From Lachnospiraceae bacterium (lineage in GTDB: Bacteria; Bacillota; Clostridia; Lachnospirales; Lachnospiraceae), in NCBI GenBank assembly GCA_017526745.1, contig JAFXQX010000013.1, forward strand, positions 1 to 60,938: a stretch of DNA of 60,938 nt. The letters are read 5' to 3'. The number at the start of each line of letters is the position of its first letter. The stretch's first letter is position 1. Positions 1 through 60,938 of this stretch are shown piece after piece. The position numbers were made by a program, and so were the translations under genes. The notes below the pieces were generated by a model. The model was not told the origin of the DNA. It worked only from the letters and a program-made list of their open reading frames with translations, and did no database searches.

Positions 1-1847
1 ACAACCCTTACATTAATGACTTCTGCTTCGGCGCCCTTCTTGGGCTTCTTTTCCTTCTTCTCTTTCTTCTTCTTTTCTTTTTTCTTCTTACCGTCGCCTT
101 CGTCCTGCCCATCAAGCTCGGAAAGGATGGCTTCGTTCTCGGCCGCACCTTCCTGGGCAATATCAACGGCGCTCTGTTCTATGCCTGAAGCATCGGGAAC
201 ATCATCTTCCACTTCTTCAAAGAGCTTTGCAAAAAAGCGTGACAGGAATCCGCCCTTTTTGGACTTGACCTCGGATTCATCGGGGATATCGAGAAGGTCA
301 GGATCTATGAGCATCTCCTCATCTCCGTCTCCGATGACCTCAACATTCTCGCCCTTTTTCTTTTTCTTCCTGCCGAAAAGCCCGAACTTCTTTTTCTTCT
401 TTTTGCCGGTCTCTTCTTCCTCATCGATAAGGTTGTCTATGTTGAACAGCTCATCTTCCGAATCGGATGCAAAAAGCGCTTCGGCTGTTTCGGTGTTCGG
501 ATCGACAAGCTCGGAATTCTCATCCTTTTCAAGGAGATTGCCTATATCGGACAGATCACCGGATCCGTCATCGAGCGATCCGAGAAGATCATTAAGATCG
601 GAATCGTCCCCCGTATCTGTTCCGGCTCCTTCACTGCCTTCCTCCGCCGAAAGAGAGCCGGTAACATCATCAAGCATGGCCGACAGATCAGTGTCGAACA
701 TATCGATACCGAGATCGTTATCGGATGCCGAAGGCTCTTCTGAAGGGGTCTCTTCTGAAGGAATCTCCTCGGAAGGTGTTTCTTCGGATCCTTCCGTTTC
801 TCCTGATTCATCGGATACAGTCTCGCCGGTTATCTCACCAAGGGTCGACAAGAGTTCTGATATTTCCTGATCCGGCATAAGGGGTGCCTCTTCAGCCTCC
901 TCTTCCGGCATTGTAAGTTCTTCAAGATCGGGCTCGAGAGATTCTTCCTCGGCCGGAGCTTCTTCCTCGACTGGAGCTTCTTCCTCAACCGGAGCTTCTT
1001 CCTCGACCGGAGTTTCGACTTCTTCTTCTGCAGGTGCATCATCCGCATTTGCATTTGCAAACAAAGCGGCTATTGTATCAGCATCGAGTGCCTTGGTACT
1101 GTCATTCGGATCAAGGTCGTCGATCGACAACCCTGCGGACTCGGGCTCCTCAGCTGCAGGTTCTTCGATCACGGGTTCCTCGATCACAGGTTCCTCGATC
1201 ACAGGCTCCTCGATCGCAGGCTCCTCGATCACAGGCTCCTCGATCACAGGTTCCTCGATCACAGGCTCCTCGATCACGGGCTCCTCGATCACGGGTTCCT
1301 CGATCACAGGCTCCTCAATCGCAGGCTCCTCGATCACAGGCTCCTCGATCACGGGCTCCTCGATCACGGGTTCGGGAACGGGCGCCTCTATCTCTTCCAT
1401 CACAGGTTCGGGAATAATATCAAGATTGCCGTCATGCTCAATGACAGGACCATCCGGAAGCGGCACTTCCGGAATCGCCTCAAAGACCACCTCTGTTTCT
1501 TCGGATAGAGGCCGGACCGGTGCTTCGGATACCACTGACTCTGATACCGGAGCATCTGCATCGGGCATAAGATCTGCCGGGATCTGCTCTGCTTCGGGTT
1601 CGGGTTCGGCAGAAACCTTCGGCTCATGAGGTATCTCTATCTCTCCCTGATTTGTGAACGATGCATTATGATCGTATGCATTCCCGAGTATTGCGGAATT
1701 GGAACCGGTAAGTCCCTCTGCCATCGCAAAAACGTCTTCCCTGTCCATTTCGGGGATTACATCAGGCTTCTTTTCGGGTTCCGGTTCGGGAACTCCCATC
1801 GCCTGTCTTAACAAACTGTCTAAATAATCTTCAGTGGACTGAGCCAT
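1..1847 (-). CDS. Acidic, repeat-rich protein of unknown function (partial, C-terminus outside window)
   Basis: This is an open minus-strand frame of about 615 codons. It starts at the ATG at 1847, behind the ribosome binding site GGAGG (six bases before the ATG), and runs without a stop off the left edge. The N-terminus reads MAQSTEDYLDSLLRQAMG. The protein then becomes very acidic and rich in Pro, Glu, Ser and Asp. Residues about 160-229 are 14 tandem copies of a pentapeptide EP(V/A)IE, and shorter APVEEE and TPSEE repeats follow. Two lysine clusters (KKKKKKFGLFGRKKKKK and a long K/E run near the left edge) and an FFAKLF segment suggest a basic, possibly membrane-proximal, C-terminal half. 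No family is recognised. Serine-rich frames on the other strand are shadows of this gene. The neighbour is cheV, but the two have separate promoters and a terminator between them. Confidence 0.8.
   Translation of the reverse strand, partial: MAQSTEDYLDSLLRQAMGVPEPEPEKKPDVIPEMDREDVFAMAEGLTGSNSAILGNAYDHNASFTNQGEIEIPHEPKVSAEPEPEAEQIPADLMPDADAPVSESVVSEAPVRPLSEETEVVFEAIPEVPLPDGPVIEHDGNLDIIPEPVMEEIEAPVPEPVIEEPVIEEPVIEEPAIEEPVIEEPVIEEPVIEEPVIEEPVIEEPVIEEPAIEEPVIEEPVIEEPVIEEPAAEEPESAGLSIDDLDPNDSTKALDADTIAALFANANADDAPAEEEVETPVEEEAPVEEEAPVEEEAPAEEESLEPDLEELTMPEEEAEEAPLMPDQEISELLSTLGEITGETVSDESGETEGSEETPSEEIPSEETPSEEPSASDNDLGIDMFDTDLSAMLDDVTGSLSAEEGSEGAGTDTGDDSDLNDLLGSLDDGSGDLSDIGNLLEKDENSELVDPNTETAEALFASDSEDELFNIDNLIDEEEETGKKKKKKFGLFGRKKKKKGENVEVIGDGDEEMLIDPDLLDIPDESEVKSKKGGFLSRFFAKLFEEVEDDVPDASGIEQSAVDIAQEGAAENEAILSELDGQDEGDGKKKKEKKKKEKKEKKPKKGAEAEVINVRV
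1161..1370 (-). repeat. Fourteen tandem 15-bp coding repeats (EPVIE units)
   Basis: Fourteen consecutive 15-bp units, consensus CTCCTCGATCACAGG on the plus strand, encode EP(V/A)IE in the acidic protein on the minus strand. Copies differ mainly at synonymous positions (cagg/cggg, ctcc/ttcc) and in two V-to-A changes. This suggests expansion by slippage followed by some drift. The copy number is probably variable between strains. Confidence 0.9.
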
Positions 1848-1879
1848 TTGATCCTCCGAGTTACATAAAATATCAATTC

Positions 1880-1908
1880 ATACTACCATATTTTGGTTAT
1901 GCAAACAA
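1880..1908 (-). promoter_or_regulatory. Predicted sigma-A promoter for the acidic repeat protein
   Basis: On the minus strand, TTGTTT (1903-1908) and TAGTAT (1880-1885) are separated by 17 bases and lie about 33 bases upstream of the ATG at 1847. The -10 region sits in the string ATATGGTAGTAT, which recurs in the promoter of the 91-residue leader peptide at 15060. Confidence 0.5.
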
Positions 1909-1923
1909 CTTAAAAAACAAAAA

Positions 1924-1947
1924 ACGGAGTCGGTTTTCCGACTCCGT
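1924..1947 (-). terminator. Intrinsic terminator after cheV
   Basis: A perfect 10-bp stem (ACGGAGTCGG/CCGACTCCGT) with a TTTT loop is followed on the minus strand by six T residues, a G and six more T. It lies 22 bases after the cheV stop codon. Confidence 0.9.
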
Positions 1948-1968
1948 GGCTTATTAACATAACGTCTG

Positions 1969-2895
1969 TTATTCGGGTAACTGCTCCTCGGTCTTTGATC
2001 CGGATACAAGCTTGTCGATAAGAAGAACGAGGTTTCCGATCTCAGGTTTGCTGAGCTGTGCATCGGCACCGAGCGCTTCACCCTTTACTCTCATCTCTTC
2101 ATTGACAAGTGAAGAGAATATTATGACCGGAATATTCTTCAGCACATCATCTGTCTTGATCATATGAGTAAGTCTGTGACCGTCCATCTGAGGCATCTCA
2201 ATATCAGTGATGACAAGTTTAACCTTCTCATCAAGCGTACCCTCTTCCTTGGCCTCGAGGATGTAATTCCAAGCCTGCAGACCGTCTTCCGTACGCTTAA
2301 CATTGACATAACCTGCTGCGGTAAGAGCATCACTGATGAGCTTGTTAAGAAGATGAGAATCCTCGGCAATAAGGATCGGAACGCTGCTCCTCTCTCTCTC
2401 TCCGAGTGCATTTATCTGGTTCATCCGAAGCCCTGTCTCGGGACTGATATCGGCAACGATCTTCTCGAAGTCAAGGATGATAACGAGTCTGTCATCGAAC
2501 TTAACTATACCTGTCGAAACGCCTTCAACTTCGTTGTTGACCGTTGCATCGGGTTTGATGATCTCCGTCCAGTTGACTCGATGGATACCCATAACACGGT
2601 CTACATGGAAAGCAACGTCGAGCTTATTGAAATTTGTTATTATGAACAGGCCGTCTGTGCTTTCCTCATCGCCCATCTGGAGAGCGTTTTTGAGGCTGAT
2701 CGCCGTGATCATCTTGTCACGCGGCATAAATATTCCTTCTACGGAAGGATGCGAATTCGGAACCGGTGTAACAGGCTGATATGTAATGATCTCACGGATC
2801 TTCGCAACATTGATTCCGTATGAGTTCTCGCCAAGCTTGAACTCGAGGATTTCCAGCTCATTAGTACCATTTTCCAATAAGATTTTGCTATCCAT
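1969..2895 (-). CDS. cheV: Chemotaxis adaptor/response protein CheV
   Basis: The protein couples chemoreceptors to CheA and tunes adaptation. Residues about 10-150 form a CheW-like domain (LEILEFKLGENSYGINVAKI is typical). Residues about 175-300 form a receiver domain with the phospho-acceptor Asp in LVITDIEMPQMDG and a conserved Lys in QLSKPEI. The length of 308 residues is normal for CheV. An AGGTGAAG ribosome binding site precedes the ATG at 2895. The gene has its own promoter and terminator, so it is monocistronic. The chemoreceptor at 9129-10829 is a possible partner, but no cheA or cheW is present in the window. Confidence 0.93.
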   Translation of the reverse strand: MDSKILLENGTNELEILEFKLGENSYGINVAKIREIITYQPVTPVPNSHPSVEGIFMPRDKMITAISLKNALQMGDEESTDGLFIITNFNKLDVAFHVDRVMGIHRVNWTEIIKPDATVNNEVEGVSTGIVKFDDRLVIILDFEKIVADISPETGLRMNQINALGERERSSVPILIAEDSHLLNKLISDALTAAGYVNVKRTEDGLQAWNYILEAKEEGTLDEKVKLVITDIEMPQMDGHRLTHMIKTDDVLKNIPVIIFSSLVNEEMRVKGEALGADAQLSKPEIGNLVLLIDKLVSGSKTEEQLPE

Positions 2896-2959
2896 ACCTT
2901 CACCTCATATATTAGTGTTCCGATCGCACATAGTAAAACTAAATACAATCAGCGAGTTC

Positions 2960-2988
2960 ATTATATCACACATTTTCAGAAAAGACAC
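2960..2988 (-). promoter_or_regulatory. Predicted promoter for cheV
   Basis: A perfect TATAAT (2960-2965) lies 17 bases from a weak -35 GTGTCT (2983-2988) on the minus strand, 65 bases upstream of the cheV ATG. No flagellar SigD-type box (TAAA with GCCGATAT) was recognised. Confidence 0.45.
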
Positions 2989-3009
2989 TAAAAATTCGGC
3001 AGTTTGAAA

Positions 3010-3207
3010 TCATTTTTCTTCCCAGAACAGTTCATCGAGCGTTTTGCCGAGTGCTTTGCATATCGCAATGCAAAGATTGATCGTGGGATTATAATCACCT
3101 TTTTCTATCGCGCTTATCGTCTGTCTGGATACTCCACACTTATTCGCAAGGTCTTCCTGAGACAGATCCAGCCCGGCGCGAGCCGCTTTCATCCTCAGAT
3201 TCTTCAT
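3010..3207 (-). CDS. Small XRE-family (Cro/CI-type) transcriptional regulator
   Basis: This 65-residue protein is almost entirely a helix-turn-helix domain. LSQEDLANKCGVSRQTISAI is the classic helix 2/recognition helix region, followed by the GDYNPTINLCIAICKALGKTLDELF tail typical of short Firmicutes XRE proteins. Its start overlaps the stop of the upstream membrane protein by four bases (ATGA), so the two are translationally coupled. This is a common arrangement in which the regulator controls its own membrane-protein operon. The palindrome at 3807-3834 is a candidate binding site. Confidence 0.92.
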   Translation of the reverse strand: MKNLRMKAARAGLDLSQEDLANKCGVSRQTISAIEKGDYNPTINLCIAICKALGKTLDELFWEEK

Positions 3208-3758
3208 TCGTCATCCCCGCTTTCATCCGGTGCTTCCTCTGCGTTTTCTTTTCTCGACTTGATAAACAGTTCCACCCCTACAGTTACCATGAGTATAAAA
3301 CATAACAGGTTGGTTCCGGAATCTGAGATCATACCGTCCTTAATAAACTCTCCTCCGACGATGGGACCGACCGCTCCGAGAAGGTTACAGATCGCAGCAG
3401 CGATACAGATGATCGCAAATCGTTTTTTATTGTTGTTGATACCGAAATATGCATCATGCCATATGCTGTATGTGATCTGGGCGATGATCCCGACAAACAG
3501 TATGAAGAAGTATTTGGTCAGGCTTGACGCGATCACTATACCCGCCATATCAAGAAGCATCACAGCGGTTGCGGCTATGGTCATGGCCCAGAATCCGTAC
3601 ATATATGCTTTTCCCCGTGCGATGATCTGCCTTTCGTCATACTTTGTCACTATCTTCCTGTCCTTGTTCATGAATTTAAAAAGGATCACACATAACAAAA
3701 GTCCGACCATGATCCCGATCGCAATACCCGATGACTTAAATACACCTGTTCTATCCAT
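3204..3758 (-). CDS. Integral membrane protein of unknown function, paired with XRE regulator
   Basis: The protein is about 184 residues with five likely membrane segments: an N-terminal one (IGIMVGLLLCVILFKFM), two in the middle (MYGFWAMTIAATAVMLL and the KYFFILFVGIIAQ region), ICIAAAICNLLGAVGPIV, and a last one near LLCFILMVTVG. The tail is acidic. After the first segment it has DERQIIARGKAY, a motif often seen in small Firmicutes membrane proteins encoded beside XRE regulators. The ATG at 3758 is chosen because AGAGG lies about eight bases upstream; an in-frame ATG at 3767 would leave almost no spacing. Function is unknown; regulation by the neighbouring XRE protein is inferred. Confidence 0.8.
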   Translation of the reverse strand: MDRTGVFKSSGIAIGIMVGLLLCVILFKFMNKDRKIVTKYDERQIIARGKAYMYGFWAMTIAATAVMLLDMAGIVIASSLTKYFFILFVGIIAQITYSIWHDAYFGINNNKKRFAIICIAAAICNLLGAVGPIVGGEFIKDGMISDSGTNLLCFILMVTVGVELFIKSRKENAEEAPDESGDDE

Positions 3759-3806
3759 TATTCTCATCCTCTCTTGATAAATCCTAAGATATTCTGCCTT
3801 TCGAAA

Positions 3807-3834
3807 GTGATGGATTGTGCACCCGGTCCATCAC
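3807..3834. promoter_or_regulatory. Inverted repeat downstream of promoter (candidate operator)
   Basis: Perfect 8-bp arms GTGATGGA and TCCATCAC are separated by 12 bases and lie just downstream of the -10 box of the XRE operon promoter. The size and position fit an operator for a dimeric XRE protein, although an mRNA hairpin is possible. Confidence 0.5.
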
Positions 3835-3842
3835 CTGTATGA

Positions 3843-3872
3843 ATAATACAACTGTGAATAGATATTTGTCAA
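3843..3872 (-). promoter_or_regulatory. Strong sigma-A promoter for the membrane protein/XRE pair
   Basis: A consensus -35 TTGACA (3867-3872) and -10 TATTAT (3843-3848) are 18 bases apart on the minus strand. The start region lies within the palindrome at 3807-3834. Confidence 0.7.
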
Positions 3873-3900
3873 CTATATTTTACATTTTTCATATAAATAT

Positions 3901-3925
3901 AGAGAACAGGACCCGCCTGTTCTCT
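3901..3925 (-). terminator. Intrinsic terminator after the lipoprotein gene
   Basis: A perfect 10-bp stem AGAGAACAGG/CCTGTTCTCT with a 5-base loop sits about 45 bases past the lipoprotein stop. On the minus strand it is followed by ATATTTATATG, a weak T-rich tail. It ends the operon that begins near 9051. Confidence 0.65.
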
Positions 3926-3970
3926 TTAAGATCAATAACGCAACTCTATCGATCTGCCGTATCCAAAATA

Positions 3971-4801
3971 TCAGTTCAAGGCATAACTCTGCTCTTCGCC
4001 GTCCCTTACGATCACAAGGTTCATGGATGAGACCGCCTCGCCTTCCGGTATCTCAAAAACAAGGACCGCATCAACGGTCGCACCGGGAGTGAGCAGACCC
4101 GAATAGTTCATAAGATCGTTGTCAAGGAATGTAACATCCCCTCTTACCTTGTCGCTGCCGTTCAGCAGAAGTCTGGCCTTGAAATCGGTTGAGTTGGTGT
4201 GAACATCCATATCCTCCGTGCCGGGATTGGTCAGATCAAAATGCACAACGAGCAGTCTCTTGCCGCTTGCAGCCTTCATTGAAAAAGCAAGTTCCTCACC
4301 GTTTTCGGGATAATGCTCTGCAACCTCATAACTTACATACTTGATATCAGCGCCCGGTATACCAAGGGCATCGCCGAGAGGTATCGAAGCAGAAGCCGCT
4401 GCCGGATCAACATCCGGAGAATCAACAAGTGCTTCCGGAGCATCATCGGGAGCGGGAACATCTCCGCCATCGGAAGGAGGTGCCGTCTGCCCCTCATCGG
4501 GAGTTTCCGGTGCCGGAGCGGAAGGCTCAAGGCCCGGAAGCTGACCGGGTCCTTCGGGAGATTGCGGTTCATCTTTTTTCATGCCCGGGTTGACATCTGC
4601 CCTGTTGATATCATCAACGGTCATCAGTCCGCCCGGATGGCCCTTTACGTATTCAAGAAGCTTTCCTGCCGCATATTCCGCTATCAGGCTGCTCTGCTCG
4701 GGAGTCAGTTCGAGTGACGGGATAAATCCGCATCCTGACAGCATGAGCGAACATACGATAACGGCAATATATGAAAGAATATGTCCTGTTCTCTTATTCA
4801 T
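3971..4801 (-). CDS. Secreted lipoprotein with C-terminal DUF4352-like beta domain
   Basis: Translation is taken from the ATG at 4801 (MNKRTGHILSYIAVIVCSLMLSGCG), which gives a textbook lipoprotein signal with lipobox LSGC; a longer frame upstream would bury this signal. The mature protein has a disordered Pro/Glu/Ala-rich stretch (residues about 65-140). A C-terminal beta domain of about 110 residues contains LLVVHFDLTNPGTEDMDV, which resembles the DUF4352/Ig-like fold of Gram-positive lipoproteins. The gene follows the sensor kinase by 22 bases and is the last gene of the peptidase/two-component operon. It may be an envelope sensor or effector for that system; this is inference. Confidence 0.8.
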   Translation of the reverse strand: MNKRTGHILSYIAVIVCSLMLSGCGFIPSLELTPEQSSLIAEYAAGKLLEYVKGHPGGLMTVDDINRADVNPGMKKDEPQSPEGPGQLPGLEPSAPAPETPDEGQTAPPSDGGDVPAPDDAPEALVDSPDVDPAAASASIPLGDALGIPGADIKYVSYEVAEHYPENGEELAFSMKAASGKRLLVVHFDLTNPGTEDMDVHTNSTDFKARLLLNGSDKVRGDVTFLDNDLMNYSGLLTPGATVDAVLVFEIPEGEAVSSMNLVIVRDGEEQSYALN

Positions 4802-4823
4802 AATCCAAATAATATCACACAAA

Positions 4824-6338
4824 CTATGCATTGTCGAATGACGGGATCGAATCAGTACCGTCAACTTCGAACCAGAAGCTGACTCCGCCGGTGTGATTTT
4901 CCACCCCGTATTCATGTCCCATCGCGTCCATGCATGCCTTGACTATCGACAGTCCTATGCCGCTTCCGCCGTACTCGCGCGTTCGCGCCTTGTCCGCTTT
5001 ATAGAACTTGGTCCAAAGCTTGGGGATGATCTCATCCGGAATATTATCACCGGAATTAAATACGCTGACCCTCACTACCCCACCTGCCTTGACAACATCG
5101 ATCCTTACCGTCTTTTTGCCGTCATCTGCGCTCTTTGCGTAATGGATCGCATTCGACAGGTAGTTCGTAAGAACCTGTTCGACCTTGAACTCATCAGCCC
5201 ACACGGAAATGCTCATCCGTTCAGGCATCTCTATCGTGATGTCATTCTGTTTTATCAGAATATCCATGGATGACACGACATTTCGTATCAGTTCCATAAG
5301 ATCGAAATGCTCAATATCAACCCGGTCATTTCCGAATTCGAGCTCGTTAAGATGCAGGAGGTTCTTGACGAGCACGTTCATCTTCTCGGCCTCGTCCGTG
5401 ATGACTTCACAGTAGAAATTACGGCTTTCCTCGTCATCGTTCACGCAGTCCCTGAGCCCTTCCGCATATCCCCGGATCAGTGCGATCGGTGTCTTCAGCT
5501 CATGCGATACATTCGAGAGAAAATCCTTTCTCATCTCATCTATCTCGGTCTTTTTTTCGATATCCTGCTGAAGCTTGGCATTGGCGCTTTTGAGTTCGAC
5601 AATGGTCCCTTCGAGAGCATCCGAAAGCTTGTTCATATGCTCCCCGAGAACATCTATCTCGTTTCCGCACTTTCCGCTGTACTTCTCCGAAAAATCAAGT
5701 TTCGTCATCTTCTCGGATATTCCGACAAGTTTCATGACCGGCCTTGTTATCCTGCATGTTGCAAGGAAAATGAAAATGATACCGGCAATGATCGCTATGA
5801 TGCCGAATCTGATAAAGATCATGTTGGCAAGACGGGATGCTTCCTTCATGCTCTGTACAGGCGTCCGGATCAGTATCAGGTTGCCGCTTGTAAGCGATCC
5901 CCAAAGTTCCAGATAGTCGATGTGGACCCTGGGATCGACCGTTCTCTGGATCCTTATCTTATCTCCTTCATACATGGCATCGACTTCATTTTTTCCGGCA
6001 AACACAAACTCCAGAAGTCTTTTTGTCATAAGCGAAGTATCCGATGCGGTTGATTTTACGAGCTGCTTATCCGCATCGATAACAAGGACTTCGATATTGT
6101 TAATGACCGACAGCTGCCTTAGAGATTCATCAAATTCTGCGGAGTAGATATCTCCCTCTGATACAGCCTTGTCAATATCGTTGTAGCATGATAAAAGGAC
6201 CTTCTGCTTATTGTACATATATGCGCTCTCAAGCGTCAGCATATTGACAACGCTTATGAGAAAAATGCATAAAGTCAGCAAAAGGCCGAAGACAAAAGTG
6301 TATTCTCTTTTAATTGATTTTTTTAAGAAACGTATCAT
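4824..6338 (-). CDS. Membrane sensor histidine kinase (HAMP-HisKA-HATPase)
   Basis: The 504-residue protein has an N-terminal membrane segment (about 14-36), an extracytoplasmic domain of about 130 residues, and a second membrane segment (about 170-195, IIAIIAGIIFIFLATC). A HAMP region, a short coiled coil, a HisKA domain with phospho-acceptor His in NVSHELKTP and a HATPase domain (NYLSNAIHYA, YGGSGIGLSIVK) follow. It matches VanS/PhoR-type kinases. Its ATG shares a base with the stop codon of pepD (TAATG), so translation is coupled. Its partner is almost certainly the OmpR-type regulator at 7802-8476, with pepD lying between the two. Confidence 0.93.
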   Translation of the reverse strand: MIRFLKKSIKREYTFVFGLLLTLCIFLISVVNMLTLESAYMYNKQKVLLSCYNDIDKAVSEGDIYSAEFDESLRQLSVINNIEVLVIDADKQLVKSTASDTSLMTKRLLEFVFAGKNEVDAMYEGDKIRIQRTVDPRVHIDYLELWGSLTSGNLILIRTPVQSMKEASRLANMIFIRFGIIAIIAGIIFIFLATCRITRPVMKLVGISEKMTKLDFSEKYSGKCGNEIDVLGEHMNKLSDALEGTIVELKSANAKLQQDIEKKTEIDEMRKDFLSNVSHELKTPIALIRGYAEGLRDCVNDDEESRNFYCEVITDEAEKMNVLVKNLLHLNELEFGNDRVDIEHFDLMELIRNVVSSMDILIKQNDITIEMPERMSISVWADEFKVEQVLTNYLSNAIHYAKSADDGKKTVRIDVVKAGGVVRVSVFNSGDNIPDEIIPKLWTKFYKADKARTREYGGSGIGLSIVKACMDAMGHEYGVENHTGGVSFWFEVDGTDSIPSFDNA

Positions 6339-7780
6339 TACAGTTTCAGCAGTTCAAGAAGATACTGCCACTCACGCCGCGTGCTCGAGATCGAAAGCTT
6401 TTCGTTGGCCGTATGAACATCCCACATATCGGGCCCTATGGAGATTGCATCGATACCTTTGATCTTCTGTGCGAATATCGCGCACTCAAGTCCTGCATGT
6501 ATCGTGATTATCTCTATATCCCTGTCGAACAGTTTTCTGTAAAGCTGTTGTGCGCTCTTTGCAAACTCGGACACTTCAGCGTTCTCCCATGCGGGATATC
6601 TTCCGCGCATTTCAAAATCAACCTTGAACGCATCCGCGAGCATGCGCATCTTGTATATCATCCATTCAAGAGAAGTTTCCCTGTTACTGCGAAGGCTCGT
6701 TACGATCGAGTAGTTCTTGGATCTCGCGACAGCAACGCCAAGGTTGGAACTTGTCTCGACAAGATCGGCTGTCTGGCTCATCTTGGCTACACCGTTCGGG
6801 ATGACATTGAGAAGCGCGATGAACCTGCTCATATCCTTGACGGACATACAGTCAAGCTTGCCCTTGCCCTTATCCTTACACTTTATCACAAATCCGCCGT
6901 CAGTCTTGCCGTATTCGGCAAGAACAGTCTCGCCAAAAGGTTTGATGAGCTTCTCAAATGCCTTGCCGTGCTTCTTTTTGACAACGACCGTTGCAGTTGC
7001 CGATGCAGGTATCGCATTGTCCTTAAGTCCCCCGTCATAAGACGCAATGGCGATCTCGACGTTGGATGCGGCAAGAGACAGAAGCCTTCCCATCAATACA
7101 TTTGCGTTGGCCTGTCCCTTATGTATCTCGGTTCCGGAATGACCTCCGGCCAGTCCCGAAATGCCGATCTCATAAACATTGCCCTCGACCTTGCCGTTCT
7201 TGCATTTGGAAGAAAGCACGCATCTGCATCCTCCGGCACAACCGACCACGAGATGATTTTCTTCCTCGGTATCAATGTTGATGAAACGTTTTCCCTTGAT
7301 GCGGGAAATATCGTAACCGGCAGCACCCGCAAGTCCGACCTCTTCATCTGCAGTAAATACAGCCTCCAGCATCGGATGCTGTATATCATCACTGTCAAGG
7401 ACTGCAAGTATCAGCGCAATACCGATACCGTCATCGGCTCCGAGCGATGTTCCCTTTGCCGTGACAAAATCCCCGTCAACGTAGGCCTTTACCGCCTCTC
7501 TTTCATGGTCGACGTCCAGTCCTTCTTCGGCAACGCATACCATGTCTATGTGTGCCTGAAGGATCACGGTCTCCCTGTCCTCCATTCCCGCGGTCGCCGG
7601 CTTAAGTATTGTGACATTCATAAGGTCGTCACGGTATGCGATAAGTCCCCGCCTTCCCGCAAACTCCACGAGAAAATCACTTACCGCCTTTTCGTTTCCC
7701 GAGCCTCGCGGGATAGCCGTAAGCTGGTCAAAAAAGCCGAAAACCTTTTTCGGTTCAAGGTCATAAATCTCCTGTGCCAT
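6338..7780 (-). CDS. pepD: Aminoacyl-histidine dipeptidase (PepD, M20 metallopeptidase)
   Basis: A cytosolic zinc dipeptidase that cleaves Xaa-His dipeptides and some other dipeptides. The 480 residues match the PepD family length. The start FGFFDQLTAIPRGSGNE is typical. Metal ligands are visible in ILQAHIDMVC, GADDGIGIA, FTADEEVGLAGA (catalytic Glu pair) and ITIHAGLECAIF (last His). The gene is placed between the response regulator (21 bases upstream) and its kinase (one-base overlap). This suggests that peptidase level is set together with that two-component system, whose input might be peptide- or envelope-related. Confidence 0.95.
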   Translation of the reverse strand: MAQEIYDLEPKKVFGFFDQLTAIPRGSGNEKAVSDFLVEFAGRRGLIAYRDDLMNVTILKPATAGMEDRETVILQAHIDMVCVAEEGLDVDHEREAVKAYVDGDFVTAKGTSLGADDGIGIALILAVLDSDDIQHPMLEAVFTADEEVGLAGAAGYDISRIKGKRFINIDTEEENHLVVGCAGGCRCVLSSKCKNGKVEGNVYEIGISGLAGGHSGTEIHKGQANANVLMGRLLSLAASNVEIAIASYDGGLKDNAIPASATATVVVKKKHGKAFEKLIKPFGETVLAEYGKTDGGFVIKCKDKGKGKLDCMSVKDMSRFIALLNVIPNGVAKMSQTADLVETSSNLGVAVARSKNYSIVTSLRSNRETSLEWMIYKMRMLADAFKVDFEMRGRYPAWENAEVSEFAKSAQQLYRKLFDRDIEIITIHAGLECAIFAQKIKGIDAISIGPDMWDVHTANEKLSISSTRREWQYLLELLKL

Positions 7781-7801
7781 AATGATCTCCTGTATGATCT
7801 G

Positions 7802-8476
7802 TTATACTTCGAACTTATAGCCCATGCCCCAGATGGTCTTGATGTATTCACCGCAATCTCCCATCTTGGAACGCAGCTTTTTGACATGGGTGTCTATCGT
7901 TCTCGCATCACCGAAATAATCGTAATTCCAGACATGATTGAGTATCTTGTCACGTGAAAGTGCGATCCCCTGATTTTCCATGAAATAGGTGAGCAGTTCG
8001 AACTCCTTGAATGAAAGTTCTACGCCCCTGCCTCCGATCATGACCGTATGGCTAGCCTTATCGAGTACGATGTCTCCGGCCGTGATCTTCTCTTCTCCGG
8101 AGATCAGATTGCTCCTGCGAAGCAGTGCTTCAACTCTTGCAACAAGTATCTTGGGCGAAAAAGGCTTGGAGATATACTCATCGGCCCCTAGATCGAATCC
8201 GGCAAGTTCATCTCTTTCATCGCCCTTTGCCGTCAGCATGATAACCGGGATCTTGGAATATTCCCGTATCTCTTTGAGCACTTCCCAGCCGTCCATCTTC
8301 GGCATCATGACATCAAGTATCACAAGGCTTATGTCCTTCTGCTCGAAGAAAATGTCTATGGCTTCCTGTCCGTCGGCCGCCTCGACCACCCGGTAATCCT
8401 TGCGTACGAGAAAATCACTTACAAGCTTTCTCATCCTGCTCTCATCATCAACGACAAGTATCTTGATATTGTCCAT
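7802..8476 (-). CDS. OmpR/PhoB-family response regulator
   Basis: The 224-residue protein has an N-terminal receiver with acidic pocket VVDDESRMRK, phospho-acceptor Asp in LVILDVMMPKMDG and Lys in YISKPFSPK. A C-terminal winged helix (LSFKEFELLTYFMENQG to RTIDTHVKKLRSKMG) binds DNA. The gene starts 11 bases after the stop of the upstream small membrane protein, with the ribosome binding site TAGGAAGG. It is in one operon with pepD and the kinase at 4824-6338, its likely partner. Confidence 0.95.
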   Translation of the reverse strand: MDNIKILVVDDESRMRKLVSDFLVRKDYRVVEAADGQEAIDIFFEQKDISLVILDVMMPKMDGWEVLKEIREYSKIPVIMLTAKGDERDELAGFDLGADEYISKPFSPKILVARVEALLRRSNLISGEEKITAGDIVLDKASHTVMIGGRGVELSFKEFELLTYFMENQGIALSRDKILNHVWNYDYFGDARTIDTHVKKLRSKMGDCGEYIKTIWGMGYKFEV

Positions 8477-8487
8477 AAAATACCTTC

Positions 8488-9051
8488 CTATTGTCCGAGT
8501 TCAAGCTCACGTGCCTTGATGGCCGATTCACGCTCGGACAGCTCCTGTTCCCACTCGCTGTACTGATTCAGTATCGCAGTCCTGTAATTGATCATGTTGG
8601 GATTTTCGGCCTTGAGGGTTATAACAAACATCGCGATGACCATGATCACCAGAATGATATTGACGATAAGCGAGATCTTGTACTCATTCCTGAACGTCTT
8701 GCGAAGTGTCCTTGCCTCGCGCCGGGCGTTCATCTTCTCTTCGCGCTCTTCGCTCCTTATGTTCAGGGCTCGGGTATACGATATAGGAACGGGTATGTCC
8801 TTTACAGCATCATCCGGTATCTCACTGCTCTTATACAGGAAATTCTGAAGCGTGCGAAGATACTCATACCCGACCGGCGTGACAAATATCCCGCTGGTGA
8901 TAAGCTTATCATAAACCGCCAGAACACCCCGGGGATTGTTCATGTTCATCCTTCCGGCGATGTATTTAATCTTTTCGATCTCCGATGCCGCAAGTGATAC
9001 ATCAGCATCATCTGCAAAGGCAAAGCCGTCGATCATTGATCTGTCTGCCAC
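8488..9051 (-). CDS. Small membrane-anchored protein of unknown function
   Basis: The 187-residue protein is not recognised. The N-terminal 100 residues are soluble and helical; NPRGVLAVYDKLITSGIFVTPVGYEYL looks like a folded domain. A basic stretch (EEKMNARREARTLRKTFRNEYK) leads into a single membrane segment (about 133-152, LIVNIILVIMVIAMFVITL). The C-terminus is an acidic coiled coil (EWEQELSERESAIKARELELG). It is the first gene of the operon containing the response regulator, pepD, kinase and lipoprotein, so it may act with that signalling system. Confidence 0.8.
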   Translation of the reverse strand: MADRSMIDGFAFADDADVSLAASEIEKIKYIAGRMNMNNPRGVLAVYDKLITSGIFVTPVGYEYLRTLQNFLYKSSEIPDDAVKDIPVPISYTRALNIRSEEREEKMNARREARTLRKTFRNEYKISLIVNIILVIMVIAMFVITLKAENPNMINYRTAILNQYSEWEQELSERESAIKARELELGQ

Positions 9052-9074
9052 TTTTTCCTCCTGCCAATACGTAA

Positions 9075-9100
9075 GAAAGCGGTAAATGCTTACCGCTTTC
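9075..9100 (-). terminator. Intrinsic terminator after the chemoreceptor gene
   Basis: A perfect 11-bp stem (GAAAGCGGTAA/TTACCGCTTTC) with a 4-base loop separates the chemoreceptor gene (stop at 9129) from the next operon. The T-tail is short, and the stem itself ends in TTTC. Confidence 0.75.
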
Positions 9101-9128
9101 CCCCATTATCATATGATAAGTTCTGTCA

Positions 9129-10829
9129 TTACAGCTGGAACTGTCCGACACTCTTGTCGATAACTTCCGCGATCTGTTTGAGTGTAACGGTCTCGTCCTT
9201 GATATTTCCGACAAGTGCTGCGAACTCATTGGCGCTCGCGGTTGTCTGCTGGGTGCTTGCTGCGTTCTCTTCGGCAATAGCGGTAAGGTTCTGTACAACA
9301 TCCACAACCGATACTCTTGCTTCGTCAAGGCTTGTCGTCTTGGCTGAGATATCACCCATACCCGATGTTGTCTGATCGATACCGGAGCGAACGTCTTCGA
9401 AAGCTTCCTGGGTCTTGCGAACATCCTCGCTCTGCTCTTCCATGATCTGGCGGACTTCGTCCATTGTCTTCACGCTGTTCTCGGAATCCGCGAGAAGCTC
9501 GGTGATGATGGATGCGATCCTGCTGGCGCTTTCGTTGGACTGTTCTGCAAGCTTCTGTATCTGATTGGCAACGACTGCGAATCCGCGGCCCTGTTCTCCT
9601 GCTCTTGCTGCCTCGATCGAAGCATTAAGTGACAGCAGGTTGGTCTCTTCGGCGATATCGGTTATAAGTGCCGTAGCCTCCTGGATACGTGCAACCGACT
9701 CGTTCGTGGTATTTGTCTGATCGTAAATAAGATCGATGGCAGATGATGCGCGTCTGTTGATCTTGTCGAGCTTGTCGAGAGTATCAACGGCTCTGTCGCC
9801 TGCCTGACGCATCTGCTCGGAGATCTGGATAAGATCCTTGAGCTGTGCAGATGTATCTTCAACCATGTTACCCATAAGGATAACGTTCTCGGTAGCCGAC
9901 TGCGTCTCATCAGCCTGTGAGGATGCACCGTCGGAGATCTCGTTGATCGCCTGATTTACATGACCGATGGACTCGGATGCCTCGCTCGATGTGACATTGA
10001 GCTTATCTGATGAAGAATAAAGGCTTGTCGACTGATTCTTCAGTTCCGTGATTATCGCTATCAGGCTCTCCCTGAGATCCTCGATACTCTTGCCCATAAC
10101 ACCGAGCTCATCCTTACGTCTTATGAGTGCATCGGGAACTTCCTCTGTAAGATCACCTTCCGAAACCTTCTCAAGGATACCTACTCCGTGAGTGATAGCA
10201 TTTGTGATCGCAAGTGCAACGAATATAGCAAGTGCAGCAGCGATAAGTATCGCAATGATCGTGGAGATGAGGATGCTGTTTGTAACAACATTGATCTCCT
10301 TCTCGACCTCAGCCTGGGCGCGTCCGCAAAATACCATACCGATAACGTCCTTGGTGCCTGTCTGATAGAGCGGAACATAATATGTATAATACTTGCTTCC
10401 AACTATATCAACGTTTGATGCCGAATACTCCTGACCGCCCTTAAGTACGGTCTCGATAACCTTCTCACCGGCCTGGGTATACAGAACTCTCTCATTTGTT
10501 CCCGGCTTGGTAACACTTGTCGCATAACGAGTGTCGCCATAGAAGATCGTTGTAACGGTTCCCGTTCCTGCCTTGACCTCATCAACGATACCCGTCTCAT
10601 TCGTAACGTTGAAATCACCCTTCATCAGGAAATCGCCGTTCAGCTCGTACGGAGCCGTGTTGACTTCACCAAGAGCCGACCTTACGGCAAGAACCGATGA
10701 ATGAAGTCCGTTGAAGACCTCGGCTTCCATGCTGTTAGTTACCTTGATCTTCGCAAAAATGTAAATGAAGATACCGAATACGACAACAGGAATTACCGAA
10801 ATCATGATGATCTTAGAACGCAGTTTCAT
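9129..10829 (-). CDS. Methyl-accepting chemotaxis protein with single-Cache sensor
   Basis: The 566-residue chemoreceptor has a first membrane segment at about 7-28. An extracytoplasmic domain of about 150 residues (including [11 protein letters not shown] and [12 protein letters not shown]) matches single-Cache (sCache_3-like) ligand domains. A second membrane segment lies at about 187-212, followed by HAMP and the long signalling coiled coil. The hairpin tip [19 protein letters not shown] is the CheA/CheW contact region. The ribosome binding site is AAGGTGG. The gene is monocistronic with its own extended -10 promoter, and CheV at the left of the window is a potential adaptor. The ligand cannot be read from the sequence. 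Confidence 0.95.
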
Positions 10830-10897
10830 AAATAGCCACCTTTTCCCCTTCTTAGTTGTCTTAGTGATCTCCGAAGATATGGAGTTTCACATATTTA

Positions 10898-10925
10898 ATT
10901 ATACCAAAAAACACAGTGTTTTCAA
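10898..10925 (-). promoter_or_regulatory. Predicted extended -10 promoter for the chemoreceptor
   Basis: TTGAAA (10920-10925) and TATAAT (10898-10903) are 16 bases apart on the minus strand, with TGG before the -10 (extended -10). The -35 overlaps the stop codon of the upstream hybrid kinase. The spacer contains the dyad AAAACAC/GTGTTTT followed by Ts, which could also act as the kinase gene terminator. Confidence 0.6.
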
Positions 10926-13549
10926 GACAGAATTGCCCACTGGTCTATGACTTCCACGGGCAGATATCTGTATACCATCTCCTCGAGAGCGGCTGAATCT
11001 ATGGGCTTGGACAGATAATCATCAAAGCCCTTTTCGAGATAGAACTCTCTGGCTCCCGATATAGCATTGGCCGTAAGGCTGATGAACACCGAATCACGGT
11101 TTGGATTGTTCGCATCATTCTTGATCATCTCAAGAGTCTCAACGCCGTCCATCTCCGGCATCATATGATCGAGGAATATGATGTCATATTTAGTCCTTCC
11201 GGTAAGCTCTATCGCACGTCGTCCGCTGTCGGCGATATCTATGGACAGCCCTGTCTTGCCGAGAAGTCCCTTTAAGACAACGAGATTGACCATCATATCA
11301 TCTACAACGAGGATGCTTCCCTTTGTAGCCTTAAACTTCGGAACATACCTGTTTTCTTTCAGGGAAAGTTTCCTGAAAGCCTCTTTATAATCGCCGATCG
11401 TTTCATGGTCGCTGATGCCCTGCCGGAGTCTGAATGAGAAGGTACTGCCGGTTCCGTATGTACTGTCCACTTCAAGGTTTGACCCCATCAATGACAGGAG
11501 GTTCTGCGTGATCGCAATTCCAAGGCCGGTACCTTCAATGTTTCTGTTTCTCTCTTCCTCGATCCGTTCAAAATTGGCAAAGAGCTTGGCCATATCCTCC
11601 TGTTTGATGCCGATACCGGTATCCTTTACGGCAACAATGAGGAATATGCTGTCAGGTCCGTCATCTTCAAAGGAAACCGACAGAGTGACCGATCCTTCCT
11701 CGGTATATTTTGCGGCATTGGTCAGTATGTTAGTGATTATCTGCCTGACTCTTACGTCATCTCCGACAAGATGCGCGGGAGTATGTGGGTCTATATCGCA
11801 TACAAGCTCCAGGCCCTTCGTATCCGTACGAACCTTTATCATGTTGACAAGATCGTTGAGCAGAGCAGTCAGGTCATAATCCACAGGTATGATCTCAACC
11901 TTTCCGGACTCGATCTTGGAAAAATCAAGAATATCATTTATAAGGCCGACCAGTGAGTTTCCGGCACCTTTGATATTCCTGGCATACGATACGATCTTCG
12001 GCTCGCTGCTCTCGCGGATTATCATCTCATTCATGCCAAGTACCGCATTTATCGGTGTCCTGATCTCATGAGACATATTCGAAAGGAATGAAGATTTGGC
12101 CTCACTAGCCGCAAGGGCCCGTTCGGACATATCGATAAGCCGTTCACGTTCCATCTTTTCCTGGGTGATATTTTCGATAAGCCACAGAACGCGGCGGATC
12201 TTTTTGTCCTTGGCACGCTCCATAACGACAAGCCTGCATCTTACCCACATATCCCCATATCCGAGGTACTCTATGGTAGCATAATCACTGTCAGCCATTC
12301 TCTCATCGATCGTGGTCAGGTCTCCGAATTCAATGGCAGCCTGCTTGGCGGGACTGTCCGGAAGATTGTGCATGACCTCGGCCAGAGCTCCTATTGCATC
12401 CTTTTCCGATGTTGAAAGAAACTCGGACATGACATACCTGTCGTTTCTGACCTCGGTAACGGTATTTTTTTCCAGGTCAAAATCGCATACCGAAAGATAC
12501 AGGCCGGCCGTGGAAGTGATAAGCCTCTGCAGTCGCTTTGACTCCGCCTCGCTTATCCACGATCTGTACATGATGATGATAAAGATGATCAGAGTGATGA
12601 TTATGACGGCAACGCACAAAAGAATGAGCATATTGATTGGCCTGTATATCACATCCGAGTCGGCAACCGATATACAGTGCCACCCGTTTGATATCGGAAT
12701 ATCATACACTGTGTAGTTGCTGTGGTTGAACTGAAGTTCGATGCTTCGTTCATCACATCTTAACACCTCGGTCAGAACGGCATGTCCTAGTGTCCCGGTC
12801 TCCTCCAGATAGTTTTTTCCTATCTCCTGACGTGATGTATGGGCAACAACCATCCCGTTCCCGCCAACGACAAAACTGACCATATTGGCGTAGGGGTTTT
12901 CATAGCTTTCTATGATCTCCTGTATGTCCCCGAGTTTTATATCGAGCGCTATGACACTCTTCCCGTCGGAAAGGCATTCCGAGAGCGTCATAACCAGATC
13001 GCCCGAATACAGATCGATGTACGGGTTGACCAGCACCATATCACCGTCGGCCTTGATGGCTTCCGTATACCACGGTCTTGCTGTCGGATCATAATCAGGT
13101 CCCGGGTTCCAGCCGAATCCGTCATGGTATTCGCCGTGAAGATATGCGTAGAGTCCGGAAGTTTCGACTATGTCAGTATTGTTGAGAACATCGGTCTCTC
13201 TTGTAAGAAATGTGATGATCTCATCATGCGATGTATGCTCGGCAAGAAGATCCTCAAGAATATATGATGACCGCTCAAGCGTATCCCTTGCGGACGAAAG
13301 ATACATCGCAACTCCTTCGGAAAGTCTTCCCGCGCTGAGCTTTCCTCCCTCAACTATGCTGCGTCTGGCATAGTTCATCAGAAGTGAATGATAGATAAGG
13401 ATTATGATAATAAAGAAAAGCGCAAGTGTCGGAAAGATCACGGCCTTTTTCAGGCCGTACCAGTCGAGCATCTCCCGCAGGGAGACTTTTTGCGCTTTAT
13501 GTTCGTATTGTTCGTATTGTTCGGCTTTCTTTTCTGTTTCCGAAGGCAT
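10922..13549 (-). CDS. Hybrid sensor histidine kinase with double-Cache sensor and receiver
   Basis: The 875-residue protein has a membrane segment at about 35-57, an extracytoplasmic dCache_1-type domain (DYDPTARPWYTEA is the typical signature) and a second membrane segment at about 303-330. A PAS-like cytoplasmic stretch is followed by HisKA (His in NMSHEIRTPINAV, about 495), HATPase (about 600-720, including GTGLGIAITQ) and a C-terminal receiver (about 745-860, Asp in IIFLDHMMPEMDG). dCache sensors bind small molecules such as amino acids. A cognate HPt protein is not adjacent; the only HPt in the window is in the kinase at 46293-49751. It follows the sortase gene by 42 bases and may be co-transcribed with it. 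Confidence 0.93.
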   Translation of the reverse strand: MPSETEKKAEQYEQYEHKAQKVSLREMLDWYGLKKAVIFPTLALFFIIIILIYHSLLMNYARRSIVEGGKLSAGRLSEGVAMYLSSARDTLERSSYILEDLLAEHTSHDEIITFLTRETDVLNNTDIVETSGLYAYLHGEYHDGFGWNPGPDYDPTARPWYTEAIKADGDMVLVNPYIDLYSGDLVMTLSECLSDGKSVIALDIKLGDIQEIIESYENPYANMVSFVVGGNGMVVAHTSRQEIGKNYLEETGTLGHAVLTEVLRCDERSIELQFNHSNYTVYDIPISNGWHCISVADSDVIYRPINMLILLCVAVIIITLIIFIIIMYRSWISEAESKRLQRLITSTAGLYLSVCDFDLEKNTVTEVRNDRYVMSEFLSTSEKDAIGALAEVMHNLPDSPAKQAAIEFGDLTTIDERMADSDYATIEYLGYGDMWVRCRLVVMERAKDKKIRRVLWLIENITQEKMERERLIDMSERALAASEAKSSFLSNMSHEIRTPINAVLGMNEMIIRESSEPKIVSYARNIKGAGNSLVGLINDILDFSKIESGKVEIIPVDYDLTALLNDLVNMIKVRTDTKGLELVCDIDPHTPAHLVGDDVRVRQIITNILTNAAKYTEEGSVTLSVSFEDDGPDSIFLIVAVKDTGIGIKQEDMAKLFANFERIEEERNRNIEGTGLGIAITQNLLSLMGSNLEVDSTYGTGSTFSFRLRQGISDHETIGDYKEAFRKLSLKENRYVPKFKATKGSILVVDDMMVNLVVLKGLLGKTGLSIDIADSGRRAIELTGRTKYDIIFLDHMMPEMDGVETLEMIKNDANNPNRDSVFISLTANAISGAREFYLEKGFDDYLSKPIDSAALEEMVYRYLPVEVIDQWAILS

Positions 13550-13591
13550 AGGCTGTCCTCTTGTTTAAGTGAAGGATCCTCTTCTATTCTA

Positions 13592-14686
13592 TCATTTGCG
13601 GCGTACCGCTACCACAACAAATCTTCCGTTCTTGACCTGATAACTGCACGTGGAAAGAGTCAGAAGATCATCCCCGTACTTTGCTTCCACGCCGGTATCA
13701 TATAATGACCTTTCTTTGACGTTGTTTACGAAGTAGTTGAAATCATCCTCATCGGCCAGGTCGTTGTAATAATAATAGCGGAATCTTCCGTTATCCTCAT
13801 CCTTCTCGATCCTGTATATATCTTCGTCACCGAAATCCCTGTTAAGATCAAGATCCGCGACCGTAAGATCCTCCTCGGTGACCTCGGGCTCGGGCGCAAC
13901 AGTGGGTGGAACAGTGGGGACGGTCCCATCCATTCCACTTTCCTGCTCGGCCTTGAGTTCTTCTTCTTTCTTGGCTATGCCGGCCGCGGCTATCATCTGA
14001 TCCTTGGCTGCGCGGTCTTCTTCCGTTTCAAGCTCGTCTTCTTCGATCTGGGAATAGAAGACTCCGAGCAGTTCGTACTCGCGGTCCTCATAAAGAGTAT
14101 CGAACGTAATGACGTTATGCTTTAGTCCGAAATCCTTATCGGCAAATTTCTGCAGGGAGCCGAATCCGCTCCCGTCCTTCATGTTATGGCCGTATATAAG
14201 TGTGTTGTGGAATTTGTCCTGCCAGTTAACGGCAATGAAGAACGTACCCTTTTCAGAGTCGGAACCGTCAAGAGAACGGTGAAGAAAATAATTCTGGCTG
14301 CCGGGTGTGTAGACGACCGGATCGTCGATCTTAGTGCCGTCTATCGCAAGCCATCCGGCAACATAGGGATTGATGGCAAGATACTCATCGTACCTGGGAA
14401 GCGGAACCCTTTCCGGCTCGGGCACGGGTGTCTCTTCGGGCACTTCAGGCTCTTCCTCGATATCCGGTGTCGGCTCGGGCTTTGCGGGCAAAGATCCGTC
14501 CCGAGGCCCGGCCGCATCAGCGGATCCACTGTTATCGACCTGCTCGAGCTGCTCTTCTACCGAATATCCGGTATTATCCGGAGCATCAGCCTTGTGCGAA
14601 AAGATCAGGCTTGCCACAACAGGCATGAGCATGATCGTTACAAGAACCGTTATGAATACTATCGCATATTTCCCTGAATTCTTCAT
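13592..14686 (-). CDS. Class B sortase with acidic insertion
   Basis: A membrane-anchored transpeptidase that joins sorting-signal proteins to the cell wall. An N-terminal membrane anchor (about 8-30) is followed by a Pro/Glu-rich linker (about 50-95) and the sortase B fold. The catalytic His lies in LIYGHNMKDG, the Cys in LSTCSYQV and the Arg probably in VVVAVRRK at the very C-terminus. At 364 residues it is about 100 longer than usual. The extra length is the linker plus an acidic insertion of about 70 residues between the His and Cys motifs (rich in Glu, Pro and Thr-Val-Pro). Candidate substrate: the giant surface protein at 24794-38680. Confidence 0.9.
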   Translation of the reverse strand: MKNSGKYAIVFITVLVTIMLMPVVASLIFSHKADAPDNTGYSVEEQLEQVDNSGSADAAGPRDGSLPAKPEPTPDIEEEPEVPEETPVPEPERVPLPRYDEYLAINPYVAGWLAIDGTKIDDPVVYTPGSQNYFLHRSLDGSDSEKGTFFIAVNWQDKFHNTLIYGHNMKDGSGFGSLQKFADKDFGLKHNVITFDTLYEDREYELLGVFYSQIEEDELETEEDRAAKDQMIAAAGIAKKEEELKAEQESGMDGTVPTVPPTVAPEPEVTEEDLTVADLDLNRDFGDEDIYRIEKDEDNGRFRYYYYNDLADEDDFNYFVNNVKERSLYDTGVEAKYGDDLLTLSTCSYQVKNGRFVVVAVRRK

Positions 14687-14701
14687 GTCTTATTATAAAC
14701 A

Positions 14702-14724
14702 AGGCACAGGCAGTGCCTGCGCCT
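14702..14724 (-). terminator. Hairpin after the leader-peptide gene, probable terminator
   Basis: The inverted repeat AGGCACAGGCA/TGCCTGCGCCT has one A-C mismatch and is followed on the minus strand by TGTTTATAATAAG. It lies between the 91-residue gene and the sortase gene. A TATAAT directly after it (close to the sortase ATG) is too near the start codon to be confidently called a promoter. Confidence 0.5.
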
Positions 14725-14747
14725 GATGATTCATATTATGAGACTTC

Positions 14748-15023
14748 CTATACTCCGAGCGGATTGGCCGGAATGAGACGGGCCTCTTTCATTTCCTTGA
14801 TGGTAACATCTTTTAAGTATGCCTCGGGATTGCCGCCGGTAAACGCATAGTTGCTCTTAAGCTTCTCCCAGTCGCCGGAAGACAAAGTAACCGACTCACC
14901 TGTTTTGTCAGTGAACTTGACATTACCGTTTTCATCAACGGGATAGCCGTATGATGTCGTTCCAACAGTAACGCCGCCGCTTACCTGCTCAAGCATTTCT
15001 TCGTTCAAAGCTCTATTGTCCAT
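14748..15023 (-). CDS. Small protein with double-glycine (bacteriocin-type) leader
   Basis: The 91-residue product begins MDNRALNEEMLEQVSGG, the form of leader that C39 peptidase/ABC exporters cut after GG (LNEEMLEQVSGG has the expected spaced Leu, Met and Val). The remaining 74 residues are hydrophilic, have no Cys, and contain VGTTSYGYPVDENG and EAYLKDVTIKEMKEAR, so a lanthipeptide core is unlikely. The ribosome binding site AAAGGAG and a strong promoter indicate real expression. No exporter or modification enzyme is in the window. It could be a secreted peptide processed elsewhere, or a RiPP-like signal. Function is unknown. Confidence 0.75.
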   Translation of the reverse strand: MDNRALNEEMLEQVSGGVTVGTTSYGYPVDENGNVKFTDKTGESVTLSSGDWEKLKSNYAFTGGNPEAYLKDVTIKEMKEARLIPANPLGV

Positions 15024-15059
15024 TTTGATCTCCTTTCGGGCATTAATGATACATTTGTT

Positions 15060-15088
15060 ATACTACCATATATTGTATCACCGGTCAA
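15060..15088 (-). promoter_or_regulatory. Sigma-A promoter for the GG-leader peptide
   Basis: TTGACC (15083-15088) and TAGTAT (15060-15065) are 17 bases apart on the minus strand. Upstream and downstream heptamers TGATACA (15047-15053) and TGTATCA (15074-15080) form an inverted repeat across the -10 and spacer, a possible repressor site. Confidence 0.65.
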
Positions 15089-15127
15089 AATGAAAAACAA
15101 AAAGTTGTGCCTTGTACAGTTTCGCCT

Positions 15128-16099
15128 TCACCTTACATTATACCCTGCATCTATATCAACGATCTGCCTCATCTTCTTTCCCGAACAGTAGTTTTCAAAA
15201 TCATCGGCAAAGAGGTTTACTATCTTCTCTACAGTATGCGGCAGTGTCCAGTTGCCGGCCGCATGCGTCGTAAGGATCAGCCTCGGGCAGTCCCAAAGTG
15301 TACTGTCCTTATCAAGCGGCTCCTTTTCAAACACATCAAGTGCAGCACCGCCTATCTGCCCTGCTCTGAGCATCTGCTCAAGCGCTTTTTCATCAAGCAC
15401 GTTCCCTCGTCCGACGTTGATGATATACGAATCCTTCGGAAGCTTTTGTAATCTGTCCCTGTTCAACAGACCGATCGTTTCCGCTGTTGCCGGAAGGCTC
15501 AGGATCAGCACATCGGTTTCGGGAAGCACTTCATCGATCCTGTCAAGTGTCACAATCCTGTCGTAGATATTGTCAGGATTGTGGCCGCGCCGGTTCACGC
15601 CCGTCATGCATGAGGGCATAAATCCCCTGATCCTGACCGCCGTCTCATTTCCTATATCTCCGGTTCCGGCAAATGTGACCCTCGATCCGAACAGCGATCT
15701 TACCGGAAGGTGCTGCTCCCACTGTCTCTCTTCTTTCAGCCTGATGTAATCGGGACGTCTTCTCATGATCTCCAGAGTCATCATCACGATATGCTCTGCG
15801 ATCGTGACACCGTACGCTCCCGACGAGCATGTGAGCGTTATACCGGTATCGCGGACCTTGTCGAGAAAGTGGTCGACTCCCGCCGAAGGAGTGCACACCC
15901 ATTTCAGGTTCTTTGCGTTCTTAACGAGACTACTGTTGAACGAAAACAGCACCTCCGCATCGGCAACTTCCGCTTCTGCAAGGCCCGGATCATCACAGAA
16001 AACGGTGTCAAAATCATGCGCCAGGGCAAGTTTTTGAATTCGGTCTCTCTGCCCGCCGGTTAAAGGCGGGAACGATACAAGAAGTTTTCTTCGGCTCAT
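15128..16099 (-). CDS. D-2-hydroxyacid dehydrogenase (NAD-dependent)
   Basis: The 323-residue protein is a two-domain D-isomer-specific 2-hydroxyacid dehydrogenase that reduces 2-oxo acids to D-2-hydroxy acids or the reverse. The nucleotide-binding motif is FAGTGDIGNETA. The active-site Arg is expected in INVGRGNVLDE, the Glu in ALDVFEKEPLD and the His in LTTHAAGN, and all are present. The substrate-facing segment SSGAYGVTIAEH is typical. The exact substrate cannot be told from the sequence. The gene appears monocistronic; the next gene downstream has its own promoter. Confidence 0.93.
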   Translation of the reverse strand: MSRRKLLVSFPPLTGGQRDRIQKLALAHDFDTVFCDDPGLAEAEVADAEVLFSFNSSLVKNAKNLKWVCTPSAGVDHFLDKVRDTGITLTCSSGAYGVTIAEHIVMMTLEIMRRRPDYIRLKEERQWEQHLPVRSLFGSRVTFAGTGDIGNETAVRIRGFMPSCMTGVNRRGHNPDNIYDRIVTLDRIDEVLPETDVLILSLPATAETIGLLNRDRLQKLPKDSYIINVGRGNVLDEKALEQMLRAGQIGGAALDVFEKEPLDKDSTLWDCPRLILTTHAAGNWTLPHTVEKIVNLFADDFENYCSGKKMRQIVDIDAGYNVR

Positions 16100-16124
16100 C
16101 CGTCTGCTCCCTTTCTCTTATCAT

Positions 16125-16311
16125 CAATCCTGCCTGACCAGTTGTGCGCCTCTTAACGTACAGTATCTGTCAGTTGCTTCCATGTACGTGTCAAAGGTTC
16201 CGGCCACGCAAATCTCCTGTTCCTGCGAAGGGTAGTCTAGAAGATCATGTTATAAACTTCGGAATAAACCATCGTGGATGACAGCCCGGTAAGATCCACA
16301 TCTTTTATTAG
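16125..16311 (-). pseudogene. Decayed fragment of a secreted/lipoprotein-type gene
   Basis: Two adjacent minus-strand frames contain protein-like sequence with no start codon: KDVDLTGLSSTMVYSEVYN, then after a one-base shift near 16240 EICVAGTFDTYMEATDRYC up to a TGA at 16125. The order and spacing resemble a Firmicutes lipoprotein-type pattern that I recall as (Thr/Ser)-MVY-x-EVYNM followed by DYxGKxVxMxGxF. The resemblance is from memory and not searched. One frameshift and the absence of an N-terminus mark it as a remnant. It occupies most of the 317-base gap between the dehydrogenase and the acetyltransferase. Confidence 0.4.
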
Positions 16312-16368
16312 ATTTTGCAAAGCCGGAAACGTTCACTTCTGTTATTCTTTCCTGGGTAAATTCCAATA

Positions 16369-16403
16369 TGATGTGTTATAATCCTGTGTATTATATCACA
16401 TCA
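16369..16403 (+). promoter_or_regulatory. Extended -10 promoter embedded in a 14-bp inverted repeat
   Basis: TGTTATAAT (16374-16382) is an extended -10 about 35 bases before the acetyltransferase ATG. It forms part of the arm TGATGTGTTATAAT, whose partner ATTATATCACATCA (16390-16403) matches with one mismatch across a 7-base spacer. A repressor dimer binding here would cover the transcription start. Confidence 0.5.
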
Positions 16404-16416
16404 TCGAAAGGATACA

Positions 16417-16869
16417 ATGAATATGATCCGTGAAGTAAAATATGATGATCTTCAAAGTCTTCTGGAGCTGTATCTGCACTTGCATGACAAGAGTGTGCCC
16501 GCACATGATGAAACGCTTAAGCGTACGTGGGAGAAAATACTCTCTGATGAAAACTATCATCTTATCGTTTGTGAGGAAGATGGCCGGATCGTAAGCTCAT
16601 GTACATGCCTGATCGTCCCCAATCTGACAAGGACCGTCAGGCCGTATGCGCTCATAGAAAACGTGGTAACTCATCCCGACTACAGAAAAAAGGGCTGCGC
16701 AGGCGGCTGCCTGTCATTTGCAAGAAAGATCGCTGATGAGAATAACTGTTATAAAATGATGCTTATGACCGGATCAAAGGATCCGGCCATACACAGGTTC
16801 TATGAAAAAAACGGATACAGCAGCAAGGACAAGACTGCCTATGCGTTATGGATCAATATGGACTACTGA
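16417..16869 (+). CDS. GNAT-family N-acetyltransferase
   Basis: The 150-residue protein contains the GNAT core: LIENVVTHPDYRKKGCAGG is the beta4/alpha3 acetyl-CoA pyrophosphate-binding motif (R-x-x-G-x-A/G type), and AIHRFYEKNGY is motif B. The ribosome binding site GAAAGGA precedes the ATG at 16417. The substrate is not predictable; relatives acetylate amino acids, amines or antibiotics. It is one of only four plus-strand genes and converges with the secreted repetitive protein, with 16 bases between stops. Confidence 0.93.
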   Translation: MNMIREVKYDDLQSLLELYLHLHDKSVPAHDETLKRTWEKILSDENYHLIVCEEDGRIVSSCTCLIVPNLTRTVRPYALIENVVTHPDYRKKGCAGGCLSFARKIADENNCYKMMLMTGSKDPAIHRFYEKNGYSSKDKTAYALWINMDY

Positions 16870-16885
16870 CCCCGTCCGGGGAAAC

Positions 16886-18946
16886 TCACATTTCCACAGT
16901 TTCAAACACTTCTGCAAGTTTTGCGATCCTTATCAATCCATCTGCTTCAACAACACCGGTCAGATCTGCATTCGCCGGAATAACAATAAGACATAATCTT
17001 CCGTTTACAAAACATGCTATATTCACATTGATATCCCGTCTTGAGAGTAGCGCCGCAACAATCCCTGCATCCAATCTGTCACCTGTTATCGCGATCATTG
17101 CCGTACCGCCTGCGGGTGTACTGTTTATGGCATCTATGGCATTTTTAACTTCATTTGCGTCCGTAACATTCGATACAGCCCAAATACCGCTGTTATCCGC
17201 AATCGAGCCATAACCGATGTCATCCGAAGGCACAGACGAGGTATCGGAATTCACATGGCCAGGCTGTGGATTAGGGGTCGGGTCAGGCTGTGGATTAGGG
17301 GTCGGGTCGGGGTCTGTCTGTATAAGCGTCAGTGCCACATTCACATCTATACCGCCGCCTCTCGGAACGGTAAGATAATATGAACCGTTCTCATCCTGAT
17401 TGAGTGCAACTGTCTTCTCAGCATCCGCATATACTCCCACAAGTTCATAACCGGCGGGAACATCGAGTTTCACATATACTTTCTCAGTTTCACCTGCAAC
17501 ATCAAGCATCGTAGGGGCAACGCCCTCTCCGTTATCCCATGCCTTCTTCTTATTCCATGCTGTTCCGTCAGCATTTGCAAGGCTTAACACATTTGCGGGA
17601 GCATTGTTTATCTCGGGCTGTGTGACACGAATGATATAACTGATACATTTTGCCACGGCTTCTTGGGAGTTATCGCTTGTCAGCGTTTGTGCGCCATCGT
17701 TTTTTCCTAACAGCGCCGTGCCTTCATTACTTTCTATCTTCCATGCGGTTACATTTACTTTTTTATTAGTTATGCCTTCTGAATAATCCAAAATCACCGC
17801 AGGGATATTTTCTGCAGTAGATTTAACTGTTCCATCAATGATGATATCAGTGGATTTGGCGCTACTCATATTTTCTGTATAAATACCGGCTCCGTTACTT
17901 GTAACATCGCCTTTTACCTGTATTTTCAGATCTGTGAGTTCTCCGCCCTTTGCGTATATCCCCCGTGCCCCGGCCACTTCGCTGCTAACGACTATATTTC
18001 CTTCCACATTGATCGTGGCGGTTGTTGACCCTTCTGTATAACCCCGGGTTAAATCTGCACTGATACCGGAAGAATTCTTTGCTTGTTCTTCATTTCCGTT
18101 GGAAATCACCGTGATAGCATTGCCGGAACTGTCTTTACCGATATTAATGGTTGTATTTGACGTGTTTTGGGCGGAAACTTTAACACCGGTTGCTTCTGCA
18201 GCTGATGCTGATATTCCCTTTCCTACATCAATTTTGTTTGTATTTTTTGCTTTTGGAGAAATTTCTAATCCCATTGCTTTTTCAATACCATTAGCATCAA
18301 CGGCACCGCCTATATTAACGATAGTTACTGCATTATCACTTGAGGTGTTTAATGATACCCCCTTAGCGTCGCCTCCATCCGCTTTGGCTCTGGATATAAG
18401 ATCACCTCTGACGGTGATATTTGTATTACCTAGAGAAGAAGAAGGATAATTATTATTGTTTCTAGCTATATTGATTCCTGTCACGTTATCTGTGCCCGTG
18501 ACCGTCACATCTCCTTTGTTAGTGTCAGGATTCCCAACGATGATATTTACACTTCCGTTTTGGGCAGGGCGTGCCTCTATTCCCATGGTTGTTGAGCTTG
18601 AGGATGTATTTCTATTATCGACTGTCAGATCATTACCTATGGTAACAGTTGCCGCTTGACCTGAGTTTGGAGTAACGTTTATTCCTTTTGTGTTTTGAGC
18701 ATCAGAAGTGACTGTCAGATCATGACCTATGGAAACATCTGTTTCACGATCCTCACCATCAACACCGTAAAAATTAACTTGACCGGTTTCACAGCTAACC
18801 TCTGCATCACCATCAATAACCTCATTCCCGGTGATTGACTGGTCTGCCAATACAGGCACATTTAACGATACAGCAAGGTATATTGCTGACATCAGCGTCG
18901 CCATAATCTTCGTTGCTATGTTCCTTATCTTGTTCTGTATATCCAT
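16886..18946 (-). CDS. Secreted repetitive surface protein, beta-solenoid-like
   Basis: The 686-residue protein has a long signal peptide (cleavage near VLADQS). Residues about 40-440 are rich in Asn, Thr, Gly and Val with recurring NITVRGD, TVTIGNDLTV and TINIGKD phrases, suggesting a right-handed beta-helix/passenger-like repeat. A domain of about 100 residues with AYELVGVYADAEKTVALNQ-like features follows. A PTPNPQPDPTPNPQPG linker then leads to a C-terminal domain of about 100 residues (TAMIAITGDRLDAGIVAALL) seen in Clostridia surface proteins. No LPXTG-type tail is present. Ribosome binding site TAGGAG. It probably works in the envelope; its binding partner is unknown. Confidence 0.82.
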   Translation of the reverse strand: MDIQNKIRNIATKIMATLMSAIYLAVSLNVPVLADQSITGNEVIDGDAEVSCETGQVNFYGVDGEDRETDVSIGHDLTVTSDAQNTKGINVTPNSGQAATVTIGNDLTVDNRNTSSSSTTMGIEARPAQNGSVNIIVGNPDTNKGDVTVTGTDNVTGINIARNNNNYPSSSLGNTNITVRGDLISRAKADGGDAKGVSLNTSSDNAVTIVNIGGAVDANGIEKAMGLEISPKAKNTNKIDVGKGISASAAEATGVKVSAQNTSNTTINIGKDSSGNAITVISNGNEEQAKNSSGISADLTRGYTEGSTTATINVEGNIVVSSEVAGARGIYAKGGELTDLKIQVKGDVTSNGAGIYTENMSSAKSTDIIIDGTVKSTAENIPAVILDYSEGITNKKVNVTAWKIESNEGTALLGKNDGAQTLTSDNSQEAVAKCISYIIRVTQPEINNAPANVLSLANADGTAWNKKKAWDNGEGVAPTMLDVAGETEKVYVKLDVPAGYELVGVYADAEKTVALNQDENGSYYLTVPRGGGIDVNVALTLIQTDPDPTPNPQPDPTPNPQPGHVNSDTSSVPSDDIGYGSIADNSGIWAVSNVTDANEVKNAIDAINSTPAGGTAMIAITGDRLDAGIVAALLSRRDINVNIACFVNGRLCLIVIPANADLTGVVEADGLIRIAKLAEVFETVEM

Positions 18947-19007
18947 ATCTTATCTCCTATATCGGTTCAAATGCAGACATGCATTGCTTTCCTGCTGCCA
19001 CGTCCCC

Positions 19008-19035
19008 ATTATAGCCTTTTCATAAGCATAGTCAA
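19008..19035 (-). promoter_or_regulatory. Sigma-A promoter for the secreted repetitive protein
   Basis: TTGACT (19030-19035) and TATAAT (19008-19013), 16 bases apart on the minus strand, lie about 60 bases before the ATG at 18946. The -35 overlaps the stop of the truncated PI-PLC reading frame. Confidence 0.65.
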
Positions 19036-19385
19036 TGATTATATATCAGCGCAAATGCATATCCCGTATCATCTATCCAGTTGGTCAGGCGAAGATCCAG
19101 AGCTCTCACGCCTGAATCCAGCAATTCATCGATCGTTCTGTCCTGGGCAATGGCAAATGGTCTGATATAGGGTTCAACATCATACCCCACATACTTGATC
19201 GGCTCATGCCATGCAGTAGCAGTCGCAGCATCGTGCGATCCCGGAATATTGATCTCATAGAGGTATCGGTCATCCGGAAGAGCCGACATCCAGTTTGTGC
19301 CATCAAGATCATCGGCATAAACCCTTCCGGACATCATGAAAATAGAGACAAGTAAAGATGTGCAAAAGATCAGTGCTTTTTTCAT
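19032..19385 (-). pseudogene. Truncated PI-PLC X-domain protein (N-terminal third only)
   Basis: The reading frame has an intact signal peptide (MKKALIFCTSLLVSIFMM... VYADD) and the start of a bacterial phosphatidylinositol-specific phospholipase C X domain: NIPGSHDAAT contains the first catalytic His, and IAQDRTIDELLDSGVRALDL is the typical following helix/strand. It stops after 117 residues, where full-length enzymes have about 300. The second catalytic His and the rest of the barrel are missing, and no continuation was seen in other frames downstream. The end coincides with the promoter of the next gene, so a deletion or recombination probably joined two loci here. Confidence 0.75.
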
Positions 19386-19461
19386 CGTCAGACCCCGTTT
19401 ATCATGCTTATTTCTTTAACGTCTTCTTATCTTTAACCGCCATCCCCTGAGGCGGAACAGG

Positions 19462-20745
19462 TTAATCTTTCAGACATCCGATCGGCACAACATATACTCC
19501 GTCTTTTCGCTGATATGCATAACTATCCGTACCAGACAGCACCATAAGAAAAGAAGGTTCATGCATCCTGGTAGTATCGATCTTATCCGCAAGTTCCTTC
19601 ACTGTCTTGGCTCCATGCTCTATCAATGTATTTCCGCCAAGCTTAATCTCTATAAGGCCATAATCGCCATTATTCAGATGAATAACCGCATCACACTCCA
19701 GCCCGCTCTTATCTCTGTAATGATAAAGCTGTCCTCCGAGTGCATCAGCATATATCCTCAGATCTCTAATACACATAGTTTCAAACATGAGCCCAAATGT
19801 ATTCAGGTCGTTCATTAAATCTTTAGGATAGATACCCAGTGCGGCAGTGGCAATCGAAGGATCAACAAAGTACCTTGTATCAGATGTTCTGACGACTGTT
19901 TTGGATCTGAGATTCGGATTCCATGCCGGCAGATCCTCAACAACAAAAATCTTTTTAAGCGCATTTACATATGACAGAACCGTATCTTCATCCAATGTCT
20001 GAGAATCATTAGCATCCATGTCAGCCTTGAGAGCAGCATTGCTAACCTGTGCTCCCTGATTTCTCGCATACGAACGCATAAGAAGTCTCACCCGTTGTTC
20101 ATTCCTGTTTATTCCATCAACTCTTGATATATCATTATTGATAACCGATTCGTAATAATTCAGAGCCTGATCAAGTGCTATCTCCTTATCCTTCTGCAAA
20201 ACAGCCCGTGGCCAGCCTCCCCTGCAAACAAGATATGATATATCTTCGACACTCAGATTATTTACAGATGCAAGCGACACTCCGGGCTTTTCGTCAAATA
20301 GCGCCTTTATACTAACCTCTCCATTGGACTCCCCGGACTCAAATAAGGACATGGGGCGCATCTTGATCCTCGTATATCGTCCGGTTCCCGAATGTTCCAT
20401 TTTTGAAATATCTACCGGGGCAGACGATCCGGTCAAAATATACATTCCCTCGGATCCTCCATGATCAACAGCAAACCGGATACTGTCCCACAATGCTGGC
20501 GCAATCTGCCATTCGTCAATCAGTCTCGGCAACTCGCCCGCAAGCAAAACAGAAGGTTTTATCTCAGCCATCCTAAGATTCTGTTCCTTCTTCTCGGGCT
20601 CATCCATGTACAATATGCTTGCAGCTTTCTGCTCTGCTGTTGTGGTCTTTCCACACCACTTGGGTCCTTCGATCAGAACTGCTCCGACGCTTTTCAGTTT
20701 TCTTTCCAAAATGCTGTCAGCAACCCTCTTCTTGTAATCATCCAT
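19462..20745 (-). CDS. AAA-family ATPase with C-terminal DUF4143 domain
   Basis: The 427-residue protein has an AAA_14-type ATPase domain: Walker A GPKWCGKTT, a Walker B-like LPRLIDEWQ and the sensor-like YILTGSSAP. A C-terminal DUF4143 domain (nuclease-like PD-(D/E)XK fold in some models: GLECDAVIHLNNGDYGLIEIKLG carries E/D...E-x-K residues) follows. Members are widespread in gut bacteria as solitary, often mobile, genes of unknown role; links to toxin-antitoxin or defence functions have been proposed but not shown here. The gene is solitary, preceded by three spaced repeats at 20792-20851. Confidence 0.92.
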   Translation of the reverse strand: MDDYKKRVADSILERKLKSVGAVLIEGPKWCGKTTTAEQKAASILYMDEPEKKEQNLRMAEIKPSVLLAGELPRLIDEWQIAPALWDSIRFAVDHGGSEGMYILTGSSAPVDISKMEHSGTGRYTRIKMRPMSLFESGESNGEVSIKALFDEKPGVSLASVNNLSVEDISYLVCRGGWPRAVLQKDKEIALDQALNYYESVINNDISRVDGINRNEQRVRLLMRSYARNQGAQVSNAALKADMDANDSQTLDEDTVLSYVNALKKIFVVEDLPAWNPNLRSKTVVRTSDTRYFVDPSIATAALGIYPKDLMNDLNTFGLMFETMCIRDLRIYADALGGQLYHYRDKSGLECDAVIHLNNGDYGLIEIKLGGNTLIEHGAKTVKELADKIDTTRMHEPSFLMVLSGTDSYAYQRKDGVYVVPIGCLKD

Positions 20746-20791
20746 AGAATTATTATTCCCTGTTCCCTATTTTCTATACAACAATATCATA

Positions 20792-20851
20792 TTCGGTTAT
20801 TTGGCAATAATCCTTTCGGCTATTTGGCTATATATTTTTCGGTTATTCGGC
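20792..20851. repeat. Three direct repeats with exact 23-bp period upstream of DUF4143 ATPase
   Basis: TTCGGTTATTTGGC (20792-20805), TTCGGCTATTTGGC (20815-20828) and TTCGGTTATTCGGC (20838-20851) start exactly 23 bases apart. Read on the minus strand each unit is GCCGAATAACCGAA-like and contains two CCGAA or CCAAA half sites 8 bases apart. They lie 47-106 bases upstream of the ATPase ATG, suggesting an operator array for cooperative binding. The spacers are AT-rich and unrelated, so this is not a CRISPR. Confidence 0.85.
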
Positions 20852-20946
20852 ATTAACTGTAGTATCACTATGGTCGTCTTTTCATTATTGAACCGTTTAT
20901 GGATATTCCATGCGCATACATCACGCATAGTATCCGCATAACGAAA

Positions 20947-20975
20947 ATGAGCATAGCCTATTCAGCTACGCTCAT
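20947..20975 (-). terminator. Intrinsic terminator of the tmRNA gene
   Basis: An 11-bp stem (ATGAGCGTAGC/GCTATGCTCAT on the minus strand, one G-U pair) with a 7-base loop is followed by TTTTCG. It lies about 80 bases after the mature tmRNA 3' end. Confidence 0.75.
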
Positions 20976-21055
20976 ATTCATACTCAAACGCATATATCAG
21001 ATATAATCGCGTTTTCCATATCGCCACATCATGAGTTCGACGTGACGTGGTCTGA

Positions 21056-21401
21056 TGGACCTGGCGGGAGTTGAACCCGCGTCCGAAAGTTCATCCGTTA
21101 AGACTTCTCCCATCACAGTCATTTGAAAAAGATTCCCGAAGCTGCAAGTCAAATGACAAACCGGCAACGCCGGTAGCTTCATGGATCTCTTACCTGCTCA
21201 AAGCTTTGCAGGCAAGGTGCCCTACCTGATTGATGCCGTATCCGCACTCAGTAGGCGAAATGCGGGCGACACGCAGCGCTTAGGCTGCGAACGCTAACTT
21301 ATTGTCTGCGTTTAAATTTAAGTTTCTCATTTGATAACGCGGTATGAGGCCGCGGATGGCTATCTTAAGTTCAAAACCCCCGTCGAAACCGGTACAGGCC
21401 C
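21056..21401 (-). ncRNA. ssrA: Transfer-messenger RNA (tmRNA)
   Basis: It rescues stalled ribosomes by trans-translation with SmpB. The tRNA-like ends are clear: the 5' end GGGCCTG pairs with CAGGTCC at the 3' end (discriminator A at 21056), and the T arm CGCGGGTTCAACTCCCGCC lies just inside. The 5' region GTACCGGTTTCGACGGGGG is the conserved D-arm-like segment. An internal frame ends in GCAGACAATAAGTTAGCG TTC GCA GCC TAA, giving a degradation tag that ends ADNKLAFAA (with in-frame NLNLN codons before it). CCA appears not to be encoded: TCA follows the discriminator. smpB lies immediately upstream on the same strand. Confidence 0.95.
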
Positions 21402-21402
21402 A

Positions 21403-21505
21403 TGTCAGGATTGGCTATGATCAAATTTGTCTTCGTGCCGGAAATGAAATGACAATCCTGACACGGCGACGTCGAATATTTCGAGCGAAAGGGAGAAATA
21501 TTCGA
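21403..21505. repeat. Two inverted repeats between smpB and ssrA
   Basis: Arms TGTCAGGATTG (21403-21413) and CAATCCTGACA (21453-21463) are perfect 11-mers 39 bases apart. Arms TCGAATATTTC (21472-21482) and GAAATATTCGA (21495-21505) are perfect 11-mers with a 12-base loop. The first ends two bases before the mature tmRNA 5' end, so it may guide processing of the precursor or act as a control element. Neither has a T-run like a terminator. Confidence 0.7.
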
Positions 21506-21533
21506 TGTTGTTATGAAACCACGCCACTACCTG

Positions 21534-22004
21534 TTATTTCAAACTAACTTTAAAGTCTCTCTCTGCCTCCCTCTTCTGATCTCTTGCCGCGATCGCCTCA
21601 CGCTTATCGTATAGCTTCTTACCTTTGGCAAGGCCTATCTCCACTTTGCACAGACTCCCCTTAAGGTAGACCTGCAAAGGAACGATCGTATATCCCTTCT
21701 CCGTAAGCTTCCCCAGAAGCTTTCTTGTCTCCTGTTTGTGAAGCAGAAGCTTGCGTGTGCGGAGCGGATCCCTGTTGAATATATTGCCTTTCTCATACGG
21801 CGGGATATGCATGCCGTATATGAACGCTTCACCGTTCTCGATGCCGATGTAAGACTCCTTCACGGAGCACTTGCCCTGGCGGAGTGATTTTATCTCCGTG
21901 CCGTACAGGGCTATGCCGGCCTCGATCTTCTCTTCTATGAAAAAATCATGATATACTTTTTTGTTGTTGGCGATAAGCTTAACGCCAGTTTTATCCTTGC
22001 CCAT
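21534..22004 (-). CDS. smpB: SsrA-binding protein SmpB
   Basis: It binds the tRNA-like part of tmRNA and brings it to stalled ribosomes. The 156 residues match the family: [38 protein letters not shown] and the basic C-terminal tail [19 protein letters not shown]. The ATG at 22004 is chosen because a TGTTATAAT promoter box around 22033 lies too close to the in-frame ATG at 22031, and because it gives the standard MGKDKTG N-terminus. ssrA follows 130 bases downstream on the same strand. Confidence 0.96.
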
Positions 22005-22077
22005 ATCAATTATCGTCCATTTCCATGTCAATTATAACATGTAATATCCATTATCGCTGTATTTTCATCATCAGAAT

Positions 22078-24270
22078 TCAATATATATCATTATCCAATG
22101 CGCTCACATCATCAGCGAGGATAAAATCAACCGTGCGAAGTTCTGTATCTACCATGTTACAGACAACGCGCACCGGCATCCCGAGTTCGTACCGGCGTCC
22201 GGTCGCGGTGCCGACAAGCTCGTAATTATCCTCATTATAGACAAAATAGTCGCCCTCGATCTTGGATATATGCACGAGACCTTCGACCGTATTCGGAAGT
22301 TCCACGTAGATGCCCCAGTTCGTAACACCGCTTATAACGCCCTCGAACACCTCGCCGATGTGATCCTGCATATACTCGGCCTTCTTGAGCTTATCGCACT
22401 CGCGCTCGGCCTCATCGGCCATCCTCTCCCTGATGCTTGAATGATGGCACACATTTCCCAGGATCGATTCGTAGTGGGAAATCCTGTCCTCATCAAGCCG
22501 GCCGTTTATATATTCCTTGATTATCCGGTGTATCTGCAGATCGGGATACCTTCTTATCGGCGAAGTAAAGTGGCAGTAATACCGAAGTGCCAGCCCGAAA
22601 TGCCCCTCACACGACATCGAATATTTGGCGCGCTGCATCGAACGGAGCGTCAGCCGGCTGATCAGCGACTCTTCCGGAGTATCCTCGATCCCGGCCAGAA
22701 GCTTTTGCAGTTCCTTCGGATGCACCTCGTCATCCCTTACCTTGATGCCGTAGCCGAAGTTTCTGATGAACAGCTCAAGCTTTCTGATCTTGTCCATATC
22801 CGGTTTTTCGTGGATACGGTAGACAAAAGGCGTCTCGGCCCAGAAGAAATGCTCTGCCACGGTCTCGTTTGCCGCGAGCATGAAATCCTCAATCAGCCTT
22901 GTCGCATTGTTCCTCTCATGCGGGCGCACACTTACCGGATGCCCCTTCCCGTCAAGCTCTATCTTCGTCTCGGGAAGGTCAAAATCAACCGATCCGCGTT
23001 CTTTTCTCCGATGCCGCAGAAGCTTTGCGACCTCATGCATCGATATGAGCATATCGGCTACATCCGAGTATTTATCTGTCAGTTCCGGATCATTGTCTGT
23101 GATGATCCTGTTAACATCGCCGTACGTCATAGCATGGTCTGTCCTGATAACGCTCTCGACAATCCTGTGATCTGTTATCTCACCTTGAGGGTTTATCGTC
23201 ATAAAGCATGACAGGGCAAGCCTGTCCACGTCTTCATTGAGGGAGCAGATACCGTTTGACAGCTGCGTCGGAAGCATCGGGATAACGCGGTCTAGAGGAT
23301 AACAGCTTGTGCCCCTTTGCAGGGCTTCCTCATCAAGTGCCGAACCTTCACGCACATAGTGCGACACATCCGCAATATGAACACCAAGTTCGAAGTTTGC
23401 GCCATCTTTGGTAAGGCTTACCGCATCGTCAATATCCTTCGTATCATCCCCGTCGATCGTGACCATAAGGAGATCTCGCAGGTCCTCGCGCCCGGCTGTT
23501 TCTTTTCCGGTAACAATCTGTGGTACCTGTAAGGCTTCATACATTACCTCTTGGGGGAATTCATCTTCCATACCGTAAGATCTTAATATAGACAGTACAT
23601 CTATACCGGGATCATCGGCATTTCCGAGCACCTCGGTGATAATTCCCTGGGGATTTCGCTGAGATGTCCCGTAATCGGTTATACGGACAACTACCTTCTG
23701 AGAGTCGAGCGCCTTGCTGCCGGCCTCCGCAGGTATGAATATGTCGCGGTCTATCCTTACGGAATCGGGTATCACAAATCCGTATCCGGAATTTGTCGCC
23801 TCATACGTCCCGACGATGATGTCGCAGGCGCGCTCCTTTACGGCAACTACAACTGCCTCGGCGTTCTTACCCCTGCCCTGGCCATATCTTCCGTGGTGCC
23901 TCGGGCTTCCTGTTTCCGGTTCAATGAGAACAGTATCCCCGTGAAGTGCCGTGCCCGTGTTCTTCTCACTGATAAAGAAATCGCCTTCAACACCTTCGAC
24001 ACTTACGAACCCGTATCCGTGTCCGCTTGATGAGAAGACACCCTCAAGCGTTTCTGCATTCGGCAGGCTGTACCTTCCGCGTTTGCTGACGGTTATCGCG
24101 CCATCAGCCAGGAGCTGCTCCAGGCACTGCTTAAACAGCGGCCTGTCCTCTGAGGCCACCTGCATCACGATCGCCAGCTCCTTCTCCTTCATCGGCTTGT
24201 AGGCCTGATCCTGTATCAGGGCCAGTATTCTGTTTTTGCGTTCGTTTATATCCATATGATTTACTGACAT
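22078..24270 (-). CDS. rnr: Ribonuclease R
   Basis: A 3'-to-5' exoribonuclease that degrades structured RNA and acts with tmRNA/SmpB in quality control. The order of domains is as expected: an N-terminal helix-turn-helix region (RKNRILALIQDQAY), two cold-shock/OB domains (GYGFVSVEGVEGDFFI, GYGFVIPDSVRIDRDIF), the RNB catalytic domain with metal-binding Asp residues in TIDGDDTKDIDDAVS, and a C-terminal S1 domain (FEGVISGVTNWGIYVEL). The start at 24270 (MSVNHMD, 730 residues) is preferred over 24303. The only Shine-Dalgarno-like GAGGG before it lies inside the secG terminator hairpin; MDINERK at 24255 is an alternative. Confidence 0.95.
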   Translation of the reverse strand: MSVNHMDINERKNRILALIQDQAYKPMKEKELAIVMQVASEDRPLFKQCLEQLLADGAITVSKRGRYSLPNAETLEGVFSSSGHGYGFVSVEGVEGDFFISEKNTGTALHGDTVLIEPETGSPRHHGRYGQGRGKNAEAVVVAVKERACDIIVGTYEATNSGYGFVIPDSVRIDRDIFIPAEAGSKALDSQKVVVRITDYGTSQRNPQGIITEVLGNADDPGIDVLSILRSYGMEDEFPQEVMYEALQVPQIVTGKETAGREDLRDLLMVTIDGDDTKDIDDAVSLTKDGANFELGVHIADVSHYVREGSALDEEALQRGTSCYPLDRVIPMLPTQLSNGICSLNEDVDRLALSCFMTINPQGEITDHRIVESVIRTDHAMTYGDVNRIITDNDPELTDKYSDVADMLISMHEVAKLLRHRRKERGSVDFDLPETKIELDGKGHPVSVRPHERNNATRLIEDFMLAANETVAEHFFWAETPFVYRIHEKPDMDKIRKLELFIRNFGYGIKVRDDEVHPKELQKLLAGIEDTPEESLISRLTLRSMQRAKYSMSCEGHFGLALRYYCHFTSPIRRYPDLQIHRIIKEYINGRLDEDRISHYESILGNVCHHSSIRERMADEAERECDKLKKAEYMQDHIGEVFEGVISGVTNWGIYVELPNTVEGLVHISKIEGDYFVYNEDNYELVGTATGRRYELGMPVRVVCNMVDTELRTVDFILADDVSALDNDIY

Positions 24271-24276
24271 TAAAAA

Positions 24277-24300
24277 TGGCACCCTCTGATGAGAGTGCCA
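24277..24300 (-). terminator. secG terminator, overlapping the rnr translation start region
   Basis: On the minus strand TGGCACTCT / AGAGGGTGCCA forms a stem with one mismatch and a 4-base loop, followed by TTTTT. It lies 30 bases past the secG stop and six bases before the rnr ATG. The right arm contains GAGGG, the best ribosome binding site for rnr. Confidence 0.8.
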
Positions 24301-24329
24301 CACAATTAGCCTTTGTTGTCCTATCCGGC

Positions 24330-24569
24330 TTAGAACAGGTTCATGTTCAGAAGGATCGCTATAAGCATAAATGCAACGACGAGGATCTTCGTGATCTTCT
24401 CAAGCTTACCTTCTATCGAACGGCCTTTGTTCTTGCCCCAGTAGGTCTCTGCCGCTCCGCTTATAACACCGAGTCCGGCACTCTTTCCTTCCTGCATGAG
24501 AACGATGGCTGATAATGCAACACTCACCAGTATAAATATTATTGTAAGAGTAATCCTTAATGCGCCCAT
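24330..24569 (-). CDS. secG: Preprotein translocase subunit SecG
   Basis: The 79-residue membrane protein assists SecYEG export. Two membrane segments (about 5-24, IIFILVSVALSAIVLMQ; about 58-77, ILVVAFMLIAILLNMNLF) flank the conserved GKSAGLGVISGAAETYWGKN loop. The order secG-rnr-smpB-ssrA is a common Firmicutes arrangement. A candidate promoter lies at 24622-24650. Confidence 0.96.
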   Translation of the reverse strand: MGALRITLTIIFILVSVALSAIVLMQEGKSAGLGVISGAAETYWGKNKGRSIEGKLEKITKILVVAFMLIAILLNMNLF

Positions 24570-24621
24570 AAAGCACCTCCGTTAATACCGTACGCGGGCT
24601 AAATCTTCCGCACACCATGCT

Positions 24622-24650
24622 AATTTACCACATAACCTGCGCAAAATCAA
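24622..24650 (-). promoter_or_regulatory. Predicted promoter for secG
   Basis: TTGATT (24645-24650) and TAAATT (24622-24627) are separated by 17 bases on the minus strand, 53 bases upstream of the secG ATG. Confidence 0.5.
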
Positions 24651-24736
24651 GTAATTTGTTGTCTTGTCCTTGATCCTGAACACTATCGCAAGGATTACCC
24701 CTACCACAGATGCCACGGTACCAAGAACAGTCAGTA

Positions 24737-24765
24737 AGAAGCGCCCGCAATCTGCGGACGCTTCT
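24737..24765 (-). terminator. Terminator after the giant surface protein gene
   Basis: AGAAGCGTCCGCA / TGCGGGCGCTTCT on the minus strand is a 13-bp stem (one G-U pair, 3-base loop) followed by TACTG; the T-tail is only partial. It lies 29 bases after the stop codon of the 4628-residue gene. Confidence 0.7.
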
Positions 24766-24793
24766 CTTACTTCTTATTTACCTTGCGGCAAAA

Positions 24794-27700
24794 TCACTTT
24801 GCTGTTTTCTTCTTCTTGCCCGTTATTATTGTCACTACGATCGTAGCCACACATGCGGTCAGAAGCAGGAGCCACAGGATAATGTTGCTTGCATCTCCGG
24901 TAACAGGTCCGATCCTCTCACCGAGAACGCCGCTGGTCGGCTTAGCCCTTACACCAAGTACTCCGTTAACAACGCCGCCCTTCTTGACTCTTGCACCGAG
25001 AACTCCACCACGCGGAGGAGGTGTCGTCTCCTCTGTAGGATTGTTCACGATTCCGCCAAGGTCTATGGTCAGATCAGCAGTACCTGCGCCTACGGTGAAT
25101 ACGTATACAAGATCATCACCGTTAACATCGGTTGCCACCTCATATCCTGCAGGAGCATCCACTTCTACGAAGTAGTAGTCATCCCAAGGAAGGTCACCGA
25201 CATAGATCTCACCGGCTGCGTTCGTACGGTATGTACCGTATCTGTAGTATGCATCCGAGAACAGTGTCGAGGATGCTGCCTGACCTACAGTTCTGGGCGT
25301 TCTTGCATAGAGCTCGAATACCGCACCTGCAAGTCCTATCGTACCTCTTGCGCCTACCTTGCGCAGCCTTACCGAACCGACTGCCTTGGAATCAAGGTAT
25401 GTTACCTCAACAAGCTCTCCGCCTCTTACTATTGTAAATCCGAGACGTTCTGTTGAAAGCGCATATCCGTCAGGAGCCTTTGTCTCAACGAAGTAGTATG
25501 TGCCGTAAGGCAGATCTGCTATCGTCAGGCTTCCGGATCCATCCGTTACGAATACACCATTGCTCGTTGTGCTTGTAGCACGATAGCTTCCCGGTGCACC
25601 CGTTGCGTAGATGCGTGTGCCGGCCTCATTGTAGAGTGCGAATTCCGCACCGGCCAGAGTCTCACGTGTTGCCGCATCACGCTTGGTCAGTCTTACCGAA
25701 CCGTAGATCGGCGGATCAGACATCGTTACTGTTATCGTGTCACCATCCGTAGGAACGGTGAAAGTCATATCATCAGCTAATCCGTATCCTTCAGGCGCTT
25801 CGATCTCATGGAGTGTATATGTTCTGCCTGCTGTAAGCACAGACTCAACAACGTGTGCACTTGCACCGCTTGTCCATCTCTCAATCTCCGTCGAACCATC
25901 CATTATTGCAAGTGTAGCACCTGCAAGAGGAGCACGGGTATCAGCATCGATCTTTCTGATGAGGATGTCACCTGCCGTATTGTAGAAGTCATAGTTAATC
26001 TTCTCTGACAGATATCCTTCTATAGGAGTCTCCTCAACAATGTAAGTATAAGGTCTTCCGGCAGAATCGTACGTAGGAAGCTCATTGCCGCTTGCATCCG
26101 TAGCGAATCTGTATGTCGTATCAGGTGCAACGATGTCGTAGGAGTTGATCCTTCTTTCAACACCGCTTGCCGTTCTCTGATAAAGGTTGACCGTTACTGT
26201 AGGTCTGTCGTTAGGATCCGTGAAGTTATCGATCCAGTACTTGTTACCTTCGATAACCGTGTATTCCTTGACAGTGTTGCTAAATCCGAGATCCTTGCCT
26301 CTGCTTGTGTACTTGCTTGCAACAGCCTCTCCTGTGGCGGCATTTCTTATGGTCTTCTCAATCTTGAGGGCCTTTGTTCCGTCAAATGTTACCTTGACAT
26401 CGACATCGTACTCTACCAGATCATAGATTACTCCTTCGCTCTCGAAGACTGTATTATTCTCCGACCACACACCGCTTGAAGGCTTGGTCTCAGTCACTCT
26501 GTAGTAGAATGTCTTGCTTGTCTGGGCAACACCCTTTTCATCCTTGAGATCATTAAGGTCGTATGCGTAATTCTTACCTTCCTTGATAACATTGAGGTTA
26601 AATGAACCATCTGCTTCCGATCTCGTAGAATCTATGAGAGTCTTACCCCTTGTGCGTGCCGCATCATCATACTGATGGATCGCAAATCCGAACTGATCCT
26701 TCATTGAGTTCGGCGAAGCAAGTGCGTTACCGGCAAGGTCTGCCAGGAACTTGATACCGCTGATGCTTACGTTACCGTATGCCTCACGCTTGTTCTCAAA
26801 CTTGAACGTGGTATGGTATGTAAATCCTGTCTCAACATCTCCGGTCCTTGAAGGCGTAAAATCAGGTGTATCAAGTCTCTCAGATCCGGGAACAAGTACC
26901 TGAACATTTGAAACCTCTGCCTTGAGGACAGGTACTCCGTTATTTCTGGTATCATAGACCTTCTTACCGTTTTCGTACCTGTATGTCTCGCTGACATCAA
27001 TCGTCACGATGTACTTATTGTAATCATAATCAATATTCTCGTCAGTCTGAGCAGTCTCTTCTATCAGGTAGAAGTGAGGTCCTACAACTTCCTCAAGCGG
27101 CTTAGCCGTATATGTATTAGTATCCTTATCATACTCAACTCCGGCATTGTAGTTCAGGAAGTCGATCGTGTTGTGGTCAAACTTAACCAGATCGGGATCA
27201 CTTCCGATCGTTCCGTCTCCGGAGTTCGTAACCGTAGCCTCGCGGATCTGATCTTTACCGTTTATTTTGTCTGTTACGGGCTTTCTTTCAACAGGATCAT
27301 TGACCTCGGTTATCTTGAACGAGAACTTACCTGCGTCAAAATCAGGACCGTTGTACAGTTTCTTACCTTCGAGGTCGATATGTCCCTTCTGGTCGAAGAT
27401 ATTAACGATATCAACCTTCTTCTTGGTAACTACGGTGTTGCCGTTTTCATCATTTTCTTCAACATTGACTTCCACTTCGACTTTGTTGGAACCCTTTGTC
27501 TGTTTCCACTCAAGTGCCTTGGGATTCGTCTCCTTATCCCAGAATTCTGTGTTCCCGAGGCCTTTGACCTTCAGGTTGCCCTCACCATCATCCATGACAA
27601 ATACGGTAAGTGTAAGTTCCAGATCCGTCGGGTACTCGACTCCATCCGTGCTATCACCGGCAATCTCCTTGGCCGTGTATACGAACTTTTTATACTTGTC

Positions 27701-30700
27701 CGCATCGGCTCCGACGTGAGACTTCTCATCTGAAGTCAGTTCCTCGCCATACTGAAGATCATCAAAGTCTTTATTGATATTGTAAATAATGTCACCAACA
27801 AAGATCTCATCGGGATGCCCGGGAATCAGTTCATACGTGGTATTCCCCTTTGCATCTGTAACTGTCTTATAACCGTTCTTAACAATATTCTTGTAGCCAC
27901 CCGCGTACTTGGGATTACTCTCAAGAGCAGGTCCGGTGATCTCAAACTGGAACTCACCCGGTACTATCTCTCTGCCCATGATAGCCTTGCGAAGGATAGG
28001 CGGATCGATCTCACACTTAGCACTGTAGAAATTGATAAACTCGCAGTTCTTCGATATCTCTTCCTGATTCTTGCCAAGTGACTTGATCCACTCGATAAAG
28101 CTGTTCGTCTTGGCTTCATCGCCCTTGATCTCATCGCTAGCTTCAAAATTGGTGATCTTAGCGAGTTTCTCTTTAGGATCATCCGTTGCCTTTATTGTAA
28201 CTTCAACAACATACTCCGTCTTCGAGTATTCGATGTAGGACTTGGAATCTTCACCCACTTCCTCAGTAACGATGTAGTATTTCGTGACTTCATCCTGATT
28301 ACCAAGATCATCTATACTGTTGTACCAGATCGAGTCGAAGTAGAACTCATCCGATTCATCAAAACGTCTGGTCCTGGTCACACCGTCAATCTCAAGTTCC
28401 TTGCGTGCAAGCCCTGCAGCCGCTACAGACTCGTTGGTAATCTCAAGCTGATCCTTCTCTACGAACTTATCGCCTTCCTTAACTCTGATCTTAGCTCCGG
28501 AAGCATCCTTCAGGGTGAATTTGAACTTATCCTTTGCAGGATCAAGAGCTTTGTTCACAAGGATCTTCTTAACAGGTACTTCTACATTTCCATCCCTGTT
28601 GTAGATGTTATGGAATTCGAACTTAAATACAAGCGCATCATCCGCACCGGCGTTATACTCTTTCTCCGAGCCATCCTTGTAAACTGCATAGAACTGCTTC
28701 TTAAGCTTAAGCTTTCCGTCGGTTGTATCTTCGTACGGTGTAACTTCTACCCTGTATGACTGTGCTTCAGCAGGATCAAGCTCTGATCCGTCCTTAGCAG
28801 CCGTCTCAGTGATCGTATATTCATGAACCTTATCAAGATCTCCTTCGCCATACGGGATCGTAGCAAGCTCTGCCTGGCCGCTGCCATCACTTAACGCAGT
28901 GTACTCTTTCTTATTGAACTCATCGGTGAGCTTGAATGAATATGTCTCCTTCTTGCCGTGAGCTCTTCCCTTAAGATCCTTGATCGCAGCAAATGCAATG
29001 CTGTTATACAAGTATCTGTTTGTAAAATCAAATCCTGCAACTTTAAGTGTTCCCAGATTCTTATCTTCGTTATAAGTCGAAGTATACTTGTCGGTGGATA
29101 ATTCACTGTTTCCATCCATCTTCTTCTGGGTAACCGTAGCCGTCAGAACACCGTCCTTGTTGGCGCCGGCATAATCAACAGCAATCGTTATGTCATACCA
29201 TATCGTTGAATAGCTTACATTCTCGGTCTTCTTCTCAGGCACAACTTCCTTGATTACATAGTGGAATGTATTGCCGACATCAGTCTGATCATATTTGATC
29301 TTCTTGAATGCAAAGGTCAGATCCTTATCCTTGGAAGGATTAACCGTAAACTTCTGCTCATCTCCTTCACTTCCGACCTTACCGTCATCATTGATCTTAA
29401 CCGGATTCTTCTGATCGGAGAAGTTATAGAGTGCGAACGTGAAGTCCTCATCAGGATTCTCGTCAAAGCCAGAAATATGCTTCTCACCCTTAAGCTCAAT
29501 CTCTACCTCGGATGAGTATTCGTTCTTAAACTTGATTCCGCCTATTGTATAAGCGCCCGGTTTCGATTCGTTAACCTGAGGCAAAACATTACCCATGTAG
29601 CTTTCATCGAGACCATCACAGATTAATCTTACATCATCTGTAAGAATCTGAATTCTATTGTTATCAGGGTCTTTTGTAATCTTAACCTCAGCCTTATAGC
29701 TGGTTACAATGCGCTTAACACCCTTGATCTTAGAGTAATCTTCCTCAATGATCTCGTAATGGTATGTCTTGCCCGCATCATTAAGAGTAAATGTCTCGGC
29801 AGGGAATGTGATATCCGCTGTCTGGCCATCTTCTCTGACAACGACAGTAACCTCTTCTTTATTATCTATTGAATTCACCTCGTAACCGTTATCGCCCGTC
29901 TTCTTAAGAGTAAACTTGAACCAGTCACCCTTAAGAGGTCTTCCCGTAAGAGTCTTTTCGGCTACAAACCGGATAGAATTAGGCAAATAAAGCGGATTCT
30001 CAATAGTAACAGGTAATTCATTATCGCTGATATCAGCGTTTATAGTACCGTTTCCGGAATCTGAAAGAACAACCTTAACTATCTTTCCATCTTTATCTTT
30101 ATCAAAATCAAGTTCTGCACCGGGTCCGTAGATCTCCTGGTATTTGGCATTAAGAGCTTTCCTGGTCTCTTCGTCACAGTCCTCTGTTATCTTGTAATAC
30201 CTTTCAGGCTCCTCATTATAGCTGGCAAGCGTATAGTGCATGTCAAAGTGGAATATGCCGTCAGCACCTGAAGTTACTTCAGTCTGCGAAACCTCGCCAT
30301 CTTCAAAAGGAATAATCTCGCCGTCTGCATTGGTACGGGTGATCTTGAACTTGAACCCTTCAAGAACACGTCTATCATCAGATCCGGGAACAACCTTAAA
30401 TCCCTCTATGGGCGTACCACCTTCGGCATCATACTCATTTGTGAATGAGAACAGGTAGATACCTTCCTTCTCATTATAATCAGGGTCAACACTATAACCA
30501 TTATTAGTATACAAGTACTTTGAAACCGTTTCCTTGATGTCGAGAGGCTTGGTCAGGTCTGTAGGTGCCGTAACAACTACGGTTATCTCATACTTGTCAC
30601 GTGTGTATGTGATGCCGTCCTTCTTGTCAATCTCATTGCCCTGCTCGTCCTTGGGCAGATCCTCGGTTACGGTATAATGATACGTCTTCGTACCGCCTGC

Positions 30701-33700
30701 AGCCTTGATCTCATCATAATCGTATGTGATATCGGCAAACGATGCCTTATTATCATTCTGGCCTGTTACTACCTTCGCCGTAAGATCTTTTTTGACATCA
30801 CCTGTAAGAGTGAAATTAAACTTAAGACCGGCTGCCGTTGATCCTTCAACTACCTTCTTAACTTCAAGAGGAAGCTTTCCGGGAACGATATACTTGTTGT
30901 CAAATTTAGCAACCTTTGCAACAGGTACATTCTCTATACCATCGGTCGTAGTGATATTATCGCTCGTGATCTTGAATTCATCAGCGCTTAATACAGATAC
31001 GCCGTCAAGATCGCTGCTGACAACATCTGCCTGCAACTTGCCGTTCTTAAGATTTGTAACCTTAACAACAACCTTGTACTGATTCGAATCATATTCAACG
31101 TTCTTGATAGTACCCGGTCTCTCGGAAACCGTATAATAGAACGTCTTGTCTGCAGCATAATTGCCTTCGGAGACCTTAAGATCCTCTATTGAATATCCGA
31201 TCTCGTTGAACTCGAATGCCGGGAGTACATACTTGTCTCCATCCAAAGCAGCCGTAACTGTCTTAGAATCGCTGTATCCGCCGGAGAGCACATTACCATC
31301 CGCATCTGTCTCAGCAACATCAAATGTAAATGTATCGGCCTTCTCAACCGGGCGGCCCGTAAGGGTCTTATCTCCGCCAAACTTGACCTTTATCGGCTTA
31401 ACACCATATTCATTTGTGATGATAACCGGTGTCGGAACATAGAGTTCTATAGGATTTCCGTTCGCATCCTTGGCATCTGCGCTTGCATCAACAGAGCACG
31501 GTTCCATCGGACCACCGTCAATCGAAGCATAGACAACAAGTTTGCCATTGGCATTCTCATTCTCTTCCACCTTAACCTTAACAGTATGCTCAGGATATTC
31601 GCACACAAATCCGTCCTTAACAGTATCTTCCTTGATCGTGTACACATATTCATTTTTGCTGGCTCTTGTAAATGTAACGATGTCAAATTCTACGTCCTCA
31701 TACTCACGAGGCTCGGCAATGTTACCGCCTTCATCTCTTTTAAGCGTGATAGATTGCGTGTCTGTGTATGTCTCTACATCCTTACCCTTCTCTCTTTGTC
31801 CGGTAAGAGTGAATGAAAAATCACCATCATTCTTGGTCCAGCCTTCGCCTACAAGATTCTTTGTAACCTTAAGCTTAAGAGCTGCCGTAGATTCATATTT
31901 GTTGACAAATACTGCCCGATGGTCAGCATTTTCAATGCCTATAGCCTCAAGATTAAGAGTCGCTACAATCTTCTGCCAGAGTTTTGCAAAGAAGCCGCGC
32001 TCAGCGGGCTGTGTATCCTTCGGATATGCCTTCCAACTCGTTTCTATAGTACCTTTTCCGTTATCCTTAAGAGTGATCTCTACAGTGTACTTCGTTGTAT
32101 CATAAATGTAACCATCCTTCACGTATACTGTGTAAAGAATACCATTTTCATCGGATACTATCTTTGTTGCATCCGTGGGGATAACCTCTTCAAGAGTATA
32201 ATACTTCGTATACTCATAAACACCGTTACTGTCAGGTTCCGTTGATTTGTGAGATCCGCTGACAGCAGTGTTCCCGTCAAGGTCATCCTTGGTGAAGTGG
32301 AAGTTGAACTTAGCCTTTGCTGTATTTCCAGCCTTGTCAGCTGTGACAGGCAATGTTATGGATTCACCAACTTCCGGAGTGAGCTTAAATTTGAATCTAC
32401 CGTCTTCTCCAACCTTGAACTCTCTTCCTTCGAGGATCTTAGTTGCAAATATTTCCTCATCGCCTTCAGCTTCGTAGTAGTTGTTGATATAAGGAATCTC
32501 ATTCTGGCCCAGAGGTATTGCATGGGCTTTCCCGGTATCCTTGTCAAGCTTTGTATAGGTTTTTTCCACACCAAGAACTCCGCTGCCGTTATCGGTTATT
32601 GTTACAGCGATGTCATAGAGTGCGTTTTCCGTATTGTATGAGATACGGTCATTGCTTCCCGTTTCAACCTCACCCATGGTGTAGTGCAAGGTTACATATG
32701 GTTCATAGGTTCCATTCTTGTTTTTAAGAACAGTATCACGATCAAAGGTTACATCATCAAAGATAACCTTATAAAGGTTATCGATGTCCTCATTCTTCTG
32801 TCCGTGACCGTTTGTCCTCTCCACGGTCTTTCCCGAAGGATCAGTCAGGAAGAATGTAAACTGTCCTCTTTGGATGTCTCCGTTAAATCTCTTCTCAATC
32901 TCAAAGAAATCGGAGCCTTCCGCATTATAATGGTTCTCAAACGCACAAACTGCGTTGGAAACTTTATTTGTTTCGCTTACTCCATTCTTATATGTGGTTG
33001 TAGAACACTCAATATGTCCAAATCCGTCATCCCGGCATGTAAGACGTACTATGTACCTGTCCGGAGAAACCTCAACTTCCTTACCGGATGCGGTAACACA
33101 GCTCATCTCCTTTACAATGTAATCAACAGGCCCAGTAGGCATATTGTCCTGATCAATGGTGATCTCACCAAACTTAAGGATGTTATCGCCACCGGGCGTA
33201 CTGAAGCTGTCAAGGAAATCACTTCCCTTTACAACTATTTTGCGAGTCGGTTTATCTTCATCATCACCGGGTGCAAACAGCCCAAATGTGAACACGTCAT
33301 CCTTATCAAACTTTCTGCCGACCATTGTCTTAACAAGAGGAACATCAAATGATCCGCTTGCCTCGTATCTGTTGTAGAACTTAACTGTGTTCTCATCTGC
33401 AGAATTTGAATCAGCATGTGTATCATCAAGCACAGTAGGTTCAATTGTTTCCTGAGGAGTGTCGATGTTCTTGCGCTCAACATGAACTGTTACAACATAC
33501 CCTTCCTCGGCATTGACGTCATACAGTATTCCGTCTTTGGCAACATAATATGTACGTCCGCCAACGCTCTTTGTCGGAACAGTCTTGTTCGCAACGGCAT
33601 CCGCAGCAAACTTGCTTGTATCACCCCAAGGAATAACCTCGGTAATACGATACTTAAAGTCTTTGGAAGGAAGAAGTTTACCTTCCGAATCCTTCAGCAT

Positions 33701-36700
33701 GTTTGTATTGTAGTTAAGCGTTCTGAATGATGCCAGAGTTCCGACATTTCCTACCTCGTTCTGAGGCACATTTACTGTATCAAGACCATCTTCGCTCACA
33801 AGATTGAACTTGAACTCATCGTTTCGTATAGGACGAGAAGCTATAGTATCAAAATTCTTGATCGCATATAAAGGTATGCTGGTCTTGTTTACATATCGGT
33901 TGATAAATTCAATGCCTTCGGGAGCATCGGAACCATTCTTCTTGATCGTTTTGCCGTTTTGAGCCAATACGAGTTTTCCGTTACCGCCGTCAACAATCTC
34001 AAATGTAACCGTATACGTGGTTCCATCAGGAATGTATTTCTTCTCCTGAGTCTGGCCTTCGCCCTCGGTGCTCTCGGATTCTTCTGTCTTAGCTTCTTCC
34101 ACTACGGTGAACGTGTATGTTCCGGCCTTCTTGAAGGTTATCTTGTCAAACTTGAAACTGCCGCTCGCATCATTTGTAACCGTTTTATTCGCGGGCATCT
34201 TGACAAAATCATCAGATGCTTCTGTGAACGACTGTTTTTGTGTATTGACAAAACTATCAAAGGCAAGCGTGAAACTGAACTCATCCTTATCAAGCTGCTT
34301 ACCGATAAGGGTCTTTGAACCATCAATGTCATACTCACACTTATCGGCATTATAAGTATTGGCAAGTACAGCCTTAGCCATTGCATTGCCATTTATTGGA
34401 TCAAGCTTATCCTTATTATAGCCGGCATATACCGTCTTCTTAAGGTCCTTTGTTCCGTTATCTTCAACGACAACCTTGATATAGTAGGTCTGATCTGAAT
34501 AAGTTATACCGTTTTCAGTCTGACCCTTCTTGGCCTCAGTGATCGTATATTCGTGGGTACCGACATCACCCGGCTTACTCTTATCATAAGTGATCTCCTC
34601 AAATGCCCTAGGATGGCCAACCTTAACATCGGGTATAGTCTGAAGTACCTTTTCGCCTTCCTTAAGGACAAATGCAAACTCCTTATCCTTAAGTTCAGGT
34701 GAAGTATTCTCCTCATCCTTTTCAGCCCAGAACTGAACCTTACCTGTTGCGCCGTAAGAATTTATAAACAATGCACGATCTGATGTATTATCAAAATCAT
34801 TCGTGACTGTAAGGCCTAAGTCTGCTTTCGCATGACTGTTTGTACCATTATTATCCGTAACAGTAACAGTGACAGTCTTCGGCCCTGTAAGGCAACTGAT
34901 ATTACTGTCCGTTGGCGTAGCTTCTTCAAGAGTATAGGTAAACGTCTTGTATCTCTCACCACCCAGATCAGCAAGTGTATACTTTAATTTGGGACTAATC
35001 GTAAAGTTACCGTTTGAGTCATTTTTAGCCGTTCCTACAACTTTTCCGCTCGCATCCTTAAGATTGAATGTGAATTCCTTATCTTTAGGTTTACGTGTCT
35101 TGTTATCGAACTCCTTGAAACCATATACCTGTGTTTCACCGTCAACATCATAGTAGTTGTTAAATACAAGAGGTCCTACCAGTTCACCGTCACAGGCACT
35201 GTTATTCCACGAATACTTGGGATCAAGGTATGCGGTATATGTATGTTTACGCGTTCTTGCATCATACCTGTCTTCCAGATTTACCCATATCTTCAGGAAA
35301 TGGCTGGTTGTTTTAACACCATTAATCTCCTCCTGCATACCTGCCTGATCATAGATGATCTTGGTATTTGCAGTGTCTATTGTTTCCGATATCTTCCATT
35401 TGAAGTTCAGATAAAGAACTCTGCTGTAAGATCCCCAACCAAGGTCTTTATAGCCGGAGAAATGCTTGATTGAATTACCATAACCGTTATTAGGAAGACC
35501 TTTGTTAGGCTCGTAATAATTAGTGTATACGAAATTATACAGTTCCTTGGGATTGTCTATCTTAACAGTACCAAGTTCCAGTTCATGATTATTGGTATTA
35601 TACTCGATCCAACCTTGGCCGGGGTTAAGCTGCGGCATCAATTTCACATCTACAGGCGTTGGGTCATTATTATACGGTTCTGCCTTGAAATAGAATTTCG
35701 CAGGCCAGTACTTAAGATCGGTAAGTTCTTTACCTTTGCTGTCCTTAAGGTATTTCTTAACTTTGATCTTATATGTTCCGGGCTCTTCTTCCTCTTCCCC
35801 TATTGGAGTATTGTTGAATACAACCGGTGTGTCTATGGCATTGGAAACCTCACCGTCAAGAAAAGATCCCGAAGCACTGCCATCATCATTTATCTTGATG
35901 ATCTTTTTCTCGCTCTCGTTTACGCTGACATTACCTGTGCTATCTATTGTGACCGGAACCTTAACGGCATATACAGTTGAATCATATGTGAATCCTTCCG
36001 CACCACCTGTCTCCTTTATAATGTAGTAATAATCACCGGCATTTGATCCAACAGGATATTCAATATCAAACGATACACTGCCGCTATTATCATTATACTG
36101 AGTATCAAGACGAGCACTATCCTCACTTCCGTCCATCAGTATCTTGGCGTTACTTCCATTGCCTTCTTTCTTTGCCTTGAACAGCTTGAATTCAAACCTC
36201 TCGCCATTACTTGCATTTGCAGGCTGTCCGTCTACAGTCTTTCTGGCATAAAGAGTGATCCCGGTTCCGTCCGGAGATGGCAGATCATGATTATGATAGT
36301 GCCATTCGTTACCTGCATCGTTGCTGTTGCAGACCAAGATGCCGCCGCAGGCACCACCATCGCACGTAACCTTTGCGTTCGGTGCGATAATGACTCCCAT
36401 GGACTCAGTCAATTTCACGCTTGTCGCATTCTGCATGTTAAAGATGACCGCCGTGGTCGCCCAGTCGGCTTCTCTGTTAGTACTACCAATATATTCAGAC
36501 GGCTGCTTTCCATTCAGATGCCAGCGCTGCAACGTAAGATCTGTTGCCGTGCAGTTTATGATCAGCCTCTGCCCGGGATTCAGATAAATATCCAAACCAT
36601 CAGAGTCTTTGTCCATGAATGTACTGTCGGACTTAATGACATAAACTCCATCCGGCTGCTTCCTGAGATCAACGGTCGGGAATCTCTGGGAACCGGTCTG

Positions 36701-38680
36701 GGTCTTTTTGATGGTTGTTCCCATATCAAAATAATTGCTGTAGTAGGTGCCAATACCGGAGATCACAGAATCGACAGCGATGTTATGATTCTTATGGATA
36801 TTTTTTTTATCAACATTGGAAAATGTCACCGTTCCATTATTGTATTTGGCAGTTGCAGCATCTCCAAGATATACATTGGCGGGAGCCTGGTGAAACTCTA
36901 TATTACTCGGACCTTCAATATCGCCAAAATAATTATTTCCGCCGGCATTACTGTAGTTGTTCGATGCGCCAACATCCTTGACACTGCTGCTATAAGAGCC
37001 AACCATGACATTGGTTTCCGTATCACCGCGATGTGTATATGTATTGGCAATAATACCGTAGTCATAGCCCTTCCCTAACGAAGTTGCAAAAGAAAAATCT
37101 GCTGCAGTATCTGTTGTCGTGATCGTTCCGGAATCAGTGATTTTTGAGATCGCCCAGACTGACAGACTGTCCGTATCAAATTCAACCACGCCTTCTTCCA
37201 CCAATGCGGAAGCATCAACTTCCTCAGTTGTGATGTCGGAACCTTCTTCCTTAATATGAGTTACAACAAGATCCTCGGGCGCTTCGGCTCCAAGTTCCTC
37301 AGAAAGCTGTTCCTTCTTGAATTCGATTGATATGCTTACCGAACCTTCTTCGGGCTCGATCTCTTCACTCTTGGACTCGTCTGTATAGAATCCGATGTTA
37401 TAAAGCAGCGTATTATCTGCGGTTGCGAGAACATCGCCGTTTTCAACATCTTTATCGGCGTTTAAAGCCTCAAGATACTTTGCTGCCTCTTCTTCCGTAA
37501 GAGGTGTGACATCAAAATATGCATCATCGGGAACGGCATCTGCCTTCTCGAGTGTTGCCGTAACCTTTATCTTCGCATCTTCGAATTTGTAATCACGCTT
37601 AACGTTCTCATTATCAACAGTGATGACTGCAACGCCGTCTTCCACGCTGTCAACGTCTGCAAGCGTTTTGATCTTGACCTCGTCATTATCGGAGATCACA
37701 TACGCAACAAAGCTCTCACCGTCAAGATCTTCAACGGTAAGAGAGCCGGTATTCTTATCAAGGCCTGTGATACCTCTTGTGGCATCTTCTCCGTCAACCG
37801 TAGCTTCGGCATCAGTTTCAACATAAAGCTTGAATGCTGCCTTGTCGGAAAGGTCTTCTGTAGCAAACTTAATAGTGATGCTGTCGTAGCCTTCACCCTT
37901 TATTGCAGCAGCTTCTGTATTGTCTGAAGCTATGATGGTTTCTGTATCAAGTGATTTTTCCGCTCTTACGCTCTCAAGAGCAAAAGTGGGATATCCGTCT
38001 TCGTTATATTTGCAGGAAAGGATTACATCATCTGAAGAAGTTATTCTGATCGAGAACTCACCGCCGTCAAGATACTCGAAGTCGTATCTGCCGTCATTGG
38101 TCTTGTCAAGGTCCTCGTTAATGACAGGATTGTATGAAGCATCGGCAGGACCGGTGAACTCAATGCGGAACCTGTCCTTCTTGGCAAGCTTCTCGGTATC
38201 GACATAGATCGAGATCTCGTCGTATCCGGAACCTCTTATCTCGTCATCGGACATTTCAAGGTTACCTTCCTTCAGCGCATCGGCCTCTTCGAAGGTCTCC
38301 TCTTCGACCGCAGATTCTTCGGCTGCAGCATCTTCCACAGCACCTTCCGTAACCGAATAGCCCTCTTCGGATCCTTCGCTCCTGACGAGGGAATCCTCCT
38401 CGTATCCGTCTGAGGAACTGTATTCAGATGTATCGGCATCTGCGCTCTCATCAGGCACGACCTCAATGTCGAGATCATCACCCGATGACTCTTCATATTC
38501 GGCAGGCTCTGATGCCTCCTCCTGTGATGACTCCTCAACAGCATCGGTATTGACAACGATGCCGTCATCTGTCGTGATCTCGGCTGCTAGTGTCGATACT
38601 GACGTAAAGCCGGTCTCAAGTACTGTTGCGATGAGGGTTATCATCGCGATAGTAGTCCTAAGCCAATTTCTCTTCTTCAT
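24794..38680 (-). CDS. Giant cell-wall surface protein with about 20 isopeptide-type domains
   Basis: The 4628-residue protein has a signal peptide (MKKRNWLRTTIAMITLIATV... LAAE), an acidic Ser/Glu region (to about 150) and a region to about 520. A choice-of-anchor A-type domain (about 528-800, KGYDYGIIANTYTHRGDTE to NEWHYHNHD) follows. About 20 FctA/Spy0128-like pilin domains (about 808-4135) each start with a Lys before L-x-G-R and end in F-x-N-x-Y, the Lys/Asn pair that forms intramolecular isopeptide bonds. Then come a Cna-B domain (about 4137) and three SpaA-like domains (from about 4240). Three GVLG(A/V/E)R phrases lead to the sorting signal GPVTGD, a membrane segment and KKKKTAK. Ribosome binding site AAAGGAG. 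Likely a very long fibrous adhesin; a sortase should anchor it. Confidence 0.92.
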   Translation of the reverse strand: MKKRNWLRTTIAMITLIATVLETGFTSVSTLAAEITTDDGIVVNTDAVEESSQEEASEPAEYEESSGDDLDIEVVPDESADADTSEYSSSDGYEEDSLVRSEGSEEGYSVTEGAVEDAAAEESAVEEETFEEADALKEGNLEMSDDEIRGSGYDEISIYVDTEKLAKKDRFRIEFTGPADASYNPVINEDLDKTNDGRYDFEYLDGGEFSIRITSSDDVILSCKYNEDGYPTFALESVRAEKSLDTETIIASDNTEAAAIKGEGYDSITIKFATEDLSDKAAFKLYVETDAEATVDGEDATRGITGLDKNTGSLTVEDLDGESFVAYVISDNDEVKIKTLADVDSVEDGVAVITVDNENVKRDYKFEDAKIKVTATLEKADAVPDDAYFDVTPLTEEEAAKYLEALNADKDVENGDVLATADNTLLYNIGFYTDESKSEEIEPEEGSVSISIEFKKEQLSEELGAEAPEDLVVTHIKEEGSDITTEEVDASALVEEGVVEFDTDSLSVWAISKITDSGTITTTDTAADFSFATSLGKGYDYGIIANTYTHRGDTETNVMVGSYSSSVKDVGASNNYSNAGGNNYFGDIEGPSNIEFHQAPANVYLGDAATAKYNNGTVTFSNVDKKNIHKNHNIAVDSVISGIGTYYSNYFDMGTTIKKTQTGSQRFPTVDLRKQPDGVYVIKSDSTFMDKDSDGLDIYLNPGQRLIINCTATDLTLQRWHLNGKQPSEYIGSTNREADWATTAVIFNMQNATSVKLTESMGVIIAPNAKVTCDGGACGGILVCNSNDAGNEWHYHNHDLPSPDGTGITLYARKTVDGQPANASNGERFEFKLFKAKKEGNGSNAKILMDGSEDSARLDTQYNDNSGSVSFDIEYPVGSNAGDYYYIIKETGGAEGFTYDSTVYAVKVPVTIDSTGNVSVNESEKKIIKINDDGSASGSFLDGEVSNAIDTPVVFNNTPIGEEEEEPGTYKIKVKKYLKDSKGKELTDLKYWPAKFYFKAEPYNNDPTPVDVKLMPQLNPGQGWIEYNTNNHELELGTVKIDNPKELYNFVYTNYYEPNKGLPNNGYGNSIKHFSGYKDLGWGSYSRVLYLNFKWKISETIDTANTKIIYDQAGMQEEINGVKTTSHFLKIWVNLEDRYDARTRKHTYTAYLDPKYSWNNSACDGELVGPLVFNNYYDVDGETQVYGFKEFDNKTRKPKDKEFTFNLKDASGKVVGTAKNDSNGNFTISPKLKYTLADLGGERYKTFTYTLEEATPTDSNISCLTGPKTVTVTVTDNNGTNSHAKADLGLTVTNDFDNTSDRALFINSYGATGKVQFWAEKDEENTSPELKDKEFAFVLKEGEKVLQTIPDVKVGHPRAFEEITYDKSKPGDVGTHEYTITEAKKGQTENGITYSDQTYYIKVVVEDNGTKDLKKTVYAGYNKDKLDPINGNAMAKAVLANTYNADKCEYDIDGSKTLIGKQLDKDEFSFTLAFDSFVNTQKQSFTEASDDFVKMPANKTVTNDASGSFKFDKITFKKAGTYTFTVVEEAKTEESESTEGEGQTQEKKYIPDGTTYTVTFEIVDGGNGKLVLAQNGKTIKKNGSDAPEGIEFINRYVNKTSIPLYAIKNFDTIASRPIRNDEFKFNLVSEDGLDTVNVPQNEVGNVGTLASFRTLNYNTNMLKDSEGKLLPSKDFKYRITEVIPWGDTSKFAADAVANKTVPTKSVGGRTYYVAKDGILYDVNAEEGYVVTVHVERKNIDTPQETIEPTVLDDTHADSNSADENTVKFYNRYEASGSFDVPLVKTMVGRKFDKDDVFTFGLFAPGDDEDKPTRKIVVKGSDFLDSFSTPGGDNILKFGEITIDQDNMPTGPVDYIVKEMSCVTASGKEVEVSPDRYIVRLTCRDDGFGHIECSTTTYKNGVSETNKVSNAVCAFENHYNAEGSDFFEIEKRFNGDIQRGQFTFFLTDPSGKTVERTNGHGQKNEDIDNLYKVIFDDVTFDRDTVLKNKNGTYEPYVTLHYTMGEVETGSNDRISYNTENALYDIAVTITDNGSGVLGVEKTYTKLDKDTGKAHAIPLGQNEIPYINNYYEAEGDEEIFATKILEGREFKVGEDGRFKFKLTPEVGESITLPVTADKAGNTAKAKFNFHFTKDDLDGNTAVSGSHKSTEPDSNGVYEYTKYYTLEEVIPTDATKIVSDENGILYTVYVKDGYIYDTTKYTVEITLKDNGKGTIETSWKAYPKDTQPAERGFFAKLWQKIVATLNLEAIGIENADHRAVFVNKYESTAALKLKVTKNLVGEGWTKNDGDFSFTLTGQREKGKDVETYTDTQSITLKRDEGGNIAEPREYEDVEFDIVTFTRASKNEYVYTIKEDTVKDGFVCEYPEHTVKVKVEENENANGKLVVYASIDGGPMEPCSVDASADAKDANGNPIELYVPTPVIITNEYGVKPIKVKFGGDKTLTGRPVEKADTFTFDVAETDADGNVLSGGYSDSKTVTAALDGDKYVLPAFEFNEIGYSIEDLKVSEGNYAADKTFYYTVSERPGTIKNVEYDSNQYKVVVKVTNLKNGKLQADVVSSDLDGVSVLSADEFKITSDNITTTDGIENVPVAKVAKFDNKYIVPGKLPLEVKKVVEGSTAAGLKFNFTLTGDVKKDLTAKVVTGQNDNKASFADITYDYDEIKAAGGTKTYHYTVTEDLPKDEQGNEIDKKDGITYTRDKYEITVVVTAPTDLTKPLDIKETVSKYLYTNNGYSVDPDYNEKEGIYLFSFTNEYDAEGGTPIEGFKVVPGSDDRRVLEGFKFKITRTNADGEIIPFEDGEVSQTEVTSGADGIFHFDMHYTLASYNEEPERYYKITEDCDEETRKALNAKYQEIYGPGAELDFDKDKDGKIVKVVLSDSGNGTINADISDNELPVTIENPLYLPNSIRFVAEKTLTGRPLKGDWFKFTLKKTGDNGYEVNSIDNKEEVTVVVREDGQTADITFPAETFTLNDAGKTYHYEIIEEDYSKIKGVKRIVTSYKAEVKITKDPDNNRIQILTDDVRLICDGLDESYMGNVLPQVNESKPGAYTIGGIKFKNEYSSEVEIELKGEKHISGFDENPDEDFTFALYNFSDQKNPVKINDDGKVGSEGDEQKFTVNPSKDKDLTFAFKKIKYDQTDVGNTFHYVIKEVVPEKKTENVSYSTIWYDITIAVDYAGANKDGVLTATVTQKKMDGNSELSTDKYTSTYNEDKNLGTLKVAGFDFTNRYLYNSIAFAAIKDLKGRAHGKKETYSFKLTDEFNKKEYTALSDGSGQAELATIPYGEGDLDKVHEYTITETAAKDGSELDPAEAQSYRVEVTPYEDTTDGKLKLKKQFYAVYKDGSEKEYNAGADDALVFKFEFHNIYNRDGNVEVPVKKILVNKALDPAKDKFKFTLKDASGAKIRVKEGDKFVEKDQLEITNESVAAAGLARKELEIDGVTRTRRFDESDEFYFDSIWYNSIDDLGNQDEVTKYYIVTEEVGEDSKSYIEYSKTEYVVEVTIKATDDPKEKLAKITNFEASDEIKGDEAKTNSFIEWIKSLGKNQEEISKNCEFINFYSAKCEIDPPILRKAIMGREIVPGEFQFEITGPALESNPKYAGGYKNIVKNGYKTVTDAKGNTTYELIPGHPDEIFVGDIIYNINKDFDDLQYGEELTSDEKSHVGADADKYKKFVYTAKEIAGDSTDGVEYPTDLELTLTVFVMDDGEGNLKVKGLGNTEFWDKETNPKALEWKQTKGSNKVEVEVNVEENDENGNTVVTKKKVDIVNIFDQKGHIDLEGKKLYNGPDFDAGKFSFKITEVNDPVERKPVTDKINGKDQIREATVTNSGDGTIGSDPDLVKFDHNTIDFLNYNAGVEYDKDTNTYTAKPLEEVVGPHFYLIEETAQTDENIDYDYNKYIVTIDVSETYRYENGKKVYDTRNNGVPVLKAEVSNVQVLVPGSERLDTPDFTPSRTGDVETGFTYHTTFKFENKREAYGNVSISGIKFLADLAGNALASPNSMKDQFGFAIHQYDDAARTRGKTLIDSTRSEADGSFNLNVIKEGKNYAYDLNDLKDEKGVAQTSKTFYYRVTETKPSSGVWSENNTVFESEGVIYDLVEYDVDVKVTFDGTKALKIEKTIRNAATGEAVASKYTSRGKDLGFSNTVKEYTVIEGNKYWIDNFTDPNDRPTVTVNLYQRTASGVERRINSYDIVAPDTTYRFATDASGNELPTYDSAGRPYTYIVEETPIEGYLSEKINYDFYNTAGDILIRKIDADTRAPLAGATLAIMDGSTEIERWTSGASAHVVESVLTAGRTYTLHEIEAPEGYGLADDMTFTVPTDGDTITVTMSDPPIYGSVRLTKRDAATRETLAGAEFALYNEAGTRIYATGAPGSYRATSTTSNGVFVTDGSGSLTIADLPYGTYYFVETKAPDGYALSTERLGFTIVRGGELVEVTYLDSKAVGSVRLRKVGARGTIGLAGAVFELYARTPRTVGQAASSTLFSDAYYRYGTYRTNAAGEIYVGDLPWDDYYFVEVDAPAGYEVATDVNGDDLVYVFTVGAGTADLTIDLGGIVNNPTEETTPPPRGGVLGARVKKGGVVNGVLGVRAKPTSGVLGERIGPVTGDASNIILWLLLLTACVATIVVTIITGKKKKTAK

Positions 38681-38962
38681 TGTTCTCTCCTTTAATCCTC
38701 TCCCTGGATTGCTGTTTACTTACGGGTTTTATGGATCAGGGCATAATACGCCCTTACCCGTGTCAATATTAAAGACATTTTATATGTGAAAAAAGGTTCA
38801 TTACAATGTGATTTTGCCCAAATAATATTTAACAATGTTGTGAAGTGATTTTTGTGCACATTACCTAAAGGGGTGATTTTTCCCCGAAAATACAGGCTTT
38901 GGCACTGTTCAAAATCGCAATGAGGCGATATTATTACTTTATAAATATCGGGGAGGCAGTAA
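38681..38962. other. Divergent intergenic region between giant adhesin and pilin-like gene
   Basis: This is 282 AT-rich bases. GTGATTTT occurs three times on the plus strand (38808, 38845 and 38873). A GGGG/CCCC hairpin lies at 38870-38885. A consensus TTGACA on the minus strand (38761-38766) has no good -10 at the right distance, so the adhesin promoter remains unclear. No c-di-GMP riboswitch consensus was recognised on either strand. Confidence 0.5.
38907..38934 (+). promoter_or_regulatory. Weak predicted promoter for the pilin-like gene
   Basis: GTTCAA (38907-38912) and TATTAT (38929-38934) are 16 bases apart. The spacer holds the short dyad TCGC/GCGA. The -35 match is poor. Confidence 0.3.
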
Positions 38963-39946
38963 GTGTCCAATCAAAATGACCAATACAATGGGAACGGATT
39001 TACACTGATCGAGCTGGTTGTTGTAATAGCGATCATGGCTCTTCTCGTGGGGATCCTGTCGCCCATGTTTATAAAATATGTGGAAAGATCGCGTCAGGCT
39101 GCCGATATTTCCAATGCCGAGTCTGCATATGCGGCTGCGATGACCTACTACTCGGCTGCGGAGGGCCACGTACCGTCAAGGCTCTATTTTGATGGAAGCG
39201 ACGTTGTGGAAAGCGAGACCGGAATACAAGGGTACGGAAAATCAAAACATGATTTTACGGAGTTCGTGCCCGATGATTTTCCCATTTCAAATGTGGGCGG
39301 CAAGCCGGTCGAGCTTATGCCCAATTATATAATCGTCACGATGGGGCCCTCGGGCGTGGAGGGGCTCGGCTGGGGTGTTGCCATGACGGCGGTCCATGCG
39401 GACGGAACCCCGAAGTATACGAACCGGATCTTTACTCCTGCCGAATACAACTCGTCTTCGAGCGAAGACCTCGTAAAACGCGATGTTGAGCTGTTCAATT
39501 CACTCGAAGCCGCAGCATCCGAGATGACATACGGGGAACTGATGGAAATGGCAAAGGACCTCCACCTTGTGGAAAGCACGTACGGAGGCCACATAATCAT
39601 AAAGCTCGCAACGAGCAACATATACAAATCATCTCATGAAGCCGGCAACAAGGGAACGGACAAAAACGAGATATTTGCAAAAGAACTGTTCCGCAGGGCC
39701 GGATATGACACTTCTCTTCCTCCCGAGCAGACATACATAGTAACGTCGCGCGTGGGTGAACCTACGGATGTTTGGATAGATCTCGGGTACTCGGCCGATG
39801 AACTGCTGCATGATTCCGAGCTTATGGTCTCAAAGGCCGCAAAGGTTGTCGTATACGGTGAAGGTTCGGGTGAAACGGTGGATGAAGGCGTGCTCGATCA
39901 CGATGCCCGCGTCTCCGACAAGCAGAAAAGAAAGCCCGAAACGTAA
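38963..39946 (+). CDS. Type IV pilin-like (pseudopilin) protein
   Basis: The 327-residue protein begins with GTG at 38963 behind GGGGAGG. The N-terminus has a class III prepilin signal: a short leader, then NG|FTLIELVVVIAIMALLVGILSPMF, with the Glu at mature position 5 and the hydrophobic helix that assembles the pilus. The large C-terminal domain (about 270 residues, without Cys pairs) is not recognised. No prepilin peptidase, PilB/PilC or other pilin gene is in the window, so it would have to use machinery encoded elsewhere. It is divergent from the giant adhesin and converges with the GGDEF/EAL gene, with 16 bases between stops. Confidence 0.88.
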   Translation: MSNQNDQYNGNGFTLIELVVVIAIMALLVGILSPMFIKYVERSRQAADISNAESAYAAAMTYYSAAEGHVPSRLYFDGSDVVESETGIQGYGKSKHDFTEFVPDDFPISNVGGKPVELMPNYIIVTMGPSGVEGLGWGVAMTAVHADGTPKYTNRIFTPAEYNSSSSEDLVKRDVELFNSLEAAASEMTYGELMEMAKDLHLVESTYGGHIIIKLATSNIYKSSHEAGNKGTDKNEIFAKELFRRAGYDTSLPPEQTYIVTSRVGEPTDVWIDLGYSADELLHDSELMVSKAAKVVVYGEGSGETVDEGVLDHDARVSDKQKRKPET

Positions 39947-39962
39947 GGGCTGATATGAGGAC

Positions 39963-41630
39963 CTATCTCTTATCGAATATCTCGTAGGCCAGTTCACGTG
40001 CCTCGTCATATTCCATGGGCTTGCCCCAGATGTATCCCTGTACAAAATCACATCCGAGTTCTTTTAAGCATTCGACCTGATTATCATGCTCCACGCCTTC
40101 CGCGATGACTTCGGCGTCCATGACATGTCCCATGTAAATGACCGATTTGACAAAGTCGATGTTCATATCGTTCCGCACAAGGTTATCGATAAGCGACTTG
40201 TCGATCTTCACAAGGTTGATGGGCAGTTTCATAAGCTGCTCCAAAGATGTGTATCCTGTTCCGAAATCATCAAGTGCTATCATTATCTGCTTGTCGCGAA
40301 GCATCTTGATGTTCTCGATCGTATGATTTCCTTCCTCAACAAACGAATACTCGGTGATCTCGACCTCGAGGCACTCGGGCGGGAAACTTAGCTCCTTGAT
40401 TATGGTAAGGAGGCGCTGCGCAAAACCGGCGCGGGCGATGTCTTTTGCGGATACGTTGACCGCAACCGTGATGGTGTTTCCGGATGAATAGCATACCTCG
40501 CGGAACTGCTCGAGAGCGCGGCGGATAACAAACGTATCGATGTCCAGCACGAGGTCGGAAAGTTCGGCGATGGAGATAAACTCCGACGGGGGGATTTTTA
40601 CTCCTCCTGGTGCGTTCATGCGGATAAGAGTTTCAAATCCGCGAAGGCGCCTGTCTTCCATCGTGTACTGGGGCTGATAAACGAGATAAAACCAGCCGTT
40701 CTTGATACCGTCCTTAACAAGACGCTCTATGTAGACCTGGCGTTCCAGGGTTTCTTTCATTTCATCGTTGAAGAGACAGCACTTGGCGTTCCCTGATTTT
40801 ACCGCATAGTTCATTGCGATGTCGGCATGCTTCATGATCGTGTCGACGTCGCTTTCCTTGCCGTCAAAATCGGCAATACCGGCAAAAGCTGACAGATAGC
40901 AGTTGGACGGAACCCCGTCCTTGTTGAGAGTGATGGTCTCTTCTATCTTATCTATGACCTTTTCAACGAGGCTGTTATGGTCCACGGATTCGGGAAGGAT
41001 CAGGGCATATTCCGCGCCCTCTATCTTGTAGGCTTTGACGTTTCCGTCGATCACGGCGCGTATCCTGTTGGCAACGACGTTAAGGAGCTCGTCACCGTAT
41101 TTGCGGCCGAGATTGGCATTTACGGGCCAGAAACCGTCAAGATGAATGAATACGACGTGCCCCTTCTCGTTGAAGAAGATCTTGCGGTGAATGTCGTCGT
41201 CAAAACCGTACCGGTTCATAAGACCTGTGACAGTGTCGGTAACGGCCATTTTGTTGCTGTATCTTATCTGTCTGCTGATAAGGGTGATCGCGATGATAAA
41301 GATGAGTGCGTTGAAAGTTCCCGGCGCTGTTGAAAGGTTGCGGCCGACGATCACCGAACGGATCGAGCCGAACACCGATATTCCCAGGAATACATATGAC
41401 CATATCAGGCCTTTGCGGTGGTCGATGAGCACCATGATTATGCACAGAAGGCAGAGTACGACCTGAATGCAGCCGTTGAGGCTCCCTATCGGAAGCTGCA
41501 GCGATCCTACTGACAGAACGGAGTCCGCAAAGCGCACTGAAGAAAAGGCGTTGAGTCCCAGAAGGCCAAAGCACAGCACAACGCATAAATTAAAGACTAT
41601 TGTCTTGTGGCGGATGTTTGTCAGGTTCAT
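39963..41630 (-). CDS. Membrane protein with degenerate GGDEF and EAL domains (c-di-GMP phosphodiesterase)
   Basis: The 555-residue protein has four or five N-terminal membrane segments (about 12-125). The GGDEF domain (about 130-300) lacks the signature: EGAEY (about 204) replaces GG(D/E)EF, so cyclase activity is unlikely. The EAL domain (about 315-550) has ETL in place of EAL but keeps the usual residues seen in active enzymes: NVSAKD, EVEITE, DDFGTGYTSL, LVKIDKSLI and AEGVE. It is predicted to hydrolyse c-di-GMP, with the GGDEF half possibly a GTP sensor. The location between a pilin-like gene and a sortase suggests control of surface attachment. Confidence 0.9.
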   Translation of the reverse strand: MNLTNIRHKTIVFNLCVVLCFGLLGLNAFSSVRFADSVLSVGSLQLPIGSLNGCIQVVLCLLCIIMVLIDHRKGLIWSYVFLGISVFGSIRSVIVGRNLSTAPGTFNALIFIIAITLISRQIRYSNKMAVTDTVTGLMNRYGFDDDIHRKIFFNEKGHVVFIHLDGFWPVNANLGRKYGDELLNVVANRIRAVIDGNVKAYKIEGAEYALILPESVDHNSLVEKVIDKIEETITLNKDGVPSNCYLSAFAGIADFDGKESDVDTIMKHADIAMNYAVKSGNAKCCLFNDEMKETLERQVYIERLVKDGIKNGWFYLVYQPQYTMEDRRLRGFETLIRMNAPGGVKIPPSEFISIAELSDLVLDIDTFVIRRALEQFREVCYSSGNTITVAVNVSAKDIARAGFAQRLLTIIKELSFPPECLEVEITEYSFVEEGNHTIENIKMLRDKQIMIALDDFGTGYTSLEQLMKLPINLVKIDKSLIDNLVRNDMNIDFVKSVIYMGHVMDAEVIAEGVEHDNQVECLKELGCDFVQGYIWGKPMEYDEARELAYEIFDKR

Positions 41631-41661
41631 GTTTTAGTAAATGTATATCAGCAATGGTAAA

Positions 41662-42483
41662 CTAGTAAAGGTAAACGTCCTTGAATTTGCCGTGGACGAA
41701 GAATCTCTGTTTGTTTGATCCGCTTCCGGAGCAGGTGACAAGAGTTACGATATTGATGTCCGGATCAGGCTTGGCGGCGCACTCTTTTACGGATTTCTTG
41801 GCCGCTTCGCGGATGTATGCCCTGTACTCCTTGAATGTCTGGCAGGTGTAGTACATCTTGGAATCCGTAGGATCGAGATAGAATGAGAATATCTCATAGC
41901 GGTATATGCCCTCAGGCCTGAACACGTAGATGTACGGCTCCTTGTCATATATCGCAGGATTATTGATGTAGTTCTTCAGATGCCCGAACATCGTGCCGTT
42001 CTTCATGTTGTGGCCGTAGAAGAATGTATTCCAGCTTGAAAGCATCGGGTCGACCTCATAATCCATGAAGACGCAGCCGGCACTGTTCTTCTGCATCTCG
42101 AAAGTGTGGTGAAGATAGAATTCGTTGTCGGTTCCCTGTACAACGGGATGGTTGATCTCGGCGCCCGGGGCGTAAAGCCAGCATACGTAGCTGCCATTGA
42201 TCTTTTTTAAGGCCTCGTGATCGACCGCAATATCTGGAAAGTCTGCCCTGTTGTAGTTTCGGGTCAGGGTCTTCTCTTCCTCTTCTTCGGTCTCTTCGGC
42301 CTCTTCTTCGGCGCTGTTTTGCGCGGGTTCCGGATCGGGGGCACCGGCAACCGCATACTGTTCAAGGCCGGCGTACTCAGATTCCGCGGCCTTATATTCC
42401 ATTGAAGTCTTGACGAGCATGATGCCCGAGACGACAACAGCCAGTGATGCGATTACGATGATTATAATTCGTGCTTTTGACAT
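41662..42483 (-). CDS. Class B sortase
   Basis: The 273-residue membrane-anchored transpeptidase has an N-terminal membrane segment (about 5-25), an acidic linker and a sortase B core. The His lies in FFYGHNMKNG, the catalytic Cys in LVTCSGSG and the Arg in KQRFFVHG. Normal length for class B. It lies about 3 kb upstream of the giant adhesin gene with the EAL and pilin-like genes between, and could anchor that protein. A GGGACGG palindrome (42508-42551) begins 25 bases before its ATG. Confidence 0.93.
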   Translation of the reverse strand: MSKARIIIIVIASLAVVVSGIMLVKTSMEYKAAESEYAGLEQYAVAGAPDPEPAQNSAEEEAEETEEEEEKTLTRNYNRADFPDIAVDHEALKKINGSYVCWLYAPGAEINHPVVQGTDNEFYLHHTFEMQKNSAGCVFMDYEVDPMLSSWNTFFYGHNMKNGTMFGHLKNYINNPAIYDKEPYIYVFRPEGIYRYEIFSFYLDPTDSKMYYTCQTFKEYRAYIREAAKKSVKECAAKPDPDINIVTLVTCSGSGSNKQRFFVHGKFKDVYLY

Positions 42484-42507
42484 AGTAAGTCTTTCTTTTG
42501 AGACTTG

Positions 42508-42551
42508 GGGACGGTCCTTTTTGTTTCAAATGAAACATTTAGGACCGTCCC
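42508..42551. repeat. GGGACGG palindrome upstream of sortase gene
   Basis: GGGACGGTCCT (42508-42518) and AGGACCGTCCC (42541-42551) are perfect inverted arms. Inside them GTTTCA/TGAAAC forms a second perfect pair, so the whole can fold into a hairpin of about 44 bases with an internal TTT/TTT mismatch. It resembles the palindrome at 54953-55017 and the repeats at the right edge. Confidence 0.85.
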
Positions 42552-42705
42552 TAGTGTTTCATTAAGCGTTAACGATGTATAATGAAAGTGCTGAAAATAC
42601 GCTCATATACTGCATTTTGGTTTCCTTAGTGATAGTTTTTAGTGATACCGTATTACCGTTAAGCACAACTGTTAATTTCTATCCAATTAAAAATGCTGCA
42701 AAATG

Positions 42706-43464
42706 TCATCCCAGTTTCCCTTTTAGGTAATTCAGCAGATCTTCCCTCGTTGTTGTCTTGAGCACATATCCGTCAGGCTTTAGGGCCATAACACGCTCCA
42801 CCGCCTCTTTTGTCCCTACTCCCGTAAGGAATATGACCGGTATTTTAGCGGTCTCCGGCTCCTCGCGCAGCATCTGCAGCACCTGGGGACCGTCTACAAC
42901 CGGCATCTCATAATCAAGAAGAATGAGATCCGCTGATTTTTTCAGCAGGAATTTTATTGCCTGCATCCCTGCCGTAACGATATCAGCCTGGTACTCATCC
43001 TTGATCCATTCCCTGACCATACTTGCATACGAAGGATCATCATCCACTATGAGAACCCTCTTTTTGCCGCTTGCTCCGCCGGCACTTATATATGCTTTTT
43101 CGATGGCAGGCTGCAGAGTTTCCATCTCCACGGGGCGGTCAAGCCATGTTTTGTATTTGATCGCGGGAACAAATGACAACAGCTCACGGTGGAATCTGTT
43201 TTCTCCGATAAGGAGCATCTTCCCGTCGATCTCATTGATATCATTTACGATATGCTTGAACTTCTCCAGCTTGACAGTATCCTCCACAACATCTTCGGGA
43301 AGATATATCACGTAGACATCCGTCCTGTCCGCGTGGGGTTTGATCAGGGTAAAATCCTCGATGATCTCAACATTGTATGACCCTGTCATTTTTCTCTCGA
43401 TTCCCTTTACGACAACGCTGTACTGAAACACAACGATCGCAACATTTTTCACTTCAGTGGCCAT
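42706..43464 (-). CDS. Response regulator with degenerate and intact receiver domains
   Basis: The 252-residue protein has no DNA-binding domain. Residues 1-125 look like a receiver fold that lacks the acidic pocket (VYVIYLPEDVVEDT, MLLIGENRF). Residues about 134-250 are an intact receiver: pocket VDDDPSYA, phospho-acceptor in LILLDYEMPVVDG, Thr in FLTGVG and Lys in VLKTTT. It is the last gene of the seven-gene operon and is a candidate end point for phosphate from the HPt in the kinase at 46293-49751. Output must be by protein contact. Confidence 0.85.
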   Translation of the reverse strand: MATEVKNVAIVVFQYSVVVKGIERKMTGSYNVEIIEDFTLIKPHADRTDVYVIYLPEDVVEDTVKLEKFKHIVNDINEIDGKMLLIGENRFHRELLSFVPAIKYKTWLDRPVEMETLQPAIEKAYISAGGASGKKRVLIVDDDPSYASMVREWIKDEYQADIVTAGMQAIKFLLKKSADLILLDYEMPVVDGPQVLQMLREEPETAKIPVIFLTGVGTKEAVERVMALKPDGYVLKTTTREDLLNYLKGKLG

Positions 43465-43518
43465 AACCTGCTCCTTGAATATATTGAAGACGAATTAAAT
43501 CTGTTCACTATAATAATG

Positions 43519-45042
43519 TTAATCCGCCCCTTTTGCAATGGCTGCCATCGCATCCCGCTGAATATCGGCATTATATGAAAGAAGTGGTTCAACATCCCTG
43601 CCCTTTATCCTTCTGTCAGTGTAGTTTCGCGTAAGCCTTATGATAAGCGGTATCTGAACAAGTATCCCGATAAGATTGGGGATCATCATAAAACCGTTAA
43701 ATGTATCGGATATATCCCACGCGAGATTCGGCTCCATTACCGCACCAAGTACTATGATCAAAACAAAGACAACACGGTACACTCTCGCAAATGAAACTCC
43801 GAACAGATATTCCGTAACCTTTGCCCCGTAATACGACCAACCCAGTACCGTGGTGAAGGCAAACAGCGTTATCGCAAGAACCACAAACCATTCCCCCGGT
43901 TTTCCCAGAGTCGCACCAAACGCCTTGGCAACAAGTGTCGAATCATTTACACCCTCCTGTGTCAGACCGGTCTTAAGATCTATCGCACCGGAGGAAAGCA
44001 CCACGATGGCTGTCAGAGTACATATGACCATGGTGTCGAGAAACACTTCAGCGATACCCCACAATCCCTGACGGACCGGTTCTCTGGCACAACTGTTACT
44101 GTGGACCATAACAGACGAGCCCAGACCGGCTTCATTGGAAAAGACTCCTCTTTTACATCCGTTCTTGATGGTATTGAACGCAAGCTGTACCGCAGTGCCT
44201 GCTGCGCCACCCTTTATCGCATCAGGTCCTGTGGCAAACCTGAATATAGCCGAAAAGATATCCGGTAATTTAGTGATATTAAGGAACACCATGATGATAC
44301 ATCCGGCTATGTACATTATGGACATGAATGGTATCAGCTTCTCGGAAACCGCTGCAATTCTCCTGAATCCTCCCATGAGGATGAGTGCCATCATAAACAT
44401 AAGTACCACGCCGATCATCCAGTTGATCTTCGGGACTCCGAAAAGCAGCTCACTCTCAATATCCGCAAAAAAGGTGGATTGGAAATTGATGGTGATCTTA
44501 TTGATCTGACCCATATTCCCTATTCCAAAGGATGCCAGTACTGCGAAGATACAGAACAGAACCCCCAGAAGCTTTCCCAGCCATCTGCAGTGCTTTATTG
44601 ATCCGAGACCGTCCTCAAGATAATACATGGGACCGCCCGACCATGCTCCTTCTAAATTGCGCCGTCTGTAGTACATACCCATAACTATCTCGGAATATTT
44701 GAGCATCATTCCGAAAAAGGCCGCAACCCACATCCACAGGACCGCGCCGGGACCACCCACGCAAATGGCAGTCGAAACACCGGCAATGTTACCGGTTCCG
44801 ATAACCGCGCACAGTGCGGTGCAGAATGCGCGAAACTGCGACAGTGCACCTGCATCATTTATGATACGGGCTCTTTTGTTGATCGCTCCGAAGGTATTCT
44901 TCCACCAGTGCCTCAGATGTGTTATCGGGAAAAATCCGGTAATGACGGTACATATAAGACCCGTTCCTACAAGCAGTACAAGACCGACCGTTCCCCACAC
45001 GAAGCTATTGGCCGCATCGTTTATCCTTACAGCTATATCCAT
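43519..45042 (-). CDS. Alanine/glycine:cation symporter (AGCS family)
   Basis: The 507-residue membrane protein has about ten membrane segments. It matches the AlsT/DagA-type family: FCTALCAVIGTGNIAGVSTAI and GGPGAVLWMWVAAFFGMMLKY are the family signatures, with FSNEAGLGSSVMVHS further along. It takes up alanine, glycine or related amino acids with Na+ or H+. It follows the FIST-like gene by 4 bases and precedes the receiver gene by 54 bases, so it is part of the sensory operon. Coupling of a transporter to kinases suggests sensing of the transported amino acid; this is inference. Confidence 0.94.
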   Translation of the reverse strand: MDIAVRINDAANSFVWGTVGLVLLVGTGLICTVITGFFPITHLRHWWKNTFGAINKRARIINDAGALSQFRAFCTALCAVIGTGNIAGVSTAICVGGPGAVLWMWVAAFFGMMLKYSEIVMGMYYRRRNLEGAWSGGPMYYLEDGLGSIKHCRWLGKLLGVLFCIFAVLASFGIGNMGQINKITINFQSTFFADIESELLFGVPKINWMIGVVLMFMMALILMGGFRRIAAVSEKLIPFMSIMYIAGCIIMVFLNITKLPDIFSAIFRFATGPDAIKGGAAGTAVQLAFNTIKNGCKRGVFSNEAGLGSSVMVHSNSCAREPVRQGLWGIAEVFLDTMVICTLTAIVVLSSGAIDLKTGLTQEGVNDSTLVAKAFGATLGKPGEWFVVLAITLFAFTTVLGWSYYGAKVTEYLFGVSFARVYRVVFVLIIVLGAVMEPNLAWDISDTFNGFMMIPNLIGILVQIPLIIRLTRNYTDRRIKGRDVEPLLSYNADIQRDAMAAIAKGAD

Positions 45043-45046
45043 ATAA

Positions 45047-46012
45047 CTATCCTATGATCTCGCAATAAACAAGCGTCTGGTTGATGAGCTGATATGCAAC
45101 CTCTCCGAAGGTAACAGGTCCGGTAAATGGCGGTATCTTCTGTCCGTTAAGATTTCCGTACATATAGTTAAGTATACAGTTACATGAAAATACAGGATCT
45201 TTTGCCTCCATTGCGGCTATTCTTTCTTTGAACTGTCCGGAGTAATCGTCCACCTTTGTGGCAAAGCGGTAGTCAATATTTCTGAATACCGGTGCGTAAA
45301 ATCCTACCGTACCGTTTTCAACGGACTTGATCGAGGTGTTGATATATGAACCGTTATAGTCAGCCACAAGCGGCATCTTGGTGTCAACACCCTTCTTCTC
45401 GATATACTCGGCAAAATTCACCTTCTGACCGTTTACAACGCAATCCGTAACACTCAGATCATTATCATTGAATCTGATGATGGGGTCGGTCTTGTCATCG
45501 GTGAAGATGTTCACCATATTGATCATGGCACTCTTGCCCCCGGGAATCTTGATATACATAACCACTGCCTTGTCCGTATACGAATTGCATGTAGTGCCGT
45601 CATACACCTTTATGCTGCCCATGGCCTCAAGATCTGCTCCTGCGATCCATCCGATGGTGGGATGCATCAGAAGCTCTTCAACCTCGGGAGCCTCCTTCGA
45701 ATACTTGGCTGCCACCTCGGATCCGTAGGGCATTATCAGCATTGTAAGGCCGTTGTCATAGCACTCCTCCACGATCTGGAAAATGTTATATTTTCCGTAT
45801 GTCGCGATCCTGATATCCTCCGCATAATCTATCTCATTTACGAACAATCTGTCTTTGGTGAATATCCCGCCTTCCTCACTCATGAAATAAGGTGTTGTAC
45901 CGCCGATCCATTTCCCCTTCGGGAGTTTTTCAAGAAGCGAATCATCCGCCGCGATATGCAGGATCTTTCCTTCTTCAATAAGCCTGATTGTATCTTCCAA
46001 CGTAATAAGCAT
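45047..46012 (-). CDS. FIST-like / DUF6976-type protein of unknown function
   Basis: The 321-residue soluble protein starts MLITLEDTIRLIEEGKIL and contains WIGGTTPYFM, MPLVADYNGSYINTS and FYAPVFRNIDYRFA. I associate these with DUF6976, and the C-terminal PVTFGEVAYQLINQTLV resembles the end of FIST_C, a domain proposed to bind small ligands such as amino acids in signalling proteins. This assignment is from memory and not searched. It lies four bases before the AGCS transporter gene in the operon, which fits a ligand-sensing or accessory role. Cysteines SCNCILNY are visible. Confidence 0.6.
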   Translation of the reverse strand: MLITLEDTIRLIEEGKILHIAADDSLLEKLPKGKWIGGTTPYFMSEEGGIFTKDRLFVNEIDYAEDIRIATYGKYNIFQIVEECYDNGLTMLIMPYGSEVAAKYSKEAPEVEELLMHPTIGWIAGADLEAMGSIKVYDGTTCNSYTDKAVVMYIKIPGGKSAMINMVNIFTDDKTDPIIRFNDNDLSVTDCVVNGQKVNFAEYIEKKGVDTKMPLVADYNGSYINTSIKSVENGTVGFYAPVFRNIDYRFATKVDDYSGQFKERIAAMEAKDPVFSCNCILNYMYGNLNGQKIPPFTGPVTFGEVAYQLINQTLVYCEIIG

Positions 46013-46049
46013 TTTTTACCTCCGTAATATGCACCAAAACCATAACCGG

Positions 46050-46268
46050 TCAGAGTGCCACTATATTTGCAAGATCAACCTTCGCAACTATAGGATACTT
46101 TGACATGAATTCATCCATCTCTTTTATGCACGCTTCCATGCTTTGAGGATCAGACTGCAGTCTCTTCTGCATTTTGGATATGAGCATGTTAAGTGCAAGA
46201 TTTGATGATGTGTACTTAACCTCTCCGCGCAGGAGTTTTTCAATCTTTTCCTGTGCCAACGCTTCCAT
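46050..46268 (-). CDS. Small helical protein of unknown function
   Basis: The 72-residue product (MEALAQEKIEKLLRGEV...) is predicted all-helical, with no membrane segment or signal. It lies 24 bases after the DegV-containing kinase and 37 bases before the FIST-like gene, with a good ribosome binding site, so it belongs to the operon. It may bind a kinase or the FIST-like protein. No family is recognised. Confidence 0.7.
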   Translation of the reverse strand: MEALAQEKIEKLLRGEVKYTSSNLALNMLISKMQKRLQSDPQSMEACIKEMDEFMSKYPIVAKVDLANIVAL

Positions 46269-46292
46269 TCATTCGCCTCCTTTTATCATCTG

Positions 46293-49200
46293 TTATTCCA
46301 GTGCTTCCAGTATTTTGTCATAGTCCAGCATCTTTGCCGCCTCACGGATCAGCTCGAACTTTTCTTTATCCGGATCGGGAATTGAATACTCTCCGATCTC
46401 CTTCATGATCATTTCAACCTTCTCACAATCCATATCGTCCGCCGCATCATGAAGCTCCTCATATATACTTGCCATAAGATCGGCATCTGCAACAGGTTTT
46501 TCAGATTTCTCCTCCTTCCCGCCGGCATCTTTATTGCCAAATGCAGGTGAAAGTGCCTCCTGATAACTCAGGTAATGATCCATTACAGCACCGTGATTTT
46601 CTCTGATGTACTGGATATTATCACCCTTGCCCGCCATCTCAAGCGCTTCAGCCATATCACCCAGTTCCAGTGCTCCCACAAGCCTTGCCGAACTCTTAAG
46701 GGCATGTATCTTTATCGTGTAGTTCTCCCAATCGTTTGATACATAATAGTTCTCAAGATCCTCATGCTTGTCCGGTATTGAATTGTAAAATATTTCCAGC
46801 ACCGATCTGAAGGCTTCCTCGGAACCGCTGTTCTTTATGGCAACAGCGGCATCGATACAGTCAAGCTTCTGATACCATTTATCTGTACCTTCCGGCTCAA
46901 CGGTATCTGCTTCTTCTGCGGCAGCCTCCGGGATCTCATCCGGGATCATATCCCATAATTCATCCTGTGATTCATCCTGTAATTCATCCTGAATCTCCTC
47001 CGGCTCCTCTGAGTCTTCAATCTCTTCCGTCCTGCGGTCATCATCGATATACGATGCGATATTATACATCTTGTTTGACTTGAGGAAATACAGTATTCCA
47101 AATGTTCCGGGGCCGCAGTTGGAGGATATGGCGGCAGAAGCCTGCTGGAATATGACATGCTCAAAATAAGCTGTCTTTCTGATCTCCTCCGCGATCCACT
47201 CAAGTGTTTCACCGGGAAGATAAGCGTATGTAACAAAAGCAATATCCGAATCCGGTATTAAATCCGGCGGAAGTGCTCTGCGGATATATCTTCTGTAAGC
47301 CCGCTTTGTCCGGCCCAACCATATCCCGCCGATAGCTTTCTTATCGTTTCTGATGCTCAGCATAGGGTGAAGGTTCAGAGCCTTTGCGATCTTATGAAGT
47401 CTCTGACTGATCAGTCCCCTATTCGCCATATATTCCGTAGTGTCGATAATAAAGCTGCAGCGCAGGCGGTATTTTATCTCCTCGAGTTCGGAAATGATAT
47501 CCTGAACCGGAATGCCCTGTTGAGCAAGTTTATAAGCAATAAGCACAAGTAAACCGGTGGAGCTGGACAGACATTCCGAATTGATGACCGTAACATTATC
47601 AAATGATTTTGCCGCCTCTGTTGCAAGATGATAGTCTTTACTCATACTCGTTGTCAGAGATATATGTATCACGTGATGCGCTCTCTTAAGCACATCCGCA
47701 AAGAATTCAGTATAAGCTGCCTCATCCGGAGGAGATGAGATTGCCTCCCTGCCCTCACTGATATGCCTGATAAGCTCGTTGGCATCAATGTGAGTACCGT
47801 CCTTGAACACACCCTCATCTGTTTTGATAACGAACGGCAATATCGGAATATGAAGCTTCCTTACCACTGCATCGGGAAGATCGCACATGCTTGTGGATGT
47901 AATGATGACAGGAGCCTTATCGGCGTATCTCTCGGAGGTATGTATTTCCTCATCATCACCTATCATTACGGATCTTAGGATGATCTTCTCGCCGGAAATA
48001 TGGCGGATAAGCATCTGCTCCATGGCTTCTCCGGAAACAGGCTTGATCAGATATCCGTCGAATCCCGCCCTTGTGTAGAGATCCCTGTTCTCACTGCCGG
48101 CGTTGGCGGTAAGAACGATAACAGGGGTTGTCCTGTTCAGACCTCCCGCCTGATTTCTGAGCTGGTCAAGACACTCTATTCCGTCCATCTTCGGCATGAG
48201 ATGATCCATAAATATGGCGTCAAAATGAGTCTTCAGACTCATCTCCAGTGCCTCCTGTCCGGAAAGAGCCGTGTAGATACTCATATCGGTATCCGCAAGC
48301 AGCCTCTTTTCAACCTCCAGATTCATCTCATTATCATCAACGATCAAAATGCTGACCTCGGGTGCCAGAAAACTGCTCTCGTAGTTGCTTCTCTTAACCG
48401 TCTGCTGATTGTGGATATTCATTTCACCCACCTTGCTGTGATCGGTCACGGTCTGCTTTATGACAAACGCAAATGTTGATCCTTCGCCGTATACACTGTT
48501 AACGGTGATGGTCCCGTCCATCAGTTCAATAAGCTGTTTTACAATGCTCAGTCCCAGTCCGGTTCCTTCTATGTGACGGTTTTTACCTTCGTCAACACGC
48601 TTGAACGCATCAAACAGGAACGGTATATCCTCTTTTTTGATCCCCATTCCGGTATCCGCGATGGAAACCGTCAGTTCAGCCGTCTTCTCATCTATATCCT
48701 TACTCTCAACACGAAGCTCTATATGTCCCTTCTGGGTATACTTCACTGCATTGTTCAGAAGATTTATGATAAGCTGCTTTATGCGTACCTCGTCACCATA
48801 GAGGACGGTCGGCACTTCCGGATCAACACTCACTTCAAATCCCAGACCCTTTTCATGTGCCTTGTGCCAGATCATGTTCACTATCTCCGACAGCATATCA
48901 CCCACATTATAATCGACCGGTACTATATCCATGCTTCCGGCTTCTATCTTAGAAAAATCCAGGATGTCATTAATAAGAGCCAGCAGCAGTTTGCCTGCTC
49001 CCTGTATGCCGTTTGCATCCCTTACAACATCATCCGAAGCGCTTTCGTCACGGAGGATCAGCTCGTTAAGTCCGAGTATGGAATTGATGGGCGTACGTAT
49101 CTCATGACTCATACTTGAGAAAAATCTGTTCTGGGCCCGGGTGAGCTCCTCCGCTCTCTCGGCTTCTCTGATAGCTCTGTCGTTTTCTTTCTTAAACAGA

Positions 49201-49751
49201 ACAGACTGTGCCATGGACATGGCAAAGCACACCAATCCCACAAGCAGAACAGAAATAAATGAATCCACATAGGTTTCCCGGAAGGAATGGACCCAGAGTG
49301 GCGAACCGATGTAATATGATACCAGATAACAGACAAGAGTCAGAGCCGACAGGATTGACAGCATCACCGTTCTCCATCTTCCCGTCAGAAGCATTCCGAT
49401 ATACATAAAGGTGAAGATGATCCACAGGAATCCCCCTCCGTTCAGACCGCCTCCGAAGAAAAACAGTGACGGAACAACACCGAACACCTGGCATAAAACA
49501 ACCAGTTTGATAGCCGGCTTGAGCCTGTTTTTGTACAAACCCGTCAGCGTGCATGCAGGTACCATGATCACCACGGCAAGTACCGTTAATATCTCTCCCG
49601 GACTCTCGCCGATGTATATGTCACCGATAAGCGCAATGGTAACTGCTATCTCGGTGATTATCGTAACTATCAGGAACATCCGTTCCGTAAAATCCCTGTC
49701 ATGATCCCTGATGGCCTCAATATATCTTTTGAACAGTCCGTTTTTCTTCAT
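46293..49751 (-). CDS. Hybrid histidine kinase with receiver, DegV-like lipid-binding domain and HPt
   Basis: The 1152-residue protein has about six N-terminal membrane segments (to about 185). HisKA (His in SMSHEIRTPINSI, about 215), HATPase (GTGLGLSIVKQ, about 380-400) and a receiver (Asp in AIFMDHLMPKMDG, about 515) follow. From about 614 to 890 there is a DegV-like domain: IITSTSMCDLPDAVV replaces the usual IITDS-x-CDLP, then PILPFVIKTDEGVFKDG, HVIHISLTTSMSKDYHLA and HPMLSIRNDKKAIGG match the fatty-acid-binding fold. An acidic linker leads to an HPt domain with the His in IKIHALKSSARLVG (about 1015). Its ATG overlaps the stop of the upstream kinase by four bases. The domain order is unusual. 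Confidence 0.9.
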   Translation of the reverse strand: MKKNGLFKRYIEAIRDHDRDFTERMFLIVTIITEIAVTIALIGDIYIGESPGEILTVLAVVIMVPACTLTGLYKNRLKPAIKLVVLCQVFGVVPSLFFFGGGLNGGGFLWIIFTFMYIGMLLTGRWRTVMLSILSALTLVCYLVSYYIGSPLWVHSFRETYVDSFISVLLVGLVCFAMSMAQSVLFKKENDRAIREAERAEELTRAQNRFFSSMSHEIRTPINSILGLNELILRDESASDDVVRDANGIQGAGKLLLALINDILDFSKIEAGSMDIVPVDYNVGDMLSEIVNMIWHKAHEKGLGFEVSVDPEVPTVLYGDEVRIKQLIINLLNNAVKYTQKGHIELRVESKDIDEKTAELTVSIADTGMGIKKEDIPFLFDAFKRVDEGKNRHIEGTGLGLSIVKQLIELMDGTITVNSVYGEGSTFAFVIKQTVTDHSKVGEMNIHNQQTVKRSNYESSFLAPEVSILIVDDNEMNLEVEKRLLADTDMSIYTALSGQEALEMSLKTHFDAIFMDHLMPKMDGIECLDQLRNQAGGLNRTTPVIVLTANAGSENRDLYTRAGFDGYLIKPVSGEAMEQMLIRHISGEKIILRSVMIGDDEEIHTSERYADKAPVIITSTSMCDLPDAVVRKLHIPILPFVIKTDEGVFKDGTHIDANELIRHISEGREAISSPPDEAAYTEFFADVLKRAHHVIHISLTTSMSKDYHLATEAAKSFDNVTVINSECLSSSTGLLVLIAYKLAQQGIPVQDIISELEEIKYRLRCSFIIDTTEYMANRGLISQRLHKIAKALNLHPMLSIRNDKKAIGGIWLGRTKRAYRRYIRRALPPDLIPDSDIAFVTYAYLPGETLEWIAEEIRKTAYFEHVIFQQASAAISSNCGPGTFGILYFLKSNKMYNIASYIDDDRRTEEIEDSEEPEEIQDELQDESQDELWDMIPDEIPEAAAEEADTVEPEGTDKWYQKLDCIDAAVAIKNSGSEEAFRSVLEIFYNSIPDKHEDLENYYVSNDWENYTIKIHALKSSARLVGALELGDMAEALEMAGKGDNIQYIRENHGAVMDHYLSYQEALSPAFGNKDAGGKEEKSEKPVADADLMASIYEELHDAADDMDCEKVEMIMKEIGEYSIPDPDKEKFELIREAAKMLDYDKILEALE

Positions 49752-51796
49752 GCTCTGCCGCCTCCCTTCACATTTGCTTCGGGAAGGACTCTCAGCATTA
49801 CCCTTTCAAAATCGGTTATGTTTATCGGTTTTGCAATAAACCCGTCAAAACCTTCGTTGATGAACATTTCCCTTGCACCTGACACTGCATTTGCGGTAAG
49901 TGCGACAACAACAGCCTTTTTATCCATATCGGCAGCCACGGCTTTGATCTTCTGCATGGCCTCCACACCGTCCATTTCCGGCATCATATGATCCATAAAC
50001 ACAATGTCGTAATCGTTGTCACGATATTTTCGAATGGACTCCTTACCGCTTCCCGCGGTATCTATTACCATTTCATAATTCTTGAAGAGCGATGTCGCCA
50101 CAACGAGATTCATCGGCTCATCATCCACAATAAGTGCCTTCACGCCCCTGAATACAGGTCTTTCCCGACTCTCATCATCTTCAATGTCCGTGACATTACG
50201 ACCTTCATTTAGGATCTTTATTATGGGGTACGCATAAAGCGGCTTGGGCATCAGTATCACACGGCTGCCCTCCGGCAATTCGAATCCCGCCTCAGCCGAT
50301 ACAACAACTATGATATCTTCCTTTGCCAGTTCCTCGAAATATCCCTTGTTTTCCTCATACTCCTCCTGACCCATGAACACATGGGTGGCGCTTATTTTTT
50401 CCTTTAAGCGTTCAACCTCATACACCGTATCGGCAGGATACAGGGGAACCTTTATTCCTGTTGCCAGATTGGCGGCCATATTGCGGTAGAACTCGCGAAG
50501 CCTCGGGGTTTTGTACTTATCGGGTCTGACATGGAACAGAACAGCTCCCTCAAATGATTCCGCAAGGGAAAGACATGGTTTTTTATCAATAATCTTTTGG
50601 GGGATCGTGACTCTTATCGTCGTACCGTTTCCTCTCTCGCTTTCGATCTTAACGAAGCCCCCCATTCTGTGAGCAAATCCGTGGACAATATAAAGACCCA
50701 GCCCTATACCGCCTGAACTGCGGTTTCTCTTTTTATTGGCCTGATACATTCCTTCGCTTATAGACCGGATGTCGTTCCTGCTCATGCCCATACCGGTATC
50801 CGTCATCTCGATGCACAGATTCACACCGTAATCGGTGGATTCCGCAAACATCTTCACGTATACACCGCCTTTTCTCGTGAACTTGATAGCATTTTCGAGA
50901 AGATGTCTGAATATCTTGTGAAGCTTTTTAATATCGCCTCTCAGCATTGTCGGAGTCTGCGGGCTCAGATCGACAACCATTTCCAGATTCTTTGTATTAT
51001 CATACTGCCGGAAGCTTGTGACTACATCATTTATAAGGGATATGCACATGTAATTATCTTCTTCCAGGAATACTTTCTGTCTCTTACACTCTGTATAATC
51101 CTGGATATCCTCAACCTGGCACGCCAGCCTTATTCCCGCTTTTTTTATCGAGTTCGCTTCGCTGCCGACACCCTCATTTATCAGAAGATCCGACATACCG
51201 TTAACGACATTGATCGGCGTCCTGAGCTCGTGGGAAATATTTGAAAGAAAATCCTCCATATCTGCTTCGTTGCGATCGATCCGGACATTCATATCCTGTA
51301 TGCTGTCATTGTACTCCGCCCGGTCGCTTATCGCCTTGACACAGCTGAAGTAGATCAGAAAGATGACAGAAAAGTGCAGGATGACTCTGGATATGTTCAG
51401 TCCGTCAAATACGATACTGCCGCTGCCGTGAGCCATCATGATCTGCATGCACATGATGATCACATATTCCGCAACAAACAGGTGCATCATATAGACCTGA
51501 TCAAAGAAGGAGAATCCTATCATAACAAGCGTGACGATAGCTACTACGTCAAAGATACTTGTTTCATGTACTCCGTGAAAAAAAACAGTCAGCATGGCAT
51601 AGATCAGATATCCGACCCTGCGGATCGGATAATCCGGGATGGACAGAACATTCATTACCCACAGTAAGATCGTTCCGATGATGATAAGAGGCGGTACCCA
51701 GAATTCCCACCCCAGCATGATACTCTCTATCGTCAGACCGGCACAGGCCAACGTTATCAGGAGCAGAATAAAATTTTCGGTTCTTTTCTGATTCAT
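49748..51796 (-). CDS. Hybrid histidine kinase with a degenerate and an intact receiver
   Basis: The 682-residue protein has five or six N-terminal membrane segments (to about 160), HisKA (His in NISHELRTPINVV, about 190), HATPase (SGGIGLGLYIVHG), a degenerate receiver-like region (about 440-540) and a C-terminal receiver (Asp in IVFMDHMMPEMDG, about 600). It is the first gene of the seven-gene operon. Ribosome binding site GAAAGGAAAC. It begins only 23 bases after the stop of a broken SGNH hydrolase. Confidence 0.92.
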   Translation of the reverse strand: MNQKRTENFILLLITLACAGLTIESIMLGWEFWVPPLIIIGTILLWVMNVLSIPDYPIRRVGYLIYAMLTVFFHGVHETSIFDVVAIVTLVMIGFSFFDQVYMMHLFVAEYVIIMCMQIMMAHGSGSIVFDGLNISRVILHFSVIFLIYFSCVKAISDRAEYNDSIQDMNVRIDRNEADMEDFLSNISHELRTPINVVNGMSDLLINEGVGSEANSIKKAGIRLACQVEDIQDYTECKRQKVFLEEDNYMCISLINDVVTSFRQYDNTKNLEMVVDLSPQTPTMLRGDIKKLHKIFRHLLENAIKFTRKGGVYVKMFAESTDYGVNLCIEMTDTGMGMSRNDIRSISEGMYQANKKRNRSSGGIGLGLYIVHGFAHRMGGFVKIESERGNGTTIRVTIPQKIIDKKPCLSLAESFEGAVLFHVRPDKYKTPRLREFYRNMAANLATGIKVPLYPADTVYEVERLKEKISATHVFMGQEEYEENKGYFEELAKEDIIVVVSAEAGFELPEGSRVILMPKPLYAYPIIKILNEGRNVTDIEDDESRERPVFRGVKALIVDDEPMNLVVATSLFKNYEMVIDTAGSGKESIRKYRDNDYDIVFMDHMMPEMDGVEAMQKIKAVAADMDKKAVVVALTANAVSGAREMFINEGFDGFIAKPINITDFERVMLRVLPEANVKGGGRA

Positions 51797-51819
51797 TCAG
51801 TTTCCTTTCAGATTATCCC

Positions 51820-52107
51820 TTATGAAGCAAAAATCTCGTTGATCTTGTCTTTAACAAGCTGCGCCATCCTGGCATGCCCTTCAGGATCCAGATGAAGATG
51901 ATCGACGCTCCCTGCCTCCACCTGTTCCGTTGCATTCAGAAAACAACAGTCATGCTCATTGGCAACAAGCTTATACCATTCTGCCAGTTCCTTTGATCTT
52001 GCTACAGAATCGTCCTTGCCGAAAAACGAAACAAAATACGATTCCGCAAAGGGCTCCGATAACCAATATATTTCTCCGTTGGTATTATATCTGTGTCCTC
52101 TGTCAGT
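51820..52107 (-). pseudogene. 3' remnant of an SGNH/GDSL hydrolase
   Basis: A minus-strand frame without start contains TDRGHRYNTNGEIYWLSEPF, then FFGKDDSVARSKELAEWYK, and ends with SVDHLHLDPEGHARMA, where D-x-x-H is the catalytic Asp/His pair (block V) of SGNH hydrolases. The stop is at 51820-51822. The N-terminal two thirds, including the GDS nucleophile, are missing, and an in-frame TGA lies at 52108-52110. The break coincides with the end of the integrase remnant, so it was probably cut by insertion or deletion. Confidence 0.75.
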
Positions 52108-52610
52108 TCAAACCCCTCTGCTATTCTTGTGGTTAACGCTTTTTCTACTGTTAACAATTTATTATCAAAGTCAAAATTATCGTTAGTAAGCACTTGAAAT
52201 TCATTCGGCCGCAAACCAGTTTCCAGTAAAAAAGTGTTACCAGTACATATTCACTATATCCCCCATTAGTATGAAGAATGGTTATCCTCTAACCAATATT
52301 TGTAATACGGATTATTCCATGTCGAACCATCTAAGAATGTAACATCTCGCATTCCATTCATCTAATCATACATAAAGGTCATCGTCTTTTTCATACGATA
52401 ATCTAACTTCTCTTGATAAGCCTTCTCAAAGGCATCTAAATCTCTCTTGGCTTTTGCAAAGGCCTCTTCCTTTGTTTCACCCCTTCACTTAAATCTCTTT
52501 GGGTTCATTGTCTCGGGATTTGGATATTTACTCTGTAATACACATTCCCACGTATGACTATCAATCTGTCTGTAAGAGCCTTCGCCCTTCTTATTTATCT
52601 TTCTTGCCAT
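52108..52610 (-). pseudogene. Degenerate tyrosine recombinase (integrase) remnant
   Basis: From an ATG at 52610 (ribosome binding site GGAG), MARKINKKGEGSYRQIDSHT resembles the DNA-arm-binding N-terminus of conjugative-element and phage integrases. The same frame is interrupted by TGA and TAG codons (after NPKRFK and MTFMYD), and further stops follow. It then resumes as ETGLRPNEFQVLTNDNFDFD, the box I region with the catalytic Arg. Most of the core-binding and catalytic domains are deleted. The element end is thought to be near 52108, where the SGNH remnant begins. The region is more AT-rich than its surroundings, as expected for a mobile-element scar. Confidence 0.75.
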
Positions 52611-52642
52611 CTCAACTCCATATAATTAAAGAATTTGATTAA

Positions 52643-52731
52643 GTATCACAATAGTTATAATAACACAAAGAAAATCGGTGTGATACTTTATTTCTTTGAA
52701 AAGGTGATACTGTGATACAAAAATGTGATAC
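52643..52731. repeat. Five GTGATAC heptamers upstream of the integrase remnant
   Basis: GTGATAC occurs at 52680-52686, 52704-52710, 52712-52718 and 52725-52731 and once inverted (GTATCAC, 52643-52649), within 89 bases. They lie upstream of the integrase ATG in an AT-rich stretch. They could be binding sites for an element-encoded regulator or excisionase. Confidence 0.7.
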
Positions 52732-52755
52732 TTCAATTAAAATGAAAGAAGGTCT

Positions 52756-52774
52756 ATTGTGACTAATTCACAAT
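52756..52774 (-). terminator. Weak hairpin after tpiA
   Basis: The 7-bp stem ATTGTGA/TCACAAT with a 5-base loop lies about 70 bases past the tpiA stop. A second weak inverted repeat TGGTAGT/ACTACCA lies at about 52799-52826. Neither has a convincing T-run. Confidence 0.35.
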
Positions 52775-52840
52775 AAACCCTCTTAAAACCGCTATATATG
52801 GTAGTTATTTTTGTGAAATACTACCAGAAATATTTAACTA

Positions 52841-53587
52841 TTAGGCATTGACGATCTGGCCGAAATCGGGCTTGAGGCTTGCTCCGCCGATGAGACCGCC
52901 GTCGATGTTGTCCTTGGAAAGAAGTTCTGCTGCGTTTGCAGCGTTCATGGATCCGCCGTACTGGATGCGTACAGCGTCTGCCGTTGCAGCATCATACATG
53001 TCAGCGATGATCTCGCGGATCATCTTGCAGACTTCTTCTGCCTGATCAGCTGTTGCCGTCTCGCCTGTACCGATAGCCCAGATAGGCTCGTAAGCGATGA
53101 CGAGGTTCCCCACCTGGTCTGCTGTTATGCCGTCAAGATCCCACTTGATCTGACGTGCGATCCACTCCTTGTAAGTTCCTGCCTTACGAAGGGCAAGAGA
53201 TTCGCCGCAGCAAAGGATGGGCTTAAGGCCTGATGCGAATGCTTTCTTAACCTTTGCATTGATGAGGATATCGTTCTCACCGAAGATATCACGTCTTTCA
53301 GAGTGACCGATGATGATGTATTCAACACCTGCTTCCTTGAGCATGGGTGCTGAGATCTCGCCCGTGAATGCACCCTTGTCTTCAATGTAGAAGTTCTCAG
53401 CACCGACCTTAACGTTTGTGCCCTTCACTGCCTCGACAACGGGTACGATGTCGATGGCGGGTACACAGTATACTACGTCAACATTGTCGTTCTTTACGAG
53501 ATCCTTAAGTGTATTGCAAAGTTCAACTGCTTCTGCCGGTGTCTTGTTCATCTTCCAGTTGCCGGCGATGATACGTCTTCTTGCCAT
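52841..53587 (-). CDS. tpiA: Triosephosphate isomerase
   Basis: It interconverts dihydroxyacetone phosphate and glyceraldehyde-3-phosphate. The 248-residue TIM barrel has the catalytic Lys in GNWKMN, His in IIGHSERR and Glu in [11 protein letters not shown], and the phosphate-binding [10 protein letters not shown]. Ribosome binding site AGGAG. It follows pgk and gap in the same direction, the common glycolytic cluster order. Confidence 0.98.
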
Positions 53588-53658
53588 ATTAATTCTCCTA
53601 TTCTATAAGGTCGCTCGCCCATTTGAATCGACTACGTCGATGAGGGCTCGCGGTGTAG

Positions 53659-53692
53659 TAAGGAATCTTCCCACTTCGTGGGCCCCTCCTTA
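53659..53692 (-). repeat. Hairpin in the pgk-tpiA intergenic region
   Basis: On the minus strand TAAGGA and TCCTTA enclose CCCAC/GTGGG-type arms around GAAG, an imperfect stem with a tetraloop between pgk and tpiA. It has no T-run, so it is more likely a processing or stability element than a terminator. A second small dyad ATCGAC/GTCGAT lies at about 53626-53640. Confidence 0.5.
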
Positions 53693-53698
53693 CAACAA

Positions 53699-54931
53699 TT
53701 ATTTGTCGTCTGCTGCGTATACGCCCGGAAGCTCCTTACCCTCGAGGAACTCAAGTGAAGCGCCGCCGCCTGTTGAGATGTGGCTCATCTTGTCTGCAAA
53801 TCCGAGCTGGTTGCATGCAGCTGCGGAGTCGCCGCCACCGATGATAGTTGTTGCATCAGTCTCGGCAAGAGCTTTTGCTACAGCTATGGTTCCTTTTGCG
53901 AGCGTAGGATTTTCAAACACGCCCATAGGTCCGTTCCAGACAACAGTCTTGGCTTCCTTGGCTGCGTTTGCGAACAGTTCCTGTGTCTTGGGTCCGATAT
54001 CAAGACCTTCCATGTCTGCGGGGATCTTGTCGGAATCTACGTATGAAACATCAACGGGGCCGTCGATGGGATCCGGGAATGATGCTGCGATACCCGTATC
54101 GACGGGAAGCAGGAGCTTCTTGCCGAGCTTGTCGGCCTTTGCCATCATTTCCTTGCAGTAATCGATCTTCTCGTTATCAACGAGTGATTTTCCGATCTCA
54201 TAGCCCTTGGCCTTGAGGAATGTGAATGCCATTCCGCCGCCGATGATGAGTGTGTCGGCCTTCTCGAGGAGGTTGTCGATAACCTTGAGCTTATCCGCAA
54301 CCTTTGCGCCGCCGAGGATAGCCACGAAAGGACGCACGGGATTTTCAACGGCGTTGCCGAGGAAATCGATCTCCTTCTGCATGAGGTATCCTACTGCGTT
54401 TGTGCCGCCTTTCTGGCTGATGTACTTGGTAACTACTGCAACGGATGCGTGTGCGCGGTGTGCGGATCCGAATGCGTCGCAAACATAATCGTCTGCAAGA
54501 TCAGCGAGCTCTTTTGCGAAAGCCTCGCCGGCCTCTTCGGGCTTGGTCTCTTCCTTGCCGCGGAATCTGGTGTTCTGAAGGAGGACAACGTCGCCTGCCT
54601 TCATGTTGTTAACGGCATCCGTAGCAGCCTGGCCGGTTACGTTATAATCCGAAACGAATACAACGTCCTTGCCGAGCTTTTCGGAAAGTGCCTTTGCTAC
54701 GGGAGCAAGGCTTTCCTTCTCGTTGGGTCCTTCCTTAACCTTGCCCAGGTGTGAGCACAGGATAACCTTTGCGCCGTCGTTTATGAGCTTCTGTATTGTG
54801 GGAAGAGCTGCCCTGATACGTGTATCATCAGTGATCTTGCCTTCCTTTAAGGGAACGTTAAAATCACATCTTACGAGTACTCTCTTGCCGCTTGCGTTGA
54901 AATCGTCAACGCTCTTCTTGTTAAGTGCCAT
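53699..54931 (-). CDS. pgk: Phosphoglycerate kinase
   Basis: It transfers phosphate from 1,3-bisphosphoglycerate to ADP. The 410 residues match the family: [12 protein letters not shown] near the start, the GGAKVADKL region, [12 protein letters not shown] and [13 protein letters not shown] at the end. The ribosome binding site AGGAGG lies just before the ATG, and a 31-bp perfect palindrome (54953-55017) lies 22 bases upstream of it, in the 5' untranslated region. Confidence 0.98.
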
Positions 54932-54952
54932 GATTTTTCCTCCTGATCATTT

Positions 54953-55017
54953 TTGAGACAATACCTCCGTCCCCCTGTCTCAAAGATTGAGACAGGGGGA
55001 CGGAGGTATTGTCTCAA
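54953..55017. repeat. Perfect 31-bp palindrome containing GGGACGG in the pgk 5' region
   Basis: The arms at 54953-54983 and 54987-55017 are exact reverse complements of 31 bases separated by 3 bases. Each arm also starts and ends with TTGAGACA/TGTCTCAA, so it can form a hairpin in either of two ways. The core TTGAGACAGGGGGACGG is the same as the repeats at the right edge. It lies between the gap terminator and the pgk ribosome binding site. Confidence 0.95.
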
Positions 55018-55030
55018 TCTTGGTGTTAAA

Positions 55031-55061
55031 AATGGCCCGGCCCTTGGCGGACCGGGCCATT
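55031..55061 (-). terminator. Intrinsic terminator after gap
   Basis: AATGGCCCGG / CCGGGCCATT (10-bp stem, 11-base loop) on the minus strand is followed by TTTTTAAC. It lies 28 bases past the gap stop codon and before the palindrome upstream of pgk. Confidence 0.85.
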
Positions 55062-55088
55062 GATTCATTTACCTGGAATCTGTCCTAA

Positions 55089-56105
55089 TTACTTAAGAAG
55101 GCTTCCGAAATGCTTGATGGTACGTACCATCTGGCTCGTGTATGAGTTCTCGTTGTCATACCATGAAACAACCTGAACCTGAGTTGTGCCGTTATCAAGA
55201 GGCAGAACCATTGTCTGAGTTGCATCAAAGAGTGAACCGTATGTCATACCGATGATATCGCTTGATACGATCTCGTCTGTGTTGTAACCGAAGCTCTCGT
55301 TTGAAGCAGCCTTCATTGCGTCGTTGATCTGCTCCTTTGTTACGTTGCCTTCTACAACAGCTGTAAGGATCGTGGTTGAACCTGTAGGGGTGGGCACACG
55401 CTGTGCAGCACCGATGAGCTTGCCGTTAAGCTCGGGGATAACAAGTCCGATAGCCTTTGCAGCACCTGTTGAGTTGGGAACGATATTAACTGCAGCTGCA
55501 CGTGAACGTCTCTTGTCGCCCTTTCTCTGAGGTCCGTCAAGTGTCATCTGATCACCTGTGTAAGCGTGGATCGTGCACATGATACCTGTCTTGATGGGTG
55601 CGCAGTCGTTAAGAGCCTTAGCCATGGGAGCAAGGCAGTTTGTCGTACATGAAGCAGCTGAGATGATCTTGTCATCAGCTGTAAGTGACTGATGGTTAAC
55701 ATTATATACGATAGTAGGAAGATCGTTACCTGCAGGAGCAGAAATGATAACATGCTTAGCACCGGCATCGATATGTGCCTGAGCCTTGTCCTTGCTCGTA
55801 TAGAAACCTGTGCACTCGAGAACAACGTCTACACCGAGCTTGCCCCAAGGAAGGTTCTTGGCATCAGCTTCTTTGTAGATCGTGATCTTCTTGCCGTCAA
55901 CACTGATTGAATCCTCGCCGAATGTAACCTTGTCACAGAGAGCGTAACGACCCTGTGTGCTGTCATACTTAAGAAGATGAGCGAGCATCTCGGGAGATGT
56001 AAGATCGTTGATAGCTACGATCTCGAATCCATCTGCACCGAACATCTGTCTGAATGCAAGACGACCGATACGGCCAAAACCATTAATTGCTACTTTTACT
56101 GCCAT
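55089..56105 (-). CDS. gap: Glyceraldehyde-3-phosphate dehydrogenase
   Basis: It oxidises glyceraldehyde-3-phosphate with NAD+. The 338 residues have the Rossmann motif [15 protein letters not shown], the catalytic Cys in [13 protein letters not shown] and the usual C-terminal [15 protein letters not shown]. Ribosome binding site AGGAGG. A clear promoter lies at 56172-56200. pgk and tpiA follow in the same direction. Confidence 0.98.
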
Positions 56106-56171
56106 TTTTGATTCCTCCTGAAGATTTAATTATTGTGATAAAGCGTATTCGCTCTATTTGCCAGCACGTCT

Positions 56172-56200
56172 ATTTTACACACATTGATAAGAAAATACAA
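56172..56200 (-). promoter_or_regulatory. Sigma-A promoter for gap
   Basis: TTGTAT (56195-56200) and TAAAAT (56172-56177) are 17 bases apart on the minus strand, giving a 5' untranslated region of about 60 bases. Confidence 0.65.
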
Positions 56201-56245
56201 CTGATTTTTTCTTACGATTGTAAACAGTTTGGCACAGGTGATATA

Positions 56246-57079
56246 ATGTGGACTGTTATGATATCGGACACACATATTCACACTTCATATTCAAGCGACT
56301 GCGAAACTCACATGGAGGACATGATCAGGACCGGGATAGACCGGGGGCTTAAAATCATGTGCTTTACGGAACACATGGACAAAGACTATCCTCTCCCCCC
56401 TGATGCTAAGGATGGGGACCCGGGATTTTTCGTCGATACCGAGGCCTATCATAAAGGATACCTTGCAATGAAGGAAAAATACGCCGGGAAGATAGACCTT
56501 CTGTTCGGGATCGAACTGGGACTTCAGCCGCATATAGTTGACTGGAATAAGAATTATGTTAACCAGCATGATTTTGACTATATCATCGGTTCGGCGCACA
56601 CGATAGACCACCGCGACCCCTACTTTCCTGAATTTTATGAGGGAAGAAGCGAGCGCGAAGCCTATGAACAGTACTTTGAGGAAGCCCTCCGGGACATCCT
56701 GCTGTTTGATGATTTTGACTCTTTCGGGCACCTTGACTACATCGTCCGCTACGGCCCGAACAAAAACAAGTGTTATTCATACAAGGCATACAGCGATCAT
56801 ATCGATCCTATCCTTCGTACTCTTATCGAAAAGGGGATCGCGCTCGAGGTGAACGCGGGCGGATACAGAAACGGACTGGGCGTGCCCAATCCGGATAAAG
56901 ACGTGATACTTCGGTATAAGGAGCTTGGCGGAGAGCTCATCACCGTCGGAAGCGATGCGCATACAACGGAGAACCTTGCCAAAAACCTTGACCGCATTGA
57001 GGATCTTCTCATCGAATGCGGATTTAAAAATCACGTTATTTATATAGGAAGAAAACCCGTCTTCTATCCTCTCGGATGA
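56246..57079 (+). CDS. hisK: PHP-domain histidinol-phosphatase (HisK type)
   Basis: The 277-residue metal-dependent phosphatase removes phosphate from histidinol phosphate in histidine synthesis. The PHP metal-binding motifs are visible: SDTHIHTSYSSD, FTEHMDKDY, GIELGLQP, IIGSAHTID, GHLDYIVRYG and VGSDAHTTENL. The ATG at 56246 follows AGGTGA. An open frame extends farther upstream but reads into the gap promoter and lacks homologous character. No other his gene is in the window, so the substrate is assigned from family only; other PHP phosphoesterases are possible. Confidence 0.85.
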   Translation: MWTVMISDTHIHTSYSSDCETHMEDMIRTGIDRGLKIMCFTEHMDKDYPLPPDAKDGDPGFFVDTEAYHKGYLAMKEKYAGKIDLLFGIELGLQPHIVDWNKNYVNQHDFDYIIGSAHTIDHRDPYFPEFYEGRSEREAYEQYFEEALRDILLFDDFDSFGHLDYIVRYGPNKNKCYSYKAYSDHIDPILRTLIEKGIALEVNAGGYRNGLGVPNPDKDVILRYKELGGELITVGSDAHTTENLAKNLDRIEDLLIECGFKNHVIYIGRKPVFYPLG

Positions 57080-57948
57080 GCTTTCGCGTAAACTTCCCTT
57101 ATCTTGTTGTGATTCATCGTTGCATATATCTGAGTCGTTGAGATGTCGGAGTGTCCGAGCATCTCCTGGACTGCGCGAAGATCAGCACCGTTTTCCACGA
57201 GGTGTGCCGCAAATGAATGGCGCAGCGTGTGGGGCGTGATATCCGCAGTGATCTTCGCCTTCTTGGCGTAATACTTGATCAGTTTCCAAAATCCCTGGCG
57301 GCTCATCTTCTGGCCTGAGCAGTTCGCAAACAGAACCTTTGAAGTCTGGTCCTCGACTATCGCTTCCCTGCCGCCGTCAAGATATCTTGAAAGCGCATGC
57401 TTTGCTTCCCTTCCGAACGGAATGACCCTTTCCTTGGATGCATCCCTGCAGGTTATATAGCACATCTGCATATTTACATCGGAGATCTCAAGGTTCATGA
57501 GCTCCGATACGCGTATTCCCGTGGCATAAAGGAGTTCGAGCATCGCCTTGTCCCTTATCTCCTTCGGGCTGTCGCCCTTGGGCTGCTCGAGAAGGCGTGT
57601 CACCTCATCCATCGTCAGTATCTCCGGCATCTTCTTTTCGATCTTCGGAGCTTTGAGTATCCCGGAAGGATCCTTGACGATCAGTCCCTCGTTTGCACAG
57701 TAATGGAAAAATGCCTTAGCGGAGGCTACGGAACGTGATACCGTTGCAGCCGCAAAACCGCTCTTGTTCAGATACTCGACATACTTTGAGAGGGCATCTT
57801 CCGAAACATCCTTCAGTTCGGTGATGCCGACGCTCGCAAAATAGTCCTTCATCTTGTTAAGATCGCGTTTATATGATAATTCGGTGTTCAGGGATTTTTT
57901 CTTGACGTTATGTAAATAAGTTATGAATCCTTGAATTGCCTGTTCCAT
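57064..57948 (-). CDS. xerD: Tyrosine recombinase XerD
   Basis: It resolves chromosome dimers at dif with a partner recombinase. The 294-residue protein has an N-terminal SAM-like domain (IQGFITYLHNVKKKSLNTEL) and a catalytic domain with Arg in TGIRVSELMN, His-x-x-Arg in PHTLRHSFAAHL, His in EMLGHSDISTTQIY and the nucleophile Tyr in that last motif. The ATG at 57948 (MEQAIQG) is chosen over the TTG at 57981. The 3' end overlaps the convergent hisK gene by 16 bases. Confidence 0.9.
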   Translation of the reverse strand: MEQAIQGFITYLHNVKKKSLNTELSYKRDLNKMKDYFASVGITELKDVSEDALSKYVEYLNKSGFAAATVSRSVASAKAFFHYCANEGLIVKDPSGILKAPKIEKKMPEILTMDEVTRLLEQPKGDSPKEIRDKAMLELLYATGIRVSELMNLEISDVNMQMCYITCRDASKERVIPFGREAKHALSRYLDGGREAIVEDQTSKVLFANCSGQKMSRQGFWKLIKYYAKKAKITADITPHTLRHSFAAHLVENGADLRAVQEMLGHSDISTTQIYATMNHNKIREVYAKAHPRG

Positions 57949-58027
57949 AAAAAAAATCTGCTTCTTTCTACGCTTTTGCAATTATACAAAATTGGCGCTA
58001 CGCGTATTATTATAAGCAGAAATTTAC

Positions 58028-58059
58028 ATAAAATCAAGGCAAAAATTCCTTGATTTTAT
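58028..58059 (-). terminator. Terminator after the Nudix gene
   Basis: A perfect 12-bp stem ATAAAATCAAGG/CCTTGATTTTAT with an 8-base loop separates the Nudix gene and xerD. A T-run is present only within the stem. Confidence 0.6.
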
Positions 58060-58153
58060 CGCATTTATCGCACTTTCGGGGGCTTGACACAACATATACT
58101 CAGACAAGTTATGTTGCCTTACAAGATGTTGTGAAAAGTTTACAATAAAAAGT

Positions 58154-58702
58154 TTACAATAAGTTTTTGTATGTCATGAGGGCCGCGATCGTCTTGGCGT
58201 CAACGATTTTTCCCGAATGAACCATTTCGGCCAGCTCGTCGATGGTATAGATCTCCACATCGATGAACTCGTCGTCGTCAAGATGCTGCTCGGTCTTGCG
58301 AAGGTTTTTCGCCACGTAGATATCGATCTTCTCGTTGCAAAACGCCACCGTTGTATATAGGCTTAGCAGAAACTTAACGTCCTCGATGTCGGCGCAGTAC
58401 CCCGTCTCCTCTTCAAGCTCGCGGTGTGCGGCGATCCTTGTCGGCTCATCTGCGCCGTTAAGGCCGCCCGCAGGGATCTCGAGCGTGTAGGAATCAATGG
58501 CGTTGCGGTACTGCCTGACCATGATTATCCTGCCGTCGTCAAGGACGGGGATAACTGCAGCTGCGCCCTTATGCTTTATAAAATCAAAGTTTTCCTCGCT
58601 CCCGTCGGGAAGCTGCATGCGGTCCTGATAGATGTCGACTATCGCGCCGTTATGTATGAGTGTGCGGCCGATCCGTTCGGGTCGCTCAAGATCTGATCTC
58701 AT
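58154..58702 (-). CDS. nudF: Nudix hydrolase, ADP-ribose pyrophosphatase type
   Basis: The 182-residue protein hydrolyses nucleoside diphosphate-linked compounds, probably ADP-ribose. The Nudix box G-x5-E-x7-REUxEExGU is intact in GGLNGADEPTRI followed by AAHRELEEETGY, and the upstream VRQYRNAIDSYTLEIPAGG is typical of the ADPRase branch. Its ATG overlaps the stop of the aminotransferase by four bases, so the two are translationally coupled. The 3' end contains a tandem copy of AAAGTTTACAATAA. Confidence 0.92.
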   Translation of the reverse strand: MRSDLERPERIGRTLIHNGAIVDIYQDRMQLPDGSEENFDFIKHKGAAAVIPVLDDGRIIMVRQYRNAIDSYTLEIPAGGLNGADEPTRIAAHRELEEETGYCADIEDVKFLLSLYTTVAFCNEKIDIYVAKNLRKTEQHLDDDEFIDVEIYTIDELAEMVHSGKIVDAKTIAALMTYKNLL

Positions 58703-59988
58703 GTTATATCCTTCAACAGTTTTTGTACGCTGGCAAGTTTAACGCACAGCGTAAATACGTCAAGTGCCTTGGCAAGTTCGTCGATCGGCGGGAATGTCGG
58801 GGCTATCCTTATGTTCGAATCCTCGGGGTCCTTCTTGTAAGGATAGGTCGCGCCGGCTCCGGTCATCGTGACACCGGCATCCTTGCACATTCCGACCACG
58901 GTCCTGGCAAGGCCGGGAAGCGTGTTAAATGAGACAAAATAACCGCCGACGGGATTGGACCACTTTCCTATCCCGAGTCCGTCAAGCTCCTCGGTAAGCC
59001 TTTTTTGTACAAGCTCGAACTTGGGCCTGAGGATCGCCGCATGCTTTTTCATATGATTTTTCATGCCTTCGATATCCTTGAAATAGCGGACATGGCGGAG
59101 CTGGTTCAGTTTGTCGGGACCGATCGTCTGGATCGTGATCACGCTCTTGATATAATCAAGATTGCGCTTGCTTGCGCCAAGTGCGGCCAGTCCGCTTCCG
59201 GGGAATGTGACCTTGCTTGTCGAGCAGAACTTGTATACCATGTCGGGATTTCCGGCCTTTGCACAGGCATCGAGGATCTCGATGAGCTTGTCCTGCCTGT
59301 CGTCATACAGGTGGTGGATGCAGTAGGCGTTGTCCCAGAATATGCGAAAATCATCAGCTGCGGGTTTAAGGTTCGCGAACCTGTTAACGGTCTCATCAGA
59401 ATACGTAACACCGCCGGGATTGCTGTACTTGGGAACGCACCAGATGCCCTTGACAGCCGGGTCGTTGTTTACATACTTTTCTACAAGGTCCATGTCGGGT
59501 CCCGTCTCAAGCATGGGAATGTTGATCATCTCAATGCCGAACTGCTCGGTGATCGCAAAATGTCTGTCATAGCCGGGTACCGGGCAGAGGAACTTGACCT
59601 TGTCAAGCCTGCACCAGGGCGTACTCCCGCACACACCGAGGATCATCGACCGCGCAACAGTATCGTACATGACATTTAAGCTGGAATTTCCGAACACGAT
59701 GACGTTCTCATCACTTATCTCCATCATCTGTCCCATGAGCCGCCTGGCTTCGTGGATACCGGTAAGCTCGCCGTAATTCCTGCAGTCCTTGCCTTCTTCG
59801 GATATGAATGAAGAATCCGGATACAGCATCCCAAAGAAATCGGCCTCCATGTCAAGCTGCTCGGCAGACGGCAGACCCCTGGCCATATTCAGGTTAAGCC
59901 CCCTTGCCTTCATATCCTCATACTGAAGGAAAAGCCTCTGCTCAAGCTCGATCAGTTCGTTTTTGGTCATCTCGCTGTATGGTTTCAT
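58699..59988 (-). CDS. Class I aminotransferase (aspartate aminotransferase type Ic family)
   Basis: The 429-residue PLP enzyme has the active-site Lys in FCSTSKVTFPGSGLAALG. The N-terminal ARGLPSAEQLDME and the central VPKYSNPGGVTYSDETV are typical of the subgroup carrying the Aminotran_MocR domain (PF12897), including type Ic aspartate aminotransferases. The ATG at 59988 (MKPYSEM) follows GGAG at a good distance; a longer frame to 60066 crosses the promoter. It is followed by the Nudix gene in an operon. Confidence 0.9.
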   Translation of the reverse strand: MKPYSEMTKNELIELEQRLFLQYEDMKARGLNLNMARGLPSAEQLDMEADFFGMLYPDSSFISEEGKDCRNYGELTGIHEARRLMGQMMEISDENVIVFGNSSLNVMYDTVARSMILGVCGSTPWCRLDKVKFLCPVPGYDRHFAITEQFGIEMINIPMLETGPDMDLVEKYVNNDPAVKGIWCVPKYSNPGGVTYSDETVNRFANLKPAADDFRIFWDNAYCIHHLYDDRQDKLIEILDACAKAGNPDMVYKFCSTSKVTFPGSGLAALGASKRNLDYIKSVITIQTIGPDKLNQLRHVRYFKDIEGMKNHMKKHAAILRPKFELVQKRLTEELDGLGIGKWSNPVGGYFVSFNTLPGLARTVVGMCKDAGVTMTGAGATYPYKKDPEDSNIRIAPTFPPIDELAKALDVFTLCVKLASVQKLLKDIT

Positions 59989-60024
59989 AATATTTGCGCT
60001 CCTTGCCGCTTGAATTACCAAAAT

Positions 60025-60053
60025 ATTATATATTATGCGTGTGTGAATCACAA
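60025..60053 (-). promoter_or_regulatory. Sigma-A promoter for the aminotransferase/Nudix operon
   Basis: TTGTGA (60048-60053) and TATAAT (60025-60030) are 17 bases apart on the minus strand, 37 bases upstream of the ATG at 59988. This also supports rejecting the longer reading frame. Confidence 0.65.
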
Positions 60054-60088
60054 GATGAAACAACAAGACACTGAGACAGGTTCAAGGG

Positions 60089-60121
60089 TTGATGGTGTTT
60101 ATCTAATGTGCTATATTAGAT
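60089..60121 (+). promoter_or_regulatory. Sigma-A promoter with overlapping inverted repeat, for hlyIII
   Basis: TTGATG (60089-60094) and TATATT (60112-60117) are 17 bases apart. ATCTAAT (60101-60107) and ATTAGAT (60115-60121) form a 7-bp inverted repeat over the -10, a possible operator. Confidence 0.6.
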
Positions 60122-60164
60122 GCGGTGATTTTGACGATCAGCAGGAGTAAGGAAGGAAAGAGAC

Positions 60165-60869
60165 GTGAGTACAGCGGTATCAGGACTGAAACACCCGAGA
60201 ACAAAGCTCAAGGACAGGATTTTGCCTGATTATACCAAGGGCGAGGAAATATTCAATATGGTAAGCCATATCATCGGAGGTGCGCTCGGTATTGCAGCAC
60301 TTGTTCTGTGCGTTGTAAAGAGCGCGATGAAGGGCGATGCGTGGGGTGTTGTCTCATCTTCCATTTACGGCTCATCGCTCATAATCCTCTATACCATGAG
60401 CAGCGTTTATCACGGGCTGCACCGCAACATGGGCAAGAAAGTCATGCAGGTCATCGACCACTGCACCATCTACTATCTGATCGGCGGATCATACACGGTG
60501 ATTATGCTCACCGGTGTCAGGCGGATCCATCCGGGCTGGGCATGGACCATGTTCGGTATCGTATGGGGAATGTCGATAATGGCTGCTGTATTTACGGCGA
60601 TCGATCACAATAAATACAGGCGGCTTTCAATGATATGCTATATCGCTATCGGCTGGTGCATCGTTATCGCGGCAAAGCCCACGATCGATGCGATCGGCTG
60701 GGGTGCGATCTTTTGGATCCTCGGCGGCGGGGTTGCATACACCATCGGCGCAGTGCTCTACTCTATAGGCAAGAAAAAAGGAAAACGGTACATGCACTCC
60801 ATTTTCCATCTGTTCGTTCTCGCAGGTTCTATCCTGCAGTTCTTCGGCATATATTTCTGTGTTCTGTAG
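60165..60869 (+). CDS. Hemolysin III family membrane protein (PAQR-like)
   Basis: The 234-residue protein starts with GTG at 60165 behind AAGGAAAG. It has seven membrane segments and the metal-binding residues of the family: NMVSHIIGG, YTMSSVYHGLH and YMHSIFHLF. Homologues are called HlyIII or YqfA; they are related to adiponectin-receptor-type hydrolases and their role in most bacteria is unresolved. The family name does not by itself indicate haemolysis. It is divergent from the aminotransferase operon. Confidence 0.92.
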   Translation: MSTAVSGLKHPRTKLKDRILPDYTKGEEIFNMVSHIIGGALGIAALVLCVVKSAMKGDAWGVVSSSIYGSSLIILYTMSSVYHGLHRNMGKKVMQVIDHCTIYYLIGGSYTVIMLTGVRRIHPGWAWTMFGIVWGMSIMAAVFTAIDHNKYRRLSMICYIAIGWCIVIAAKPTIDAIGWGAIFWILGGGVAYTIGAVLYSIGKKKGKRYMHSIFHLFVLAGSILQFFGIYFCVL

Positions 60870-60885
60870 GACGTGGACGGAGAGC

Positions 60886-60938
60886 TAGGGGGGACGGAAG
60901 TGAGACAGGGGGACGGAGAGACTGAGACAGGGGGACGG
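60886..60938 (+). repeat. Tandem GGGACGG repeats at the window's right end
   Basis: TGAGACAGGGGGACGG occurs at 60901-60916 and again at 60923-60938, preceded by a shorter AGGGGGGACGG copy ending at 60897. They lie just after the hlyIII stop and continue past the edge. The core is shared with the palindrome at 54953-55017. Confidence 0.85.

Follow-up and report, generated by a model that had tools for sequence, protein, structure and literature searches.

A DegV-kinase gene pair with one shared HPt domain suggests a lipid-sensing switch in Lachnospiraceae

The window analyzed here is a stretch of 60,938 nucleotides from contig JAFXQX010000013.1 of the gut bacterium Lachnospiraceae bacterium (assembly GCA_017526745.1). 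It encodes a pair of hybrid histidine kinases, the second of which contains a DegV domain and is preceded directly upstream by the gene of its partner. The genes and domains relevant to this analysis are the following.

49748..51796, reverse strand: partner hybrid kinase (HisKA-HATPase-receiver), 682 aa, with a 4-bp overlap with the start of the DegV kinase gene
46293..49751, reverse strand: DegV hybrid histidine kinase (P0001), an open reading frame of 1152 aa with an ATG start
49182..49691, reverse strand: putative membrane segment (residues ~21-190) with five helices plus the beginning of a long sixth; its similarity to MASE11 stays below the cut-off
48936..49136, reverse strand: HisKA domain, residues 206-272 (Pfam), His216 identical in 65/65 aligned relatives
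48453..48797, reverse strand: HATPase_c domain, residues 319-433 (Pfam), N, G1 and G2 box residues present in 43/43
48009..48350, reverse strand: receiver domain, residues 468-581 (Pfam), Asp516 identical in 65/65
47085..47915, reverse strand: DegV domain, residues 613-889 (Pfam, NCBIfam, fold comparison, residue alignments)
46884..47039, reverse strand: low-confidence linker between DegV and HPt, residues 905-956 (pLDDT < 50)
46635..46802, reverse strand: HPt domain, residues 984-1039 (Pfam), His1016 identical in 43/43 aligned long-type relatives
46050..46268, reverse strand: conserved 72-aa open reading frame directly after the DegV kinase gene, matched in 18/80 loci at 57-100% identity
42706..43464, reverse strand: candidate output regulator of 252 aa with a C-terminal receiver, with homologues at related loci

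The kinase histidine, the HATPase boxes, the receiver aspartate and the HPt histidine are all present in the DegV kinase, which places it among hybrid kinases of the phosphorelay type; its HPt match scores 29.5 bits against a Pfam cut-off of 24.6. The N-terminus shows a weak match to MASE11 (19.2 bits, cut-off 27.3), and the full-length structural model has helices at residues 21-47, 51-73, 77-99, 107-121 and 125-147 followed by a long sixth helix (157-234) that runs into HisKA; from these we infer that the N-terminal region is located in the membrane. Apart from this membrane part, which rests on the sub-cut-off match and the model helices, the order membrane-HisKA-HATPase-receiver-DegV-HPt proposed in an earlier, sequence-only reading of this DNA agrees with the Pfam order. 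The full-length model, with a pTM of 0.51, gives no dependable spatial arrangement of the domains.

The DegV domain exceeds the curated cut-offs of both PF02645 (residues 617-889, 127.3 bits, cut-off 27, E 9.6e-37) and TIGR00762 of NCBIfam (137.9 bits, cut-off 99.7) and has the DegV three-dimensional fold, which assigns it to the DegV/EDD family. An attempt to refute the fold for residues 614-890 upheld it instead, and we regard it as virtually certain. The three motifs quoted in the sequence-only reading, including IITSTSMCDLP, are all found in the reading frame. The extra residue thought to alter the DS-x-CDLP start is not confirmed: when aligned with known DegV proteins, both by profile and pairwise, the domain runs through this motif without a gap, so that the canonical Asp of DST is substituted (by Thr here) and nothing is added. 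The domain may well be labelled already by genome annotation pipelines.

The fusion is not confined to this locus. A scan of the named-genome collection returned 99 stretches encoding a relative, of which 80 were kept, and all 80 encode kinase-receiver-DegV fusions a judgement based on reading frame length and on how they align with the protein of the window (contig ends truncate some). The genome of the window itself contains seven DegV matches, of which hybrid kinases account for three and frames of 291-313 aa for the other four, as well as one FakA-like protein with a Dak2 domain. The same architecture in 80/80 loci and twice more in its own genome is beyond chance. Most of the records are labelled Lachnospiraceae or Butyrivibrio, many of them from ruminants, and a few come from Oscillospiraceae, Ruminococcus, Eubacterium, Coprococcus, Lachnospira and Pseudobutyrivibrio. 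When DegV matches in long open frames are taken as its measure, with kinase domains not individually confirmed, the fusion is present in 33/37 genomes of the genus (frames >=450 aa), in at least 26 of 392 genomes of the order (frames >=600 aa; at least 24 in the family of the window and at least 2 in another), in 6/291 genomes of the class and in 3/299 genomes of a phylum sample (both with frames >=600 aa and E 1e-45 or better). No long DegV frame from outside the class was found among the matches listed for the 299 genomes of the phylum sample. Plasmid-borne copies were considered and dismissed: none of 146 matching records covers 80% of the query, and the matches listed span residues 120-648 only. 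The architecture had been called unusual, and among the matches listed in our search of open-access papers, by title and beginning of abstract, no DegV-kinase fusion is described.

The DegV kinases fall into a long type, which has an HPt after DegV, and a short type, which ends in DegV, and both come with a partner kinase, a feature that, like the loss of FakA-related residues discussed below, was not part of the sequence-only account. The partner gene lies upstream in all 73 fused genes that have >=700 nt of upstream sequence (8/81 fused genes with less than 700 nt were left out of this count) and at 3/3 loci of the own genome. The partners of L095, L104 and L140 were counted though partial (contig edges or N runs), those of L113, L146 and L147 were identified by tblastn, and the L143 partner is divergent (25% identity), with HATPase and HPt matches and no HisKA or receiver match. 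At a threshold of E 0.01 or better, HPt was detected in 58/58 long-type DegV kinases (56 scanned relatives and two from the own genome) and in 0/49 distinct genes of their partners, the window's partner likewise giving no HPt match in Pfam; in the short type, HPt was detected in 0/24 DegV kinases (two cut genes lay outside the scan) and in 23/23 partners. The matches of L089, L102, L113, L114, L116, L117, L119 and the L147 partner lie below the Pfam cut-off. Each scanned pair thus carries exactly one HPt, on either partner, as a single shared relay predicts. The phosphorelay residues are conserved throughout: the kinase His and the receiver Asp and Lys are identical in 65/65 aligned DegV kinases; the kinase His and receiver Asp of the partners are identical in 49/49 rows (48 distinct genes, because L098 and L119 lie on the same contig and one gene was entered twice; the L119 partner proper was added later) and in 21/21; and the partner HPt His is identical in 21/21. 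We are confident that the two kinases form one functional unit. It had been suggested that a DegV domain placed between receiver and HPt could gate phosphotransfer by this position; because the short-type HPt sits on the partner kinase, such placement cannot be the general way in which these proteins work.

Phylogenetic analysis points to a single origin of the fusion. A quick tree built from 152 DegV domains has one branch, with support of 100, that separates 106 fused from 46 free domains, and in a more careful tree of 66 of these rows (chosen at random apart from named ones, and built without the fused L052 and L171 and the long-branched free L075, L036 and L032) 42 fused and 24 free domains are separated with support of 100/100. 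All 21 HPt-bearing rows of the careful tree group together as one clade with support of 100/98; with free DegVs as the outgroup, the DegV-terminal rows (HK-receiver-DegV), also 21 in number, form a clade in 0/200 bootstrap trees. Read most simply, this pattern reflects one fusion event, in which a free DegV became attached to the C-terminus of a kinase-receiver protein, with HPt added later in one branch. The earlier description of a DegV domain within a hybrid kinase, with HPt after it, therefore stands, but its insertion between receiver and HPt of an existing HK-receiver-HPt protein is unlikely, as the HPt-bearing kinases form a single clade and the DegV-terminal ones do not; the base of the fused clade is unsupported, and several losses of HPt are conceivable. 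In the quick tree, HPt has to change twice, the second time at L052, where the frame stops soon after DegV. On the origin of the long-type HPt, which may have come from the partner or been acquired anew, a tree of 54 HPt rows shows long branches with few supported forks, and at least one of its other-HPt rows (L205) was mis-picked by the motif search.

Comparison with the fatty acid carrier FakB is informative with respect to the function of the fused domain. Thr62, Ser95, Ser171 and His270 of FakB1 form a network at the fatty acid carboxylate (PMC8892158, PMC9136124), and mutation of this network yields unstable proteins (PMC8892158); the R173A mutant of FakB is stable and exchanges fatty acids normally but shows no activity with FakA, and Arg205 is central to the binding of FakA and the membrane (PMC9136124, PMC8892158). 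The equivalents in the window are Ser672 (Thr62), Ser704 (Ser95), Leu780 (Arg173), Leu812 (Arg205) and Asn878 (His270), so none of the three residues Arg173, Arg205 and His270 that identify a FakB-type carrier is present. We counted these positions in a joint alignment of whole reading frames covering 47 free and 117 fused domains (non-identical, near relatives included; the free DegVs are mostly best hits of the relatives and may favour canonical carriers). The Arg205 position is R in 46/47 free domains (K in the remaining one) and in a single fused domain among 117, and is hydrophobic (F, L, M, I, V or W) in 113/117 fused domains. The Arg173 position is R in 47/47 free and 31/117 fused domains. 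The His270 position is H in 46/47 free domains (one gap) and 1/117 fused domains, 113 of which have N; in an earlier alignment of trimmed domains, this position was gapped in 8/36 free rows, where domains had been cut short. The 11 nearest free relatives all retain the three residues (11/11), and the four free DegVs of the own genome retain both arginines. The assignment of Leu812 to the Arg205 column is also given by profile-profile alignment; one pairwise alignment to 4x9x shifts it by two residues, to Arg814, a column with R in 7/66 rows.

Other parts of the presumptive binding site are retained. The Thr62 position is S or T in 112/117 fused domains, no glycine of the NCGPGTFG loop varies (66/66), and the Ser95 position is S in 76/77 long-type domains. 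In the short type, the latter position is S in 14/40, N in 12 and H in 6, with an uncertain alignment (one-residue shift), so that the carboxylate head-group residues are kept in the HPt-bearing type and less so in the short type. As far as these alignments go, the kinase-fused clade has lost the residues that FakB uses with FakA, with the phosphorelay residues kept, and the long type retains a constant but changed polar site. Given the loss of Arg205, Arg173 and His270, a carrier role with FakA is unlikely, and we conclude that the fused DegV is very probably not a FakA substrate carrier. Considering the R173A phenotype and the role of Arg205, the observed pattern of loss fits a sensor better than a carrier.

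The gene neighborhoods offer candidates for the output of the pair. The 252-aa receiver protein at 42706-43464, located 2.8 kb downstream of the DegV kinase behind genes for a DUF6976 protein and a sodium:alanine symporter, is probably the output regulator of the window. A homologue lies directly behind one of the other copies in this genome (C39), and homologues of 248-285 aa are present in the fetched loci of 42/56 long-type genes, downstream in 34 (19 of them within 38 nt) and upstream in 8. Among the 22 short-type loci with sufficient room, a receiver-HD-GYP gene is found directly upstream of the pair in 14 (11 by Pfam and 3 by motif only), including the own-genome C7 copy; in three loci the regulator is instead receiver-GGDEF, receiver-GGDEF-receiver or receiver-HPt, and in 5/22 none was found at this position. 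The frequent receiver-HD-GYP regulator implies that cyclic-di-GMP would be the output in the short-type branch. None of the 22 HD_5 matches of the genome is on the window's contig. Pfam detected no lipid-metabolism family among the five neighbours scanned and no oleate hydratase (PF06100) in the own genome.

Taken together, these observations are compatible with the DegV domain being a former FakB-type carrier turned into a cytosolic sensor of a two-kinase phosphorelay, a reading to which we give about equal chances of being right and wrong. The two kinases would form one complex at the membrane, in which phosphate would pass from the kinase His to the receiver Asp, on to the shared HPt His and finally to the Asp of the neighbouring response regulator. 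The DegV pocket would be filled by an acyl ligand drawn from the membrane or the cytosol, and a lid movement like that described for FakB (PMC8892158) could alter kinase activity or access to HPt. The parts of this scheme differ in strength: a ligand-sensing role of the domain seems fairly likely, whereas the case for an acyl ligand is evenly poised, and the earlier notion of DegV as a lipid-responsive element is plausible. The replacement of His270 by Asn alters the carboxylate network, and FakB proteins mutated in this network are unstable, so what binds here may be something other than a free fatty acid, if anything binds at all. Against the carrier-turned-sensor reading we also counted the loss of Ser95 in the short type, the retention of Arg173 in part of the fused domains, the lack of lipid genes nearby and of oleate hydratase in the results above, the pTM of the full-length model and the HPt matches below cut-off.

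The same substitutions can be read differently, with DegV as a ligand-free structural or docking module whose dimerization or interaction surface holds the kinases or HPt together. The hydrophobic residue that replaces Arg205 could be a new contact surface, and the loss of His270, the poor retention of Ser95 in the short type and the constant presence of the partner kinase upstream all accord with such a module. Nevertheless, the Thr62 hydroxyl is almost always kept, Asn occupies the His270 position almost as consistently as His does in free DegVs, and the NCGPGTFG glycines do not vary. Such constancy of a polar site is not readily accounted for unless a ligand is bound, though fold stability could keep it. 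We consider the docking module rather unlikely. If a ligand is bound, it could be something other than a fatty acid, recognized in the fashion of the DhaQ co-activator, which we deem improbable. Finally, the domain might still act as a FakB, handing fatty acids to FakA while the kinase anchors it at the membrane; the genome does encode a FakA-like protein, but the near-complete loss of the FakA-docking Arg205, the loss of the catalytic Arg173 in most fused domains and the retention of both arginines by the four free DegVs make this a very remote prospect.

Should the domain bind lipid, it would be a direct cytosolic fatty acid sensor of Gram-positive gut bacteria built from a metabolic carrier, for which test mutants follow directly from the biochemistry of FakB. 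Such a sensor would be useful in this group, given that one of its members, Butyrivibrio fibrisolvens, is reported to be stalled by polyunsaturated fatty acids until these are hydrogenated (PMC2836310). More tentatively, and on balance doubtfully, Lachnospiraceae and their neighbours might possess a fatty acid-to-phosphorelay circuit of their own, independent of the Rpf system of Xanthomonas, in which a FakB-type carrier was captured once, lost its contacts with FakA and would signal the presence of gut or rumen acyl lipids to a partner kinase, with a single HPt on either partner and cyclic-di-GMP turnover as the output in one branch. The presence of one HPt per pair, on either protein, amounts to a natural test of whether a pair of hybrid kinases can function as one relay, and a carrier clade that is devoid of enzyme contacts once fused to a kinase would be a clear example of how an enzyme subunit becomes a sensor.

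Several known systems share features with the DegV kinase pair. FakB/DegV proteins (PF02645; 1pzx, 4x9x for FakB2 and 5uto for FakB1) have the same domain as a free protein, whereas here it is part of a kinase; FakB has Arg173, Arg205 and His270, in contrast to the fused DegV domains, most of which have lost both arginines and have Asn in place of His270. DhaQ, which is related to DhaK within the broader fold class, is a co-activator that acts on a transcription factor; it differs from the DegV kinase in being a separate protein with another ligand, and we know of no link of DhaQ or DhaK to histidine kinases. The BarA/TorS-type kinases have the HisKA-HATPase-receiver core in common with the DegV kinase and provide its best NCBIfam kinase matches, both far below the cut-off (TorS 336 of 676.5 bits, BarA 333 of 890); to our knowledge, they contain no DegV domain, and they differ from the system described here in that the latter has one HPt per kinase pair. 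The closest functional parallel would be RpfC/RpfG, in which RpfC has a receiver and HPt and RpfG is a receiver-HD-GYP protein. As in that system, the DegV kinase is a membrane hybrid kinase with receiver and HPt, a receiver-HD-GYP gene is located next door in the majority of the short-type loci (14/22), and a fatty acid signal is proposed, though in our case only proposed. In Xanthomonas, a fatty acid (the diffusible signal factor) is reported to activate the hybrid kinase by binding to a 22-residue N-terminal region of RpfC (PMC5391125), whereas the candidate sensor here is the DegV domain; furthermore, two kinases are present per system, and the window locus lacks an HD-GYP regulator. By analogy, the DegV kinase pair would work most like RpfC/RpfG, yet it is not a member of that system.

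The divergent locus L143 (L143:3116-6177), which encodes a relative of the DegV kinase, has a receiver-HPt protein as its upstream regulator, and the domain scan of its partner kinase gave HATPase and HPt matches, with HisKA and receiver matches both absent. Additional fusions of a different kind may be represented by DegV matches in three other genomes:

G460:C44:64828-65652, DegV match in a frame of 580 aa
G055:C32:123117-123941, DegV match in a frame of 603 aa
G054:C22:13279-14127, DegV match in a frame of 430 aa

Several other genes of the window deserve mention:

10922-13549 (-), further hybrid kinase, whose dCache match falls short of the cut-off
24794-38680 (-), protein of 4628 aa in which 14 stretches are of the FctA isopeptide type and three of the SpaA type
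38963-39946 (+), lone ORF of 327 aa whose N-terminus carries a methylation motif like that of type IV pilins
41662-42483 (-), sortase gene
45047-46012 (-), protein that scores 406 bits for DUF6976, encoded downstream of the DegV kinase

Several close relatives have the DUF6976 protein in their loci as well. The 4628-aa protein is a giant surface-type protein, and the sortase gene is located about 3 kb from it on the same strand. The pilin-like ORF is flanked by the giant-protein gene and a GGDEF-EAL gene.

The further hybrid kinase is not part of the pair formed by the DegV kinase and its partner. The window's own genome (2.6 Mb) encodes a large cyclic-di-GMP and phosphorelay repertoire, including 22 matches to HD_5 (HD-GYP type) and 15 to HPt.
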